A stretch of 64,000 nucleotides of DNA, from positions 1-64,000 of the forward strand of contig JAFDVO010000005.1 of assembly GCA_018268955.1 (NCBI GenBank), in the 5' to 3' direction. The DNA is from Acidobacteriota bacterium. Its GTDB lineage: Bacteria; Acidobacteriota; Vicinamibacteria; Vicinamibacterales; CAVVIG01. The notes below the pieces were generated by a model. The model worked only from the letters and a program-made list of their open reading frames with translations, was not told the origin of the DNA and ran no database searches. Position numbers and translations under genes: made by a program. Shown piece by piece: positions 1 through 64,000 of this stretch (within the stretch, counting starts at the first letter, position 1; each line of letters starts with the position of its first letter).

Positions 1-5
1 CCTGT

Positions 6-2339
6 TTAGCCACGGGCTGCTAGGACCATGGCGTAGCGTGTGTAGACAGCCATTCCTGGACCTATCGCGGCCTGCGCGAGGTCCACTGGAGCGATGTTGC
101 CCGCCTGAAGATGCCTGAGAGCCGCAGGAAGTTCGTTCCTTAGTGCAGCAATGAAGTCGCGGCGTGTGATCGTGGGCGCGTTCGCAGGCCTTGGACGGCA
201 TGAGAGAACGATGCTAGAGGCCAGCGCGTTTGAGCCCATGCTTCGAGTGCGATTGCCGAGTTCCGTGCGCATTGGCCAAGTGCCGCTGACAGCAAAACCC
301 GCACGCATCACAGCGGCGAGAAACGTCTCCCAACCGGTGCTGGCTGTACCCTCGTCACTCGATGCTTCGGACTGCTTGAAAGCGTAGTAGATCGTGACCG
401 GAAACGCAGGATGCGCTTGCTCGGCAAGGCGATGCATCGCCTGCGTCATTCCTTCTAGGAAGTAGGCGTCTGCCGCTTCTCTGCCTCCATGTCTCGCTGG
501 TGTCGCAACCAGTTCCTGAGCTTTTGGAGCAGTAACCGTCGCGAATAATTCCGGGAACGTCGTCCTCAGCGATTTGCGCAACCAGACGTAGAAAAAGTCT
601 GAGAGGTCAGCGTAACCAACGTTGTCATAGTAGGGCGGGTCGGTCGAGACGACAGCCGCCCGATCTGTGCAAGTGGTGCGGGCATCACCCTGCAGAGCGG
701 AGCCTTGTAGGGTCGCGCTGGACGCCGCGAGCACCTTGGCTACCCAACCCAGATTCAGAGTCCAATTGCCAGATGAATCGCTCAGAGGATTGCCTTCGGC
801 AAAGTCCCACACCATCGAGAGGGTCTGTTTCGAGAACACGTGGCCTACACCAAGGTTCTTTGGGTCGGAACGCCAGATACACAAGTTAGACCAGTAGTCG
901 CTAGAGCGCGAGACGCCGAATGCGAGATAAGTCGCTACGGCTTCTGCGTACGCCTGGGCGCCAACTCGTCCCTTCGCCAATCCGTGCCCATCGTCGACCA
1001 GGCCAATGTCCACCGCATCTGCCTTCGCCTGAGCGAGAGCGTCCCCCACCAGATCCGCGAATGTGGTTAGGGCAACCAACTGGCGTTTCGTAAACAGGTC
1101 ACTCCACATGGTCATGCCGTACCCACCAACGCGGAAACCGAGCGCCTGTTGAAAGAACTCAACCTCTGGCTTCCACTCTGGCTTCGCGTCATGTGCTGCG
1201 AGTTCGTGGTTCGGCGTTGGCGCCAGATAGACTCGCTCTCGGTCGCCCTCCGCGACGATCGCCATCAGCCGAGTTCCCGTCCGGCCTGCTTTGGCCTCTG
1301 TCTTGATGTAGTCACTTTCGATCGGAGTCTCTGACATTACGCACAAGAAGTTCGCTCCACGCCCGTTGGCCCTCGTCCCGGCCGTGGCACGAGCCAGGTC
1401 TATCGGCGGGCCCAATTTCACCGTGAACCGATATCCCCTGTCCTCTATCACTGGCTCGACGTACGCTTCCTTACCGGCCTTGGTCGAAAGCATGAACGTT
1501 GATGCGAGAGGAACATCCACGTCTGCGAAGGCCGGATTTGGACTTTTCACGGTCCGCGCCCAAACCCACGCGATGACCGTTAGCTTCTGGTCAACGTACG
1601 GTTTCAGATCCGGCCGTTCCTTGGCCATCTCGGGAGTGATCTCAACCTTCGGGTACAGGTGTCCGATGCGCTTCTCGGCTTCATCCCGCATCCACCTGCC
1701 GTAGTACTGCACGTCCGCGGCGAGTCCCTGAGCGCCGCGCCACTTCTCGGTGAGAAGCGTCTGGTCCTTGCGAGATTCCGGATTGATGGGCGGACGTCCC
1801 GCGAACTTCGGCGGAATCTCGATCATCGCCTTGTTGATCAGGACCGCCACCGGGTTGAGATCGCTGGCGTAGCTCTCCAGCCCCAAGCGCTGCGCTTCGA
1901 GCGGCAACGCGCCACCGCCGGCGAACGGATCGTGGAACGCCGGCAGCTTGTGCCGGTCGAACAGCTCCTTGGCGCGTGGGTGATCGGCGTTCTCGGCGCA
2001 GGTACGCCGCCAGCTTTGCCAGATCTCGGTACGCGCCCGTTCGAGCACCTCCTCGTTCGTGGTGTTCTCCCATTTCACGAGGTCCTCGATGATCTTGAAC
2101 AGCCGCTGGCGCTCCTTCTCCTGCTTCTTCTCGGTCGGGAACAGGTCCGGGTGAGCGGACGGGTCGTCCACCATCTGGGCGAAGATCACGGCCCTCGCCG
2201 CCGCCAACGGACGCCGCGCCCACCAGAGATGCAGCGTGCTGGGGTGGCCGTGGCGGATGGACTTCTCCCGTGCGGACGCGTTGTTGATGGCGTCCAGCGG
2301 GAGGGCGACCTCGATGAGCTTCTTCCGGTACGTCGTCAT
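6..2339 (-). CDS. DUF1156-type adenine-specific DNA methylase
   Basis: Putative N6-adenine DNA methyltransferase, 777 aa. Residues 8-60 form the DUF1156 module (an [11 protein letters not shown] stretch followed by [14 protein letters not shown]). The SAM-binding motif DPFAGGG is at 137-143 and the catalytic DPPY at 567-570, so the order is motif I then motif IV with a long insertion between. The usual Cys-rich zinc ribbon of this family is not evident: the matching stretch near 330-340 keeps only one Cys. The stop codon is inside the window, so the gene is complete. It is the last visible gene of a minus-strand set (helicase, ATP-binding protein, methylase) with 119 bp to its upstream partner. 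DUF1156 enzymes are known from phage-defence loci, where they presumably mark self DNA; that role is inferred here. Methylase identity is confident, target specificity unknown. Confidence 0.88.
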
Positions 2340-2458
2340 GGATGAGACAGCAGATTGCTATGAGGATAACGCCCCATGGAAGTCATTGAAAAATAATGCG
2401 TTGCCGGCCTATGAGGATTCCGATATCGGGATTTCGACGTTTCAGACCCCATAGAACC

Positions 2459-4072
2459 TCAGGCCGGGTGCCACCGAGCCCAGCGGCGCTGGCCACTCAG
2501 CCGGACACGCCCCTCCAGTCGAAGCTCTTCCATGAGCGCCTTGATCTGGTCCCGAGACAGCGCCGGCACCACCTGCTGCAGCTCCGACATCGGGCTTCCT
2601 TGATCGGCCCCTTCGCGAACGTGCCGCAACAGCAGCTCCTTGTTCTGCTCTCGATCCAGCCCTCGGCGACGCGTGTACGAGGCCCGCTGACCGATGGCCG
2701 TCGCAAACCGGCGGCTGAGCAGGTACTGCGTCCCGCGGCCTCGCCCCACCGATTCGACCACCCCAAGCTGCACGAGGCGCGGAAGTCGCTCCGACAGCTC
2801 GTTCGGCACGGCCTCTCCGCGCTGCAGCCGGTCGAGGACCAAGAGATCGCGGGTATCGAAGCTCGCCAGCGTCTCTTCGCCGACCCGCTCGAGAAAGGCC
2901 AGAAACGACGGGTTGGTGACCTGGCCGCGGAGTGTCAGGCGGACCGTGTGCGGCGCCGTACCAGAGAGATCGGGCAGCGCCTTGCTCTGACGAATCGCGC
3001 GCTCGAACATCAGGTTCATCCCTTGTCCTGAGCGCTCGATCAACCCGCACCGTCCCAGCGCCTCCGCCAGCCGGCGGTTGCGTGGGTTCTGTTCGTCAAT
3101 GATGTTCTCCGGCGTGATGCCGGGCGGCAGTCCACCTGGGCTCGTCACTTCCAAGCGACGCGGAAACTGCCGAACGAAGGTGGACCCTTCGCGTCGATAG
3201 TCTCGGTGGCAGAACGCGTTTAGCACCGCTTCGCGAATCGTCGCCTCATCGAACGTCGGTATTTCGACTCGGAACAGGCCATCCTGGAAGCTCTGTCGGT
3301 CGTTGCGCTGATTGATGCGTTCCCAGAGTCGGTCCTGATACAGAAGGAATCCCTCGCGGAATTCCTCGCGATCCTGGGCCGGTCCGGCGGCTTCGGCCGA
3401 TCGGTACTCGAAGATGGCCTCCGCGCGCGGGACGTGGCGCGTCAGCGCGTCGCGCGTGCCGAAGAGCAGCAGGGCCGCGTACGTCAGACGGCCGTCCCTC
3501 GTCAGTTCTGCGTTGCGAAGCAATTCATCGTCTGACCACGAGTCGATCCGCGCGTTGTTTTCGCGCCGGCTCCACCGCCGTCTGAACTCCGCGATGGCCG
3601 CTGGAGCGAGATCCTGGAGTGAGGCTTCTGCGCAGATCTCACCCGAGAAGTCTGGAGCGACCTCGGTGTGGATGGCCCTGAGTCGCTCGTCAGTCATCGG
3701 GACCAGCGACTCACCAGCCCGCATCCAGTAAGCTCCGCGATCGCTCCATGCCGTGCCGGCGAATCTCGCCGGCACACTAACGATCAGGACCCTGTGCCCA
3801 TCGTGGTTGAACTCCTCGATCGACACGTGATGGCCCACACGCTGAAAGATCGAGGACTCCGTCTGCCCGGGTTCCGGGAACGCCGCTGTCCCCACGACAC
3901 GTCTGGGCCTCGTGTCCGTGGCGCCAAGCACAATCCGACCGCCACCCTCGTTGGCGATTGCCACGCAGTATCGAACGAGTTCGTCGAAGTCGTAGCGGTT
4001 CGCGGCCGTCTTGAACTCAAGACGCGTTCCCTCAGGAGCGTGAAGGATGCCGCGAAATTCCTCCGCGGTCAT
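2459..4072 (-). CDS. AlbA_2 (Schlafen-type) ATP-binding/DNA-binding protein
   Basis: 537 aa. The N-terminus (about 15-120) has the AlbA_2 pattern, with RLEFKTAAN and an IANEGGG turn followed by IVLGATD. The middle (about 260-350) matches the GHKL-like ATP-binding region of the same family: EAVLNAFCHRDY, VTSPGGLPPGI, then RSGQGMNLMFERA. The C-terminus looks like one or two winged helices. Such proteins act as transcription regulators or as components of defence islands. The start overlaps the stop of the upstream SNF2 helicase by 4 bp (ATGA), so the two are translationally coupled and probably work in one system. No enzymatic role can be assigned from sequence alone. Confidence 0.8.
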   Translation of the reverse strand: MTAEEFRGILHAPEGTRLEFKTAANRYDFDELVRYCVAIANEGGGRIVLGATDTRPRRVVGTAAFPEPGQTESSIFQRVGHHVSIEEFNHDGHRVLIVSVPARFAGTAWSDRGAYWMRAGESLVPMTDERLRAIHTEVAPDFSGEICAEASLQDLAPAAIAEFRRRWSRRENNARIDSWSDDELLRNAELTRDGRLTYAALLLFGTRDALTRHVPRAEAIFEYRSAEAAGPAQDREEFREGFLLYQDRLWERINQRNDRQSFQDGLFRVEIPTFDEATIREAVLNAFCHRDYRREGSTFVRQFPRRLEVTSPGGLPPGITPENIIDEQNPRNRRLAEALGRCGLIERSGQGMNLMFERAIRQSKALPDLSGTAPHTVRLTLRGQVTNPSFLAFLERVGEETLASFDTRDLLVLDRLQRGEAVPNELSERLPRLVQLGVVESVGRGRGTQYLLSRRFATAIGQRASYTRRRGLDREQNKELLLRHVREGADQGSPMSELQQVVPALSRDQIKALMEELRLEGRVRLSGQRRWARWHPA

Positions 4073-7000
4073 CGCGGTGTCTCCGCCCTGGCCAGCAGTT
4101 CGGCGAAGTCATAGTTGACGCTGGTCACGCCGAAGTCTGGCTCGCGCATGAACGGGCGTCGGACGTAGTGAATAGTGTGATGGTCACCGTCATGGAACTC
4201 CACGATGCCGAGGATGAAGTCGTCGGGCTTGTTGAGCGAGTAGAGGATCTCGTTGCGCGTCACCGTGATGGTGTCCGCGCCGGTCACACGGCCCTTGACC
4301 TCGATGAACCGCAGTTTTCCCGTGCCCGGCACCCGACTCTCGATGTCGTACCCAAGCTTGTCAGTCTCCCGGTCGACCGGATCGAATCCGAGGCTGCGCT
4401 CGACCTCCATGATCGCGGCTCTGGCGCGTGCCGCAGACGCCTGGGTGTCTGGAGTCACGGCCGTTGTGGGCTGTCCACCCATCGCTGCGAGGAGTCCGGC
4501 CGGGACCACCAACAACCCGCCCAGGACCACAGGGGGAAGCGGCGACAACTGCCGCTCCAGACGCAGTTCCTCGATGCGCTTCTCAAGACGGCTCTGGAGC
4601 GCGTCCGCGCGCTTCCGCGCCTCCTCGGAGTTCAGGCGCGCCGGCGCACGGCCGGCCCGCTCCTGAAGGCGCAATTCCTCGGCGCGGTGGTCCCAGTAGT
4701 TGATCTCCTTCGTCAGGCGGTCCTTAACTGCCGCCTCCGTCTTGTCGATGCGCGCGATCGTTCGCCCGCGCACGTCGGCGATGTGAGCCGGGACGATGGT
4801 GGCGATGGCATGGGCCTGCGCCTTGGCTTCAAGTTCGCGCGTGATCCATGCGGCCTCTGGCCTCGCCAGAATCGTTGCCACGTCAGGTTCCGACGACTCC
4901 AGCGGCCGAAGGTCCAGGTACGGTGCGTACTGCAGGTGCCGAGATTCGCCGGCGGCATTGAGCTCGACGTAGAGCATTTGCTTGGAAACGATTCGCCGAT
5001 CGCCGGCTCGCGTCGAGACGGCATCCTGAATCGAGTGTTCAAGGTAAAAGAGGACGCGTGGCGAGGTGCCCGGATCGCGCTCGTCCACAAGGACTGTTCC
5101 ACGTCTGAGGAGATCGCGGTGACGCTCCAGCGTCAGGTCGATCGTGGCGTCGAGCAGCGGATGGCCCGGGAACACGTACGCAGCGGGCGGCTGCCCCTGT
5201 GGGGCGACCAACGCTTTCTCGAACGCAATGCGCTCGTAACGCGGCATCACCGGCTCGCCGATACCGATCAACCGGTCGCGGTTTCTGACCGGCGGCGGCA
5301 CGTGAGTAACCTCGTATCGGCGTGACTCCCTATGCTTGGCGGTTCCGCCAAGGCGCTGGAACGCTTCCAGGAAGAACGACTCGATGTAGTGCGGCTGCAA
5401 GCGTCGAGCATCGGCGCGCTCCATGTCTTCGCGAATGCGGTGCACGCGACTCGCATCCATCGCGTCGTGCGCGAGCGCACGTTCCTCCAACAAATCCCGG
5501 ATCTGCGATCGATCGAACGCGTTCTCAACGACCTTCGTCAGCCGGCCTCTGACCTCTGGCTCCTCGCCGTAACGAATCGCCTCGATCAGCAGCTCGCGCA
5601 GCGGGCGTCCCTCGAACTGCAGCTTCCCGAGCACGTCAAACACCTGGCCGCCCAGAGCTTTCCGCGCCTCGTCCAGTTTCTCGAGCAGCGTACGGTAGAC
5701 CTCACCCTCTCGCGTGCCATCGGCGATCAGATTCCACAGATGGCACACTTCGGTCTGACCGATGCGGTGAATCCGGCCAAAGCGCTGCTCCAAGCGATTT
5801 GGATTCCACGGCAGGTCGTAGTTGACCATCAGGTGCGCGCGCTGAAGGTTGATGCCTTCGCCGGCTGCGTCCGTGGCGACGAGCACCTGGACCGTCGGAT
5901 CGTGCCTGAAGGCTTCCTGAGCCTTCATCCGGTCTTCGCGGCCCATGCCGCCGTGGATGATGACGACTGCCTCATTGCGGCCAAGGAGTGTCGAGATGCG
6001 CTGTTCGAGGTAATTCAGCGTGTCGCGCTGCTCGGTGAAGATCACGAGCTTCTGCGCCGGGGAGGTCGCCACGCCTTCTGGCACGGATCCCGTTGCCGCC
6101 TCAGCAGGCGGCGGCTTTCGCGTATCTGAGAAGATCTCCGTCAGCAATCCTGACAGCTCGCGCCACTTGCGGTCTTCGCCGCCACGGCGTACAGACAACG
6201 CGAGCGACTCGAGACCCGTCAATGTGTGGATCTCGGCCTTGAGTTCCACGATAGTCCGCGCGGCGGTCGCCTGGTCAACGACCTCTTCAACGGCTGCCTC
6301 CTGCTCATCGTCCGGAGAGTCCTCGATGTCCTCGATGTCCTCCTCGGTCATCGCCGGAAGACTTGCGACCGCGTCGAAGCTCGCGAGCGCGCCGCGCTGG
6401 AGCAATTCCTCTTCGCGCAGACGTTTTTCAAGACGTTCACGGCGTCGGCGCAACGACTGATAAATCGCTTCGGGCGACGAAGCGAGCCGGCGCTGCAGGA
6501 TCGTGAGGGCGAAGCCAACCGTACCGGCGCGCTTGTCGTTTTGTAGCGCTTCGGCGCGGTTGAATTCGCCGCGGACGTACTCCGTGACGGCCGCGTAGAG
6601 CTGCGCCTCAGGATCCGAAAGCTGGTAGGGAATCGTATGCGCCAGGCGCTCAGGAAAGAGGGGGGTCGCGTCGAACGTGAGCAGGCTCTCCTTGACCATG
6701 CGCCGCATCAGATCCGAAACGTCCGTGACATGAACTCCGTCGCGGAAGCGGCCTTCGAAGCGGTCACCATCGAGCAGCGCCATGAATAGTTGGAAATCCT
6801 CTTCCTTTCCGTTATGCGGCGTGGCCGTCATCAGGAGGAAGTGGCGCGTGATCTGCGAGAGCAGCTGTCCAAGCTTGTAGCGCTTCGTGTACTTGATCTC
6901 GCCGCTGAAGAACGTGGCCGACATCTTGTGAGCCTCGTCGCAAACGACGAGGTCCCACTGGATCTCTGGCGCGGCAAGCTTCGCCTGCACGTCCTCATTC

Positions 7001-7632
7001 CGCGACAGCTTGTCGAGACGGGCGATAACAAGGTTTGTCTCGAAGAACCAGTTGCCGGTCCGCGCGGCCTCCAGCTTGTCGTTCGTGAGGATCTCGAACG
7101 GCAGGTTGAATCGCCGGTACAGCTCGTCCTGCCACTGCTCGGCGAGGCTGCCCGGGCACACGACCAGACATCGCTGGAGGTCGCCGCGCGCGATCAGCTC
7201 CTTGATCAGGAGCCCGGCCATGATCGTCTTTCCGGCGCCGGGGTCATCTGCCAGTAGGAATCGCAGTGGCTGGCGCGGCAGCATCGAGCCGTACACCGCG
7301 GTGATTTGGTGCGGAAGCGGATCAACCAGCGATGAGTGAACCGCGAGGAGCGGATCGAACAGGTGCGCGAGCCGGATGCGATGGGCCTCTGACACGAGCC
7401 GGAACAGGGCACCATCGCCATCGAAGCTCCATGGGCGACCCTGTTCTACGACTTCGATTCGGGCTTCATCGTGACGGTACAGGAGTTCGTTGGCGAGCTT
7501 TCCTGCGGCGGTCTTGTACGTGAGCTCGAGGGCCTCCGAGCCAAACCACTGTGTGTTGACGACGGTGACGAGGGTATCCGGCAGAATACCCTTCACCGCC
7601 GCGTTTGTTCGAAGATCCTCAAGTCTGGCCAT
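4069..7632 (-). CDS. SNF2-family helicase with C-terminal DUF3883 domain
   Basis: 1187-aa superfamily 2 ATPase. Walker A is DDPGAGKT at 129-136 and Walker B is CDEAH near 230. The C-terminal helicase lobe contains TDAAGEGINLQ and the QRFGRIHRIGQ arginine-finger motif typical of SNF2/RapA-like proteins. The last about 100 residues (GFDPVDRETDKLGYDI, then FIEVKGR) match DUF3883, a nuclease-like fold often attached to defence helicases. It heads a minus-strand operon with the AlbA_2 and DUF1156 methylase genes. Class 1 DISARM pairs an SNF2-like helicase (DrmD) with an adenine methylase (DrmMI), so a DISARM relative is possible, but no DrmA, DrmB or DrmC is in view. Family assignment is firm, system assignment is inference. 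Confidence 0.88.
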   Translation of the reverse strand: MARLEDLRTNAAVKGILPDTLVTVVNTQWFGSEALELTYKTAAGKLANELLYRHDEARIEVVEQGRPWSFDGDGALFRLVSEAHRIRLAHLFDPLLAVHSSLVDPLPHQITAVYGSMLPRQPLRFLLADDPGAGKTIMAGLLIKELIARGDLQRCLVVCPGSLAEQWQDELYRRFNLPFEILTNDKLEAARTGNWFFETNLVIARLDKLSRNEDVQAKLAAPEIQWDLVVCDEAHKMSATFFSGEIKYTKRYKLGQLLSQITRHFLLMTATPHNGKEEDFQLFMALLDGDRFEGRFRDGVHVTDVSDLMRRMVKESLLTFDATPLFPERLAHTIPYQLSDPEAQLYAAVTEYVRGEFNRAEALQNDKRAGTVGFALTILQRRLASSPEAIYQSLRRRRERLEKRLREEELLQRGALASFDAVASLPAMTEEDIEDIEDSPDDEQEAAVEEVVDQATAARTIVELKAEIHTLTGLESLALSVRRGGEDRKWRELSGLLTEIFSDTRKPPPAEAATGSVPEGVATSPAQKLVIFTEQRDTLNYLEQRISTLLGRNEAVVIIHGGMGREDRMKAQEAFRHDPTVQVLVATDAAGEGINLQRAHLMVNYDLPWNPNRLEQRFGRIHRIGQTEVCHLWNLIADGTREGEVYRTLLEKLDEARKALGGQVFDVLGKLQFEGRPLRELLIEAIRYGEEPEVRGRLTKVVENAFDRSQIRDLLEERALAHDAMDASRVHRIREDMERADARRLQPHYIESFFLEAFQRLGGTAKHRESRRYEVTHVPPPVRNRDRLIGIGEPVMPRYERIAFEKALVAPQGQPPAAYVFPGHPLLDATIDLTLERHRDLLRRGTVLVDERDPGTSPRVLFYLEHSIQDAVSTRAGDRRIVSKQMLYVELNAAGESRHLQYAPYLDLRPLESSEPDVATILARPEAAWITRELEAKAQAHAIATIVPAHIADVRGRTIARIDKTEAAVKDRLTKEINYWDHRAEELRLQERAGRAPARLNSEEARKRADALQSRLEKRIEELRLERQLSPLPPVVLGGLLVVPAGLLAAMGGQPTTAVTPDTQASAARARAAIMEVERSLGFDPVDRETDKLGYDIESRVPGTGKLRFIEVKGRVTGADTITVTRNEILYSLNKPDDFILGIVEFHDGDHHTIHYVRRPFMREPDFGVTSVNYDFAELLARAETPR

Positions 7633-8001
7633 TTGGCGTCCGCGAACCCCTTGGCGTCGGCTGACATCATCCAGCTCATGCGCCGGCTGCTACCTTACCG
7701 CACGCTCTCAGAGATGCGAGCAGTCGATTGTCCCCTTGCCCAGCAGGTGAGGCCCCCACGCCCGGACCCCACCGAGTTCTCCGATTTGACGTAGACGGGT
7801 GACAGGCTAGGTCACACGACTCGCCTTCCGGTGACGGCGTGCAGCTCCGCGATCACGTTCTTGAGATCGCGGAGCCGAAAGCCGCGATGTCGGTTGCTGC
7901 CCACTCACTCTATCCTCCTGAAAACGCGGCTCCTTGCCCTGGCATTCGGCGTGAACCGGCAAGGGCGCGCGCCGGCTTCTCGCCAGCTCCAGGAGCGCTC
8001 T
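7633..8001. other. Intergenic region between the defence operon and the conjugative element
   Basis: These 369 bp hold the upstream region of the minus-strand helicase operon and the leader of the small gene at 8002. No convincing coding sequence, tRNA or repeat was seen. The left end of the conjugative element could lie here or further left, but no attachment-site duplication was recognised. Confidence 0.4.
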
Positions 8002-8388
8002 ATGTCACCGCGCCGAAAGCCAGTCGCCAACCGCCGCCGACCTTCAGCGCGCGCCCCCAGGGTGACGCCGCACGGGAAGAGCGGAAGCTCTCGGCCCGCT
8101 GATCGCACCACACGACGATGGCGGCGCGAAGCGCGACCGGCTTCAGTCCGCGCGGCAGTCTCCGCCACGAAGGCAATCCGTTGGAACCGGCCACTGATCG
8201 AGGCAATTCTCGAGGAGCTGTACGTCGACGACCAGTTCGAGGAGTTGCTCGGGCTGGCGCCGGAGGACCTCCGGCACGGCGAGTACGCCCGGGCAATCGC
8301 CGTCGCCCTGATACTCCGCCACAGCTGGCACCCGGACGATCTGGCCTGCATGCTCAAACGTCTCAAGCTGCCTGTCGGCGACGCTTGA
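8002..8388 (+). CDS. Small conserved protein, paralogue of the protein at 28232
   Basis: 128 aa when started at the ATG at 8002, which has an AGGAG ribosome site 6 nt upstream; a longer in-frame ORF from 7831 lacks one. The N-terminal half is basic and low-complexity (Arg/Pro/Ser). The C-terminal about 65 residues are helical (IEAILEELYVDDQFEELLG, then ALILRHSW). The same pattern, with LLDELHVTDEFDRLVG and ALLLSHSW, occurs in the protein encoded at 28232-28666, so these are two divergent copies inside the same mobile element. Function unknown; the family is not recognised. Confidence 0.6.
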   Translation: MSPRRKPVANRRRPSARAPRVTPHGKSGSSRPADRTTRRWRREARPASVRAAVSATKAIRWNRPLIEAILEELYVDDQFEELLGLAPEDLRHGEYARAIAVALILRHSWHPDDLACMLKRLKLPVGDA

Positions 8389-8704
8389 GAGGAGCCCGGA
8401 CCGTGTAATGTTCACGGCCACATTGCCCGTCAGGTCGGTAGAACTTTCCTTGTGCCGGCGAACGCCAACTCTGCCGCACCACGGACTCGATCGCGCAACC
8501 GATTGAAGGTGCAGGGGTTCAGGCATCCTCCGCGGCTGGTCGGCACCCGGCACGTGTTCTGCAACCGCCCCGGCTACCAATTCACCGCCCTTCAGCTAGC
8601 GCCCAACTGGCTACCGGCCTGCCTCCGTAGCTCACGAGACTATGCGTTAGCTTGCATGTAATGATCTGCCGTGTTCCGTGTTTCTGGTACGCAGATTCTG
8701 CGTA
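8389..8704. other. Intergenic, nothing recognised
   Basis: These 316 bp lie between convergent small genes. Only short unsupported frames were found; no tRNA, terminator or repeat was identified. Confidence 0.35.
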
Positions 8705-9043
8705 CTACTTCTTCCCCCGACTGTCGTCGTCGCGCTTGCTGCGGCGCGGCTTGGCCCACCGCGCCTGGGCGGCCCGTCGTAGCGCCTCGCTGCGCTCCTC
8801 CGGGCTGACATTCCGCCAGCGAGCGGCGCCGAGGCCGACAGCCTGCCGTTTTATTGGCGATGGTGAGAGTTTTCGGCTCGCGATATCGAGCATCTCCAAC
8901 GCGAGATCAAGGAGTACCTCTGGCGGAAGTCCCGTCTGACGCATGATGCGCCGCAGCGTCATCGTTCGTCTGACGCCCAGACACGACGCAAGTTCCGACG
9001 AAACATGTCCGCCTGCCGGGGAGCTGGCTTTTGTTGTTGACAT
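8705..9043 (-). CDS. Hypothetical small protein, divergent to the trb operon
   Basis: 112 aa, transcribed away from the type IV secretion operon, so the 61 bp between its start and the trbC-like start at 9105 is a divergent promoter region. The middle is helical (MTLRRIMRQTGLPPEVLLDL). The C-terminal half has an Arg/Trp-rich motif (GAARWRNVSPEERSEALRRA, then ARW) common in short uncharacterised proteins of mobile elements, and a very basic tail. Its divergent position would suit a regulator of the transfer genes, but no clear DNA-binding fold is visible. The reading frame is moderately certain; the role is unknown. Confidence 0.5.
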   Translation of the reverse strand: MSTTKASSPAGGHVSSELASCLGVRRTMTLRRIMRQTGLPPEVLLDLALEMLDIASRKLSPSPIKRQAVGLGAARWRNVSPEERSEALRRAAQARWAKPRRSKRDDDSRGKK

Positions 9044-9104
9044 GCGTATGCTCGTACTGCTAGATCAATCTTGGTTCCGACAACACCAGCGCGGGAGGTT
9101 CTCC

Positions 9105-9398
9105 ATGCCCGGCGGCTCCGTAGTCAGATTCGGTCGACGCGTGAGTGCGATGGTGTTCACGGCTCTCCTTCTCCTGCCCACACTGGCCTTCGCCCAGTCT
9201 CCTTGGGAGCGCGCCGCGAGCAATCTCGAACGCACGTTCACAGGCCCCCTGGCGCGCTCGCTCGCGCTGGTCGCCATCGTCATCGGCGGGCTGATGTTCA
9301 TGTTCGGAGAGGGCGGCGCGAAACGCCAGATCTCCGGGATCGTGTTCGGCGGCGGACTCGCGCTGTTCGCGGCGCAGTTCCTCGTCTGGTTGTTCTGA
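9105..9398 (+). CDS. trbC: VirB2/TrbC-like conjugal pilin
   Basis: 97-aa major pilin candidate of the type IV secretion system. The ATG at 9105 has a GGGAGG site upstream; the longer in-frame ORF from 8943 overlaps the divergent promoter region and is unlikely. The protein shows a basic N-terminus, a signal peptide ending near TLAFAQ, and two hydrophobic helices (around ARSLALVAIVIGGLMF and IVFGGGLALFAAQFLVW) separated by a short polar loop (GEGGAKRQ), the standard pilin topology. It is the first gene of the long transfer operon, directly followed by VirB3 and VirB4. Confidence 0.85.
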   Translation: MPGGSVVRFGRRVSAMVFTALLLLPTLAFAQSPWERAASNLERTFTGPLARSLALVAIVIGGLMFMFGEGGAKRQISGIVFGGGLALFAAQFLVWLF

Positions 9399-9429
9399 AA
9401 CGTCCGTAAGCGTTGCGGAGGTGGCGGGC

Positions 9430-9726
9430 ATGCCTGAACGCCCGACGTACCGGCCCGTGTACAAGGCGCTCCATCGCCCCCTCACGATCTGGGGCGTCGA
9501 CAGGCGTCTGTTCTTCCTGTCCCTGCTACTCGGGGCGGCGACGTTCAACCTGTTCTACTCGTTCCTCGCCGGTCTGCTCATGGCCGGCGGGCTGTACGGG
9601 TTCGCCCTGTGGGCGACGGCACGCGACCCGGAGATGCTCCGCATTCTACTCGCTTCGTCGAAGGCGCGGAGACGATATGACCCCGCCAAGCACGATCGCC
9701 TGGACGTGGAGGTGATGCCGTGGTGA
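9430..9726 (+). CDS. trbD: VirB3/TrbD-like inner-membrane protein
   Basis: 98 aa. The ATG at 9430 has GGAGG 8 nt upstream; a GTG at 9421 is also in frame but overlaps that site. The protein has the short VirB3 form: a polar N-terminus (PVYKALHRPLTIWGVDRRLF), a hydrophobic hairpin (about 30-65) and a cytoplasmic tail. VirB3 anchors VirB4 at the inner membrane. Its stop overlaps the start of the VirB4 gene, as is usual for this pair. Confidence 0.85.
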   Translation: MPERPTYRPVYKALHRPLTIWGVDRRLFFLSLLLGAATFNLFYSFLAGLLMAGGLYGFALWATARDPEMLRILLASSKARRRYDPAKHDRLDVEVMPW

Positions 9727-12146
9727 GCATCGGCCGCATCCTTCGCGACTACCAGGACGCCGGGAGCGTGAACGGAATCCTGGCGCTGTGGGGCTTCGTC
9801 GACGACTCGACGTTCCTGACGAAGGCCGGCCATGTCGGCGTCGTCTATCGCCTCCGCGGCGTGGATTACGAAGGTCTGTCGCATCCGCAGCGCCAGGCGT
9901 TGGTGCACCGCTTCGAGGCTGCCCTTCGGTTGCTCGACGAGCACTGCCGCGTCTACCAGTACCTGCTGAAGCGCATGGTCGGGCCGTTTGTGGCCGCGGT
10001 GTGCGACGCGCCGGTCGCGAATGAGGCGATTCAGCGTCGGGCGGCGTACCTGAACGGCCGACGGCAGGACCTGTACGACCTCTCGCTCTACCTCGTGCTG
10101 CTCTACGAGGCGCCGCATGTCGCGAGACGGAGGACGGAACTGCGCCGGTTCTGGCAGGCGCCGCGCGAGGCCCTGCGGTCCTGGCTGTCGGTGGACCAGG
10201 CATTCCAGGTGCTCGAATCGGAGCTGGACCGGGCCATCGGCACGCTTCATCACAAGACGCAGGCGTTTGAGGTCCAGATTGGCGAGTTCGGCCCCACGCA
10301 GCTGAAGAGGGCTGACGCGTTCAGGTTCTTCCGCGAACTCCTGAACTACTCCCCGGCGGTGGTCGACGCCGCGCGGCTCGCGTACGACACGCACCTCGAC
10401 TACTTCGTCTCGGACTCGGCGGTGGACTGCCACCGGGATCATCTCGTCGTCGGCGACCGCCTGGTCAAGGTGCTGTCGATGAAGGAGCCGCCGAGCCAGA
10501 CGTTCGCGTTCCTGCTCCAGGACCTGTACGAGGTTCCGGGCGAGTTCATCGCCTGTCTGGAATGGCAGCGGATCCCCAGCGACCGCATGCGGCGGGACGT
10601 CCAGAGCCGTCGGCGCCACTTCTTCAACAAGCGGGTGTCCCTCGTGAACTACGTCTCGCCGGAGACGCGACCGGAGGAGATGCTGGTCGACGACTCGGCA
10701 AGCACCACGGTGAGGCAGTTGGGCGACGCCCTGACCGAGCTGGAGGTCAACGGCCACTTCTTCGGCCAGTGCTCCCTCGCGCTCGTGCTGCACGGCACCG
10801 ACGCTCGGGCCCTGCAGCACCAGACGGCCGAGGCCATGAAGGCGATGGCCGTGCACGACGGGAGCCTCTTCGAGGAGACGTACAACCTCCTGAACGCCTG
10901 GTTGAGCATCGTTCCCGGCAACGGCGCACACAACCTTCGACGGCTGGCACTGCTCGAGACGAACCTGGCGGACCTGAGCTTCCTGTTCACCCTCGATCAA
11001 GGCGAGGCCGTGAGCCCCCACCTGGGCAAGGAAGCGCTGGCCGTCTTCGAGACGCCCCATCGAACACCGTACGCCTTCAACCTCCACGTGCAGGATGTGG
11101 GGCATACCCTGGTCCTCGGGGCCACCGGGAGCGGCAAGAGCTTCGCGCTGAACTTCCTGATCACGCACGCGCAGAAGTACGCGCCGCAGACGGTGGTGCT
11201 GGACATCGGACACAGCTACCGAAAGCTCGCGACGCTCCTCGGTGGGCGCTACCTCGAACTGGGCCTGCGCCACCACGGGGTCACGATCAACCCGTTCGCT
11301 TTGGAGCCCACGCCGGAGCACCTTCACTTCCTGCACGCGTTCGTTCGCGTGCTGCTCGAGGGCGATGACGGGTACCGAATCGGCGACCTTGAGGACCGCG
11401 AAATCTATGAGGCGGTTGAGAACCTCTACGTGTTGGACCCGAGCCAGCACCGGCTGTTTACGTTCGCCAACCTGTTGCCGCGGGCGCTGGCCGCACGGTT
11501 GCACAAGTGGGTCGGCGAAGGCCGCTACGCCAGCCTCTTCGACAACCTCGAGGACACGCTGACGGTCGAACGGTTCCAGGTCTTCGACCTCGAAGCGATG
11601 CGGGCGTACCCGGTCCTGCTGGAGCCCCTGCTGTTCTACGTCCTGCACCGCGTCGTCGCCCGAATCCAGGACCCGAGCGAGGCGGCGGCATTCAAGCTGT
11701 GCGTGCTGGACGAGGCGTGGCGCTTCATCCAGCACCCGACGCTACGTGCCTACGTGCAGGAAGGGCTGAAGACCTGGCGGAAGCACAACGCCGCCATGGT
11801 TCTGGCGACTCAAACGGTCGACGACTTCGCGTCAGTGGATCTGTTGCGCACGATCGTCGAGAGCTGCCCGACGAAACTGCTGCTGGCGAACCCGGCGGTG
11901 GATCGCCGCCACTACGCCGAACTGTTCCAGCTCAACGAAATGGAACTGGACCTGCTGACCGGCTTGATTCCGCGCCAGCAGATTCTGCTCAAGCGTCCGG
12001 ACCTGGCTAAAGTCCTCACTTTGGTCGTGGACCAGAAGTCGTACTGGATCTACACCAACACTCCCATCGACAACGCGCGGGTCGCCGAGACGTTTCGCGA
12101 GTACGGCTTCGAGGCGGGTCTGGACCGCCTCGCGGCCTCTGCGTGA
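9720..12146 (+). CDS. trbE: VirB4/TrbE conjugation ATPase
   Basis: 808-aa ATPase that powers pilus assembly and substrate transfer at the inner membrane. The N-terminal CagE/TrbE domain spans about 1-400. Walker A is GATGSGKS at 467-474 and Walker B contains CVLDEAW near 660; further motifs include LATQTVDDF. The start is GTG, with a second GTG next to it, overlapping the VirB3 stop by 7 bp. Length and motif order match the family, with no sign of truncation. Confidence 0.95.
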   Translation: MVSIGRILRDYQDAGSVNGILALWGFVDDSTFLTKAGHVGVVYRLRGVDYEGLSHPQRQALVHRFEAALRLLDEHCRVYQYLLKRMVGPFVAAVCDAPVANEAIQRRAAYLNGRRQDLYDLSLYLVLLYEAPHVARRRTELRRFWQAPREALRSWLSVDQAFQVLESELDRAIGTLHHKTQAFEVQIGEFGPTQLKRADAFRFFRELLNYSPAVVDAARLAYDTHLDYFVSDSAVDCHRDHLVVGDRLVKVLSMKEPPSQTFAFLLQDLYEVPGEFIACLEWQRIPSDRMRRDVQSRRRHFFNKRVSLVNYVSPETRPEEMLVDDSASTTVRQLGDALTELEVNGHFFGQCSLALVLHGTDARALQHQTAEAMKAMAVHDGSLFEETYNLLNAWLSIVPGNGAHNLRRLALLETNLADLSFLFTLDQGEAVSPHLGKEALAVFETPHRTPYAFNLHVQDVGHTLVLGATGSGKSFALNFLITHAQKYAPQTVVLDIGHSYRKLATLLGGRYLELGLRHHGVTINPFALEPTPEHLHFLHAFVRVLLEGDDGYRIGDLEDREIYEAVENLYVLDPSQHRLFTFANLLPRALAARLHKWVGEGRYASLFDNLEDTLTVERFQVFDLEAMRAYPVLLEPLLFYVLHRVVARIQDPSEAAAFKLCVLDEAWRFIQHPTLRAYVQEGLKTWRKHNAAMVLATQTVDDFASVDLLRTIVESCPTKLLLANPAVDRRHYAELFQLNEMELDLLTGLIPRQQILLKRPDLAKVLTLVVDQKSYWIYTNTPIDNARVAETFREYGFEAGLDRLAASA

Positions 12147-12164
12147 ATTCATGGGAGGTGTCGC

Positions 12165-12947
12165 ATGCTCGGTCGAATCCTCGGTCCCGCACTGGCACTC
12201 GCAATCGTCGCGTCAGCCCCGGCCCCGGCGTCCGCGCAGGCCAACGGGACGGGCATCCGTGAGATCTCGGCGTCCGGTAGAAGCCTGATCACCCTCCAGA
12301 CGCGGATCCGCTACACGACCATGGTCCTTCTCCCGGACGGGGAAGAGATCCTCGACGTGATCTGCGGCGACAAGGACTTCTGGGTCATCACCGCGACGCA
12401 CAACATCGCGCACGTCAAGCCGGCGAAGCAAGGCGCTGCCACGAACCTGAATCTCGTGACATCGAGCGGCGCCGTCTACTCGTTCCTGCTGACCGAGAAG
12501 GGCGGTACCGGGATGCCCGACCTCAAGGTCTACGTGAACGCCGACCCGAGCGCGCCACAGGGCCAGCCGAAGTACTACAGCGCGGCGCAGGTCGACGACC
12601 TGAAGAGCGAGCTGGAGGAGGCCAAGGCGGCGGTCGAGGCCGCCAACCGGCAGGCGACCGAGGCCGTGGCCGCCTATCAGCAGGACTACCCGGCGAAGCT
12701 GCAGTTCCCGTATGGGGCACCGAAGTACGAGCGGCCGTTTCTGGTGCGCTCCATCTGGCACGACGGCCAGTTCACGTACATCAAGGCCGACGCGAAGGAG
12801 CTGCCGGCCCTCTACGAGATCAAGGACGGGAAGCCCTCGCTCCTGAACTTCCAGGTGCAGAACGGGACCTACGTCGTGCCGAAGGTGCTGGACCGCGGCT
12901 ACCTGTCACTCGGCAAGGAACGACTCGAGTTCCAGCAGGGTCGGTGA
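12165..12947 (+). CDS. trbG: VirB9/TrbG outer-membrane core protein
   Basis: 260 aa. The signal peptide ends near PASAQA. An N-terminal VirB9 domain starts with the IREISASGRSLITLQT region and contains VICGDKDFWVI, and the C-terminal beta-rich domain begins near 195 (RPFLVRSIWHDGQFTYIK). Together with VirB10 and a VirB7-like lipoprotein it would form the outer-membrane core ring. A GGGAGG ribosome site precedes the ATG. It lies between VirB4 and VirB10; in classic IncP trb operons trbF intervenes, so gene order is rearranged here. Confidence 0.9.
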   Translation: MLGRILGPALALAIVASAPAPASAQANGTGIREISASGRSLITLQTRIRYTTMVLLPDGEEILDVICGDKDFWVITATHNIAHVKPAKQGAATNLNLVTSSGAVYSFLLTEKGGTGMPDLKVYVNADPSAPQGQPKYYSAAQVDDLKSELEEAKAAVEAANRQATEAVAAYQQDYPAKLQFPYGAPKYERPFLVRSIWHDGQFTYIKADAKELPALYEIKDGKPSLLNFQVQNGTYVVPKVLDRGYLSLGKERLEFQQGR

Positions 12948-12950
12948 GCC

Positions 12951-14231
12951 ATGAGTGACGTCCCTTCGACCCCCGGCGCCCAACCAGACCCTGTGCCGCC
13001 TGCGGTCACCGACCGTCGGCCGGTGCCTCGCGGCGTGCTGCCTCGCGGCGTCCAGACGTGGATCATGGCCGGCGTTGCGGCCGGGATGCTCGCGATCATG
13101 CTGATCGTCGGTCGGCCGGACCCGCCGCCCCGCCCCGCGCAGGCCGCAGCCCCCGCACAGGCACCGAGCGCCGACCGAGTGCGCGACTATCAGGACCGTC
13201 TGCGGCTTCTGGAAGCCCAGGCCCTTCGCGAAGCGCAGACGGCAGCCGTGGCGCCGCCGGAGCCCACGCAATACGACGACACCGCACCTGCGCCCCAGGC
13301 ACAGGACCCGATTGCCGAAGAGCGGAAGCGCCGCGAGTACGAGAGCCTCTTCGCGAGCAACGTCGTGCTCAGCCGTCGCCCCGACAGCGAACGACCTGAC
13401 CAGGGATGGATCGGCGCGACGCCAGGCGGCACGGCGACGCAGACAGGCTCACCGAGCCCCTCCGTGGACGAAGTGGCTGACGCGGTCATTCGCGCGACGG
13501 CCAGGACCGCCAGCGCATTCGGAAGCGGCGCCCCCGCACCTCAGGCCGCTGCGGCACCCGTCGCGAGCGAGCCAAGGCCACTGGAACCCGCGGAGCGGCG
13601 CACACCGGACTACACGCCGCCAATTGGAGCGGCGGGACCGCTCTACCGCGTGCTTGAAGGCACCATCATCGACACCGTTCTCACCAACCGGCTGGACGGC
13701 GCGATGGCGGCGCCCGTGAACTGCCTGGTCACGAACGCGCTCTACTCGCACACGGGCCGCCACGTGCTCGTACCGGCGGGCGCGAGGATCCTCGGCGAGA
13801 CCAAGCCCGTGCAGGCGTTTGGCGAGACGCGCCTCGCCGTGTCCTTTCATCGATTGCTCATGCCGGACGGTCGCAGCTACCGCCTCGATCAGTTCATGGG
13901 CCTGAACCAGATCGGGGATGCCGGACTGCGCGACAAGGTCAACCACCACTTTCTCTCGACATTCGGCGCGGCTGCGGCCGTCGGCCTGATCAGTGGCCTC
14001 TCGCAGTATCTGGGAAGCGCCGGACTCGGGCGAGGCGACGGGGACCGGACGATTGTCATCGCAGGCGGCGTCGGCGATGCGACGTCTCAGGCCGCGATGC
14101 AGGTCATGAATCGATTTCTGAATCGGCTGCCCACGGTCACGATTCGGGAGGGACACCGGGTGAAGGTGTACCTCACGAGCGACATCGAACTGCCGGCGTA
14201 CTCCGGACCGGCCACCTCGAGTCGGTTCTGA
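12951..14231 (+). CDS. trbI: VirB10/TrbI core channel protein
   Basis: 426 aa. Cytoplasmic N-terminus, one transmembrane helix (about 36-54), a Pro/Ala-rich periplasmic linker (about 56-225) and the conserved TrbI beta-barrel domain (about 226-420) with VLEGTIIDTVLTNRLDG, VLVPAGARILGE and the antenna region AAAAVGLISGLSQYLGSAG. It spans inner and outer membranes and senses ATPase activity. The start lies 3 bp after the VirB9 stop, so the genes are cotranscribed. Confidence 0.94.
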   Translation: MSDVPSTPGAQPDPVPPAVTDRRPVPRGVLPRGVQTWIMAGVAAGMLAIMLIVGRPDPPPRPAQAAAPAQAPSADRVRDYQDRLRLLEAQALREAQTAAVAPPEPTQYDDTAPAPQAQDPIAEERKRREYESLFASNVVLSRRPDSERPDQGWIGATPGGTATQTGSPSPSVDEVADAVIRATARTASAFGSGAPAPQAAAAPVASEPRPLEPAERRTPDYTPPIGAAGPLYRVLEGTIIDTVLTNRLDGAMAAPVNCLVTNALYSHTGRHVLVPAGARILGETKPVQAFGETRLAVSFHRLLMPDGRSYRLDQFMGLNQIGDAGLRDKVNHHFLSTFGAAAAVGLISGLSQYLGSAGLGRGDGDRTIVIAGGVGDATSQAAMQVMNRFLNRLPTVTIREGHRVKVYLTSDIELPAYSGPATSSRF

Positions 14232-14245
14232 ACAGGGAGGATCCT

Positions 14246-15022
14246 ATGTGTCGCCGAGTCCTACTGCTCGCCATCGCACTGTGCACGCTCGCCGTGCCGG
14301 CCCATGCGCAGTTCGTCGTCATCGATCCCGCGAACCTCGTGCAGACGACGATGATCGCGTATCGCGTCCAGCAGCACTACACGGAGCTGCGGGCGCAATA
14401 CCTGACCGTGCTCCGGATGGCGCAGAGACTGGGGAGCCTCGATCGGTTCCGGACTCCTCCCATCGCCTTGACCTCGCACGATCCGTCCAGGTGGGACTTC
14501 GGACGGCCGTGGATTCAGGCGCTCAACAGCGGCGATCCGACCGGCTCGGCGTACTTCTCAACCGCGCTGCCGCTCCTGCGGCCGACGACCATGCCGCCGA
14601 CGCTGAGTGCAGCGGCCAGACAGATGCTGCAGCGGCAGTACGCCACCGTTGAGATCACCGACTCGGTGGCCACGATGGGCGGCCATCAGGTCGCCCTGGC
14701 GCGCGGCTACCACGACCAGCTCCAGAACGCCGTGGAATCCCTGCAGAGCGACGTACTGAACCCCGGCTCGCAGTACCACGAGATGACCGCCATTCTCGAC
14801 AAGATCGCCGCTGGCGAGCTCCTGGGGCGCCGGCAGGACATGCTCTCGAACCAGCTCCTGTCGCACGCGCTTGAGCAACTGCTGGCACGCGGAAAACGGC
14901 TGCGGGACACGGAAGCCGCGACGATCAACATGCAGCTCGTCACGTGGCGGGATGCGCGCGCCGCGAACGACGCGTTCGTCGCCGGCACCGGCGACGCGCT
15001 TCGGACGTGGCGTCAGCCATAG
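14246..15022 (+). CDS. trbJ: TrbJ/VirB5-like minor pilus protein, copy 1
   Basis: 258 aa. A signal peptide ends near VPAHAQ, followed by FVVIDPANLVQTTMIA, which resembles the DPANL start of mature TrbJ/VirB5 proteins; the rest is mostly helical. The last about 50 residues (ATINMQLVTWRDARAAND, then AGTGDALRTWRQP) are nearly identical to the product of the next gene. VirB5-type proteins sit at the pilus tip and help contact recipients. A clear GGGAGG precedes the start. The family call rests on position, signal peptide and the N-terminal motif. Confidence 0.75.
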   Translation: MCRRVLLLAIALCTLAVPAHAQFVVIDPANLVQTTMIAYRVQQHYTELRAQYLTVLRMAQRLGSLDRFRTPPIALTSHDPSRWDFGRPWIQALNSGDPTGSAYFSTALPLLRPTTMPPTLSAAARQMLQRQYATVEITDSVATMGGHQVALARGYHDQLQNAVESLQSDVLNPGSQYHEMTAILDKIAAGELLGRRQDMLSNQLLSHALEQLLARGKRLRDTEAATINMQLVTWRDARAANDAFVAGTGDALRTWRQP

Positions 15023-15049
15023 GCCTCGGTCCAGGGACTGGAGGACACC

Positions 15050-15832
15050 ATGCGACGACTGCTCCTTGGGCTCATCGGCGTCGCCCTCGCTGCACAACCG
15101 GCGCGAGCGCAGTTGTCGGTGTATGACCCGGCGAACACAGCCCGGAACACCATCTCGGCGATCTATCAGCAGTACCTGCTCGAGACGGAACGGGCGCAGC
15201 ACGCCAAGCTCTGGGCGATGGCCCGGCGCCTCAGCGCCTTTGCCGATCTGCGCCGATATGCCCTCCTCGATGTGCCCCGCTGGCGCACACACGGCGGCGA
15301 CTTCCTCTACGCCAACGGCATCAACGACGCCCTCATCTTCGGAGATCCGCGCGGGGCAGCGTACCTGGCCGTAAGCCACCCCGTCCTGAGCGCGCGGACC
15401 CTGCTCGGACGGCTCACGCCGGCGGCGCAGCGGGCACTGATGAGCCGTCTGGCGACTGTGGAGCTGGCCGATGCCGTGGCGATGTCAGCCATCAACGATA
15501 CGGGGTCGCTGCGCCTGAACGGCCGCCGGCAGGAGCTGCAGGCCATCGACGCGCTCGAGGCCCAGGTCATCGACCCGTCCCTCGAACAGAGTGCCACGGC
15601 GGTGCTCGACAAGATCAGCGGGTCGGTGCTCCTCGGTGCCCGACAGCGCCAGGCTCGGAGCCAGCTCCTGACCGCGTTCGTGGAGCAGCTGCTGGTCGAC
15701 TCGAAGCGGGCGCGGGACGTCGATGCGGCCGCGATGAACATGCAACTCGTGACGTGGCGCGACAGCCGCGCGGCGAACGCCGCGTTTGTCGCCGGCACGG
15801 GCGACGCGCTGCGCACCTGGAGACAGCCGTAA
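15050..15832 (+). CDS. TrbJ/VirB5-like minor pilus protein, copy 2
   Basis: 260 aa, tandem paralogue of the upstream gene. It has the same layout: signal peptide ending near PARAQ, then LSVYDPANTARNTISAIYQ, a helical middle and the shared C-terminus (MNMQLVTWRDSRAAN, AGTGDALRTWRQP). The N-terminal and central parts have diverged strongly, while the tail is conserved. Such a pair could form a hetero-oligomeric pilus tip, or one copy may have taken on a new adhesin role; this is inference. Confidence 0.72.
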   Translation: MRRLLLGLIGVALAAQPARAQLSVYDPANTARNTISAIYQQYLLETERAQHAKLWAMARRLSAFADLRRYALLDVPRWRTHGGDFLYANGINDALIFGDPRGAAYLAVSHPVLSARTLLGRLTPAAQRALMSRLATVELADAVAMSAINDTGSLRLNGRRQELQAIDALEAQVIDPSLEQSATAVLDKISGSVLLGARQRQARSQLLTAFVEQLLVDSKRARDVDAAAMNMQLVTWRDSRAANAAFVAGTGDALRTWRQP

Positions 15833-15850
15833 GCCGTCCGGAGGCCCGTC

Positions 15851-16684
15851 GTGCAGCTCAATCTCTTGCCCACAATTCAGCAGGCGATCGCGAACCTCCT
15901 GACAGTGTATGAGCCCGAGTTCCTCCGCTTCGGGTACAGCCTCTTCCTGTCATTCGCGACCATCCTGATCGTGTGGCAGGGCGTCAAGATGATGTTCTCG
16001 CACGACAGCCTCGGCGACTCGATGTTCGACTTCGCGAAGCTGCTGATGCTGATCTCGTTCGGCTATGCCTTCATCACGTTCTACGAGGCGCCGCTGCCCG
16101 GCATCGGGGTGTCGTTCAGCAACCTCATCACCGACCAGACCGGCTACTTCCAGAGCGTCCTGGAGGCCCGAGCGTTCGACAACGTCTACCGCCACTTCGA
16201 CGAGCTATCGGACCACTTCCTGCAGCCCGATGCGTGGTCGATTCTGGCGAACCTGATCTACTGGGCGATGCTGCTGCTCATCGCCTTGGCAAAGGGTCTG
16301 TCGCTCGCCGTCATCGCCTTTGGGCTGATAGCCAGCGCGGTGTGCGGGCTCCTGGGTCCGATCTTCGTGCCGTTCTTCATCGTGCCCAAGCTGGAGTGGC
16401 TCTTCTGGGGCTGGTTGAAGTCGTTCATCCAGTACTCGTTCGTCCCTGTTGTGGCCATCGCGTTCCTGATGATCTTCGAGCAGTTCGTCTTCCGCTACGT
16501 GACGACGCTCCCGCCAACGATCACGTCGGCGGAATACGGCGTGTATGGCCTTCAAGCGGTCGCCGTGGTGGTGACCTTCTGTATCGGAATCGCGCTTGTG
16601 CCCTCGCTGACGAGTTCGATCTTTTCCGGACAGGGCGGGCAGAGCATCCTCTCCTCGGTACCGCGTTTGATCCGGATGCGTTGA
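15851..16684 (+). CDS. trbL: VirB6/TrbL polytopic inner-membrane protein
   Basis: 277 aa, GTG start with GGAGG upstream. There are several hydrophobic segments: around 25-45, 55-75, 130-180 (AMLLLIALAKGLSLAVIAFG) and 190-260, with the WLKSFIQYSFVPVVAIAF stretch typical of TrbL/VirB6. It forms part of the inner-membrane translocation channel. It is shorter than IncP TrbL, but its position between the TrbJ-like genes and VirB8 supports the call. Confidence 0.88.
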   Translation: MQLNLLPTIQQAIANLLTVYEPEFLRFGYSLFLSFATILIVWQGVKMMFSHDSLGDSMFDFAKLLMLISFGYAFITFYEAPLPGIGVSFSNLITDQTGYFQSVLEARAFDNVYRHFDELSDHFLQPDAWSILANLIYWAMLLLIALAKGLSLAVIAFGLIASAVCGLLGPIFVPFFIVPKLEWLFWGWLKSFIQYSFVPVVAIAFLMIFEQFVFRYVTTLPPTITSAEYGVYGLQAVAVVVTFCIGIALVPSLTSSIFSGQGGQSILSSVPRLIRMR

Positions 16685-16695
16685 AGGAACACCTT

Positions 16696-16872
16696 ATGCC
16701 ACGCCGATTCCAGCCGCCCGTTCCAGACCATCTGCGCGAGCCTCACGAGGTCAATGTCCCTGGCCTGTGGAACGTCTACATCCTCGGTATCGGCATTGCC
16801 ATCCTCCTGGGCCTCGTCGGCGGTTCGCTATGGATCGCGTGGCGACTTCTGGCGACCCGCTTTGTGGACTGA
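16696..16872 (+). CDS. Small single-pass membrane protein in the trb operon
   Basis: 58 aa from the ATG at 16696, with a purine-rich site (GAAGGA) upstream. The polar N-terminus (RRFQPPVPDHLREPHEVNVP) is followed by one transmembrane helix (VYILGIGIAILLGLVGGSLW). There is no lipobox, so it is not a VirB7 lipoprotein. It lies tightly between VirB6 and VirB8 (11-bp and 12-bp gaps) and is probably a minor inner-membrane component of the secretion machine. Family not recognised. Confidence 0.65.
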   Translation: MPRRFQPPVPDHLREPHEVNVPGLWNVYILGIGIAILLGLVGGSLWIAWRLLATRFVD

Positions 16873-16884
16873 GAGGAGTGCACC

Positions 16885-17595
16885 ATGGGCGCGACAACGG
16901 CGGACCTGAACCCCAAGACGATGGAAGGCGCGAAGCGCCAGTTCGTGGAGCTGTACGGGTCTGCGCTGGTCACCAACACCTACCTCCGAATCGCGCTGGC
17001 ACTTGTCTCCATCGTGGCCGTTGGCCTGGTCGGGCTCAACGTCTACACCGTGACGCGGTACTCGCAGGTCAAGCCGCTGGTCATCCGGATCGACGACGTC
17101 GGTAGAGCCGAGGCGGTGCAGTACGACGCCACGAGCTACCAGCCGCAGCCACCCGAACTCCGCTACTTCCTCACGCAGTTCGTCGTCAAACACTTCAGCC
17201 GGTTGCGCGCCACGGTGCAGCGCGAGTATCCCGATTCTCTCCTCTTCCTGGAGCCGAGCCTCGCGGACGCCACGATCGCTCAGAACGAGCAGAGCCGGAC
17301 CATCGAAACGTTCATGACCAACCCGTCCGCCGACGAAGTGGACATCGTCGTCCAGAACGTCAGCCTGACGGAGTTGGCGCAGGCGCCGCACAAGGCGTCC
17401 GTCAGCTTTCAGAAGCTCCTGTACGCCCCGGGAACGCGACAGGAACGCGCCCGCCAGACGTTCATCGCGCAGATCGATTTCGCCCTCAGGGACCGGGTTC
17501 CGAACGAGTTCGTTCGCGTCAACCCGCTCGGCCTCCAAATCTCGTACTTCCGCGTGGACCAGGCCTTCGAGGAGGGGCAGCCCAATGGTCGCTAA
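16885..17595 (+). CDS. trbF: VirB8/TrbF inner-membrane assembly factor
   Basis: 236 aa. A cytoplasmic N-terminus (KRQFVELYGSALVTNTYLR) is followed by one transmembrane helix (about 36-56) and a periplasmic NTF2-like domain. The motifs KPLVIRIDDVGRAE, YFLTQFV and the C-terminal NPLGLQISYFRVDQAF are characteristic of TrbF. VirB8 nucleates assembly of the secretion complex. The start has a GAGAGG site, and the 3' end overlaps the next gene by 11 bp. Confidence 0.92.
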   Translation: MGATTADLNPKTMEGAKRQFVELYGSALVTNTYLRIALALVSIVAVGLVGLNVYTVTRYSQVKPLVIRIDDVGRAEAVQYDATSYQPQPPELRYFLTQFVVKHFSRLRATVQREYPDSLLFLEPSLADATIAQNEQSRTIETFMTNPSADEVDIVVQNVSLTELAQAPHKASVSFQKLLYAPGTRQERARQTFIAQIDFALRDRVPNEFVRVNPLGLQISYFRVDQAFEEGQPNGR

Positions 17596-17875
17596 CGTCG
17601 CCTTCCTTGCGGCCCTGACGACATTCCTTGCCGTCGCGTGGCTGGCCGGCGAGCTGTCGTTCCTTGCGCCTTTTAAGGCGGGGATCTTCCGCAATCACGG
17701 GGTCACGATTGGCGTCGCGATCACGGTCCTGTTCCTGAATCTGTGTGCCGCGTACTACGGCATCGCACGCTGGCTGTTCCTGCGCGACGCCGGGCGCAAG
17801 CTCGCGCACATGGACCAGCAGCTCGGGTCGCGGGACGCCGTGCTCGGCGACCTTCACAAGGACTTCACGCCGTAA
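17585..17875 (+). CDS. Small two-helix membrane protein
   Basis: 96 aa overlapping the end of the VirB8 gene. Two hydrophobic helices are visible (about 3-30 and 38-65), followed by a charged amphipathic tail (DAGRKLAHMDQQLGSRDAVL). No signal cleavage site or lipobox is seen. Position and coupling suggest an accessory membrane part of the transfer system; no known Trb protein is recognised. Confidence 0.65.
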   Translation: MVANVAFLAALTTFLAVAWLAGELSFLAPFKAGIFRNHGVTIGVAITVLFLNLCAAYYGIARWLFLRDAGRKLAHMDQQLGSRDAVLGDLHKDFTP

Positions 17876-17887
17876 GGACTGTGACGC

Positions 17888-18811
17888 ATGTGGCGCGACA
17901 TCGACCCTCGTGACGACGAGCGCGGGCGGCCCGACCTGAGCCGAGGAGGTGCCGGACGGGCCGACGACGGCGCGTCCAAACCCGTCGAGGGCGGAGATGC
18001 GCTGACGCGCGATCTGGACCTGCCACGCGGCCGCACGCGCCGGCCCGTAAGGGACCGCGATCGCTGGATCGATCTGCGCGAGTCCGAGGTCCGGATGCTG
18101 GCCACGGCGGGCTCGTTTCGGGTGGTCGTCGCCTCGGACCTTCGAGACCACCGCGGCCGTCCCGCCAGCGCCCGGAACGGCGAGCTGAGAGGCCTTCGCG
18201 AGGCAGGGCTCGTGGAGACAAGGCCTTACCTCATCGGTCGCGAACGAGCGACCCTCGTGACCTTGACGGATCGCGGTCGTGAGCTGCTGGAGAGGCATCG
18301 CAGGACCGACCCCGATCGCGTGCCGCAAACCTACTACGCCGGCTTCGTGAAGCCGCGAGAACTGTCGCATGACGCCCAGCTCTATCGCGCCTACGAACGG
18401 TCGGCCGAGCGGCTCAAGGACACGGGCGCGAGGGTCACACGGGTCGTGCTCGACTACGAGCTGAAGCGAGACTACCAGCGGTTCCTCCACGATCTGAAAC
18501 GGGAGCGACGCGGGCAGGAACAGGACGCCGACCGCCACGCCGCGGACATCGCGGCGTGGGCGGCCAGCCGTGACCTTCCCGTCGTCGACGGCCATGTTCA
18601 TTTTCCCGACGTTCGCATCGAGTACGAACGGCCGGACGGCGATCGGAAGGTCGAGGACATCGAGGTCGTGACGCCCCACTACCGCGGGGCCTACGCCGCC
18701 GCGAAGGGGCGCGCCGGCTTCAGCGCCTATCGCATCAGCACCGGGCTCGGAGGCCGCGGCGGGCGGTCCGGGCGCAGTCCCAATCCCCGGATCTTCGACG
18801 AGTTCCTATGA
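17888..18811 (+). CDS. Winged-helix protein with PD-(D/E)xK-like C-terminus; candidate relaxation protein
   Basis: 307 aa. A charged disordered N-terminus (1-58) leads into a winged-helix region (about 62-135: RESEVRMLATAGSF, LRGLREAGLVETR, LTDRGRELL). A helical segment with ELSHDAQLYRAYE follows (158-170), and then a domain with HFPDVRIEY (238-246), EDIEVV (256-261) and a Lys at 273 that fits a PD-(D/E)xK nuclease pattern. This layout resembles replication-relaxation family proteins of other mobile elements; that comparison is by pattern only. It sits between the secretion genes and the coupling protein, where a relaxase would be expected, and overlaps the next gene by 4 bp. No HUH motif is present. 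Confidence 0.6.
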   Translation: MWRDIDPRDDERGRPDLSRGGAGRADDGASKPVEGGDALTRDLDLPRGRTRRPVRDRDRWIDLRESEVRMLATAGSFRVVVASDLRDHRGRPASARNGELRGLREAGLVETRPYLIGRERATLVTLTDRGRELLERHRRTDPDRVPQTYYAGFVKPRELSHDAQLYRAYERSAERLKDTGARVTRVVLDYELKRDYQRFLHDLKRERRGQEQDADRHAADIAAWAASRDLPVVDGHVHFPDVRIEYERPDGDRKVEDIEVVTPHYRGAYAAAKGRAGFSAYRISTGLGGRGGRSGRSPNPRIFDEFL

Positions 18812-19809
18812 CGCACGAGGAGCGCATCAAACGGGTCGCCGCCTTCGGCTTCACTGACCGCCAGGCTGCCTTCCTGGTCGAGGTGATGCTCCACTCCGGC
18901 TTCTTTCTGGGCCGTCAGTACTGCGCGTTTGCCCGCATCGTCCGCGGACAGAAGATGGTCGACTTCCTCGAGAAGCTGACCAGCCGAAGGCTCGCCACAC
19001 CCTACCTGTGCGGACACAGCAAGGCTCGCGTCTACCACCTGCACAACACGTCGCTCTACGACGCCATCGAGCAGCGAGATGTGCGCTTCCGCAAGCGCAT
19101 GGCGCTCGGCCGGGCACTCGAGCGGCTGATGATCCTCGACCACGTTCTCACGTATCGAGACTTCCACTGGCTCGGTTCGGAGGAGGACAAAGTCGCGCAC
19201 TTTCTCACGACGACGTCTTTGGACCGTGACGCACTGCCGCGTCTGACCTTCGGCGTGGAGCCCAACATCACGGTACGGCACTTTCCCGACAAGCTGCCCA
19301 TTGGCGTGTCCCCAGACGGTCGGAGGCACGCCTTTCTCTACCTCCTGGTGAACCCGCTGCCGCATGACTTCCGCGTGTTCCTCCGTAGGCATGCGGAACT
19401 GTTGCGCGCGTTACCGGCGTGGTCGATCCAACTGCTGGTGCCGATCGACCAGCCCGACCCAGAGGGCCGGGCGCAACGCCTTGCCGAGCACTACGAGAGC
19501 GCCTTCAGACAGGAGCTCGCCGCGCCACTGGATCCCGTCACGGCCAACGAGCTGCGCTGGTTCTGGGAGGCGCGCACGCTGGGGACGGGCGTCGCTGAGG
19601 ACAAACGCCTGCGACGAGCGCGGCGCCTGTTCGGGACGCCCCGATTCCGAGCGCTACGCCGTGTGTTGGAAGTCGATGGACACCGCGCCGTCGATGTCGC
19701 CGCCTCGAGAAGCCTCGCGGACGCCATCGAGCGCGCAGAGGGCCGGATTGAACGTCATGAGATTCGCCGCCAGTACTTTCGTTTGTCTCGCGCGGTCGGC
19801 ACGGCCTGA
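18808..19809 (+). CDS. Second winged-helix protein of the putative relaxation pair
   Basis: 333 aa, translationally coupled (ATGA) to the preceding gene. The N-terminal winged helix spans about 12-85 (FTDRQAAFLVEVMLHSG, MVDFLEKLTSRRLATPY, ARVYHLHN). The middle has HFPDKLPIGVSPDGRRHAFLY, which lines up with the nuclease-like core of its neighbour, but acidic and Lys catalytic residues are not evident. The C-terminal third is helical and Arg-rich. It may be a catalytically dead partner that binds DNA in a hetero-complex. No known family is recognised with confidence, and it stands immediately before a 450-bp region rich in inverted repeats. Confidence 0.55.
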   Translation: MTHEERIKRVAAFGFTDRQAAFLVEVMLHSGFFLGRQYCAFARIVRGQKMVDFLEKLTSRRLATPYLCGHSKARVYHLHNTSLYDAIEQRDVRFRKRMALGRALERLMILDHVLTYRDFHWLGSEEDKVAHFLTTTSLDRDALPRLTFGVEPNITVRHFPDKLPIGVSPDGRRHAFLYLLVNPLPHDFRVFLRRHAELLRALPAWSIQLLVPIDQPDPEGRAQRLAEHYESAFRQELAAPLDPVTANELRWFWEARTLGTGVAEDKRLRRARRLFGTPRFRALRRVLEVDGHRAVDVAASRSLADAIERAEGRIERHEIRRQYFRLSRAVGTA

Positions 19810-19817
19810 GTCGCGAG

Positions 19818-19864
19818 GGGGGAACACCGGGGGGGAACAGGACCCTCGCGCGAGGTGTTCCCCC
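19818..19864. repeat. Inverted repeat with G-tracts and central palindrome
   Basis: The arm GGGGGAACACC at 19818-19828 is matched by its exact complement at 19854-19864. Inside, at about 19831-19839, GGGGGAACA occurs again as a direct repeat, and the 12-bp palindrome CCTCGCGCGAGG spans 19844-19855. It may act as a transcription terminator after the upstream gene or as a protein-binding array; there is no T-tract on the plus strand. Confidence 0.7.
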
Positions 19865-20032
19865 TTGGCGTGCGGCCGAGCCGCTGGCCCCGCCACTTCC
19901 TGGTGGTGCGCTCCCTGTCAGTGGTCGTCGGCTAAGCCCTTGCCCCGAAGGAGGTTACGGATGCCCAGAACGGGCGGCGTTCTCTGCCGCCCGCTGGCTG
20001 CCGGCAGCCGAGCGACGGGATCACTGAGGGAA

Positions 20033-20110
20033 CCGTGGCGTGAGCGACCACGCTTTTGCACCGCTCGCGCTGCCAAGCCTGCGGCCAGCGCGTGGTCGCT
20101 CACGCCACGG
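20033..20110. repeat. 21-bp perfect inverted repeat
   Basis: The left arm at 20033-20053 and right arm at 20090-20110 are exact complements over 21 bp, separated by a 36-nt spacer that itself contains a smaller dyad (GCGCTG at 20067 and CAGCGC at 20086). A perfect 21-bp repeat is far beyond chance at this scale and implies a selected DNA or RNA structure. Its place in front of the RHH-like gene suits a relaxosome or operator site. Confidence 0.85.
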
Positions 20111-20259
20111 CCGCCCATAACCGTCGAGTTTCATCTGCAGCGAGATCCGCGGGTGGTCACCACCGCGGAAATGTCGCTGCATTCTGCCGCGATTCTGCCG
20201 CGCTCAGTGCCGTGGAACCAGCGGGCGATGTGTTCGCATTAGCCCCTGCAGGAGGAACC

Positions 20260-20577
20260 ATGCCGCTCATCAAACCGCGCACCCGTGGCAAGCAGTTGGT
20301 CCGTCGGATCGTCAGGTTCGATCGCGAAACGAACGAGACGCTGTTTGCCTACGCGCATTTCCTCGGTGAGTCCACAGATTACGTGCTCAACGAGGTCATC
20401 GACACTGTCCTGGCCAAGGACAAGGAGTTTCTGGCCTGGCGTGCCGAGAACCGCACGTCGTTCGTGCCGCCGCAACCGGCCAACCAGCCGGTCAGAAAGC
20501 GCCGTTCCAAGCGCCGCGCCGATTCGCAGCCGTCTACACCGGAGGCCGCCAGCGCGCCGTCGGCCGCGCTCGCCTGA
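20260..20577 (+). CDS. Small RHH-like DNA-binding protein, candidate relaxosome accessory factor
   Basis: 105 aa. The ATG at 20260 has an ideal GGAGG site; a longer in-frame ORF from 20056 would run through the inverted repeat and is rejected. The core KQLVRRIVRFDRETNETLFA, then LGESTDYVLNEVI, looks like a beta strand plus two helices of a ribbon-helix-helix protein, followed by a basic, Pro/Ser-rich tail (RKRRSKRRA). RHH proteins such as MobC or TraJ relatives bind transfer origins. It is immediately upstream of the VirD4 gene and next to the repeat-rich gap, which supports such a role. Confidence 0.62.
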   Translation: MPLIKPRTRGKQLVRRIVRFDRETNETLFAYAHFLGESTDYVLNEVIDTVLAKDKEFLAWRAENRTSFVPPQPANQPVRKRRSKRRADSQPSTPEAASAPSAALA

Positions 20578-20602
20578 TGGGCGGGTAGGAGGGTAGGCCA
20601 CC

Positions 20603-22594
20603 GTGATCCGGATGTTGGTGGAACAACGCGTCGTCGTCGCGATGCTGATCGCTCTGGGTGTGGGCGCCGCTGGTGTCCACGCCTATCCGGTCGATCGGGG
20701 CAACGTGTACCTGCAAATCATCGAACTGCGGAATCCCGCCGCGTTCCTGGTGCTGGTGTACGGCTACGCCACGCTCTGGTTCACGACGCCGTTCTTCGCA
20801 GCATCGATGCTCGGTTCGCTCACGACCATCGTCGCGTACCGTCGACCTGCTCGCGCCAAACAGCGTTCGCTGCCGGCCTACGTCGCACCGGAACGGCGAC
20901 CGGCACCCACGCTCGTGCTCGGGGAGAGTCATCTCGAAACGATGAGCGGACGCGCACCGCAGCCCTCGTGGCTGACGATTCCTCAGCGCGGGCTCTACAC
21001 GGGCGTCATGGTGATCGGTGCCGTTGGAACAGGCAAAACATCCGCGTGCATGTTCCCGTACACCGACCAACTCCTCCGCTGGAAGGCGAGCGATCCGGAG
21101 CGCAAGATTGGCGGCCTTGTCCTCGAAGTCAAGGGCGACTTCTGCCAGCAGGTACACGGGATGCTCACCCGTGCCGGACGTGCCTCGGACTACACCGAGA
21201 TCCGCCTCGGCGGCGACATCTGCTACAACCCGCTCCACAACGACCTAGACCCGTATGCTGTCGCCTATGCGGTCTCGACGCTAGTCAACAACCTGTTCGG
21301 TAAGTCCAAAGAGCCGTTCTGGCAGCAGGCGTACACGGATCTCCTCAAGTTCGTCATCCTGCTTCGGCGCCTTGCGGACGGCTACACGACCCTCGCCGAG
21401 GTGTATCGGTACGTCCTCGAAGACGGAAAGATTGAGGCAGAGATCACCAAGCTGAAGGCCGCGCTGAGTCAGCCGCCGGAAGTGGTCGTCGTACCGCTCG
21501 CGAACTACGAGCTTCAAGATCTGGCGACCGCGGGCTGGAGGGACTGGTTCCAGGAAGGTCCAGAGCACATGGCGCGGCAGTACAGCGCCGACCTCGAATC
21601 ACATCTGCAGGAGCACAAGATTCCCTACGAGGTACGCAGAACCAAGGGGACCGCGTGGCTTGATCGGAAGCATCAGATCGAAGCGGTGGACCGATGGTTT
21701 ACGTACGGCTGGAAACGACTCGACAATCGTCTGCGGTCCTCGATCACAGAAGGCATCGTCGTTTTCCTCTCGCTGTTTGACGAGAATCCAGCCGTTCACC
21801 GGACGTTCTGCCCTCCACGAAGCGTTTACGCCAGCACGCCGAAACCGGGAGAACCGAAGCCCCTTCCTCCGCTGGAAGAGCTGCTCGAATCGGGCCATGT
21901 GCTGGCGCTTAACTTTCCAGTCGGTCTGAACCCCGGGCTTGCGCGCGCCGTGGGCGTGATGTTGAAGCTGGATTTCCAGCGCGCAGTCATCCAGCGCATC
22001 CCGAAGATCACGGCGCACCCTGAGCGGATCTGGCGCGATCTGCTCTTCGTGTGCGACGAATATCACGCGTTCGCGACCGTCGGCGAAACCGACCCGACCG
22101 GCGACGAGCGAACCTTCGCGCTGTCACGCCAGGCACGGCTCATTCCCATCGTCGCGACTCAGAGCGTCAGCTCGCTTCGCTCCGCGCTTCCCGGTGACGA
22201 GAGTTGGCGCACGTTGCTCCAGTGCTTCCGGACCAAGTTGTTCCTCGCGACCAGCGACGAATTCACGGCGCGAGCGGCGGCGGATTTGTGCGGTCGGCGC
22301 GACCGTCTCAAGGCCCACTACACGCTGTCCGAAGGCGGCCAGGGCGCACATATCTCCCTGCTGACGGGCAGGGCAACCGCCGCAAGGCAAACGGTGAGCG
22401 CGAGCAAGAGCTATGCGCCGCATCACGAGTACATCTTCTCGCCGCGTGTCTTCACCGAGTTGCAGAACGGGCAGGCCATTGCGTTGCCGTACGACGGCCT
22501 CAACCCGATGCCTCCGCAGTTCTGCTACCTGAAGCCGCACTACCTCGACGTCCAGACGAGCTACTTCGACCATGTCGCACGGGGGCAGTTGTGA
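20603..22594 (+). CDS. traG: VirD4/TraG type IV coupling protein
   Basis: 663 aa, GTG start. Two N-terminal transmembrane helices (about 9-27 and 48-78), then the AAA-type motor with Walker A GAVGTGKT at 139-146 and Walker B LLFVCDEYHAF near 475. The motif VATQSVSSLRSAL is a family signature. It recruits the DNA-protein complex to the secretion channel. Its stop overlaps the VirB11 start by 4 bp. Length and motif order are as expected for TraG proteins. Confidence 0.94.
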   Translation: MIRMLVEQRVVVAMLIALGVGAAGVHAYPVDRGNVYLQIIELRNPAAFLVLVYGYATLWFTTPFFAASMLGSLTTIVAYRRPARAKQRSLPAYVAPERRPAPTLVLGESHLETMSGRAPQPSWLTIPQRGLYTGVMVIGAVGTGKTSACMFPYTDQLLRWKASDPERKIGGLVLEVKGDFCQQVHGMLTRAGRASDYTEIRLGGDICYNPLHNDLDPYAVAYAVSTLVNNLFGKSKEPFWQQAYTDLLKFVILLRRLADGYTTLAEVYRYVLEDGKIEAEITKLKAALSQPPEVVVVPLANYELQDLATAGWRDWFQEGPEHMARQYSADLESHLQEHKIPYEVRRTKGTAWLDRKHQIEAVDRWFTYGWKRLDNRLRSSITEGIVVFLSLFDENPAVHRTFCPPRSVYASTPKPGEPKPLPPLEELLESGHVLALNFPVGLNPGLARAVGVMLKLDFQRAVIQRIPKITAHPERIWRDLLFVCDEYHAFATVGETDPTGDERTFALSRQARLIPIVATQSVSSLRSALPGDESWRTLLQCFRTKLFLATSDEFTARAAADLCGRRDRLKAHYTLSEGGQGAHISLLTGRATAARQTVSASKSYAPHHEYIFSPRVFTELQNGQAIALPYDGLNPMPPQFCYLKPHYLDVQTSYFDHVARGQL

Positions 22595-23592
22595 GCAGCC
22601 TTGATCGGATTCTGCCGTTCCTGAAACCGATCGAGGATCTCCTCTGTGATCCGACGATCACCGAGGTCATGGTCAACGACGGAGGTCGGCACATCTTCGT
22701 GGAGCGCGACGGCACCATCGAGGCTGTGCCCGACCGAACCCTCGAAACGCGAAACCTGACGGTCGCGATCAAGAACATCGCACGGGCGTGCGGCGACGAG
22801 ATTTCCGACGCACAGCCGCTTCTGGATGCACGACTCGAGGACGGCTCCCGTGTGGCGGCGATGTTCCCGCCCTGCGCCGTGGCGGGTCCGGTCCTGACCA
22901 TCCGGAAGTTCACACGCCGCTATAGCCTCGACGATCTCGTTGCGATCGCTTCGCTGACTGCTGCAACCGCGAGGGAACTGACCTGCGCCATCGCGACTGA
23001 GCAGAACGTCCTGATCTCTGGCGGTACCGGTACTGGCAAGACCACGCTACTCAACGCGCTGGCCGCGCACATTCCCGATCACGATCGCATTGTCCTGATC
23101 GAAGAGACCGCAGAGATTCATCTGAACAAACCGAACGTGGTTCGACTCGAAGCACGACGTGCGCAGCCACCGCTCGGCCAGGAGGCGCCGCTGCCTCCAG
23201 TCACGATAGCGGACCTCCTTCGTGCGGCCCTGCGGCATCGGCCCGATCGCATCCTGGTTGGTGAGGTCCGTGGCGCGGAAGCGTTCGACCTGCTGCAAGC
23301 GCTGAACACCGGACACCTCGGCAGTCTCAGCACCATCCACGCGAACTCCGCAGAACAGGCCCTCACACGTCTGGCGCACTGTGTGCTGACAGCGAACGTG
23401 GGTCTGCCGCACCGGAGTATCCGCGAAGCCATCGGATTGGCGATTCATCTCGTCGTACACATCGGTCGAATTGGCGGACACCGTCGCGTGACACAAGTCG
23501 CGGCAGTCCGCGGTTACGACGTTCCAAGCGATCGGTTCCTGCTTGAATCGCGGCTGCTGGACGATCCGGTGCCGCAGGGAGCCTTGTCATGA
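22591..23592 (+). CDS. trbB: VirB11/TrbB secretion ATPase
   Basis: 333 aa when started at the GTG at 22591 (GTGA overlap with the coupling protein); a longer in-frame ORF from 22204 lies inside that gene and is rejected. The N-terminal domain (1-110) is followed by the RecA-like ATPase domain with Walker A GGTGTGKT at 144-151, the Asp box ILIEETAEI-type region, and LVGEVRGAEAFDLLQALNTG with the HLGSLSTIHANS His box. This hexameric ATPase switches between pilus assembly and DNA transfer. Its stop overlaps the following lipoprotein start. Confidence 0.94.
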   Translation: MSSLDRILPFLKPIEDLLCDPTITEVMVNDGGRHIFVERDGTIEAVPDRTLETRNLTVAIKNIARACGDEISDAQPLLDARLEDGSRVAAMFPPCAVAGPVLTIRKFTRRYSLDDLVAIASLTAATARELTCAIATEQNVLISGGTGTGKTTLLNALAAHIPDHDRIVLIEETAEIHLNKPNVVRLEARRAQPPLGQEAPLPPVTIADLLRAALRHRPDRILVGEVRGAEAFDLLQALNTGHLGSLSTIHANSAEQALTRLAHCVLTANVGLPHRSIREAIGLAIHLVVHIGRIGGHRRVTQVAAVRGYDVPSDRFLLESRLLDDPVPQGALS

Positions 23593-24068
23593 GACCGCTC
23601 TTCCGTCAGTTACCTGTCTTGCTCCTGATCCTTCCACTGGCCGCGTGCGGAGGCGGCGGCTCCGCGCCGACCTCACCGACGCCGGCGCAGTCGTTCCTCG
23701 CCGGCACATGGCGAGGCACCATGACGATTCAGCCGAATCCCACAGGCCCGCAGCCTGGTGCCCCGGTCAGCGGCACCGTGACCTGGACCTTCGAGGTGGT
23801 CCCGCAGACGAATCTGCAGGCTTTCCGTACCACCATCCGCTCCGAGAACAGCTGGCTGCCGATCACCCTGACTTCATCGACGTCGATGATTCCGTCCAAC
23901 ACGCCGCCAGCCCAGATCAGCACACAGGGCGAGTACGACTCCCCACGCGGGTGCCGTGGAACATTCGGGAGTTTCGCCACGGCCGAGGCCCGCAGCATTC
24001 AGGGCAGCATCACCGGGGTCGATTGCCCTGTGCCCTTCACCGGATCGGTCACCCTCACGAAGGAGTGA
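23589..24068 (+). CDS. Lipoprotein coupled to VirB11
   Basis: 159 aa. A lipoprotein signal with lipobox LAAC (Cys at about 20) is followed by a Gly/Ser/Pro linker and a beta-rich domain (GTWRGTMTI, GTVTWTFEV, SITGVDCPVPFTGSVTLT). Two Cys residues near 122 and 147 could form a disulfide. The start overlaps the VirB11 stop (ATGA). It might take the VirB7/TrbH role in the outer-membrane core, which otherwise has no candidate in this operon, but it is longer than typical VirB7. Confidence 0.75.
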   Translation: MRPLFRQLPVLLLILPLAACGGGGSAPTSPTPAQSFLAGTWRGTMTIQPNPTGPQPGAPVSGTVTWTFEVVPQTNLQAFRTTIRSENSWLPITLTSSTSMIPSNTPPAQISTQGEYDSPRGCRGTFGSFATAEARSIQGSITGVDCPVPFTGSVTLTKE

Positions 24069-24072
24069 CAAA

Positions 24073-24969
24073 GTGGAATCGATCGACCAGTGCGCGCCGA
24101 TTCGTTTCCTCGAAGCAGCCTTCGCCCCCGACGACTCGATCGGCGTGCTGCTGAAGACCTATCGCACGGGCCAGGTCATTCAGCGGATCGTGCCTGTCAA
24201 AGCTGCGATCAGCGACCGATTTCAGGCGTGGCTTCGTTACATGAACGCGCACGGCTGGAATGTGTACGTCGGCGTGAATGCCTATCGGCCCGGGCGATCG
24301 CGCGCTCGCGAAGCGGTGACCCAAGTGCGGCATCTGTTCCTCGAGGAGGACCTTGACGGTCCAGGACTGCTCGCCGTCCTGTCCACGCGATCGGACCTTC
24401 CTCCGCCATCGTACGTGCTGCATTCGTCGCCCGGTCGGCTACACGTGCTATGGCGCGTCCGGGACATCTCGCCCTCACGAGTCGAGCAGTTGCAGAAGCA
24501 ACTCGCGCGAGAACTGCTGACCGATCGCGCTGCAACATCGTGCACGCAGACCACGAGATTGCCGGGACTTTTCAATCACAAGCGACGGCCATCGGTTCGT
24601 GTCGGCATTGAGTACCTCCACTGGCGAGATGTCTTCGTGGCGGGGGATCTGCCTGCCGTCGGTGCTGCGACACTTCCGTCGAGCGTTCCCAGGGTGCGGC
24701 GACCGTTGCCTGCCGCGCGCTCAGTGGAGCGCGCACGCGCATTTCTCCGGCGCGTCGATCCCGCTGTCGCCGGACAGCAGGGCGATCTACAGACGTTTCG
24801 TGTCTGCTGTCGAGTCGTGCGCGGATTTGATCTCTCAGACGACGAGGCGGAGCGCGCGCTAAGCGACTGGAATGCGCGATGCGAGCCGCCGTGGTCGGAA
24901 CGCGAGCTGCGACAGAAGGTTACGAACGCGAGGAGGTACGGGCGCGAGCCTCAGGGTGGTCTTCTGTGA
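24073..24969 (+). CDS. RepB-like DNA primase of the mobile element
   Basis: 298 aa from the GTG at 24073, which has AAGGAG 7 nt upstream; the longer ORF from 23956 overlaps the lipoprotein gene. The core NVYVGVNAYRP, then LFLEEDLDGPGL, VLHSSPGRLHVLWRV, QTTRLPGLFNHKR matches the RepB/archaeo-eukaryotic primase fold, with the acidic pair and the HVLWR strand. The C-terminal helical part (about 230-298, SDDEAERALSDWNARCEPPW) resembles primase C-terminal modules. It probably primes complementary-strand synthesis after transfer. It is the last gene of the transfer operon. Confidence 0.8.
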   Translation: MESIDQCAPIRFLEAAFAPDDSIGVLLKTYRTGQVIQRIVPVKAAISDRFQAWLRYMNAHGWNVYVGVNAYRPGRSRAREAVTQVRHLFLEEDLDGPGLLAVLSTRSDLPPPSYVLHSSPGRLHVLWRVRDISPSRVEQLQKQLARELLTDRAATSCTQTTRLPGLFNHKRRPSVRVGIEYLHWRDVFVAGDLPAVGAATLPSSVPRVRRPLPAARSVERARAFLRRVDPAVAGQQGDLQTFRVCCRVVRGFDLSDDEAERALSDWNARCEPPWSERELRQKVTNARRYGREPQGGLL

Positions 24970-25183
24970 CGTCGCCTCATGCGTATGCTCGTATCTCAGC
25001 AATGAAAAAGGCAAAATGCACTATTGACTCCTAAGGCACATGGTTGTATTGATAAATCTTCCCGTCACCACGCACGCGCTCTCAGGGCCGTGCGTCCCAC
25101 CCCTGTTCGACGGCGTCCTCAGGACCTGCTCGAACCAGCCACTGCCACGCGGTCTCAGGCCCACGGCAGTCTTGGAGACAACC

Positions 25184-25507
25184 ATGTCCAAGTCAAAAGG
25201 CGAAGTCGTTGTGTCTGTGTCGATCATCCCGAATCAGCAGGGTTCTCCCGCAGGGAAGCTCGCTGACGCGGAGGTGATGTTTGGAGCCGAATCAGGCCCG
25301 CTCAGCGGGATGAAACTGGTCGGCTTCGCAGTATGGGAACGTCGCGCTGGAGGGAGAAACGTGACGTTCCCGGCCCGGCAGTACTCCGTGAATGGGGAAC
25401 GCCGGAGCTTCGCACTGCTGCGTCCCGCGAACGGGGATGCCAGTGCGCAGGAGGCGATCAGGCAGTGCATCCTGGACGCGTACGAGCGCTCCGAGGAGCA
25501 TGCCTGA
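25184..25507 (+). CDS. SpoVG-like small protein, copy 1
   Basis: 107 aa from the ATG at 25184 (GGAG 6 nt upstream). The sequence GKLADAEVMF, GMKLVGFAVWERR, NVTFPARQYSVNGERRSF, ALLRP and a C-terminal helix follow the order of SpoVG-like single-domain nucleic-acid-binding proteins (strands, a V/F-P-x-R turn, terminal helix). A second copy is encoded at 29795-30100. The match to SpoVG is a pattern inference, but the paralogy is plain. Its position after the transfer operon suggests an establishment or DNA-maintenance role. Confidence 0.65.
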   Translation: MSKSKGEVVVSVSIIPNQQGSPAGKLADAEVMFGAESGPLSGMKLVGFAVWERRAGGRNVTFPARQYSVNGERRSFALLRPANGDASAQEAIRQCILDAYERSEEHA

Positions 25508-25521
25508 TCGACCAGAGAGGA

Positions 25522-25555
25522 CCCAGGCGGTGCGGGCTCAGCCCCGCCGCCTGGG
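25522..25555. repeat. GC-rich hairpin between accessory genes
   Basis: CCCAGGCGG at 25522-25530 pairs with CCGCCTGGG at 25547-25555, and inner bases (GCGGG against CCCGC) extend the stem around CTCA. It lies between the SpoVG-like gene and the next gene and could attenuate or end transcription, although no T-tract follows. Confidence 0.6.
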
Positions 25556-25627
25556 GCCGCGGTTCTCTCGCGACGGGATGCTGATCCGTCGGCCGCGCGG
25601 CCGACGTCTCGCGGAAAGGACGCTGTT

Positions 25628-26794
25628 ATGGAAACCGTGACGCGCTTCGTCGATAGGCAAGCTGGTTCGCTCTCGGTGGCTTCAACACCAGGTGCGGACG
25701 CTGCGCGCACGCTCACCGCGACCGCGAGCTACCTGCTGTCGGAGGACGGCAGGAAGGCGTCACTTCTTTCGGGCGGCGACGGACGGTCGGTCCAGCAGAT
25801 CACGCTGCAAGTCCCGGCGAATCGCCTGCACTTGGTCTCCGTTGACCGGCAAGGCGTAGCGCGGCTCAAGCTCAGGCCGCGGTTCGAAATGAACGCCACT
25901 GGCATCATTCGCGTCGACACCGCGCCGATGTACGACTTGCCGCCGACCGTCGACGAGTTGTATCGCGCTGCAGCGAAGAATCACGAACTCGAGACCGCCT
26001 ACCACGCCCAGCGGACAGCGCTGCGGGCCAAACGAACGGACGACGGCCGTGCGCGGAGGCAGAGCGTCGCTGAAGCGTTTCTTGCCGACAAGGGTCAGCG
26101 TGCAGCCTCCCACCCGCCGCCGACTCCGAAGACCTGCTACGTGATCACCGATCGCGGAGGCGTGCTGTTCGACGTGTCGATCGATCAGGGCCTCGCCAAA
26201 GATGTGCCGCCGGAAGCGCACCGACGATTCCGCGCAGACCGGCGCGCCTATCAGGAGCAGGTCCGACAGGATCAGATCGCGCAGGCAGCCCTGCACGAGG
26301 AGAAGAAGCAATTCATCGCCGAGTGGATCAACACCAACGGAACCGAGGAAGAGAAGGCGCGGCAGGCATCCGGAGTCCTGCCGATGGCCGAAGCCGTCGC
26401 GCGAATTAGTGACCAACTGTTCGCGGCTATCGATACGCGACCCGTCTACGTGCACGACGGCGCTCAGCGGCTCCAGAAGTTCATCGGGGAGTGTACCGGC
26501 TCGGCCGACGTTGTGGTCACACCCGCCGACGTCGTGGCCCGCAGTGCCCACGCCACCATGGCCTCGGCCGAAGAATGGGCAGCCATCCGAGAGATTCAGG
26601 AGCAGCTGCCCGAAGCGCACGCAGTGCTCCGACATCATCTGCTGTTGTCGCGGCGGCACCAGGGCGTGCCGAGCATCGTCATCATCGGAGCACTCGTCAC
26701 GTTGAAGCACGGGCCGTTCGTGCTGCGTCGCGAGTACGTCGTGTCCGACAGGCAGTCCGCTGCCGCTCCTGTCACGGAGGTGGATCGCAACTGA
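25628..26794 (+). CDS. Hypothetical accessory protein of the element
   Basis: 388 aa with a GGAAAGGA site before the ATG. The N-terminal part (1-105) is beta-rich (LTATASYLLSEDGRKASLL, QITLQVPANRLHLVSVD, RLKLRPRFEMNATGIIRVD). The middle (115-230) is charged and helical, with a possible coiled coil (RRAYQEQVRQDQIAQAALHE). The end (350-385) is again beta-rich. No catalytic motif, signal peptide or membrane segment is visible. It lies in the hairpin-separated accessory block with DUF932 and RadC genes, a setting typical of plasmid leading regions. Function unknown. Confidence 0.65.
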   Translation: METVTRFVDRQAGSLSVASTPGADAARTLTATASYLLSEDGRKASLLSGGDGRSVQQITLQVPANRLHLVSVDRQGVARLKLRPRFEMNATGIIRVDTAPMYDLPPTVDELYRAAAKNHELETAYHAQRTALRAKRTDDGRARRQSVAEAFLADKGQRAASHPPPTPKTCYVITDRGGVLFDVSIDQGLAKDVPPEAHRRFRADRRAYQEQVRQDQIAQAALHEEKKQFIAEWINTNGTEEEKARQASGVLPMAEAVARISDQLFAAIDTRPVYVHDGAQRLQKFIGECTGSADVVVTPADVVARSAHATMASAEEWAAIREIQEQLPEAHAVLRHHLLLSRRHQGVPSIVIIGALVTLKHGPFVLRREYVVSDRQSAAAPVTEVDRN

Positions 26795-26892
26795 GATCGG
26801 ATTGGATCGCCGTCGCCCGGCCTGACGTGTCGACGGGCGTCAAGGCAGGCGGGGATCCCCACGCTCTCTCGCTGTGGTCGTCCTGACCACCC

Positions 26893-26914
26893 CCTCACGC
26901 CGCCCGGCGTGAGG
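26893..26914. repeat. Hairpin upstream of the DUF932 gene
   Basis: CCTCACGCC at 26893-26901 pairs with GGCGTGAGG at 26906-26914 around a 4-nt loop, in the leader between two accessory genes. Terminator- or attenuator-like, without a T-tract. Confidence 0.6.
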
Positions 26915-26962
26915 CGTCGTTCCACCTCGTCGCCCTCAGGGCACGCAGAAAGGAGCAGTCCA

Positions 26963-28069
26963 ATGAACGGAATAGGTGTGTCTGCTGTCAACGCGTACAC
27001 GGCTCACCGGGAATGGGCGTCACGCCCACCCGACGAACGGTACGCCAGCGTTCAAGCTCTCTTCGAGGCGGCCCGCGCACGGCGCATCCGCACCGAAGAG
27101 CGCACCATCGAGACCGTCGCCGTCAGGACAGAAGCGGTCGGGGCTGACGCGCTCGCGCTACGCGACGCGTCGGGGCGCCAGGCCGCCCTCACGAACTGGA
27201 GCTTCGAGCAGCTCGCCGGCATAGCCGGGGCCCCGCCGAAGTACCTCCGAACGCTGCCCGCCGCGATCGCCTCCGATGCGATCAACTTCGGGCTGCACCG
27301 TCAACGTCGTGAGCAGCATCAGCTGCTCCTCGATCGCGACGACCCGTGGACCGTGCACGCCGTCACCTCGCCGAGGTACGCGCGTGTGCACCATGACGAG
27401 TTGACCGCGCGGGTGCTCGACCTCATGGCCCAGCATCCGGCCTGGTCCTTGCCGCTCGGCTACAAGGACGGCGTCTTCGGCGCTGAACGGGTTCCGTCTG
27501 GCGCCTACCTGGGAGATCGAGACATGTTCCTGTTCCTCGTGGACGGCAACCGCGATCTCGACGACCCCACCGACCCGTCGCATGCTGGCGTGTTCCGCGG
27601 ATTCATTCTCCGGAACAGCGACGTCGGTGCCGCCGCCCTCACCCTGGATGTGTTCTTGTTCCGCGCGGTATGCGGCAATCACATCATCTGGGGTTTCCAG
27701 CACGTGGTCGGCTTCCGGCGCCGGCACGTGGGAACGTCGATTCAGGACGAGTGGACCGCCTCTCTCGAGAGTGTCCGCGCAGCCCTGGATGCGGACGTCG
27801 CCGGCGATCGCCTCGTGCTCCTGCGGGCACAGTCCCAGGAACTCGGCTCGAATCGTGCGGCGGTGATCGAGACGGCGGTGCAGCGACTGGAGCTGTCGCG
27901 GAAGCACGCCGATGAGGCGTACACGCTCGCGGAGACGTTCGAGTCGAATCCTCGATCCGTCTGGGGCTACGTGCAAGGGCTCACGCGTTTGAGTCAGCGC
28001 ACACCCTGGCAGGACGGGCGCTTCACTCTCGATCGGGCCGCCAGCCGCCTCCTGACCACGGTCCACTAG
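26963..28069 (+). CDS. DUF932 family plasmid/phage-like protein
   Basis: 368 aa from the ATG at 26963 with AAGGAG 7 nt upstream. The stretch NWSFEQLAGIAGAPPKYLRT, the SPRYARVHHDEL region, LGDRDMFLFLVD, GVFRGFILRNSDVGAAALTL and VCGNHIIWG follow DUF932 proteins, which are common on plasmids and integrative elements and often lie near radC-type and anti-restriction genes. The molecular function of the family is not established. Length fits the family. Confidence 0.82.
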   Translation: MNGIGVSAVNAYTAHREWASRPPDERYASVQALFEAARARRIRTEERTIETVAVRTEAVGADALALRDASGRQAALTNWSFEQLAGIAGAPPKYLRTLPAAIASDAINFGLHRQRREQHQLLLDRDDPWTVHAVTSPRYARVHHDELTARVLDLMAQHPAWSLPLGYKDGVFGAERVPSGAYLGDRDMFLFLVDGNRDLDDPTDPSHAGVFRGFILRNSDVGAAALTLDVFLFRAVCGNHIIWGFQHVVGFRRRHVGTSIQDEWTASLESVRAALDADVAGDRLVLLRAQSQELGSNRAAVIETAVQRLELSRKHADEAYTLAETFESNPRSVWGYVQGLTRLSQRTPWQDGRFTLDRAASRLLTTVH

Positions 28070-28231
28070 GCCAGGTCATTCGCCGTTCGGGCTCAGCCCG
28101 CGGCACCCCAACCAACGCCACAGCGGACGCTGGCGCCACGCCACGTCCATCACCCGCCCCTCGCGACAGACCGTCGCGCAAGGTGGCCGCCTTCGCTCCC
28201 AGAGCCAGGCGCTCTGCCGGAGGTGTCTGCC

Positions 28232-28666
28232 ATGCGCGACGGATCCGCCCGCCAACGAGTCACGAAACCACAGTCACGCACCTGGACGCCGGAGCGCGTC
28301 GAGGCTCGACACTGGAGAGAGCGTCACCGCCTCGCTGTCCTTCAAGAGATGGCGGAGGGCGCACACGATCTCCCGTGGACGCGTCGGCTCGTCACCACCC
28401 TCCTCGACGAACTCCACGTCACTGACGAATTCGATCGACTCGTCGGTCCCGTCTCCCGCGTGCCCGTCAGCCAGTACCCACGGCTGATCGCCATCGCACT
28501 GCTCCTAAGTCACAGCTGGTCGCTCTACGACCTGTCACGCACAGGACAGCGCATCGGGCTCGGGTGCGGTCCGCTCCAAGTTGAACTCAACACCAACGGC
28601 TGCGATTGCGCACGACGACGGCGTCGTGCGTCCCGGGCGGCGCTCTCAGGGCCACGCCCGCACTGA
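28232..28666 (+). CDS. Small conserved protein, paralogue of the protein at 8002
   Basis: 144 aa. ATG at 28232 is preferred, because the GTG at 28223 overlaps the GGAGG site. The conserved helical part (RRLVTTLLDELHVTDEFDRL, then IAIALLLSHSWSLYDLS) matches the protein encoded at 8002-8388, at the other end of the conjugative element. The N-terminus is basic and includes RTWTPERVEARHWRERH. The C-terminal tail is Arg-rich and may be variable. Function unknown. Confidence 0.62.
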   Translation: MRDGSARQRVTKPQSRTWTPERVEARHWRERHRLAVLQEMAEGAHDLPWTRRLVTTLLDELHVTDEFDRLVGPVSRVPVSQYPRLIAIALLLSHSWSLYDLSRTGQRIGLGCGPLQVELNTNGCDCARRRRRASRAALSGPRPH

Positions 28667-28678
28667 AAGGAGTTCGTG

Positions 28679-29185
28679 ATGACTGCTTCCGTCCTTTCAT
28701 CGGCCTCGCCGCGCGGTCACCGCGTGCGCGAACTCGTCGTCGCCTACCGCTCGCTGCGCAACAGCGACGGCCGCGTCGTCGATGTGCCCGCCGTGGCGCT
28801 CAACAACCCACGGAACGCGGCGGCTGTCCTTGGCCCGCTGGTCGCCGATCAGGCCGTCGAGGTCTTCGGCGTCGCCTGTCTCTCCACCAAGCATCGCCTG
28901 CTCGCCTGGCATGTGCTCTCGCGCGGGACGCGCGACAGCACGCCAGTGTCCCTGCCGGACGTCTTCCTGCCCGCGTGTCTCACACCGGGCACGACCGGCG
29001 TGATGGTCGTTCACAACCATCCGAGCGGCGATCCCACCCCGAGTCCCGACGACGCGCGGCTCACGCTGCGACTGTGTGCCGCCGCCGACGTGCTCGATAT
29101 CGCGCTGCTCGATCACCTGATCGTCGGCGACGACGGCCGCTACTTCAGCTTTCACGAGAGCGGCCAGTTCACGAAGAGGACGTGA
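28679..29185 (+). CDS. radC: RadC-type JAB/MPN domain protein
   Basis: 168 aa, ATG at 28679 chosen by the AAGGAG spacing (6 nt) over the GTG 3 nt earlier. It has the metalloprotease-like JAMM motif VVHNHPSGDPTPSPDD near 110-125 and the end DHLIVGDDGRYFSFHESG. Compared with chromosomal RadC (about 225 aa) it lacks the N-terminal helix-hairpin-helix part, as is usual for plasmid- and prophage-borne copies. Biochemical activity of RadC proteins is not settled. It lies in the accessory block with DUF932. Confidence 0.88.
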   Translation: MTASVLSSASPRGHRVRELVVAYRSLRNSDGRVVDVPAVALNNPRNAAAVLGPLVADQAVEVFGVACLSTKHRLLAWHVLSRGTRDSTPVSLPDVFLPACLTPGTTGVMVVHNHPSGDPTPSPDDARLTLRLCAAADVLDIALLDHLIVGDDGRYFSFHESGQFTKRT

Positions 29186-29234
29186 CACATGCCCGCCGCT
29201 TCGACCTTCGCATTCTGTGGAAGTCCTCAGCCGC

Positions 29235-29293
29235 GTCAAGGCTTCGCTCGCTACGCTCGCCGCTCTGAGAGACAAGAGCGTCGCGGCCTTGAC
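29235..29293. repeat. Nested hairpins in the leader of the 29363 gene
   Basis: GTCAAGGC at 29235-29242 pairs with GCCTTGAC at 29286-29293, and CGCTCT at 29261 pairs with AGAGCG at 29275 inside the loop. It occupies the non-coding gap between radC and the next small gene. Confidence 0.5.
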
Positions 29294-29362
29294 CCGGCCT
29301 CGGCACTTCCCACGGAGGGCATCTATCGAAGCGGCGGGGGATCTCGAAGAAAGGAGAACCCC

Positions 29363-29731
29363 ATGAACGAACGGTCGCTCACACCCAACATCACGGTGAC
29401 GATCGGCCACCACACGCGAGTCTATTTCGCGTTCGTCACGACGGCACCGACCGAGCTCGACTCGCCGGCAACGGTCACGCTGCACGCGGCGACCTTCTCG
29501 GACGTCGTCAGCTTCGCGGCGGACGCGGTCACGCTCGACCACTGCCGTGCCCGGATGCCGGCGCGCCTGGTGCTGATCGACGCGATGGAGCTCGCCTGGC
29601 AGCGAGCCAAGTACCGCGGTCATCAGCACCCGCTGCTGGCGGCGGATACGAGGCTCGTCGGCCTCAACACGCTGCAGCACTGGCTCTGGCAACGGCTTCA
29701 AACCACGCCATCCAACCAGGTCGCTGCATGA
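29363..29731 (+). CDS. Hypothetical small accessory protein
   Basis: 122 aa from the ATG at 29363 with AAGGAG 6 nt upstream; a longer ORF from 29189 would translate the hairpin leader and is rejected. The N-terminal half is beta-rich (NITVTIGHHTRVYFAFVTTA, ATVTLHA) and the C-terminal half helical (ARLVLIDAMELAWQRAKYRG, TLQHWLWQRL). No known motif. It is part of the hairpin-separated accessory block. Confidence 0.6.
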   Translation: MNERSLTPNITVTIGHHTRVYFAFVTTAPTELDSPATVTLHAATFSDVVSFAADAVTLDHCRARMPARLVLIDAMELAWQRAKYRGHQHPLLAADTRLVGLNTLQHWLWQRLQTTPSNQVAA

Positions 29732-29757
29732 CTCGCACACACACGTTCGCGTCAACC

Positions 29758-29776
29758 GCTCGCCGAGGAGGCGAGC
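29758..29776. repeat. Hairpin upstream of the second SpoVG-like gene
   Basis: GCTCGCC at 29758-29764 pairs with GGCGAGC at 29770-29776 with a 5-nt loop (GAGGA), 18 bp before the start codon at 29795. It lies close to the ribosome site (AGGAGG near 29782) and could affect its use. Confidence 0.5.
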
Positions 29777-29794
29777 TTCTCAGGAGGTTCCATC

Positions 29795-30100
29795 ATGGTC
29801 GTCAAGATCGTTCCGAACGACAAAGCCAACCCGCCCGGCAAACTCGCAGATGCCGAGCTGCATTTCAACGACGGCGTACTCGACGGCTTGAAGCTGATCG
29901 GATTCGCCGTGTGGGAACGCCGCAGCGGTGGTGGCCGCAACGTCACGTTCCCGGCGCGTCAGTACTCGGTCAACGGTGAGCGCCGCAGCTTTGCGCTGCT
30001 GCGTCCGATCGCTGATGCGGCGTCACAGGAGCGCGTGCGCGATCTCGTGCTGCAGGCGTACGCCGAGTACGAGGAGACAGCCACAGAGGCCGCTTCGTAG
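29795..30100 (+). CDS. SpoVG-like small protein, copy 2
   Basis: 101 aa with AGGAGG upstream. It shares with the protein at 25184 the blocks GKLADAEL, LKLIGFAVWERR, NVTFPARQYSVNGERRSF and ALLRP, and ends in an acidic helix (VRDLVLQAYAEYEE). The two copies bracket the accessory block. The SpoVG-like fold is inferred from the strand-turn-helix pattern. As a nucleic-acid-binding candidate it might act during replication or establishment of the element. Confidence 0.66.
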   Translation: MVVKIVPNDKANPPGKLADAELHFNDGVLDGLKLIGFAVWERRSGGGRNVTFPARQYSVNGERRSFALLRPIADAASQERVRDLVLQAYAEYEETATEAAS

Positions 30101-30113
30101 AGAGGACACGGAG

Positions 30114-30141
30114 GGCGGACGTCACGGTTGTGACGTCCGCC
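30114..30141. terminator. Strong hairpin after the accessory block
   Basis: GGCGGACGTCAC at 30114-30125 is perfectly complementary to GTGACGTCCGCC at 30130-30141 with a GGTT loop. It lies 14 bp after a stop codon and before the recombinase genes, as expected of a terminator, although the following T-tract is weak. Confidence 0.6.
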
Positions 30142-30221
30142 TGTCTCCTACTGTGGCCAGACGACACACGCCCGGAAGCGGCGCAGACACTCGGCGAATC
30201 CCAGTCGCCACGGAGGTGGAT

Positions 30222-30371
30222 GTGTCGCGAGACACGGGGCTTGCATCGTCCGAAATGGATCCGCGGCTCGCTCAGGAATTGCTTGCCGAGTACTTCGGCA
30301 TCCTGCGAGAATGGTCATTAAGCGGTCGGTCTGATATCGGTCTGGCACCCGACGCGACGGAGCAACCATGA
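30222..30371 (+). CDS. Tiny ORF coupled to the integrase, candidate excision factor
   Basis: 49 aa from the GTG at 30222 with GGAGG 5 nt upstream; it ends in an ATGA overlap with the integrase start at 30368. The sequence is a short amphipathic helix (MDPRLAQELLAEYFGILREW) with a polar tail. Coupling to a serine recombinase is the setting in which recombination directionality factors can occur, but size and lack of a known motif leave this open. It may also be just a leader peptide. Confidence 0.45.
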   Translation: MSRDTGLASSEMDPRLAQELLAEYFGILREWSLSGRSDIGLAPDATEQP

Positions 30372-31909
30372 GTCGCCCTGGGCCCCAGACCAACCCCAAG
30401 ACCACACCTGAGCGGACGGCCGTCCTCTACGTCCGCGTCTCCTCGAAAGAACAAGAACAGGGGTTCTCGATACCGGCGCAGCGGAAGCTGCTGAGCGAGT
30501 ATGCCGCGCAACACGGCTTGAACGTGTTGCGCGAATTCGAAGACGTCGAAACGGCCAAACGGGCCGGTCGAACCTCCTTCAACGAGATGGTCGAGTTCCT
30601 CACGGCGACTGATGGGCCACGGCCGATTCTTCTCGTGGAGAAGACGGATCGCCTGTACCGCAATATCAAGGACTGGGTCACGATCGACTGCCTCGGAATC
30701 GAGGTGCATCTCGTCAAAGAAGGAGTCGTCCTCTCGCAGGATTCGCGGTCGTCTGAGAAATTCATGCACGGCATCCGGGTGTTGATGGCGAAGAACTACA
30801 TCGACAACCTTTCCGAGGAAGTTCGCAAAGGGATGCGCGAGAAGGCCGAACAGGGGCATTGGCCGACAGTCGCACTCGTCGGCTACGTCAACAATCTCGA
30901 GACGCGGCGGATAGAGATCGATCCAGTGCGCGGGCCTTTGGTCGCGAAGCTGTTTGAATGGTACGCGCAAGGCAACGTGTCGCTGAACGAGCTCAGGGCG
31001 CGCGCCTTTAGGGCCGGCCTGCTGCATCCGAGATCGGGCCGGCGGATGACGAAGTCGGAGATTCATCGCATTCTGCGCAACCCGTTGTACTACGGCGACT
31101 TCCTCTGGAACGGCAAGTTGTATCGCGGGGTTCACGAGCCCATCGTGTCGAAGCAGCTGTTCGATGCTGTCCAGGATGTGTTCGCCGGAGCGAATCGGCC
31201 GAAATACACGAAACATCGGCATGCATTCGCCGGGCTCGTGACCTGCGGTCGCTGCGGTTGTGCGATGACGGCCGAGATCAAGAAGGCGCGCTACATCTAC
31301 TATCACTGCACCGGATTTCGCGGCAGCTGCGGCAACACCTACATCCGCGAGGAGGACTTGTCCGGTCTGTTTGAGAACGTTGTCCGCCGGGTTCAGATCC
31401 CGTCGGAGATTGCGGACTGGATCGCCGACGCCCTACGCGCCAGCCAGGGCGACAAGGAGCGGTTCCACAGAACAGCCATCGGTCAACTGCAGCAGCGCTA
31501 CCTGGCGGTCCAGAACAAACTGGATCGCTCGTACGAGGACCGCTTGGCAGGCGTAATCACGGACGAGATGTGGTCGAGGAAGTCGGCGGAGTGGGAGGCG
31601 GAACTCGAGACGATCCGCCGAGAGACGGCGAAGCACGAGCACGCCAGCCACGACTACGCGGTGACCGGGTCGAAGATTCTAGAACTCGCGAAAAACGCCC
31701 ACAATCTGTTCATTCAGCAGAATTCGCAGGATCAAGCGCGCTTGCTGAAAACGCTGCTTTCGAACTGCACGTTCGATCGTGGAAGTCTTTCAGCTGCATA
31801 CAGAAAGCCGTTCGACATGCTCGTCGAAGGCAACGAAAACGGGAATTGGCTGGGAGGTAGGGATTCGAACCCCAATAATCGCGTCCAGAGCGCGATGTCC
31901 TACCGTTGA
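30368..31909 (+). CDS. Large serine recombinase (integrase)
   Basis: 513 aa. The resolvase domain (about 17-160) has YVRVSSKEQEQG with the catalytic Ser at 25 and EKTDRLYRN at 91-99. A recombinase domain follows (about 165-270, RILRNPLYYGDFLWNGK), then a zinc ribbon with Cys 293, 296, 314 and 321, and a coiled-coil helix (about 345-440). It should catalyse integration and excision of the element. The last 20 residues (494-513) are read from the antisense strand of the tRNA-Gln gene, so the present C-terminus is set by the chromosomal target and would change on excision. A 4-bp overlap links it to the tiny upstream ORF. Confidence 0.92.
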   Translation: MSRPGPQTNPKTTPERTAVLYVRVSSKEQEQGFSIPAQRKLLSEYAAQHGLNVLREFEDVETAKRAGRTSFNEMVEFLTATDGPRPILLVEKTDRLYRNIKDWVTIDCLGIEVHLVKEGVVLSQDSRSSEKFMHGIRVLMAKNYIDNLSEEVRKGMREKAEQGHWPTVALVGYVNNLETRRIEIDPVRGPLVAKLFEWYAQGNVSLNELRARAFRAGLLHPRSGRRMTKSEIHRILRNPLYYGDFLWNGKLYRGVHEPIVSKQLFDAVQDVFAGANRPKYTKHRHAFAGLVTCGRCGCAMTAEIKKARYIYYHCTGFRGSCGNTYIREEDLSGLFENVVRRVQIPSEIADWIADALRASQGDKERFHRTAIGQLQQRYLAVQNKLDRSYEDRLAGVITDEMWSRKSAEWEAELETIRRETAKHEHASHDYAVTGSKILELAKNAHNLFIQQNSQDQARLLKTLLSNCTFDRGSLSAAYRKPFDMLVEGNENGNWLGGRDSNPNNRVQSAMSYR

Positions 31910-31920
31910 ACGACCTCCCA
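31847..31920 (-). tRNA. tRNA-Gln (CTG)
   Basis: The minus strand folds as a full tRNA: acceptor TGGGAGG paired with CCTCCCA, D-arm, anticodon loop CTCTGGA with anticodon CTG, T-arm GGTTCGAATCC, discriminator G and an encoded CCA. The U1-A72 pair and G73 are glutamine identity elements. Its 3' end faces the conjugative element and overlaps the integrase ORF, so it is the integration target. The gene remains intact. Confidence 0.93.
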
Positions 31921-31958
31921 GCATGAAGGTCGAGCGCCTTGCGGCGGGTTGGACTTCG

Positions 31959-31989
31959 ATTATACCTGCCGGGCCGCCGCTCTGGTCAA
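31959..31989 (-). promoter_or_regulatory. Sigma70-type promoter of tRNA-Gln
   Basis: On the minus strand a consensus TATAAT lies at 31959-31964 and TTGACC at 31984-31989 with a 19-nt spacer. The first tRNA base is at 31920, about 39 nt downstream of the -10 box. Good match, slightly long spacer. Confidence 0.65.
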
Positions 31990-32110
31990 GACCTGATGGC
32001 CAGGCTCCTGCGCAGTGACTCATGGATCAGGGTTCGACACAGAAGGAAGACGCAGCGGCCCCTTCCTTCTGTTGTCTGGCCTTCAACGTCGTGCGTCGAC
32101 GAAACGTGGG

Positions 32111-32347
32111 TCAGCCCTCGGAGCCGCCCGCGGCGTTGCCGTCCCCTCCGGGTGAAGCCTTCGACTGCTGCTCGAGCTTGCGGCGATGGCTCGCCATGCC
32201 GCCCTTGCGCCCAGCTTCGCGTGCTTCCTCCGACGTCCACTCGTGGGCCGTGCCCTTCTGATGCGCAGCCTTGCCGCCCTTGCTGGCGATCTCACGCTGC
32301 TTGCTTCGGTCCATCGATGCGAATCCGCGATCCTCTTTGGCCACCAT
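32111..32347 (-). CDS. KGG-motif general stress protein (YciG-like)
   Basis: 78 aa from the ATG at 32347, directly after a GAGGAGG site; the GTG next codon would give better spacing. The protein carries the KGG repeats: REIASKGGKAAHQKGTAHEW and EEAREAGRKGGMASH. This family of small hydrophilic proteins is linked to stress and stationary phase. The tail is Gly/Ser-rich. It is a stand-alone gene between tRNA-Gln and gltX. Confidence 0.85.
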   Translation of the reverse strand: MVAKEDRGFASMDRSKQREIASKGGKAAHQKGTAHEWTSEEAREAGRKGGMASHRRKLEQQSKASPGGDGNAAGGSEG

Positions 32348-32580
32348 GTCCTCCTCGCACACACATGCGCCGTGGTGCACGCGTACGCTCGGGCTGCAAG
32401 TGCGATGCCGCGACAGGAGGACTAAGTTCAATGATGGCAACGACTTAGATGGAAATGTTTTTCCACCGACGGTAGTCGGGGACAGCGCGCGGCGGAAAAC
32501 CTTTTCCACGCGCGCGCAAGTGCGTACAGCGGCAGTGAGTTGGCGGCGGAAGCGGAATGCCGGTGTGCGGGCAAGCGCGA

Positions 32581-34047
32581 TCAGGCGCGTGCGGCCGCCC
32601 CACGCGCGATGGCTGCATGGACGCGCTGCCGGACCCGCTCGCGCCCAAGGAGCGAGGCGACCTCGAAGAGGCCCGGACTCACCGTTTTGCCAGTGAGCGC
32701 CACACGCATGGCATGGATGAGCGTTGCGGCCTTCACACCGCGTGCATCGGCCGTCGCACGCACGGCCGTTTCGATCGACACCGGATCGAACGTGTCGAGC
32801 TCCGCGAGCGCGGCGGACACGGCGGTCAGGTTGTCTCCGGCGCTGTCTGGCGCGAGATGCTTCTTCACCGCGACGTCATCCCAGTCCAGCTCGTCGCTGA
32901 AGAAGAAACGGCCGAGCGGCGCGTACTCGTCGAGCCGCTTCGCGCGGACCTTGAGCAGTTCCAGTACGGCGAAGAACCAGGCGTGCCGCTCTTCGAGAAG
33001 GTCGTCACTCCAGAGGCCGGCGGCCTCGAGCCACGGCTTGAGGCGGGTGGCGAGCTCGAGTGGCGACAGGCGGAGCATGTGCTGCTGGTTGAACCAGTCA
33101 AGCTTCTCCTGGTTGAACACGGCATTGCCGCCGCTGATACCGCGCAGGTCGAAGATTGCGGTCAGCTCGGCAGCGGTGAAGAGCTCGCGGTCGCCCGCGC
33201 CCGGAGACCAGCCGAGCAGCGCGAGGAAGTTCACCATCGCCTCGGGGAGATAACCCTGGCGCGCGTACTCCATCACCGACGTGGCGCCATGCCGCTTGCT
33301 GAGACGCTTCTTGTCGGGGCCAAGGATGAGCGGCACGTGCGCGAACTGAGGCACGGGTGCGTCCACCGCCCGGTACAGGAGGACATGCTTGGGTGTGTTC
33401 GAGATGTGATCGTCCCCCCGTACCACATGCGTAATCTTCATCTCCACATCGTCAGCCACGACCGAGAGGTGATAGGTCGGGTAGCCGTCTGAGCGAAGGA
33501 CGACGAAGTCCTCGATGTTGGCGTTGTCGAACACGATGTGGCCGCGTACGAGATCCTCGAACTCGGCGGAACCCGGCGGAACGAGAAAGCGAATGGCGTG
33601 CGGGCGCTGCTCCGCCTCGTAGGCCGCACGCGTCTCGTCGTCCAGCGAACAACAGGCCCGGTCGTACCGCCACGCGCCGCCAGCCGCTTCAGCTTCGGCG
33701 CGGCGCGCCTGCAGTTCCTCCGGCGTGCAGTAGCAGCGATACGCCTTTCCTTCCTCGACGAGCCGCTCCGCCATCGCGCGGTAGCTCTCCAGCCGTTCTG
33801 ACTGGAAGTACGGCGCGTACGGTCCATCGACCTTCGGGCCCTCGTCCCACTCGAGGCCCAGCCACCGCAGGCCGTCGAGGATTCCCTCGACCATTTCCGC
33901 CGACGACCGCTCCGCGTCCGTGTCCTCGATGCGCAGCACGAACACGCCGCCATGGCGGCGAGCGAAGAGCCAGTTGAAGAGCGCCGTGCGGGCGCCGCCG
34001 ATGTGGAGGTAACCGGTGGGGGACGGAGCAAAGCGGACACGGAACAT
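32581..34047 (-). CDS. gltX: Glutamyl-tRNA synthetase
   Basis: 488 aa class I synthetase. ATP-binding motifs are HIGG at 15-18 and KRLSKRH near 247-253; IEDTDAERS is the glutamate-pocket region. Cys 106 and 108 followed by Cys 132 and 133 can form the zinc site (numbering from the ATG at 34047; a GTG directly upstream is also in frame). It charges tRNA-Glu, and in bacteria lacking GlnRS also tRNA-Gln for later amidation. Its closeness to a tRNA-Gln gene is notable, but whether it is non-discriminating cannot be told from this window. Confidence 0.96.
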   Translation of the reverse strand: MFRVRFAPSPTGYLHIGGARTALFNWLFARRHGGVFVLRIEDTDAERSSAEMVEGILDGLRWLGLEWDEGPKVDGPYAPYFQSERLESYRAMAERLVEEGKAYRCYCTPEELQARRAEAEAAGGAWRYDRACCSLDDETRAAYEAEQRPHAIRFLVPPGSAEFEDLVRGHIVFDNANIEDFVVLRSDGYPTYHLSVVADDVEMKITHVVRGDDHISNTPKHVLLYRAVDAPVPQFAHVPLILGPDKKRLSKRHGATSVMEYARQGYLPEAMVNFLALLGWSPGAGDRELFTAAELTAIFDLRGISGGNAVFNQEKLDWFNQQHMLRLSPLELATRLKPWLEAAGLWSDDLLEERHAWFFAVLELLKVRAKRLDEYAPLGRFFFSDELDWDDVAVKKHLAPDSAGDNLTAVSAALAELDTFDPVSIETAVRATADARGVKAATLIHAMRVALTGKTVSPGLFEVASLLGRERVRQRVHAAIARGAAARA

Positions 34048-34153
34048 CACCCGATTTTAAGGCCTCGGGCTTCAGGCCCCGGGGCGGTTCGGCATCAGGG
34101 GCCGGAGACGATCGGCCTCGGACGTTGTGATGGGCTGCGTAGTCCCCTGACGT

Positions 34154-35194
34154 TCACGGAAGGGATGTGATCGGCTGCTGGGGAACCCGGACGAAATTGA
34201 CCCATTCGCGGCCGACCAGCTGGTTCGGCAACCAGCCGGCAGCGATCATGTCCCTGGGGGGATCGCTCTTGGGAGTGAAGACCGCGGAAGCAGCCTGCCA
34301 GTTGAGCGCGCCCCACGTGTCCGTCGTGCTCTGGCAGCCAGGCGGCCCCAGGGTGGTTCCCTGCTGCTCGGGGCAGGTGTTGATGCGGCTCGTGACTTTC
34401 TGCACGAACGTGTACACGCCGGACGACCTATCGAATGGCCGCACGGCCACCTGCTCGAGCCAGCTGATGACCACCCCCTTCGCGTTGATCGCACAGCAGT
34501 GCGGCACGTTGTTCTGGGGGACGAACGCCCACGGGGCGCCCTGCTCGAAGTGGCGGAAGAAGTAGTCGTACGGACGTTGCGTGCCGGAGACCGGGTCGCT
34601 GCCACCGGCAATGATCAGCTGTGGAATCGAGGCGGCCCGTGACGAGAGCCGGACGGTGTCGATGCCGAGCGGATCGGCGTGACCCGGCGCAGCCGTGACG
34701 ACTGCGCGCACGCGGTCGGGTGCGAATTCGGGGAAGCGAGCCGCCAGCACGCCGGTCCCGGAGAAGCCGGTAAGGATCAGGCCGGCTTTCGACAGCTCCG
34801 GGTGCTTCGACGCCTGCGCGAGCTGATCGATTGCGGCCAGGAGCATGCGGCCGAGCCCCTTCGATGGATCGACGTCGATGTCACCGTCGTTCGACTTCGA
34901 GCGGCAATGGAAGGCGAGCATCAGCGCGAGGTCGTTCCTGCGCGCGAAGGCCTGGACGTCGGGATCGCCGTAATAACGCAGCATGTCGCGTCCGCGGTCG
35001 AAGATCACCCACACGCCCTTGATAGGGCGCTCCGGGTCCACGAGCGTCAGCTCATACCCACACGGCGCCGCGACATCCTCATCCGGCGCCGGCGCGACGG
35101 TCGTCTGCAGCGCGATGCCGGGCGCGGCGGCCACATGCGACGCGAGCAGGAGCAGGACGACGAACACAGGCAACGTGAACCGGGCGACTCCCAT
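34154..35194 (-). CDS. Exported alpha/beta-hydrolase-like protein
   Basis: 346 aa. A signal peptide (about 1-24, VFVVLLLLASHVAAAP) is followed by a domain with ILTGFSGTG near 150, which fits the GxSxG nucleophile elbow of alpha/beta hydrolases, and LIIAGGSDPVSGT, a typical strand before the acid residue. HCCAINAKGV later could supply the His. Substrate unknown. It is transcribed in the same direction as gltX downstream, with about a 100-bp gap. Confidence 0.68.
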   Translation of the reverse strand: MGVARFTLPVFVVLLLLASHVAAAPGIALQTTVAPAPDEDVAAPCGYELTLVDPERPIKGVWVIFDRGRDMLRYYGDPDVQAFARRNDLALMLAFHCRSKSNDGDIDVDPSKGLGRMLLAAIDQLAQASKHPELSKAGLILTGFSGTGVLAARFPEFAPDRVRAVVTAAPGHADPLGIDTVRLSSRAASIPQLIIAGGSDPVSGTQRPYDYFFRHFEQGAPWAFVPQNNVPHCCAINAKGVVISWLEQVAVRPFDRSSGVYTFVQKVTSRINTCPEQQGTTLGPPGCQSTTDTWGALNWQAASAVFTPKSDPPRDMIAAGWLPNQLVGREWVNFVRVPQQPITSLP

Positions 35195-35247
35195 GCGGGC
35201 AGTGTAGTCGAGACGACTCGAAGGTCATGTAGCGTTTTTGTCACCGC

Positions 35248-36402
35248 TCACGCTGCCGTCGCCTGCCTGAACCAGCGGGCAAAGAGCACGTCGGTCGAGG
35301 AGTGGGCCAGCACGGAGACGGTCACCGCCAGGGCGAGCAGATCGAAGATCCGGTCGGCCTGTTCCGCGCCCGACCTGAGGATCAACAGCCCGAAGAAGAT
35401 CGACGCAAAGCCCTTCGGCCCGAACCACGCGGCCGTCAGCCACTCCTGGCGAGGCAGTTCGCTGCCGAACAGGGCCAGTCCGATCGCAACCGGCCGGGCG
35501 AGGAGGATGACCAGGAACGCGAACACGTAGTTGGCGGCCGGGCCGCGCAGCAGCTCGGGTGGCAGCAGGGCTCCGAAGATCAGCAGGGCCGCAAGCTTCA
35601 GGGTCTCGCTCACCGGCTCCCCGACCGGTGCGAACGTCTCGCGCGCGCGCGGCACCAGGTGCGCCAGGGTGACCGCGGCGACGAAAGCGCTGACGAACTC
35701 GTTCATGTGCGTGAGCTTGGACAGGGAAAAGACGATCAGTGCCACGGCCACGACGCCGAGCGGCGCGTACTGGTGTGTCACCGCGATGAACGGCAATCGC
35801 ACGAGGCGCACGGCCAGCCAGGCGACGACGACTCCCAGCACGACGCCGCCTGCGACCTCGGCAACCGCCTGCGCCGGGGTCGCGCGGGCTGCCCCGTGCA
35901 TCGAGAGCAGGCCGAGCACGATGGGCAACGCCAGCCCGTCGTTGAGTCCGCTTTCGACGTTCAGCAGCCGCCGCAGTCGCACCGGCACGTGTTCTGCGCC
36001 GATCAGCGCCGAGGCGAACACAGGGTCGGTCGGGCTGAGGGCGGCGCCGACCAGCAGCGATGGCCACCAAGCCAGCCCTGCAATGGCGTGCGCGAGTACC
36101 GCCGTCACGGCGAGCGTAACGGGCAGGCCGAGGATGAGCGCCCGTCCGGGCAGATGCCAGGTCTGCCGCAGTTCGTCGGTCCGGACGCGCAGGCCGTCAT
36201 TGATGAGGATGCTGAAGAGCGCGAGTTCCGCGAATGTCGACAGCATGTGCGCATCACCGCTGAAGCCTGGCACACCAGCGCGGGCCGCCCCGAAGCCGAC
36301 CGCCAGGAAGAGCACGGAGGTGGAGAGCACGCTACGTTCGGCTAACGCTGACAGAACCACGGCCAGCAACAGCGTCAGGGCAAAAACCAGGAGCAGTGTC
36401 AC
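35248..36402 (-). CDS. Cation/proton antiporter (CPA1/NhaP type)
   Basis: 384 aa with about 11-12 hydrophobic segments from residue 1 on. Family signatures include DGLRVRTDELRQTWHLPGRA, GAALSPTDPVFASALIG and NVESGLNDGLALPIVLGLL, the last two holding the conserved acidic residues of the ion path, and AWFGPKGFASIFFGLLI. It exchanges Na+ or K+ for protons at the inner membrane. No regulatory C-terminal domain is attached. Confidence 0.9.
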   Translation of the reverse strand: MTLLLVFALTLLLAVVLSALAERSVLSTSVLFLAVGFGAARAGVPGFSGDAHMLSTFAELALFSILINDGLRVRTDELRQTWHLPGRALILGLPVTLAVTAVLAHAIAGLAWWPSLLVGAALSPTDPVFASALIGAEHVPVRLRRLLNVESGLNDGLALPIVLGLLSMHGAARATPAQAVAEVAGGVVLGVVVAWLAVRLVRLPFIAVTHQYAPLGVVAVALIVFSLSKLTHMNEFVSAFVAAVTLAHLVPRARETFAPVGEPVSETLKLAALLIFGALLPPELLRGPAANYVFAFLVILLARPVAIGLALFGSELPRQEWLTAAWFGPKGFASIFFGLLILRSGAEQADRIFDLLALAVTVSVLAHSSTDVLFARWFRQATAA

Positions 36403-36629
36403 CCTCGCGGATGCTGCAACGCCGGTTCCGGCGTCGCCGTCGGTGGCACAGCCGAGCGGCAGCCTGTCCTAGAATGCGTGACACGCTCGCGGGCTCTTCG
36501 TTGATCTCGGCCGTCGCACTCACGTCCACGCCAGCAGCCTCGCGCGAGGCGCTGTTTGCGCTGGCGACCGGGTGGGTCCTCGAGCTCGAAACCGCTCTGC
36601 GAAGGACGTCGGACATAGAGGGAGGAGCC

Positions 36630-37307
36630 ATGGGGAAGGTTCGCGCGCGCACGGTCGTCTACACGGCCTCGCTCATCACGGTCGGTGCGCTCGTCGTCAG
36701 CTGTTCGTCGCCGAAGCGCGATGCGAGCTCGACGCCGGTCGCCCCTGCCCAGGAGTTGTGGGGGGACATGAAGCCGGTGGTCTCGGTGAAGGAGCTGATG
36801 CGCGACATGATCGACCCGATTGCCGACAACATCTTCGACGCGGTCAGCACGGTGGTGACCCAAGAGGGGGTAATCGAGACGGCGCCGAAGACCGACGAGG
36901 ACTGGGAGAAGATCCGGATCGGCGCGACCACCCTGGCCGAAGGCGCATACCTGCTCAAGGTGCCCCGCCCGTTTGCCCCACCCGGCGACGTCAACGACAG
37001 CGTTGGTCCTGAGGCGACGGAGCTATCGCCCGACGAGATCCTCGCCAAGATCAAGAAGGACCCGGTCGAGTGGAATGCGAGGATCGAGGCACTCCGCAAC
37101 GTCGGCCTTCAGGTCCTCGACATCGTCAAGAACCGGCGCACGAGCGAGCTGTGGGACGCGAGCGACAACCTCGACACCGCGTGCGAGGCGTGCCACCGGA
37201 GCTATTGGTACCCGAAGGAGACGCCGGAGTTCTACCACCGCCTCGATCGGCGGCTCGAGGAGCATGAGCGGAAGCTGTCGGCGGCCGGCAAGGACCACAA
37301 GCGATGA
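36630..37307 (+). CDS. c-type cytochrome lipoprotein
   Basis: 225 aa from the ATG at 36630 (GGAGGA upstream); a longer ORF from 36396 lacks a ribosome site. The N-terminus is a lipoprotein signal (ITVGALVVSC, Cys 25). A single heme-binding CEACH occurs near the C-terminus (185-189) in a helical domain, the arrangement seen in class II, cytochrome c'-like proteins. It would be anchored to a membrane facing the periplasm; redox partner unknown. Confidence 0.8.
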   Translation: MGKVRARTVVYTASLITVGALVVSCSSPKRDASSTPVAPAQELWGDMKPVVSVKELMRDMIDPIADNIFDAVSTVVTQEGVIETAPKTDEDWEKIRIGATTLAEGAYLLKVPRPFAPPGDVNDSVGPEATELSPDEILAKIKKDPVEWNARIEALRNVGLQVLDIVKNRRTSELWDASDNLDTACEACHRSYWYPKETPEFYHRLDRRLEEHERKLSAAGKDHKR

Positions 37308-37805
37308 TTGAGACGACCGGGTCGGAGAATCGTCCGGTGCCGAGACAGCACACGAGCCGGCCCGCACCATACCCGACGTAGAACGGGCCGAACGCGAAGT
37401 CGCGCCTGCCCTCGGGCAGAAACGCTGGGCATCAACCTCGGGCAGGCTGTCCGGCACGGCGTAGCCCACTTCCCAGAGCAGCAACCCGACCCTGGCCCAC
37501 CAGCAGCCACCCAGAACACGAGTGGTGAGAAGCGAGCCGCCGCCAGGACGCCCGCGACGACTCCAACGCCAACCGATCGAACGCGCGACCCGGCAACAGC
37601 CTCGCGACGATGGCGAAGACCGTGGGCGGCGCGCAACAAGGCAGGGAGTCCCCGCTCGATCGATCGCCCGGCATCGCGGACCTCAAGGAAGCGACGTCTC
37701 CTGCGCTCGCCACATGTGGGCCAGCCGATTGACGGGGCGATCGGCCAACGCTATGCTCGGATTTCGTAATCCCGATACGTATACGGCATACGAGAACGCA
37801 CCGCG
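37308..37805. other. Long intergenic region before the efflux operon
   Basis: 498 bp with no convincing gene on either strand. Close to the tolC-like start, CGTAT at 37778 and ATACG at 37788 form a 5-5-5 dyad, overlapping the palindrome ATACGTAT (37775-37782). This is a plausible operator for the efflux operon, perhaps for the PadR regulator encoded downstream; the link is inference. Confidence 0.4.
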
Positions 37806-39236
37806 ATGAGAGAATCCTGGCACCTTCGCGTCCGGCTCAGCGTCGTTCCGCTGCTCGTCCTCGCGTGCAGCGCGACCACTGCTGGCGCTCAGCCGTCCCC
37901 CGGACCCACCTCGGTCACGCTCGAGTCGGCACTGCAGTACGCGGTCGACCACTATCCGTCGGTCGCCGCGGCGATCGAGCAGGTGAATGCCTCATCCGCC
38001 GAGGTACGGGTGGCGCGGTCGGCGTACCTGCCGCGGCTGGATGCCGTGTGGCAGAGCAACCGGGCGACGGCAAACAACGTCTTCGGCCAGTTGCTGCCGC
38101 AGTCCGTCATTCCCGCGATGTCGGGGCCGGTGCTGCCGTCCGCAAGCGCGTCGAGCGTGTGGGGCTCGGCTGCCGGCGCGTTGCTGTCGTGGGAGGCGAT
38201 CGACTTCGGCCTCCGGGCAGCCGCCGTGCGGGAGGCCGAAGCAGGTGAGGCGCGCGCCCGGTCGGAGCAGACCGTGACGCGCCTCAGCGTCCAGGCGGCT
38301 GTCGGATCGGCCTTTCTCTCGGTCCTCGGTGCCGATCAGTCGGCGCTGGCCGCGAACGCCGACGTTGCCCGGCGCGATGTGCTGTCCCGCGCGGTACACA
38401 CACTCGCCGAGAATCAGCTCCGGCCCGGCGCCGACGTGTCGCGCGCGGACGCCGAGCGGGCAGCCGCCCAGACACGGGCGATTCAGGCCAGGCAGGCCGC
38501 AACCGTGGCGCGGACGGTGCTGGCTCGCACGCTCGGGCTGGATACGGCGGCGGTGCAGGTCGAACCCGCGCGCCTCCTGCAATCAGTGCCCGTGACCGCC
38601 TTGGCGCCGACACGGCAGGCGTCCACGACGCACCCGCTGGTGCAGGCGAGCCAGGCCAACGTCGATGTCCTTCGCGCCCGCGAGTCTGTGCTGCAGCACA
38701 CCGATCGCCCGAAGCTGCTCCTCCAATCCGCCCTATTCGCCCGTGGGACCGGTGCGAATCCGGAGGGACGGTTCGACTCGGGTGTCGGTGGTCTCGGCTT
38801 GGAGCGCGCCAACTGGGCGGCCGGCGTGCAGATGGTCTTTCCGAACCTGTTCGACTCCGCGAGCCTGCGGGCACGTCGGTCGGCGGCAGGCGCATTGAGC
38901 CGGGCCGCGCAGTCCCGTCAGAAGGAGACCGTGCTGGCCGTGTCGGCCGAACAGCGGGCCGCCGCTGCGGCGGTCGAGGCCGCGTTGGCCATCGTGCAGA
39001 ACACACCCATCCAGGTTGCGGCGGCTCGGCAGGCCGAAGCCCAGGCCCGCGCACGCTACGACGCCGGACTGGCGAGCATTGTCGAAGTGGCCGAGGCCCA
39101 GAACCTGCTGGCCGGCGCCGAGTATCAGGACGCGATGGCCCGCGTCGACGTCTGGCGCGCGCTGCTGGCCGACGCCGTCGCTCGCGGCGACCTTGCCCCC
39201 TTCATCGATCGCGTGCGGACAGCAGGAGTGCCCTGA
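37806..39236 (+). CDS. TolC-family outer-membrane efflux protein
   Basis: 476 aa. A signal peptide (1-28, ending near TAGAQ) precedes two outer-membrane efflux repeats: TLESALQYAVDHYPSVAAAI at about 38, and the second half with ARARYDAGLASIVEVAEAQN near 415. Long amphipathic helices fit the periplasmic tunnel. It is the exit duct of the tripartite pump encoded by the next two genes, which follow within 4 bp and by overlap. Confidence 0.92.
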   Translation: MRESWHLRVRLSVVPLLVLACSATTAGAQPSPGPTSVTLESALQYAVDHYPSVAAAIEQVNASSAEVRVARSAYLPRLDAVWQSNRATANNVFGQLLPQSVIPAMSGPVLPSASASSVWGSAAGALLSWEAIDFGLRAAAVREAEAGEARARSEQTVTRLSVQAAVGSAFLSVLGADQSALAANADVARRDVLSRAVHTLAENQLRPGADVSRADAERAAAQTRAIQARQAATVARTVLARTLGLDTAAVQVEPARLLQSVPVTALAPTRQASTTHPLVQASQANVDVLRARESVLQHTDRPKLLLQSALFARGTGANPEGRFDSGVGGLGLERANWAAGVQMVFPNLFDSASLRARRSAAGALSRAAQSRQKETVLAVSAEQRAAAAAVEAALAIVQNTPIQVAAARQAEAQARARYDAGLASIVEVAEAQNLLAGAEYQDAMARVDVWRALLADAVARGDLAPFIDRVRTAGVP

Positions 39237-39239
39237 GTC

Positions 39240-42200
39240 ATGTGGTTGATTCGCGCCGCGCTGCGGCGTCCGATTACGGTGGTGGTGGCGGCGGTGGCGG
39301 TGGCCCTCGCGGCCATGTTCGCCGTGACGCGGATGCGCGCCGATATCTTCCCCGACCTCGACCTGCCGGTCATCTACGTCGCGCAGCCGTACGGCGGGAT
39401 GAGCCCCGCGCAGATGGAGGGGTACATCACGTATTACTACGAGTACCACTTCCTCTACATCAACGGCATCGAGAGCGTCGAGTCCAAGTCCATCCAGAAC
39501 ACGGCGCTGCTGAAGCTGACGTTCCACCCGGGCACGGACATGTCCGAGGCGCTCTCGCAGACGATCGGCTACGTCAACCGGGCGCGCGCGTTCATGCCGC
39601 CCGGGACGGTTGGCCCGTTCGTCATGCGCTTCGACGCGGGCACCGTCCCCGTCGGCTACCTGGTGTTCCGCAGCGACACGCGGAGCCTGGGCGAAATCCA
39701 GGACCTCGCCCTCAACCGGGTCCGTCCACAGTTCGCGACGCTGCCGGGCCTGACCTCGCCCCCACCCTTTGGCGGCAGCCAGCGCACCATTGTGATCCGT
39801 GTCGATCCAGACAAGCTGCGCGGCTACGGCATGGCCCCGGACGAAGTGATCCGGGCGGTCACGACGGGCAACGTGATCATGCCCTCCGGCAGCGTCAATA
39901 TCGGCGACGAGAACCGTATCTCGCCGATCAACTCGGTCGTGGGCACCATCAACGACCTGCTCGACCTGCCGATTCGAATCGGATCGGGCACACCGGTCTC
40001 CATCCGGGACGTCGCGTCGGTCAGCGACAGCACGGATATCCCGAGCGCCTATGCCCTGGTGAACGGGCGCCGTGCGGTGTACATCCCGGTCACCAAACGT
40101 CCGAACGCGTCGACGCTGACGGTGGTCAGGGAAGTCAAGGCCAACCTCGGACGATTCCAGGCGCTGGTGCCGGACGACATCAAGGTCACGTACGAACTCG
40201 ACCAGTCGACCAACGTGTCGGGGGCGCTCGAGTCGGTGCTGCGCGAAGCGCTGCTGGGCGCCCTGCTCACCGGCTTGATGGTTCTGGTCTTCCTGCGGGA
40301 CTGGCGGAGTTCGGCCATTGTCGTCGTGACCATTCCATTCGCCCTGCTCTCCGCCGTCGTCGCCATGTGGGGCGCGGGCCAGACGATCAACATCATGACG
40401 CTCGGCGGTCTCGCGCTGGCCGTCGGCATCCTCGTCGACGAAGCAACGGTGGCCATCGAGAACATCCACACCCACCTGCAACGTGGCACGCCGATGGCCC
40501 GCGCGGTGCTCGATGCGAGCGGCGAGGTGGTCGTGCCGCGGTTGCTGGCCATGCTCTCGGTCGTGGCGGTGTTCGTGCCTTCGTTCTTCATGACCGGCGT
40601 GTCGCGCTCGCTGTTCGTGCCGCTCTCTCTGGCGGTCGGCTTCTCGATGATCGCGTCGTTCCTGCTCTCGAGCTCACTCGTCCCCGTGCTCTCGGTCTGG
40701 TGGCTCAGGCAGCATCCGACGGCGCCTGGCACCCCTGCGGTGACAGAGGACTGGGTCGACCGTCTTCGCACGCGCCTCGCCAACCTGCTGCGTCGTCTGG
40801 CACCCGCGCGCGGGTTGCTCGTCCTCGGCTATCTCGCCGTCGCCGTGCTGGTCGTCGCCGGCATCGGCACGTCGCTCGGCCGCGAGATCTTCCCGTCGAG
40901 TGGCGGCAACGCGTTTCAGCTGCGATTCAGGGCGCCGGCCGGCACCAAGTTCGAGACGACCGAAACGCTCGCGCGCGACGTGCTGGGTGTGATTGCTGAG
41001 GAAGCGGGACCCGGCAACGTCGACATCACGCTCGGCTACGTCGGTGTGCAACCCTCGTCGTATCCGATCAACACCATCTTCCTGTGGACCGGCGGCTCAC
41101 ACGAGGGTGTGCTGCAGGTGGCGCTGCGCCGCGGCACCGGGGTGTCGCTCGAGAGGTTCGAGGAGCGTCTTCGCCAGCGTTTCCACGAGCAGTTCCCGGA
41201 TGCCCAGTTCTCCTTTGAGCCCGGGGATATCGTGAGCCGGATCATGAACTTCGGCGCGCCGACACCGGTGGAGGTCGCCGTGATGGGACCCGATTTTGCC
41301 GCCACCAGGACGTTCGCCGCCAAGGTGCGTGGCGAACTCGCGTCGATCGGGGCGTTGCGGGACCTGCAGTACGGCCAGACGCTCGACTACCCGGCGATCC
41401 AGGTCAACGTCAATCGCCAGATGGCCGGTCAGCTTGGCGTCACGGTCGACCAGGTGGGCCGCTCCTTCGCCGCTGCCACGTCGTCGAGCCGCTTCGTGGC
41501 GCCCAACTACTGGGCGGATCCGCGGACCGGCATTGCCTTTCAGGTCCAGGTGCAGGTACCACAACCCCGTATGACGTCCATCGAGGATCTCCGGGTCGTG
41601 CCGGTGACGTCTGGCGGGTCGGCGAAGCCGCTGCTCGGCGACGTCGCCACCATCAACAACGCGACCATCGTCGGCGAGTACGACCGCGTGAACGGCCAGC
41701 GGATGGTGACGCTCACGGGCAACGTCGTTGGCGCCGACCTCGGTCGTGCGTTTGCCGAGGTGAACGCCGCCATTCAGCGCGCTGGCGAGCCGCCGCGTGG
41801 TGCCACGGTCACGGTTCGCGGCCAGATCGCGGCGATGCAGGACACGTTCACGAACATTTCCGTCGGTCTTGGGGTGGCGGTCGTCGTGATCTTCCTGCTG
41901 CTGGCGGCGAACTTCCAGTCGGTCCGGCTGGCGTTCGTCGTCGTGTCGACCGTGCCGGCCGTCCTCGCCGGGGTCGTGCTGATGCTGTGGCTGACCGGCA
42001 CCACCCTGAACGTGCAGTCGTTCATGGGGGCCATCATGGCCATTGGCGTCGCGGTCGCGAACGCGATTCTGCTGGTCACCTTCGCTGAACAGGCGCGAAC
42101 CGAAGGAACGACGGCGCTCGAGATCGGAATCGAGGCGGCACGCGCGCGCATGCGTCCGGTCCTGATGACGAGTGCCGCGATGATCGCCGGGATGGTCCCC

Positions 42201-42401
42201 ATGGCGCTTGCGCTCGGTGACGGAGCGGAAGCGACGGCGCCGCTCGGACGTGCGGTGATTGGCGGATTGGCCGCCGCCACGGTTGCCACGTTGGTCGTGC
42301 TGCCGTCCATCTACTCCCTCGTTCAGCGCTCCGCCCGTTCTGTGTCGCCGTCTCTGGACCCGGACGACCCGCAGAGCGTGTTCTCACATCCAAGGTCCTG
42401 A
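39240..42401 (+). CDS. RND-family efflux transporter
   Basis: 1053 aa with the RND layout: a transmembrane helix at 10-30, a large periplasmic loop, helices 2-6, a second loop, helices 7-12. Motifs include [37 protein letters not shown] in helix 4 (with the acidic residues of the proton relay) and [20 protein letters not shown] in helix 10. It drives proton-coupled export from periplasm or membrane. Substrate is unclear; it is closer to HAE1-type than to metal pumps by motif, but this is not decisive. Confidence 0.93.
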
Positions 42402-43585
42402 TGCCCATGTTCAAGCGCATGAGTCCACGAACGTTCGCTGCCCTGCTCGGCGTTGCAATGACGGCCGTGGGCTGCAGTCGCACGCCCGGGAAGGCGGCGG
42501 TGCCAGCGGCGTCGTCCGGGGCGCCGGCTGGCCCGGCGGCGCTTGACGTCGTCACGGTCGTGGAGCAACCGCTCGACGTCAAGCTGTCGTTGCCCGCGGA
42601 GTTGCAGGCGTTCCAGAGCGTTGCCCTCTACGCCCGCGTGACCGGCTTCGTGAAGACGGTCAGTGTCGATCGTGGGTCGAAGGTGCGCGCGGGCGAACTG
42701 CTGCTCACCCTGGACGCACCAGAACTCGCCGCGCAGCGGGCGGAAGCAGAGTCGAAGGCGCAGGCGGCACAGGCGCAGGTCGCAGCCGTGCAGGCAAAGG
42801 CCGATGCGGATCGCAGCACCTTCGACCGGCTGAAGGCCGCGTCTGCCACACCGGGCGTCGTCGCGGGTAATGACCTCGTGCTGGCACAGAAGGCGGCCGA
42901 GTCGAGCCAGCATCAGCTCGCCTCTGCGCAACAGGCGGTCGAAGCCGCGAGGCAGGCGGTGTCGGCTGTTCGCGACATGGAAGCGTACCTGCGGGTCACG
43001 GCGCCCTTCTCGGGCGTGATTACCGAGCGCAACGTCCACCCGGGAGCGCTGGTCGGACCTGGCAATGCTGGTGCCGCGAATCCGATGCTGCGGATCGTCG
43101 AGAACCGCCGCCTGAGGCTCGTCGTCCCGGTTCCCGAGGCCTACACGAACGACATCCGTGAGGGCGCGGAGGTCCCGTTCACCGTCGCTGCCTTCCCCGG
43201 CAGAACCTTCACCGGCCGGGTCGCGCGGATCGCAGAGGCGGTCGACACCAGCACACGCACGATGGCGGTCGAACTCGACGTGACCAACGACAACAGCGAA
43301 CTGTCGCCCGGTACGTTCTGCCAGGTGCAGTGGGCGGTCCGCCGGCGCGGTCCATCGCTCTTTGTCCCGAGTGCGAGTGTCGCCGCAACCACCGACCGCA
43401 CGTTCGTCATCCGGGTCCGCGACGGCAAGACCGAATGGATCGACGTCAGGACGGGACTGACGTCGGGTCCGCTCGTCGAGGTATTCGGTGACCTGCGCGC
43501 GGGTGATCAGGTCGCCGGTCGAGGTACTGATGAAGTGCGTCCAGGTACGGTTGTCCGTGTGCGCGAGGCAAAGCCGAGCGCGTAG
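42401..43585 (+). CDS. Periplasmic adaptor (membrane fusion) lipoprotein
   Basis: 394 aa. The start overlaps the RND stop by one base (TGATG). A lipobox TAVGC near residue 24 anchors it. The two halves of the lipoyl motif (GFVKTVSVDRGSKVRAGELL and YLRVTAPFSGVITERNVHPG) flank a coiled-coil hairpin (about 105-195) with Ala/Gln-rich helices. Beta-barrel and membrane-proximal domains follow. It links the RND pump to the TolC duct. The gene order TolC, RND, adaptor differs from the common adaptor-first order. Confidence 0.93.
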   Translation: MPMFKRMSPRTFAALLGVAMTAVGCSRTPGKAAVPAASSGAPAGPAALDVVTVVEQPLDVKLSLPAELQAFQSVALYARVTGFVKTVSVDRGSKVRAGELLLTLDAPELAAQRAEAESKAQAAQAQVAAVQAKADADRSTFDRLKAASATPGVVAGNDLVLAQKAAESSQHQLASAQQAVEAARQAVSAVRDMEAYLRVTAPFSGVITERNVHPGALVGPGNAGAANPMLRIVENRRLRLVVPVPEAYTNDIREGAEVPFTVAAFPGRTFTGRVARIAEAVDTSTRTMAVELDVTNDNSELSPGTFCQVQWAVRRRGPSLFVPSASVAATTDRTFVIRVRDGKTEWIDVRTGLTSGPLVEVFGDLRAGDQVAGRGTDEVRPGTVVRVREAKPSA

Positions 43586-43839
43586 CAATCGCACCGGCCG
43601 GATCCGTTGGGGCGGTCGCGCCCTTAAGCATCGGTGACGCCAGCGCCGCCGCGGTGCCGGCCGGGGGGCAATGCTGCCGTTGGGCCAACGGGTGCTCGCC
43701 GCTCGTGAATATAATCCGCCGAACAACGCCGCGAGGAGCGGCGGTGGTGGTTGCGGGGGCCCGAAACGAACGTCGCAGGCGCGATGATCGGGCGGCCGTC
43801 GGAAGGACTGGTGCAGTGAGGGAGGGCGGGAAGCGTCAG

Positions 43840-44271
43840 ATGCGTGCGAATCGGACCAGCACGGTCCCTCGTGGGGAAGCGGTGAGCGCACGGCCGGCGA
43901 CGGCCCCTCGGCGCATGAGCGATCCCTTCGTCAGGGAATTCCTGCTGACGTTCTGGAAGATTCACATACTGCACCACGCGGAAGAAGAACGCGGCGTGTA
44001 CGGCATGTGGATGATCGAAGAGCTGAGCCACCACGGCTACCGATTGAGCCCCGGCACCCTGTATCCAATCCTGGCCCGGATGGCACATCGCGGGTGGATC
44101 AAGGCGGTTGAACCGAGGAGTTCCCGCGACGCGCGCGTCTATCGCATCACGCCAGCGGGCGCCGAAGTGCTCGACAGGCTTCGCCGCGCCCTCGCCGAGT
44201 TGGACGGTGAAGTCGGTCGGCGCCCGGCCGAGGCGAGGCCAGCCAGAACGGGCCGGTCATCCAGACGTTGA
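43840..44271 (+). CDS. PadR-family transcriptional regulator
   Basis: 143 aa from the ATG at 43840; an ATG at 43915 is also possible and would remove a disordered N-terminus. The winged helix is typical of PadR: FLLTFWKIHILHHAEEERGV, IEELSHHGYRLSPGTLYPIL, MAHRGWIKAVEPR, YRITPAGAEVLD. The C-terminal dimerisation helix is short. PadR proteins often repress neighbouring efflux genes, and this one lies 254 bp after the adaptor gene, so it may control the RND operon. The intervening gap shows no gene. Confidence 0.85.
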   Translation: MRANRTSTVPRGEAVSARPATAPRRMSDPFVREFLLTFWKIHILHHAEEERGVYGMWMIEELSHHGYRLSPGTLYPILARMAHRGWIKAVEPRSSRDARVYRITPAGAEVLDRLRRALAELDGEVGRRPAEARPARTGRSSRR

Positions 44272-44374
44272 TTCGGCGGACGGTGGGCGACGGCCGCAGT
44301 GGTCGCCGCCTGAGGCCCGCCTGCGCGGCGACCTCGCCAACCTTCAGACCGGTGTGCGATGCCACGACCATGTG

Positions 44375-45256
44375 CTAGCTGCAGCAGGTCGGCCCGCAGC
44401 ACGACTTCGCCTCGGACGTCGGCTTGATCGCGGGCTTCGTGGCGCGCACGAACGCGCTGGCAAACTTGCCCTCGACGAGCGGCGCCATCGCGTCGACGTC
44501 AAAACCGCTGTCGGTCAGGAATTCCCGCGCATCGTTCACGTCGTAGCTGCGCCACGGCTCGATACCTACGCCTTCGAAACCGGCTGCCTGGAGCCTGGCC
44601 GCGAAGTCCTTCTCTTCAAGCGCGCCGGCGATGCAGCCGACCCACAACTCCATGCTGCGGCGGACCTCCGCCGGCACCTCGCCGCGCACGACGACGTCGG
44701 ACACGGCGAAGCGCCCGCCTGGCTTCAGCACGCGGAACGCTTCGCGCAGTACCGTATCCTTGTCGGCCGACAGGTTGATGACGCAGTTGGAGATGATGAC
44801 GTCGATCGAGTTGTCCGGAAGCGGAATGGACTCGATGGTCCCCTTGAGGAACTCGACGTTGGTGACTCCGGCGCGCTGCTGGTTCTCGCGCGCCAGCGCC
44901 AGCATCTCGTCCGTCATGTCCAGGCCATAGGCCTTGCCGGTCGGGCCCACGCGAGTGGCCGACAGGAGGACGTCGATGCCGCCACCGGACCCAAGGTCCA
45001 GGACCACCTGTCCCGGCTCGAGCTGCGCCACCGCCGTCGGGTTGCCGCAGCCGAGCGAGGCGAGCACCGCCTGCTCCGGGAGCGCCGCCGTCTGCTCCGC
45101 GGAGTAGAGTCCGCTAGTAATCGGATCGGCGGCGGTGCCGCAGCACGCGCTCGACCCGCTGCCACAGCAACCCGCTCCACCCTTGCGCACCGACGCGGCG
45201 ATCGCGCCGTACTTCTCCTGCACCGCGGAGATCACCGACTCCTGACTCTCAGCCAT
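44375..45256 (-). CDS. arsM: Arsenite S-adenosylmethionine methyltransferase
   Basis: 293 aa. SAM-binding motif [10 protein letters not shown] at 86-95. The three conserved As(III)-binding cysteines are present at 70 (SLGCGNP), 158 (SNCVINL) and 208 (VGCIAGAL). Extra Cys pairs near 30, 38 and at the C-terminus (CCGPTCCS) could deliver metal. It methylates arsenite to methylated, partly volatile species. It is divergent from arsR, sharing a 118-bp promoter region. Confidence 0.95.
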
Positions 45257-45332
45257 CGTTCCCTCCCGTGCGCCATGTCGACGCGATTGTTACCTGCTTG
45301 TTGCATCCGTGCCGCACTCGGACGTGCGAACA

Positions 45333-45361
45333 TGTCGACTGTATATGGGCCGTGCTATATT
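45333..45361. promoter_or_regulatory. Divergent arsM/arsR promoter-operator region
   Basis: For arsR, TATATT at 45356-45361 with TGTCGA at 45333-45338 gives a 17-nt spacer. For arsM, TATACA is read on the minus strand at 45340-45345. The two -10 boxes lie within the same 22 bp, so one ArsR dimer bound here could silence both directions. Confidence 0.5.
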
Positions 45362-45374
45362 TGTCAACGCGAAT

Positions 45375-45803
45375 ATGAAGACTCAGATCGATACCATGGC
45401 ATCGCTCTTCCAGGCACTCGGCGACAGTACGCGGCTGCGCATCCTCGGCCTTCTGCTGTCGGGCGAGGTCTGCGTGTGCGACATCCACGAGAGCCTGAAG
45501 ATTCCGCAGCCCAAGGCATCGCGACATCTCGCCTACCTTCGTCGAGCCGGCCTCGTGGACACCCGTCGTGACGGGTTGTGGATCCACTATCGCCTGGCGA
45601 GCGCCGCAGACCCGGTCGTGCAGGCGGTGGCCGATGCCGTCCGCCACGCCCTGACGCACGTGGACGTCGTCAAGAAGGACGGCAATCGCCTGAAGACGCG
45701 AACCGGCTGCTGCGTGCCCTCGCCGGAGGAGGTCGACACGCCGGCACTGGCGTGCTGCGCACCGGATGCGGTGCCGGTACGCGTGGCCCGCAGGCGCGCA
45801 TGA
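45375..45803 (+). CDS. arsR: ArsR-family arsenic-responsive repressor
   Basis: 142 aa from the ATG at 45375; upstream in-frame starts would overlap the promoter. The winged helix (LFQALGDSTRLRILGLLLSG; PKASRHLAYLRRAGLV) carries the metal-binding motif EVCVCDIHE with Cys 33 and 35. Additional Cys residues near the C-terminus (TGCCVPS, LACCAP) may add binding sites. It probably represses both arsM and the arsR-GAPDH-arsJ operon until As(III) binds. Confidence 0.93.
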   Translation: MKTQIDTMASLFQALGDSTRLRILGLLLSGEVCVCDIHESLKIPQPKASRHLAYLRRAGLVDTRRDGLWIHYRLASAADPVVQAVADAVRHALTHVDVVKKDGNRLKTRTGCCVPSPEEVDTPALACCAPDAVPVRVARRRA

Positions 45804-45880
45804 GCGCCACGGCGTCGAGCCGCTCTCCCGACCGGCGAGCCGTCGCCACACGCACACCACTCTCGAGGATCTGACCGCGT

Positions 45881-46888
45881 ATGGGCATTCGCATCGGAAT
45901 CAACGGTTTCGGTCGCATGGGCCGCCTGGCGCTCCGCGCCGGCTGGGGACGACCGGACCTCCAGTTCGTCCACATCAATGAGGTGGCCGGCGGCCCAGAC
46001 GCCGCGGCGCACCTTCTGACCTTCGACTCCGTCCATGGACGGTGGTCACGCGACGTGTCTGCCGCCACCGACGCGATCGTCGTCGATGGCACGCGCATCA
46101 GCGTCTCCGCGGAGAAGACACCGGGCGCCGTCGACTGGCGTGCGCACGGTGTGGACCTGGTGCTCGAGTGCAGTGGCAGGTTCCGCACGGCGGAGGCACT
46201 CGAACCGTACTTCGCCGGAGGCGTTCGAAAGGTGATCGTCGCCGCCCCTGTGAAGACCGGCGCGCTGAACATCGTCATGGGCGTCAACGATCACCAGTAC
46301 GACCCGGCGCAGCACCACCTCGTGACTGCCGCGTCGTGCACCACGAACTGCCTCGCGCCAGTCGTGAAGGTCGTGCACGAAACCATCGGCATCATCCACG
46401 GCGTCATCACGACCATCCACGACGCCACCAACACGCAGACCATTGTCGATGCGCCGCACAAGGACCTGCGCCGCGCTCGCGCCAACAGCCTGTCGCTCAT
46501 CCCGACGAGCACCGGGTCGGCGACCGCCATCGCGCTCATCTACCCCGAGCTGAAAGGCAAGCTGACCGGCATCGCCGTTCGGGTGCCGCTGCTCAATGCC
46601 TCGCTCACCGACTGCGTCTTCGAGGTGAAACGGAACACGTCGGTAGAGGAGATCAACGCCGCCTTCAAGGCTGCGGCCGCAGGCACGCTGAAGGGTGTCC
46701 TGGGCTACGAAGAACGACCGCTCGTCTCGGTCGACTTCAAGGACGACACGCACTCTGCGGTCGTCGACGCCCTGTCCACGATGGTCGTGGATGGGACCTG
46801 CGTGAAGGTGCTGGCCTGGTACGACAACGAGATCGGCTACGTGAACCGGATGGTCGAACTCGCACAGAAGATCGGAGCCGGGTTGTGA
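45881..46888 (+). CDS. ArsJ-associated glyceraldehyde-3-phosphate dehydrogenase
   Basis: 335 aa. NAD-binding start [14 protein letters not shown] and catalytic [10 protein letters not shown] with Cys 153. In arsenate detoxification of this type the enzyme forms 1-arseno-3-phosphoglycerate from arsenate, which ArsJ then exports. The gene overlaps arsJ by 4 bp (GTGA) and follows arsR, so it is the operon-specific copy rather than the glycolytic one. Length is normal. Confidence 0.93.
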
Positions 46889-48183
46889 GCGCACCGGCGG
46901 CGGCAGCGGGTGGAGCGGTCGCGTCAGGCGCCGGCAGCACCATCAGCGTTCGCAACTACGTCACGGTGACAGCGGCGTATTGGGCCTTCACGCTCACCGA
47001 CGGCGCACTGCGGATGCTGGTCCTGCTGCACTTCAACCAGCTTGGCTACACGCCGGTCCAGCTCGCGTTCCTGTTCCTCCTCTACGAATTCTTCGGCATC
47101 GTCACCAACCTGGTCGGCGGCTGGGTCGCCTCACGCACCGGCGTGCGCTTCACGCTCGTCTTCGGCCTCGTGCTGCAGGCCGTCGCGCTCGCGCTGCTGG
47201 CGGCGCTGAACCCAGCGTGGGGTGCGGTAGCCTCGGTCGCCTACGTGATGACCTGCCAGGCGCTGTCGGGCATCGCCAAGGACCTGACCAAGATGAGCGC
47301 GAAGAGCGCGGTGAAGGTGCTGGTTCCGAAGGGCGACGACTCCGGACTCTTCAAGTGGGTGGCGGTGCTGACCGGCTCGAAGAACGCGCTCAAGGGTGCT
47401 GGCTTCTTCGTCGGCGGTCTGTTGCTGACGATGTTCGGCTTCCGCGGTGCCTTGCTCACCATGGCGGCCGGCGTCGCCGTGGTGCTGCTGTTCGTCATGC
47501 TGACCCTGCCGGCGAGCATCGGGCAGGCGAAGCGGAAATCGAAGTTCTCTGGCATCCTGTCGAACTCCGCCGGCATCAATCGCCTGTCGCTGGCGCGGCT
47601 GGCGCTCTTTGCTGCGCGCGACGTCTGGTTCGTCGTCAGCGTGCCGGTCTTCCTGGCAACGGTCCTCGGCTGGTCGTTCGCGCAGGTCGGCGGCTTCATG
47701 GCCCTCTGGGTGATCGGCTACGGCGGCGTGCAAGGCGCGTCCCCCGTGCTGCTGCGCGTCGCGACCGGCGGGAAGGCGCCCGGCCCCGGCTTGACGAGCG
47801 CACTCGGGCTGGCCCTGGCGGCCGTCACCGCGCTCATTCCCGTCGGTCTCTCAATCGGATGGCCACCCGCCGTGACGATGCTCGGCGGACTGGGGCTGTT
47901 CGGGGCGATGTTCGCGCTGAACTCGTCGGTCCACTCGTACCTGGTGCTCGCCTATTCCGAAGCCGACCAGGTATCGATGAGCGTTGGCTTCTATTACATG
48001 GCGAACGCCTGCGGACGGCTGCTCGGAACCCTGCTATCCGGCGTCCTCTACCAGCAGGCTGGCGTGGTCGCGTCGCTCTGGGGCGCCGTCGTCCTGGCGG
48101 CGTTCGCGGGCGGGATGGCGTTGCTCCTGCCGCCTGTGCAGGCGGATGGCGGTTCCTGGGCGGACGTGAAGGGTGAGGAGTAG
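46885..48183 (+). CDS. arsJ: ArsJ organoarsenical efflux permease
   Basis: 432 aa from the GTG at 46885, which overlaps the GAPDH stop; longer in-frame ORFs lie inside the GAPDH gene. It is a major-facilitator protein with about 12 helices; [38 protein letters not shown] and [20 protein letters not shown] are typical of ArsJ. It exports 1-arseno-3-phosphoglycerate, giving arsenate resistance together with the preceding dehydrogenase. Confidence 0.94.
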
Positions 48184-48185
48184 CG

Positions 48186-49040
48186 ATGTTGAATGCGATC
48201 ATGCTGGCAGCGGCGCTGACCTACGCGCACCCCGAGCAACTCGTCGACACCGCCTGGGTTGCGGCACATGCGCGTGACGCGAACGTCCGCGTGCTCGACG
48301 TCCGTCGCACCGGTTACGAGGCAGGCCACATCCCGGACGCCCTGTTCCTCGATCCCGAGTCTGTTCGCGATCCGCAGAACCGGCCGACGTTCCTGCTAGC
48401 CGCCGAGACGTTCGCGCGCGAGATGGGACGCCTGGGCATTTCGAACCGCACGCGCGTCATCCTCTACGACGACCGCGGCGGGCTGCTCGCCTCGCGTGTC
48501 TGGTGGGTGCTGAACGCCTACGGCCACGCCAACGTCGCCCTCGTCAACGGCGGCTGGACCCAGTGGACCGCCGACAAGCGGCCGACGACGACGGCCGTGC
48601 CGCCCGTTGCGGCCGCGACCTTCAGGGCAACGTTGCAGCGAGCCTGGCTGGCGACGGCGGACGACGTGTTCCGAGCGATCGGCAAGCCGGGGACAAGGAT
48701 TCTCGACGCGCGGACCGTCGCGGAGATGGACGGCAGCGACACACGCCTCAGCGCCCGCGGGGGAGTGATTCCCTCGGCCATCGGGGTCTACTGGGAGGAC
48801 CTGCTCGATCCGCAGACGAAGCAGTTCAAGTCGGCGGACGATCTCGCGGCGCTCTATGCGGCCCACGGCATCACGAAGGCGGACCGGGTGATCGCCTACT
48901 GCTGGGTGGGGCACCGGTCTGCGGTCGATCTCTTCGCGCTGCACCTGCTTGGCTTCGAGCACCTGCAGAATTACCTGGGCTCGTGGGAAGAGTGGAGCGC
49001 GCGCGCCGACCTCCCGACCACGCCCTATCAGAAGCGCTGA
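48186..49040 (+). CDS. Two-domain rhodanese (sulfurtransferase)
   Basis: 284 aa. Tandem rhodanese domains (about 17-132 and 153-278). The first is inactive (ILYDDRGGLLASR has Asp in place of the catalytic Cys), and the second has the active loop CWVGHRS with Cys 239. A weak hydrophobic N-terminus may be a signal peptide. It starts 2 bp after arsJ, so it belongs to the arsenic operon. Its role there is not established; a thiol or sulfur supply for arsenic chemistry is speculation. Confidence 0.9.
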   Translation: MLNAIMLAAALTYAHPEQLVDTAWVAAHARDANVRVLDVRRTGYEAGHIPDALFLDPESVRDPQNRPTFLLAAETFAREMGRLGISNRTRVILYDDRGGLLASRVWWVLNAYGHANVALVNGGWTQWTADKRPTTTAVPPVAAATFRATLQRAWLATADDVFRAIGKPGTRILDARTVAEMDGSDTRLSARGGVIPSAIGVYWEDLLDPQTKQFKSADDLAALYAAHGITKADRVIAYCWVGHRSAVDLFALHLLGFEHLQNYLGSWEEWSARADLPTTPYQKR

Positions 49041-49207
49041 GCGCAAGCGCGACCCGCGAGTCTGTGTTGACTCCACTCAGCTGGACGATGGGGCTGAAGG
49101 CCTTGGGTCACCGAGCGTGTACCTGCCCCTGCGTAACGGGCAGAAGGGCTTCGGCGCTCGTACTCGCATCGGCGGGTGAGCCGTCGTATACTGGCAATTC
49201 CCGTCGC

Positions 49208-49246
49208 GGTGAGGTGGCCGAGAGGCTGAAGGCGGCGGTTTGCTAA
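49208..49246 (+). pseudogene. Truncated tRNA-Ser (GCT), 5' half only
   Basis: The sequence starts as a normal tRNA-Ser: acceptor GGTGAGG, TG, D-arm GCCGAGAGGCTGAAGGC, then the anticodon arm up to TTTGCTAA (anticodon GCT). After that the match stops: no complementary anticodon strand, variable arm, T-arm or CCTCACC acceptor strand follows. A TATACT box at 49187-49192 is in place for the original promoter. The break coincides with the start of an accessory island, so this is probably an integration junction. Confidence 0.65.
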
Positions 49247-49387
49247 TCCCAGCCGCCGCAATCCCACCCAAGCACATCTCGCGTTTTTCGGCCTAATTCG
49301 TCACATTTCAGTTGCCAGCGTTGGTCCTGGATGGGCCCTTTTTGAGGTCCTCTGGGCACAGTTTTGGGCACAGGTGTCGTGACGCCA

Positions 49388-49410
49388 ACGTGTGCCTACT
49401 GGGCACACGT
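49388..49410. promoter_or_regulatory. Operator-like palindrome before the toxin gene
   Basis: ACGTGTGCC at 49388-49396 and GGCACACGT at 49402-49410 are perfect inverted 9-mers with a 5-bp spacer, 17 bp before the toxin GTG. Toxin-antitoxin operons are normally autoregulated at such a site. Confidence 0.65.
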
Positions 49411-49427
49411 GTGCTAGCCTGTCGCGC

Positions 49428-49733
49428 GTGAGCTTCTTCGACTGGGACAACGCCCAGAACAACAGGCTCAAGGCGAGCCGCGGAATTGGATTCGAGGACG
49501 CCGTGTTCCATATTGAGCGCGGTGACCTCCTCGACATCCTCGAGAACCATCACCCGAACCGCGATCCGAGCCAGCGCGTCTTCGTCGTCCTACGAGACGG
49601 CGACGTCTACCTCGTGCCGTTCGCCGAGGACGAACACACTGTCTTCCTGAAGACGATCATTCCGAGTCGGAAGGCTACGAAGCAGTACCTGAGCTTGCCC
49701 CAGTTCCGTGGACGGTTTAGCTACGCGGCTTGA
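49428..49733 (+). CDS. BrnT-type toxin, C-terminus replaced by IS sequence
   Basis: 101 aa from the GTG at 49428. It has the BrnT pattern: FFDWDNAQNNRLKASRGIGF, the VFVVLRDGDVYLVPFAEDE strands and VFLKTIIPSRKATKQY. BrnT toxins are RNase-like and neutralised by an RHH antitoxin encoded just downstream. Only residues 1-87 are native: codon 88 onward is read from the left inverted repeat of an IS3-family element. Removing the element would give a 96-aa protein ending GEESDNEA, with its stop overlapping the antitoxin start. Whether the altered toxin is active is unknown. Confidence 0.8.
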   Translation: MSFFDWDNAQNNRLKASRGIGFEDAVFHIERGDLLDILENHHPNRDPSQRVFVVLRDGDVYLVPFAEDEHTVFLKTIIPSRKATKQYLSLPQFRGRFSYAA

Positions 49734-50620
49734 GCGTGCCGACGTTCGAAGGCGGCCGGGCTGATCTGGCCGAGCGTCGAGTGCCGACGGCGCTGGTTAT
49801 AGAACACTTCGATGTAGTCGAACAACTCCATCTTGGCATCGCCGAAGCTCGGGAAGCGATCGGCGGTCTCGCTCTTCACGGTCGAGAAGAAGCTCTCCAT
49901 CACGGCGTTGTCGTAGCAGTTGCCTCGGCGGCTCATGCTGCACGTAATGCCGCGCGTGCCGAGCGCCACCTGGTAGTCTTCGCTGGCATACGTGCAGCCC
50001 TGATCGGAGTGGAACATCAGGCCGATCTCCGGGCACCGGCGCTTGACGGCCATCTCGAGCGCCTTCAGCGTGAGGTGGCGATCGTTCACGGCACTGATCG
50101 CCCAGCCCACGACGAAGCGGGAGAACAGGTCGAGGATGGCGGCGAGATAGAGCTTGCTGCTCTCGCCGATGACGAACTCGGTCGTATCGCCGACCCACCG
50201 TTGATTCGGCGTGTCGGCCGAGAACTGGCGATCGAGCAGATTGGCGGCAACCGGCTGGTCGTGGTCGCTCATCGTCGTGGTCTTGTAGCGCTTACGCTGC
50301 CGTGCGCGCAGCTGATCCTCGCGCATCAGGCGCGCCACGCGCTTGCGGCTCGTTGCTTCGTCGAGATCGCGCAGGTCCTCGTAGACGCGCGGGCTGCCGT
50401 AGCGCTTGCGGCTCGCGTCGAACGCCGCGCGGACCAGGACGCGGAGCTGGCGGTCGCGTTGCGCGTGCGCCGACTCGGGCCGCGTCGTCCACGCGTAGAA
50501 CCCGCTGGGCGTCACGCCGAGCACGCGACACATTGTGTGAACGGGAAAGGTGGCCTTCTCCGCAGCGATCCAGGCGAACTTCAGGCCTGGTGCTTCGCGA
50601 AGAAGGCCGCGGCTTTTTTT
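49721..50620 (-). CDS. IS3-family transposase OrfB (made by -1 frameshift)
   Basis: About 299 aa in the -1 frame from the A7 slip at 50614-50620; the ORF is open upstream to 50743 but the overlap with OrfA is not expected to be translated alone. DDE catalytic residues lie in WVGDTTEF, FHSDQGCTYAS and NAVMESFFSTVKSE. The helical HTH_21 region (SRKRYGSPRVYEDL) precedes them, and it ends with NQRRRHSTLGQISPAAFE. The catalytic core appears intact, so the element may be active. Confidence 0.92.
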   Translation of the reverse strand, partial: KKSRGLLREAPGLKFAWIAAEKATFPVHTMCRVLGVTPSGFYAWTTRPESAHAQRDRQLRVLVRAAFDASRKRYGSPRVYEDLRDLDEATSRKRVARLMREDQLRARQRKRYKTTTMSDHDQPVAANLLDRQFSADTPNQRWVGDTTEFVIGESSKLYLAAILDLFSRFVVGWAISAVNDRHLTLKALEMAVKRRCPEIGLMFHSDQGCTYASEDYQVALGTRGITCSMSRRGNCYDNAVMESFFSTVKSETADRFPSFGDAKMELFDYIEVFYNQRRRHSTLGQISPAAFERRHAQAA

Positions 50621-50898
50621 AGAATGTCGCGCTCCAGGCGCAACTCGCGATTGTCGCGGCGGAGCTGCGCCAGCTCCTCGCGCTCTGCCGTCGTCAGGCC
50701 GGTGCGGCCCTTCGTCCGGTCCGCCTGCGCCCGCTTGACCCACTCGGCGAGCGACGAGGCCGTCAGATCGAGATCGCGGGCGACGGCGCCAATGGTCTTG
50801 CCTTCATCCAAGACGAGCCGAATCGCGCCGGCCTTGAACTCGTCCGTGAACCGCCGTCGGAGGCGTCGGGCGGGCTTGCTGTTGTCCATCCGGGACAT
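50581..50898 (-). CDS. IS3-family transposase OrfA
   Basis: 105 aa from the ATG at 50898 with AAGGTGG upstream; an earlier ATG at 50925 lies within the terminal repeat. It has the HTH of IS3 OrfA (RRRFTDEFKAGAIRLVLDEG, IGAVARDLDLTASSLAEWVK) and a leucine-zipper-like end (REELAQLRRDNRELRLERDI). The A7 run at 50614-50620 (CTAAAAAAAGC on the coding strand) is a slippery site for -1 frameshifting into OrfB. Confidence 0.93.
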   Translation of the reverse strand: MSRMDNSKPARRLRRRFTDEFKAGAIRLVLDEGKTIGAVARDLDLTASSLAEWVKRAQADRTKGRTGLTTAEREELAQLRRDNRELRLERDILKKAAAFFAKHQA

Positions 50899-50964
50899 CG
50901 TATCCACCTTTCGGAAGGTGTCCACGAAACCGGGGCAAGCTCAACCTGGGGGAGGAGTCCGACA

Positions 50965-51231
50965 ATGAAGCTTGATGCCGACGAGAAGAAGCTGCTCGAG
51001 TCGGTCGAGCGAGGGGAATGGAAGTCCGCAGGCGCCGGCAAGAAGGAGCGTACCCGCTACGCTCGCTACGCCAAGTCGACGTTCCGGAAGGATCGGCGCC
51101 TGAACATCCGGCTCTCGAGCAAGGACCTGGAGGCGATCCAGAAGCGGGCGCTCGCGGAGGGGCTGCCCTATCAGACACTGATCGCTAGCCTTCTGCACAA
51201 GTACGCGGCAGGGCGGCTCCGGGAGGCCTAG
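50965..51231 (+). CDS. BrnA/CopG-type RHH antitoxin
   Basis: 88 aa. LNIRLSSKDLEAIQKRALAE then YQTLIASLLHKYAAGRL is a ribbon-helix-helix domain at the C-terminal half; the N-terminal half (DEKKLLESVERGEWKS) is typical of antitoxins paired with BrnT-like toxins. GGGGGAGG precedes the ATG and lies outside the IS, so translation signals remain, but the native promoter upstream of the toxin is now 1.5 kb away. Expression would depend on read-through or a promoter in the IS end. Confidence 0.82.
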   Translation: MKLDADEKKLLESVERGEWKSAGAGKKERTRYARYAKSTFRKDRRLNIRLSSKDLEAIQKRALAEGLPYQTLIASLLHKYAAGRLREA

Positions 51232-51352
51232 GGCCCGATTCTGGGATGGGTCAATCCCCCTTGGACCTCCTCGAGTTGGCTCCCAGCCAGGCCTCGGACC
51301 CGCCAGTGGTTTCGAGGCTTTCGACGGCCTGGCTAAACTTGCGGTCACAACG

Positions 51353-52081
51353 ATGCCCCTTGACCAGATCTTCGTGAACCACGCGGCCGACGTGCTGGCC
51401 GATACAAACAACGGGCTTACTGGGGCGCAAATCATCAAGGTCACGAGCGGCTACGCCCTCGAACACGACGTAAGGGTTCCGCATCCTACGGTTCCGTTCG
51501 AGGCGCCGAACAAACGGACGGCGCTCGCAGACAACCTGATGGCTTTCTCTGAGCCGCTGCGCTACCAGATCATCAAGAACCTTTGTGAGCACGGGCAGAT
51601 GCCAGCTGCGAACACGCATGCTGTGCAGAAGCTTAAGGTTCTGCTCATGTCGCGGTACCGCCACCTCGCCGCGGAGTCCCTCGGCTCGTCCGTCAACGAA
51701 GACTTGGTCGAGCAAACAAAGCACTGGCTCGATCCGTTTCCAGACTCGCTAAAGCTCTACAACGAAGCTCTCACCAAGTATGCGAACAAGGTCTTCCTCC
51801 GCAACCTAATCGACGACCTTCGCCTTGCCCTCGAAAAGCTCGTCCAAGCGCTCGTGGGCAACGGAAGAACGCTTGAGAACAACGTCGACGCGGTGGGCGC
51901 CTTCATGAAGGCAAAAGGAGGTTCGCCGGAACTCCGGGGGATGTTCAGAGAGGTGCTCAGCTACTACTGCAAGTATCAGAACACCTACGTGAAACACGAC
52001 GATGCGGTCATCGAAGAGGAAGTCGACATCCTGCTCGAAATGACGTCGTCGCTCATGAAGCACTTGGTGCGGCTTGCCTAG
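51353..52081 (+). CDS. Abi-like protein of unknown function upstream of the Mod gene
   Basis: 242 aa. The N-terminal part (ADVLADTNNGLTGAQIIKVT, PFEAPNKRTALADNLMAF, RYQIIKNLCE) resembles a module found at the N-terminus of AbiJ-like abortive-infection proteins. The C-terminal half is helical (NLIDDLRLALEKLVQALVGN, LREVLSYYCKY-like stretch near 200). No catalytic motif was seen. It lies 155 bp upstream of the type III-like methyltransferase and may be a linked defence component. The resemblance is by eye only. Confidence 0.55.
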   Translation: MPLDQIFVNHAADVLADTNNGLTGAQIIKVTSGYALEHDVRVPHPTVPFEAPNKRTALADNLMAFSEPLRYQIIKNLCEHGQMPAANTHAVQKLKVLLMSRYRHLAAESLGSSVNEDLVEQTKHWLDPFPDSLKLYNEALTKYANKVFLRNLIDDLRLALEKLVQALVGNGRTLENNVDAVGAFMKAKGGSPELRGMFREVLSYYCKYQNTYVKHDDAVIEEEVDILLEMTSSLMKHLVRLA

Positions 52082-52236
52082 ATTGCATGAGTGTGCACGG
52101 CAGCGGTAACGGGAGCCAGTGTGGTTTTGGCTGGCGCCAACCCGGCGGTCGGCATGAGTCAGTTGTCGAAGGCTCGGCGAGGCCGATGCTAGAATTCGCC
52201 GAACCTCAACATCAGCCTCACAAGCGAGGATTCTAG

Positions 52237-55041
52237 TTGGCAAAGAGAACTCCCCGCGCGCGTGCCGCTGGGCGCACCGGCGGCACGTCCCCAAAGGACG
52301 CCAAGCCCTACCTGCACGAGCAGAAGGCGCCGATGCGTCCGGACATCGGCACGCAAGCGCAGTTCCGCAAGAAGAAGGCGCCAACGATCTGGCGGTACGA
52401 CTCGTCGCTCAGCCCAACGCTGGAGTGGGACGGGCAGAACGGTGCGCGCGAACTGGGCGAGTGGCTGGTCTGTCTGATCGAGGAGGCGTCGAGCCTTCCG
52501 GCCCCGCATCGGTTCGACGCACCCAGAGAGTTCCGTTCGGCAGACGGCCGCGTGCAGGTGTCTGTGTCGTCTCTGCAGGAGGCTACGGCACAGCTCAAGC
52601 GCGTGAGCAAGCCGTTTCTTAACTGGGCGGGTAAGGCTGAGCGCCTGTCGTTCGATGTGCCCACGCTGCCGCTCTTCGTGCACGAGCGTCTGTCCACCAA
52701 GGCGATCGTCGAGACCCTCGTTGGGCACAAGCGCGACAAGCAGGTGGACATGTTCGACCTGTTCGGCGACCCGCAGCACTCTGTGACCGACCAGGTGCTG
52801 CGCGCATACGAGCACCAGGACCGCTGGGTGAACCGGATGGTACTTGGCGATTCGCTCGTCGTGATGAATTCGCTGCTGCAGTACGAGGGCCTTGGCGGCC
52901 AGGTGCAGATGATCTACATCGACCCGCCTTACGGTGTGAAGTTCGGCAGCAACTTCCAGCCGTTCGTCCGCAAGCGCGACGTGAGCCACGGCGACGACGA
53001 AGATCTGACGCGTGAGCCTGAGATGGTGAAGGCATACCGCGACACGTGGGAGTTGGGGCTGCACTCGTACCTGACGTACATGCGCGATCGCCTGCTGATG
53101 GCGCGCGAACTGCTGACGCCGAGCGGCAGCGTATTCGTGCAGATCAGCGACGAGAACCTGCACCACGTACGCGAACTGATGGACGAGGTGTTGGGCGCCG
53201 AGAATTTCTGTCGCGTAATCACATTTGCCAAGACAAGTGGCCTCGGGAGCGCCCTCATTCAGACGACGCGCGACTTCATCGTGTGGTATGCGCGTGACAT
53301 CTCCAGGGTAAAGTTCCGCAACCTCTACACGTCAAAAATCGAGGTCGCAGAGGACGATTCGCACTACCAGGTTGATGCTGACGGCCGACGCTTCACGCTG
53401 AGCGATCTCACGGGCCAGTTCGCCGACTACGAGGCGTTCCTCTACGAATACGAATTCGAAGGTCGAGTGTTTCGGCCATCGAAGAACCGACGCTGGAAGA
53501 CAACTCAGAAGGGACTCGACGGGTTGGTCAGGGCAGGTCGCGTTGTAGTCATGGGCAATAGTCTTCGCTACAAGAGATACGTGGACGATTTTCCTGCCTT
53601 GAAAGTGACGGACGATTGGCATGACATCGGAGGATCGGTCCAAAGCAGATCGGACCCGAAGATCTATGTAGTGCAGTCCGGAACAGCGCCAATTCAACGT
53701 TGCGTCCTGATGACCACCGATCCTGGCGATCTGGTTATAGACCCCACCTGCGGCAGTGGCACCACGGCATACATCGCCGAGCAGTGGGGTCGTCGCTGGA
53801 TCACGATCGACACGAGTCGCGTTCCTCTGGCGCTTGCGCGGCAGCGGCTGTTGACGGCTACGTATGAGTACTACCAGCTGAAGGATCAGGGTCGGGGCCC
53901 AGGCGGAGGGTTCATCTACCGCCGAAAACAGAACCGGAAGGGCGAAGAGGTTGGCGGGATCGTGCCGCACGTGACGCTGAAGAGCATCGCGAACAATGAG
54001 CCCCCCGAGGAGGAAGTGCTCGTCGATCGTCCGGAGCCCGATGGCTCCATCGTCCGCGTCACAGGGCCGTTCACGGTGGAGGCCACCATTCCAACGCCAG
54101 TCGATTGGGAGGGCGACGGGATTGAGGACTCCGGTGGCTTGGCCGCGCAGGAATACGGCTCGTTCGTCGAACGCATGATCGAGGTGCTGCGGCGCTCTCC
54201 GGTGCTGCACCTGGCTGGCGGCAAGACCGTCGAGGTCAATAACGTCCGTCCGCCTGCCAAGTCGCTGTCGCTTTCCGCAGAGGCGCTCGTGTCTCCCACG
54301 GCGGAGGGGCAATCGCCTACGCTTGCCGACGCTGTGCAGGAGGCAGGAGAGAGAAGCGGCACCAGCCTCCCCCTATCCAGTAAGCCTGTGGCATTCGTGT
54401 TTGGTCCTGAGAACGGCGCCATCAGCGAGAAGCTGGTGCACGCTGCACTGTCGGAGGCCAATCTGAAGGGGTACACCCACCTCTACGTGGTGGGCTTTGC
54501 CATCCAGGCACACGCGCGGGACCTCGTGGAGAAGGCCGCGGACATGGGCCTGGTGCCTGCAACGTACGTACAAGCAACACCCGACCTCATGATGGGCGAC
54601 CTGCTGAAGAACATGCGGTCAAGCCAGATCTTCAGCGTATGCGGGCTACCCGAGGTCAAGGTGCACGAACGTCCGCCTGCCACGAAGGGCGGCGCGCACC
54701 GGTATCAGGTAGAGCTCATCGGCCTGGATACCTTTGATCCGACGACGATGAACGTGGACCATCGCAAGGGTGACGACGTGCCTGCTTGGTTCCTCGATAG
54801 CGACTACAACGAGTCGGCCCACTTTAAGGTGAGTCAGGCGTTCTTTCCGCGTACCGGCGCCTGGAACGACCTTCGCAAGGCGCTCAGGGCTGACTACGAC
54901 GACAGCGTGTGGGACCACTTGGCCGGCACAATGAGTGCCCCGTTCGAAGCCGGCGATCACAAGCAGGTGGCCGTCAAAGTGATCGACGATCGCGGCAACG
55001 AGCTGATGGTGGTGAAGGCTCTCGCGCGGCTGACTGCCTGA
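52237..55041 (+). CDS. Type III-like restriction-modification methyltransferase (Mod)
   Basis: 934 aa, TTG start with GAGGA upstream. Catalytic IDPPYGVKF (DPPY at 229-232) precedes the SAM-binding [10 protein letters not shown] (about 500), the permuted order of beta-class N6-adenine methylases such as type III Mod. Target recognition is likely in between (about 330-480). The C-terminal 350 residues are longer than in classic Mod and include a Rossmann-like stretch ([20 protein letters not shown]). The Res gene starts 2 bp after its stop. Confidence 0.88.
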
Positions 55042-55042
55042 C

Positions 55043-58000
55043 ATGCCTGAGTTCGAAGTCCCCGAGCCGATCATCTGCTCCCCGTACGAGGAGCCGCCGC
55101 ACCACTGGCACCTCGAGGAGGGGCGGGAGCCGGAGAAGCGCACCGGCCGGCGTAAGGCCCAGTATTTCTACCGGTCGCCAGGCTCGGACGCCGGTGACGA
55201 GGGGGCGCCTACCGGCATTCCGGTCGAGCTGAAGCTCGTGACCTTGGTTCGTGAGCGGCTGAAATCGTGGCGCCAAGAGGGCCACCCCGGAGCCACGCGC
55301 ACGACGCTGGAGCTGCTGGAGTACTGGCGCCGCGACGGTCGCCAGCACCGCCTGTTCTTCGCGCAGCTTGAGGCGGCGGAAACACTGATCTTCCTTGCCG
55401 AGGCGCGTCGCGACTACCTGCAGGGCATCGATGTACCCTCGGACGAGCCGAGCGACCGGCAGAAGGAAGAGGGTTTCAAGGCGTTCCGGCGCTACGCGTG
55501 CAAGATGGCCACGGGCTCCGGCAAGACGACTGTGATGGGCCTGATCGCAGCGTGGAGCATCCTAAACAAGGGGCAGGACCGGGCTAACGCTCTCTATTCC
55601 GACGCCGTCGTCGTGGTGTGCCCGAACGTCACCATCCGTAGCCGGCTGACGGAATTGGACCCAAAGCTCGGCGAAGCCAGCCTGTATCGCACGCGCGACC
55701 TCGTACCGCCGCATCTGATGCCCGACATGGCCAAGGGCGACGTGGTGGTGACCAACTGGCACGTGTTCGAGCCGCAGGTGATGCAGGCCGGTGGCGTGAG
55801 TGCCAAGGTGTTGAAGGCAGGCGTCCGGAAGCGAACGCGGGAATTCATCACCATCGGGGCGAAGACCACCGTGGCTCGCGGCCGTCGATACTTGACGCAT
55901 GAAGAGTTCACGCGACAGGTGAACGCAGGCCTGCTGACGGTGCTCGACGAGGAACTGGACAAGGATGGCGCTCTCAAACGTGTGTACGTGGAAGCCGAGC
56001 GCTACGTTCAGAGCGACACCGCGGTCGTGAACCGTGTGCTCGGCCCAGGGCTAAAGGGTCGGAAGAACATCCTCGTCATGAACGACGAAGCGCACCACGC
56101 CTACCGCATCCGTCGCGAAGAGCCGGATCCGGACGAGGACGACCTGCTCGGGGAGCAGGACGACGCAGAGGACTTCTACAAAGAAGCCACCGTCTGGATC
56201 GAGGGTCTCGACCGCATCAACAAGCTGCGTGGCATCAACGTGTGCGTGGACCTGTCGGCCACGCCGTACTTCCTGGGCCGCGTGGGCCAGGATGCCAATC
56301 GACCGTTTCCCTGGGTGGTGAGCGACTTCTCGCTGACGGACGCCATCGAATCGGGATTGGTGAAGATCCCGCAGCTGGCGGTCCGCGACACGACCGGCCA
56401 GGACATCCCTGGCTACTTCAACGTGTGGCGATGGATCCTGCCTAAGCTCACGTCGGCGGAGCGTGGAGGCAAGAAGGGTTCTCCAAAGCCTGAGGCCATC
56501 CTGAAGTGGGCCAACACGCCGGTATCCATGCTGGGCGGGCTGTGGAAGGAGCTCTTCGGCCAGTGGCAGGCGTCGAAGGACGACCCTCGTCCGCCCGTGT
56601 TCATCGTGGTGTGCAAGAACACGGCGATCGCCAAAGTGGTGTTCGAGTGGCTGGCTGAGAACAGTCCTCCGGCTGGCATTCCGCCGCACCACATCGAAGC
56701 TTTCCTGAACCGCGACGGGCGGATTAACACCATCCGAGTGGATTCCCGCGTGGTGAACGAGACGGACACAGGGCACGCCAAGAACGACGAGGCGCAGTGG
56801 ATGCGCTTCACGCTCGATACGGTTGGCCGGGGCGACTGGCCTAAGGACCGCCAGGGCCGGCCCATCTATCCCGAAGGCTTCGAAGAGCTGGCCGAGAAGC
56901 GGAAGGCCCCGATTCATCCGCCTGGACGGGACGTGCGGTGCATTGTCTCGGTTGGGATGCTCACCGAGGGGTGGGACTGCAACACCGTCACGCACATCGT
57001 GGGCTTGCGGCCGTTCATGTCGCAGTTGCTTTGCGAGCAGGTGGTGGGTCGCGGGCTGCGACGGCGCACGTACGAAGTGCGCGAAGACGGCCTCATGACG
57101 GAGGAAGTCGCCAAGGTCTTCGGCGTCCCCTTCCAAGTGATTCCGTTCAAGGCCAATCCGTCCGGGGCGCCGCCGCCGCCCCAGAAACGGCACCACGTCC
57201 AGGCCATGCCAAGCCGGGGTTCCCTCGAGATCCGGTTTCCGCGCGTGGAGGGATACCGGCAGGCCATCCGAAACCGGGTGACCGCGGACTGGACGAAGGT
57301 GGCTCCGCTGTTTCTCGACCCTCTCCAGGTGCCCCCTGAGGTACAGATGAAGGCGTCTCTGCCCACCAATAGCGGGCGGCCCTCACTGAGCGGTCCTGGC
57401 CGACTCGAAAGCGTGGACCTGAGCCCTTTCCGTCAGGGGCGCCGGCTACAGGAGCTGGTGTTCGAGATGGCTAGAGATCTGACCAGGTCGTACCTGGCCA
57501 GCCCGTCATGCGAAGTGCCGGCACATGTCCTTTTCCCCCAACTCGTGACCATCATTCGTCGCTACGTTGAGGAGAAGGTGACGCCGATTGCCCCGGCCGA
57601 ACGAGTGGATCTCTTTCTGTCCCCGTACTACGGTTGGGCGATCGAACGGCTTAGCGAAGCCATCCGGCCCGACGTGACTCAGGGTGAAGCGCCTGAGGTG
57701 CCCAAGTACGAGATGAACCGTGGGCCGGGCTCGACGGCCGACGTCGACTACTGGACCAGCAAGGACGTTCGCGAAGTCGTCCGGAGCCATCTGAACTATG
57801 TCGTGGCTGACACAAAGGTGTGGGAGCAGTCGACTGCCTACCTCCTAGATACTCATCCGGCGGTCGAGGCGTTCGTCAAGAACGCAGGTCTCGGGTTTGC
57901 CATTCCATACCTCCACAACGGGCAGCCGCACGACTACGTCCCAGACTTTATCGTGCGTCTCAAGGGTGAGCCCGGCGGGCACTTGATCCTTGAAACCAAA

Positions 58001-58165
58001 GGCTTTGACGAACTAGCTGAGGTGAAGTCGTCCGCAGCCCAGCGCTGGTGTGCGGCGGTCAATGCAGACGGGCAATTCGGGCGTTGGGAGTTCGCCATGG
58101 CTCGGAGCGTGGCGCAGGCGCGGACCTTCCTTGACGAGCGACGCGCGATGGACGGTGAATGCTGA
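55043..58165 (+). CDS. Type III-like restriction endonuclease/helicase (Res)
   Basis: 1040 aa. Superfamily 2 helicase with Walker A ATGSGKTT near 155, [11 protein letters not shown] near 345, [11 protein letters not shown] motif III and the [12 protein letters not shown] motif VI. The C-terminal nuclease has YVPDFIVRL and [10 protein letters not shown] (about 966-990), the PD-(D/E)xK signature. With Mod it should cleave unmodified DNA in an ATP-dependent manner. Length and motif order are complete. Confidence 0.9.
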
Positions 58166-58250
58166 CGGCCGCCGATGGAGAGCCGTACTCATTGCGCTGA
58201 CGGCGGCAGTCAGACGAGGTAAGGCACGACCTGTCGCAAGAGACTATAGA

Positions 58251-59423
58251 TTACGACTGGGCTGTCGGATCCTCGTCGTCCGCGAAGTCGGCGTTGATGA
58301 CCTCGAAGATCGGATCACAGTAGTACGTGATCACGGGCGTGTTTGGGAGCGGCTTCAAGATGCCAAGCCCCTCCAGTTTGTCCAGGTCGGCGCGAGCGGT
58401 CGGATAGGTCACACGAAAGGCCGACTTCACGTTCGTCACTGTGACGACGGGGGCGTCGAACAAGCCATCGACGATCGCGGAGAGCCGTACGCTCCCCCCG
58501 CGAAGCCGTTCCCTGAACTCTCGATGCAGTCCAAGTAGCCTCTCGCAGCGGCGCTCAGTGTCCTTCGCCTGCGTGACCACGCCCTCAAGGCAGAACTCGA
58601 TCCACTTGTCCCAGGTTCCGTGCGTGCTGACGCTCAAGAGGAGATCCATGTACTCCTTCTTGCGCCGCTCGAAAAACGCGCTCATATACAGCCACTGACT
58701 TGAGAGACCACACCACTCCGCAATAGTGATGGCAAGCAGCAGCCGCCCCACTCGGCCGTTGCCGTCGCGAAACGGGTGTATGGCCTCGAACTGATAGTGC
58801 GCGATAAAGGCGCGCACGAGAGGATCCACACCGTCCGCGGTGTTGAGATACCTTTCAAGGTCGTCCAGGAGCGGTGACAGGTACTCAGGGGGCGGTGGGA
58901 CGAAGCGCGCCGGGTGACCGATCTGGACCTGAATTGTCCTGAACTCGCCAGGGGTCTCTTGATATCCCCTGACGCCGTCCATGAGGACGGAGTGGAGCTC
59001 CCTGATCAACCGCTTCGACAGTGGCAGCGATCCTTCCAGCTTGAGGCGAAGTGCACGGCCGTAGTTAAAGACCTCTCGGTACGCATTCACCGGGTCAGAG
59101 ACCGACGTGGGGTACCGCGGGTCGGCCTGAAACAGAACCTGCTTCTGTGGGTCAGTGATTGTGCCCTCCAGCTGCGACGAGAGCTGTGCTTCGCGCAACT
59201 GCAGCGGGCGAAGCAGAATCTCAGGGTTCGGCAGGTGCCGCCCGATTCCGTCGAGCCGCGCAAGCCGCGCGCGGGCTTCAACCAGCATCGGCCAAAGGTC
59301 AGTTGGCCAGTCCCAGCTCGGCGGCAGATCGTTGGGTACGAAGGCCCAGGCGACGTCCGCTTTCCCGCCTGGAAGCCGGACCAACTGACCTGTCTTTCGT
59401 TCTGAAAACTCTGCTGAGTCCAT
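58251..59423 (-). CDS. Fic-domain AMPylase, class II
   Basis: 390 aa. Active-site motif HPFRDGNGR at 216-224 with all key residues. The inhibitory helix SSQLEG at 82-87 lies N-terminal to the Fic core, which marks a class II, self-inhibited Fic protein. The C-terminal winged helix (about 330-380: VTNVKSAFRVTYPTARADLD, LEGLGILKPLP) could bind DNA, perhaps its own promoter. Fic proteins transfer AMP to target proteins; the target here is unknown. It is convergent to the Res gene. Confidence 0.92.
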   Translation of the reverse strand: MDSAEFSERKTGQLVRLPGGKADVAWAFVPNDLPPSWDWPTDLWPMLVEARARLARLDGIGRHLPNPEILLRPLQLREAQLSSQLEGTITDPQKQVLFQADPRYPTSVSDPVNAYREVFNYGRALRLKLEGSLPLSKRLIRELHSVLMDGVRGYQETPGEFRTIQVQIGHPARFVPPPPEYLSPLLDDLERYLNTADGVDPLVRAFIAHYQFEAIHPFRDGNGRVGRLLLAITIAEWCGLSSQWLYMSAFFERRKKEYMDLLLSVSTHGTWDKWIEFCLEGVVTQAKDTERRCERLLGLHREFRERLRGGSVRLSAIVDGLFDAPVVTVTNVKSAFRVTYPTARADLDKLEGLGILKPLPNTPVITYYCDPIFEVINADFADDEDPTAQS

Positions 59424-59470
59424 GTCCTACGCTGTGTGTTCGCCGAGAACGCTTTAATGTAATCGGATTC

Positions 59471-59498
59471 GATAAAATATTCAACCCAAAATTTTATC
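59471..59498. promoter_or_regulatory. AT-rich palindrome upstream of fic
   Basis: GATAAAAT at 59471-59478 and ATTTTATC at 59491-59498 form an 8-bp inverted repeat about 50 bp before the fic start, in an AT-rich patch that stands out from the GC-rich surroundings. It looks like a promoter-operator. Confidence 0.6.
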
Positions 59499-59975
59499 AA
59501 ACACTTGACCGTATGATGCCCTGGATCGTAGACTGTGCAGCGGCATGTCGATCAGAACCCTCAGCGGAAAGTCAGCGCCCAGCCGCAGTATGGTCCAGCG
59601 CGACAGAAGTGAGGACTCGGTCGTCTGCTCCCGGCCTGGAGAAGGTACGGTGCTGTTCAGGCGCCTGCCGCCTCACCGGGCGTACGAGGTCGCAATCCCT
59701 GGAGATGTTGGTGGGTCGTCGTCCGCGGGCGAGTCCGGACGGCCGTCGACCAGTTTTCAGGGACCGTGTGACTGGGTTGGACATGGCGCCCGGCTGGCAC
59801 CGGGCGCCACTGCCCAAGTCGAAACCCGCTCGGCAAAGCGCACCTTGCCAAAGACCCGTGCTGAAAGGGTCAGGGTTCTGTACCGACCACTGATTCTCAT
59901 CGGCAGGATCACGACTGTCAAGGAGCCACCCCACATTGCGGCTAGTACCGACCTCACCAGGAAGGAGCGCCAGCG
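59499..59975. other. Intergenic region with one strong hairpin
   Basis: No recognisable gene is present, although long overlapping frames exist on both strands. TGGCGCCCGG at 59784-59793 pairs with CCGGGCGCCA at 59800-59809 around a 6-nt loop. Confidence 0.4.
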
Positions 59976-60065
59976 TTGGCTGTGTGCAACCAGGGGAAGT
60001 GCAGCTGTGGGAAGCCGATCGTGTTTCGGTGGAAGAACGGCCGCATTCGCCCCATTCACCTATAA
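59976..60065 (+). CDS. Candidate tiny Cys-rich protein
   Basis: 29 aa from a TTG at 59976 with AAGGAG 8 nt upstream. The peptide has three Cys in a CNQGKCSCGKP stretch followed by IVFRWKNGRIRPIH. The CxxxxCxC spacing resembles half of a zinc knuckle. A good ribosome site and motif-like sequence favour it being real, but its length gives little statistical support. Confidence 0.42.
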   Translation: MAVCNQGKCSCGKPIVFRWKNGRIRPIHL

Positions 60066-60160
60066 CTGAGTAAAGGCGCCGGCTGAGGTCCTCGGACCGC
60101 CCCGAGGGCTTCGTGAAAGTCCTCCTCCGCAGGAGGCCTCGGCGCCAAGGAGATGGAGAA

Positions 60161-60307
60161 ATGGCCAAGGGTAGCTCGAAGACCTTCTCAATCGGTCGCA
60201 ACGCCAGCACCGGGCGGCTGACGACAGTCACAACCGCTCGCAACAAGCCAGCGACGCACGTCGTCGAACGCATGCCGAAGCCTGGTCGCGGCGACACGAA
60301 GAAGTAG
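60161..60307 (+). CDS. Small basic conserved protein
   Basis: 48 aa from the ATG at 60161 with AAGGAG 8 nt upstream. The sequence is AKGSSKTFSIGRNASTGRL, then a Thr/Ala/Arg middle and VVERMPKPGRGDTKK. Short basic proteins of this look occur widely in accessory regions, and their function is not known to me. It follows the tiny Cys-rich ORF by 95 bp. Confidence 0.6.
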   Translation: MAKGSSKTFSIGRNASTGRLTTVTTARNKPATHVVERMPKPGRGDTKK

Positions 60308-60531
60308 CGTTGACAGGTGGGGGAGGCCGAGGTCAGCTCAGCCTCCTCCACGAACTCGCTGCCCGGTCGCTCAGACCATGAGCCCTGCCCGCGGCAGCGC
60401 TGAGGTTCGCAACACGTGCGTCCCCCAGTCATGGCCGCCGGCGACACCCCTCGAGGATCCCCGGAATACACCTGCAGACGGGTGTAGGATCCAACCCTCC
60501 CCGCCGCGCGACTCCCCCGGGAGGACCCGCT

Positions 60532-63183
60532 ATGCCATGTCGACGCTGGCTAGTTCCGGTCGCGCTCTTCGTCGGGCTGGTGCAGCACACCCTCGCGGTT
60601 GCTCCCGACGCGGACTTGGGCGCGTTACTTCGTGACGCCGACCGATACGCCTGGCTCACCAACTGGGGTGCGGCACGGCCAATCTACGCGTCGGCCGAGA
60701 AGGCCGCTCTTGCTTCAGGCGACCGTCGCTCGGCGACGTATGCCCGGTTCGGCCGCCTTCGCGCCGAGATGCAGACCCGTCAGCTCGGGGCGCTGTCTGA
60801 GGAGCTGGCTCTCCTGTTAGCACAGCCGGTCGTCGCGAACGACAGCCGCCTTAGGCTGAGGGGCCTCACGGTCAAGGGCGACGTCGACCTGGAGTGGGAC
60901 GTGCTGGCCGCGCTCAGGGACTGGCAGCAGGTCCGCGAGTTGGCTCGGCAGCTCGGCGACGCCGCGTGGGAAAACCGCGCGAATGGCGAGCTCGGCATGA
61001 TCGCGTTCCTCCGGGGCAACACCGGCGAGGCGACAAGGGCCGTCCAGGAGGCCATGGACACCGCGCGGAAGCTGGGAGACGTCGGCGGCGAGCTTCGGTA
61101 CCTGAGTGCAATCGGTAATGGCCTCCTGCTGGCCGGCTACGCGCCCGTCGCCGCCGGCTTCGTCGATCGCGCTCTGGCCTTGGCCCGCGACAACCCGGAC
61201 ACCGGGTTTCCGTTCGTGGCCACCAGCACGAAGGTGCTCACCCTGATCGAGCTGAGACGGCACGACGAGGCGGAACGATTCGCGCAGTCGGCCCTCGCTG
61301 AGGCGCGAGTCGGCGATCGTCGAATCAAAGAGATTGAGCTACGGATGATGCTGGCGAGGATCGCGGAGGCGCGCCAGCAGCCCGGGCGGGTCATCGAGCA
61401 TCTTGAAGCAGCGCGCACGGCGGCCGAATCGGGGCAGGTGCAGCGACTGCTCGCGGAAGCCGAGTCCAGCCTTGCGCAGGCGTACCGTCGGCAAGGCGAC
61501 TTGGTTCGGGCTGCGCAGCGGTCGTCGTCGGCTGTCTCGCACACGCGCGCCGCGGGCTCCCGCTTCACGCTGCCGATTCGGATTGGCGAGCTTGCCGACA
61601 TTCGCGCGGCCCAAGGTCGCCTGAGCACCGCGCGTGCTCTGTACTCGGAGGCGAGCGACGTCGTCGAGGGAATCATGGCCAACGTGCCGAGCCGCACATC
61701 GCAGGCGCGGCTGGTCGGCGTGATGAGCGACATCTACGCCGGGAACTTCGCCTTGGCCGCCGAGCGGCTCAACGACCCCTACGAGGCGTTCCGGGTGATC
61801 GAGCGGGCGAGGGGCCGCGCCTTGGCGGATGTCCTCCGCACGCTGCCCGGCGACTCGCGTTCCGTGGACGATGACACGCGCGCACGTGCGGTGTCGGCAC
61901 TTCAGCTCAAGTTGATGACCGCTCGGAGTGCCGTCGAGCGGAGGCGCCTGCTCGAGACGTTGTGGGAGGCCGAGCAGCTCGCGACAGTTCCCGCCGCCAG
62001 ACTCGCGGCTCCTCGCGCGCGCCTTCACACGAGCGGGCGGGCCGCCGCGGCTGCCGTGCAGCGGGTTCTGCGACCGCGGGAGATCCTCCTGGAGTACGTC
62101 CTGCTGCCGAGCGGCTCCTACTGCCTGATCCTGACACCAGGCGCCTTGCGGCTTGTCTCACTGCCCAGCCGGACGACGATCGAACCGCTTGTCGCCGCGT
62201 TCCGGAGGGAAGTCCAGGCTGGTCGCAGCGGGCTGGAAAGCGCCGAGAGAGCGGCGCTGAGACGCGCCATTATCGAGCCCCTGAACCTGCCAGGTGGGAT
62301 CGCGAGTGAAGTCGTGGTGGTACCCGACGGCGTTCTCAATTCCATTCCGTTCGACGTGCTCCTCGCCAGCCAATCCAATCCAGCGCCGTCTGTCAGCCTG
62401 GCTCCGTCTGCGACGGTGCTGGCCTTGATGCGAAGCCGCCCGTCTCAGGGGACAACAGATCGTCCCGTCCTGGCGGTCGGAGGCGTGCCATATGAACGGC
62501 TCGCAGGCGTGAAGGCGCAGTCCATCGCCCCGGTAGGCATCTACGACGCAGCCGCGCCGCCCTCGCTGCCAAGCCTCCCGGGCAGTGCCGACGAGGCCCG
62601 GACCGTTGCTGGTCTATTCGGCCCGTCCAGCACTGTGCTGATTGGCGATTCAGCCACTGAAGCTGCGCTAAAGCGCCAGCCGCTCGAGCGCTACGAGATC
62701 CTCCACGTGGCCGCGCACGGGTTCGCGGACACAAAGTTCCCGGAGCGGGCGGCGCTGGTGCTGCTTGGTGACGGTCAGGCCGGCGAAGACGGGCTTCTGC
62801 AACCCCGCGAGATCGCGCGTTACGCCCTCCGCGCGCGCCTGGTGGTGCTGTCCGCGTGCGACACCGCGGTCGGTCCGACGCTTGGGCAGGAAGGTGTGGT
62901 CAATCTCGCGCGCGCCTTCCTCGTGGCCGGCGCTGGAGCCGTCATGACTAGCCTGTGGCCGGTTGACGACACGCTCTCGGCTGCCCTGATGCGCGAGTTC
63001 TACGGGCATCTGACTCGAGGCGAGACTCTCGCCGACGCACTGCGCCATGCGAAGGCCGAACTCGGGCAGCGGTTCGGCGCGAAAGGCCAGGCGACCTTCG
63101 GCGCATTCCAACTGATCGGCGACGGTTCTCGGCGGCTCAGCGTCGGTGCCACGGGTGCGCGAGCGACGGGAGGCAGCGACTGA
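60532..63183 (+). CDS. Exported TPR-CHAT protein
   Basis: 883 aa. A signal peptide (about 1-22, LVPVALFVGLVQHTLAVA) is followed by Ala-rich TPR-like helical repeats (about 30-420) and a C-terminal CHAT caspase-like domain. The catalytic pair is in HVAAHG (His 729) and LSACDT (Cys 776). CHAT proteases cleave partner proteins, as in gasdermin or type III-E CRISPR systems, but here export suggests another role. The next gene, 15 bp downstream, encodes a PDZ-S41 protease, so the two may act together. Confidence 0.87.
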   Translation: MPCRRWLVPVALFVGLVQHTLAVAPDADLGALLRDADRYAWLTNWGAARPIYASAEKAALASGDRRSATYARFGRLRAEMQTRQLGALSEELALLLAQPVVANDSRLRLRGLTVKGDVDLEWDVLAALRDWQQVRELARQLGDAAWENRANGELGMIAFLRGNTGEATRAVQEAMDTARKLGDVGGELRYLSAIGNGLLLAGYAPVAAGFVDRALALARDNPDTGFPFVATSTKVLTLIELRRHDEAERFAQSALAEARVGDRRIKEIELRMMLARIAEARQQPGRVIEHLEAARTAAESGQVQRLLAEAESSLAQAYRRQGDLVRAAQRSSSAVSHTRAAGSRFTLPIRIGELADIRAAQGRLSTARALYSEASDVVEGIMANVPSRTSQARLVGVMSDIYAGNFALAAERLNDPYEAFRVIERARGRALADVLRTLPGDSRSVDDDTRARAVSALQLKLMTARSAVERRRLLETLWEAEQLATVPAARLAAPRARLHTSGRAAAAAVQRVLRPREILLEYVLLPSGSYCLILTPGALRLVSLPSRTTIEPLVAAFRREVQAGRSGLESAERAALRRAIIEPLNLPGGIASEVVVVPDGVLNSIPFDVLLASQSNPAPSVSLAPSATVLALMRSRPSQGTTDRPVLAVGGVPYERLAGVKAQSIAPVGIYDAAAPPSLPSLPGSADEARTVAGLFGPSSTVLIGDSATEAALKRQPLERYEILHVAAHGFADTKFPERAALVLLGDGQAGEDGLLQPREIARYALRARLVVLSACDTAVGPTLGQEGVVNLARAFLVAGAGAVMTSLWPVDDTLSAALMREFYGHLTRGETLADALRHAKAELGQRFGAKGQATFGAFQLIGDGSRRLSVGATGARATGGSD

Positions 63184-63198
63184 CGCGGGAGGCGACTT

Positions 63199-64000
63199 GT
63201 GACAGGACAGCCGGACAGCGATTTCAGGGTCGAGCCAAGCGCGATCCGCGCGATCGTCAAGAAGTCGGTCGACCTTCTCGAATCGAAGTGCATTCGCCTG
63301 GGCGATGTCGCCCCTGACTGGCGTGGCCTGTTCGCAGCCAATGAAGCCTCGCTCGAACGGGCAAGTTCGAGGGCTGCGTTCGAAACCGAGATGAACCGCG
63401 TCCTCGCGCAGGGGCGACTCAGTCACGTCGCGTTCTTTCACAGCAGCGGCAGCAGTGCGCCTGCCAGATACGCGATCAACGCCACCTTTTGTTCAGCCGA
63501 CCTTAACGGAGCCGGCGAACGGTGGATGTTTCAGGACGTTCACCCTGGCGGACCGGCCGAGCGCGCCGGGATTCGGCCTGGCGACATCCTCCTCGAGGTG
63601 AACGGCAAGCCGTCCATGCCGCCCAGTCTGCCGACGTTCACTCTGGGCCAGGACGCCGACCTCTTGGTGTCCCGGGGCGACGGCTCGACGGCCAGCATCA
63701 ACGTCGTGCTGCCCAAGGCGCCGGCCAACGGCAAGCCGGGCGCCAAGCCACCGATGGCGGAGCCGACCAGCGTCACGGCGTCGATGCTGGATCAGGAAGT
63801 CGGGTACCTGCGGGTGGCGTTCTTCCCTGGAGTGAACGGCCAGCGATTCGCCCGCGAGTTCGAGAGTGCGCTAGCTAGCATTGGTGAGTGCCGTCGGCTG
63901 GTGGTGGACCTGCGGGGCAACCTCGGCGGATTCGTCGGCTCTCTACGGTTAATGAGCTCCCTCACGCCTGACCGGACTCCGGTCGGCTACAGCCTGACGC
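63199..64000 (+). CDS. PDZ-S41 family peptidase (3' end outside the window)
   Basis: The frame opened by the GTG at 63199 stays open for 267 codons to the right edge. The PDZ domain has PGGPAERAGIRPGDILLEVN (about 122-141). The S41 core begins with VGYLRVAFF and LVVDLRGNLGGFVGSL (about 235-250), the substrate-loop region of C-terminal processing proteases; the catalytic Ser/Lys lie beyond the window. No signal peptide is seen at this start. Coupled closely (15 bp) to the CHAT gene. Confidence 0.82.
   Translation, partial: MTGQPDSDFRVEPSAIRAIVKKSVDLLESKCIRLGDVAPDWRGLFAANEASLERASSRAAFETEMNRVLAQGRLSHVAFFHSSGSSAPARYAINATFCSADLNGAGERWMFQDVHPGGPAERAGIRPGDILLEVNGKPSMPPSLPTFTLGQDADLLVSRGDGSTASINVVLPKAPANGKPGAKPPMAEPTSVTASMLDQEVGYLRVAFFPGVNGQRFAREFESALASIGECRRLVVDLRGNLGGFVGSLRLMSSLTPDRTPVGYSLT

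Follow-up and report, generated by a model that had tools for sequence, protein, structure and literature searches.

A winged-helix protein pair and a conserved inverted repeat as the candidate relaxosome core of a conjugative element in Acidobacteriota

Introduction

Almost half of the chromosomal T4SSs have been reported to lack a co-localised relaxase, and relaxases of unknown type are one of the three reasons proposed for such MOBless systems (Guglielmini et al. 2011, PMC3158045). The element studied here, from a bacterium of the Acidobacteriota, resembles them in having a chromosomal T4SS and no recognisable relaxase, and the question that it raises is which of its proteins could take the relaxase's place. 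An earlier note on this DNA had pointed to two coupled genes for winged-helix proteins, referred to below as P1 and P2, which lie between the secretion operon and the gene for the coupling protein.

Results

The transfer region and the search for a classical relaxase

The window, that is, the whole 64-kb stretch of DNA that was analysed, is the first part of a 190-kb contig in an assembly of 4.77 Mb that is 99.5% complete. The genes that bear on the question are all encoded on the forward strand:

8943..17875, + strand: T4SS operon with virB2, (B3), B4, B9, B10, B5, B5, B6, B8 and orf96 (Pfam)
17888..18811, + strand: P1, winged helix (about residues 58-147) and PD-(D/E)xK-like domain (148-285); proposed catalytic relaxase subunit
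18808..19809, + strand: P2, fold like that of Replic_Relax but lacking the active-site acids; proposed to bind oriT as the partner of P1
20260..20577, + strand: small conserved protein, RHH-like according to the earlier note; possible relaxosome auxiliary
20603..22594, + strand: VirD4-type coupling protein (TrwB_AAD_bind 1.2e-8, TraG-D_C 4e-8)
22567..23592, + strand: VirB11 ATPase (T2SSE 2.4e-46)
23956..24969, + strand: RepB-type primase (RepB_primase 1.4e-16)
30368..31909, + strand: large serine recombinase, its 3′ end overlapping a tRNA-Gln gene (31847-31920)

Pfam confirms VirB2, VirB4, VirB5 (twice), VirB6, VirB8, VirB9, VirB10, VirB11, the VirD4-type coupling protein and the RepB-type primase. 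The complete secretion set described earlier, with coupling protein and primase, is thus largely borne out, VirB3 being called by position only and VirB1 and VirB7 lying outside the Pfam check. The small protein at 20260..20577 has no Pfam match, which leaves its RHH label without profile backing; its gene adjoins that of the coupling protein in related ICEs as well. The same contig contains another complete element of this kind, whose other large ORFs include those for integrase, SLFN, PIN and UvrD proteins and none for a relaxase, the tyrosine-recombinase type being represented there by an ordinary integrase only.

As the left end of the element possibly lies beyond the window, relaxase profiles were run on the whole genome. 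The MOBP, MOBF, MOBQ, MOBH and MOBT profiles (PF03432, PF08751, PF03389, PF07514 and PF02486) gave no match in the whole assembly and matched their positive controls. PF13814 (Replic_Relax) likewise found nothing in the whole assembly, nor in the control genomes chosen for it, the model matching 17 other Acidobacteriota genomes above the cut-off, and PF01076 (MOBV) matched neither the assembly nor its positive control. The lack of a classical relaxase therefore extends, for the profiles of six families, across the 99.5%-complete genome, and the same searches reveal no relaxase of these families in any part of the element outside the window.

P1 combines a winged helix with a PD-(D/E)xK-like core

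The two ORFs are coupled as described earlier, the end of P1 and the start of P2 overlapping by 4 bp (ATGA). P1 is 307 residues long, and its AlphaFold2 model (pLDDT 82) shows a helix followed by three strands, a second helix and a further strand. The PD motif at 240-241 is placed just before the second strand (242-247) and Glu259 inside the third (253-261), so that the modelled topology is that of the PD-(D/E)xK enzymes. In all 37 of the 37 P1 relatives the residues H161, D162, P240, D241, E259, Y265, G277 and F278 are invariant, and the predicted topology together with the invariant D241 and E259 supports the earlier assignment of P1 as a winged helix joined to a PD-(D/E)xK-like core. The residues proposed for that core, PD240-241, E259 and K273, are indeed present, whereas the stretch given as ExE at 256-259 reads E256-D257-I258-E259, with position 257 being D or N across the 37 relatives. 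Position 273 is a lysine in all 21 T4SS-linked P1 proteins and in 5 of the remaining 16, and its absence from the other 11 of these 16 means that Lys273 is no invariant catalytic residue.

Sequence searches of P1 and P2 against Pfam, NCBIfam, PHROG and the PDB returned weak winged-helix matches or none, and a tblastn search of the plasmid collection with P1 gave no match. Comparison of both models with the PDB (Foldseek and VIA) gave MarR/PadR/ArsR-like winged-helix matches only, in which the nuclease parts are barely covered. The best viral structural match of P1 is a 274-residue protein of Bacillus phage JL, known from the structure match alone.

P2 resembles full-length Replic_Relax proteins and lacks the catalytic acids

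P2 (333 residues; AlphaFold2 pLDDT 89) has as its best Foldseek match in BFVD the gp146 protein of Bacillus phage G, aligned over 268 columns (E 1.5e-5, prob 1.00). This protein belongs to Pfam Replic_Relax (E=4e-25) and is described in PHROG as 'replication initiation by nicking'. Gp146 and SPO1 gp27.3 (phrog_9381), both Pfam Replic_Relax, are like P2, for which they are the best full-length structural match. Unlike P2, however, gp146 has its PD...ExD residues intact, and no pairing with a second protein is known for it from the present analysis.

For profile-profile comparison with the MOBC relaxases, intact MobC relatives were used, the record of CloDF13 itself having a broken mobC, and the Replic_Relax profile was built from a trusted set of 30 sequences, an earlier iterated profile having drifted to winged-helix fragments. 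The CloDF13-type MobC matches Pfam Replic_Relax (E=1e-21), and the MOBC proteins share D148, E161-x-E163 and K167 (A3 numbering). The winged helix of P1 aligns with that of MOBC/Replic_Relax at P about 1e-9, none of 200 column shuffles scoring as high, and that of P2 at P=1e-5. Over its full length, P2 aligns with MOBC/Replic_Relax at P=1.5e-4 over 159 columns that include the PD region, again with 0 of 200 column shuffles reaching the score. The nuclease core of P1 gives a weak alignment with MOBC on the PD motif (score 18.6, P=0.014), which slightly exceeds all of the 200 shuffles, and hhalign of P1 with the single pAM373 relaxase or with a small A3 profile aligned the winged helix only. By sequence, P1 is thus linked to MOBC strongly through its winged helix and weakly through its nuclease core. 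The likeness to replication-relaxation proteins, formerly put down to pattern only, is better founded than that, as the structure nearest to P2 is that of a Replic_Relax protein and the winged helix of P1 reaches the P value given above; accordingly, the structure models do not show both proteins to be plain transcription factors.

The catalytic residues are a different matter. At the equivalents of the MOBC ExE (177/179) P2 has hydrophobic residues, and the PD is not kept either, D161 occurring in 27 of 47 sequences, which agrees with the earlier view of P2 as a degenerate partner. In the same 47 sequences R95 and D111 are invariant, and R106 and K128 nearly so. A direct comparison of P1 with P2 finds little sequence similarity. 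The simplest reading is that the two proteins have one fold in common, P1 being its active and P2 its inactive representative.

A covarying inverted repeat lies downstream of P2

The earlier note had also proposed the gap at 19810-20259 as part of a DNA-processing module. This 450-bp gap between P2 and the gene at 20260 contains the following features, none of which is assigned to a strand:

19971..19993: short hairpin CGGGCGGCGTTCTCTGCCGCCCG, putatively belonging to oriT, kept in related ICEs and oriT-only satellites while its flanks diverge
20033..20053: left arm (core GGCGTGAGCGACC) of a perfect 21-bp inverted repeat, put forward as the recognition site of oriT
20054..20089: candidate nic region, a 36-nt spacer with CTGCCAAGCCTGCGGCCA in common with oriT-only satellites
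20090..20110: right arm (core GGTCGCTCACGCC) of the repeat

The left arm reads CCGTGGCGTGAGCGACCACGC at 20033-20053 and its complement stands at 20090-20110, with the hairpin about 40 bp upstream. The two arms form the sole perfect inverted repeat of at least 18 bp (spacer 5-100) in the 64-kb window, and Rfam has no match at 17500-21000. In related elements the repeat and the small hairpin are kept in intergenic DNA that is otherwise diverged. Detection of the repeat forced complementarity over 8 bp only, and at four positions neighbouring this 8-bp core complementarity holds without exception (33 of 33 unique loci), with 2-3 pair types at each. The arms thus covary beyond the detection core, and it is therefore the symmetry that is kept, not merely the sequence. 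A conserved, covarying repeat, which the earlier note does not mention, makes the gap a candidate DNA-processing site.

A pattern search of 149 whole genomes of the order found the repeat in 31 and a reversed control in 0, and among 42 genomes of known P1/P2 status it is present in 15 of 20 carriers and in 0 of 22 non-carriers (p=1.6e-7).

The pair and the repeat occur in conjugative elements and in elements without a T4SS

Of 396 Acidobacteriota genomes, 31 encode relatives of P1 and 37 encode relatives of P2. The pairing is conserved in related elements, both proteins being encoded, mostly by adjacent genes, in 23 of the 23 T4SS clusters examined, a count taken among loci found via P1 and P2, as the surveys were seeded from these proteins themselves and do not measure how frequent such T4SSs are without the pair. 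In one lineage P2 lies beside the coupling protein and P1 beside virB2. Of the 23 T4SS elements, 22 have the repeat downstream of P2, and L172 is the exception.

P1/P2 pairs are also found with no T4SS genes within about 10 kb on each side, several of them beside a large serine recombinase (L040, L168, L171, L177, L178, L190 and L216), and some loci have P2 and the inverted repeat and no P1. Most of these T4SS-less and P2-only loci likewise have such a repeat downstream of P2, and here as in the T4SS elements the distance is usually no more than 400 bp. Finally, several copies of the repeat are not close to any P1, P2 or T4SS gene; among these oriT-only loci, five have a large serine recombinase in the vicinity (L205, L207, L209, L212 and L214) and two a tyrosine integrase (L204 and L210). 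At L214 a P2 fragment is present about 10 kb away.

The spacers connect such loci to particular conjugative elements. Those of L205, L206, L207 and L209 specifically match the present ICE and its close relative, while L204 and L212 agree in their spacers with another ICE, which shares a genome with L204. The repeat is carried by elements with a relaxase candidate, by elements without one and by elements without a T4SS, and the match between the spacers of hitchhikers and ICEs favours a cis-acting transfer origin over an operator of the coupling-protein operon. Islands with oriT only are a recognised class, the hitchers being with or without a relaxase (iMOB and iOriT), and a common oriT is the criterion by which helper and hitcher are compatible (PMC11389934). 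The loci described here resemble these hitchers in that the oriT of the helper would be common to elements with or without a relaxase, and as far as sequence can tell, the repeat is distributed as one would expect of an oriT that has helper, iMOB and iOriT elements.

Discussion

The relation of the pair to the MOBC relaxases can be stated with graded confidence. MOBC relaxases consist of a winged helix and a PD-(D/E)xK domain (PMC12857230), and the architecture called undescribed in the earlier note is not new, since TraX of pAD1 and pAM373 and MobC of CloDF13, which are assigned to Pfam Replic_Relax, already have such domains. P1 and P2 share with MOBC the N-terminal winged helix, present in both according to profiles and structure, the PD-(D/E)xK-like core, an adjoining gene for a VirD4-type coupling protein and the lack of an HUH motif, and the full-length Replic_Relax fold is found in P2 by the gp146 match and the predicted structure, the corresponding candidate for P1 being the phage JL match. 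On the other hand, neither protein matches the Pfam Replic_Relax model (PF13814), and of the D...ExE...K signature P1 has D241 and E259 without the second Glu and the Lys at +6, whereas in P2 not one of the acids is invariant. The two proteins are not filed as MOBC members, since tests for the Pfam model and for the ExE...K signature were both negative. P1 is also accompanied by an obligate-looking, catalytically empty homologue, P2, and as candidate oriT the element has a spaced inverted repeat, in contrast to the direct repeats bound by TraX (PMC12857230). A Replic_Relax/MOBC fold is backed by good evidence in P2 and by moderate evidence in P1, and the pair, as judged from sequences and models, is best explained as a distant relative of the MOBC relaxases that probably works like them.

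We consider it likely that the relaxosome core of the ICE consists of P1 and P2, that both are of Replic_Relax/MOBC descent and that they act on an inverted-repeat oriT. The inferred parts of this model are that P1 nicks, that P2 binds, where nic lies and that the pair serves conjugation. Both proteins would descend from the Replic_Relax/MOBC fold, P2 having lost its catalytic acids. The most likely target of P2 is the inverted repeat that follows its own gene, which would be the bind site of oriT, and P1, with D241 and E259, most likely makes a strand-specific, metal-dependent nick in or beside the repeat. The complex would then be handed to the coupling protein and on to the VirB T4SS, and by means of the same repeat IMEs, which encode P1 and P2 without a T4SS, may be transferred in trans, as may islands with oriT only.

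The annotation of the phage Replic_Relax relatives as 'replication initiation by nicking' also fits another role, in which the pair is the replication initiator (nickase) of the excised circle, the repeat its double-strand origin, and transfer is served by another, unseen relaxase; satellites could use such an origin in trans as well. This is unlikely, as none of the six relaxase families tested is found in the genome and as the repeat in the ICEs adjoins the coupling protein. In known ICEs, such as ICEBs1, the relaxase does both the replication and the transfer job, and for this reason the replicative role overlaps the relaxosome reading. Less probable still is that P1 and P2 are winged-helix regulators and the repeat an operator of transfer or recombinase genes that satellites have borrowed to sense their helper. 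Their winged-helix parts are structurally MarR/PadR-like, and satellites and IMEs carry the repeat about 0.5-1.2 kb upstream of the recombinase gene, yet P1 has an invariant PD...E core in a nuclease topology, and the full-length match of P2 is a Replic_Relax protein and no repressor. The repeat itself, with its long spaced arms, conserved spacer and hairpin, is separated from the start of the recombinase gene by hundreds of bp, and in the ICEs it is far from the recombinase; the operator reading is ranked low because the repeat persists without the coupling-protein operon and far from recombinase starts. That P2 is the relaxase, with a novel catalytic set of R95, R106, D111 and K128, and P1 an auxiliary, would agree with the conservation of these residues among the 47 sequences (R95 and D111 invariant, the other two nearly so) and with P2 nearly always adjoining the repeat, also where P1 is absent, but is most improbable given the hydrophobic ExE equivalents and unconserved PD of P2 and the retention of P1 with its invariant acids in 23 of the 23 T4SS elements examined.

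A relaxosome core of two proteins would have a parallel in MpsA/MpsB of SGI1, where a bicistron encodes an atypical relaxase and a partner without a catalytic domain (PMC6414798). As with P1 and P2, a gene pair there adjoins the oriT, and oriT-SGI1 is GC-rich and has inverted repeats; unlike P1, MpsA is a tyrosine-recombinase-like enzyme of unrelated fold (PMC6414798). The papers found on Acidobacteriota conjugation contain no description of P1 or P2.

Taken more broadly, and with somewhat less assurance than the role in this ICE, the pair would probably represent a relaxase family not recognised before, whose members are obligate pairs of one active and one catalytically dead PD-(D/E)xK/Replic_Relax homologue that act on a spaced inverted-repeat oriT and serve conjugative, relaxase-carrying and oriT-only elements across the Acidobacteriota, which would explain one group of MOBless T4SSs. 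In contrast to the reports of such systems (PMC3158045), a candidate relaxase and oriT can now be named for one group, and with a candidate relaxase pair, a candidate oriT and matching hitchhikers at hand, the question becomes directly testable. If the proposal is true, conjugative, mobilizable and oriT-only elements of Acidobacteriota would be recognisable from sequence, and it suggests that many T4SSs described as without a relaxase may own one that standard searches overlook.

Position 273 of P1, the proposed catalytic relaxase subunit, is occupied by lysine in all 21 T4SS-linked P1 proteins, and this lysine is missing from 11 of the 16 proteins found without a T4SS. P2, the proposed oriT-binding partner, and the inverted repeat are present at four surveyed loci where P1 is absent (L152, L157, L179 and L211), and for L152 and L157 a search of the whole genome did not find P1 either. 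The P2 gene is followed by further repeats, which are present in the closest relative too. The T4SS operon carries a VirB5-like doublet, its two members about 42% identical to each other and retained together in most related ICEs.

19817-19870, immediately 3′ of P2: direct and inverted repeats, GGGGGGAACA
14246-15832: two tandem VirB5-like (DUF4141) paralogues

The serine recombinase gene overlaps a tRNA gene with its 3′ end, and this tRNA gene is a likely attachment site at the element's right end; the left end of the window holds a row of defence-like cargo.

31847-31920: tRNA-Gln
6-7632, minus strand: consecutive genes for a DUF1156 methyltransferase, an SLFN/AlbA protein and an SNF2/NOV_C helicase

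The same contig contains a further complete T4SS element of this family (L032-L033, 64001-104000), which has its own P1-P2-repeat set and a tyrosine integrase.
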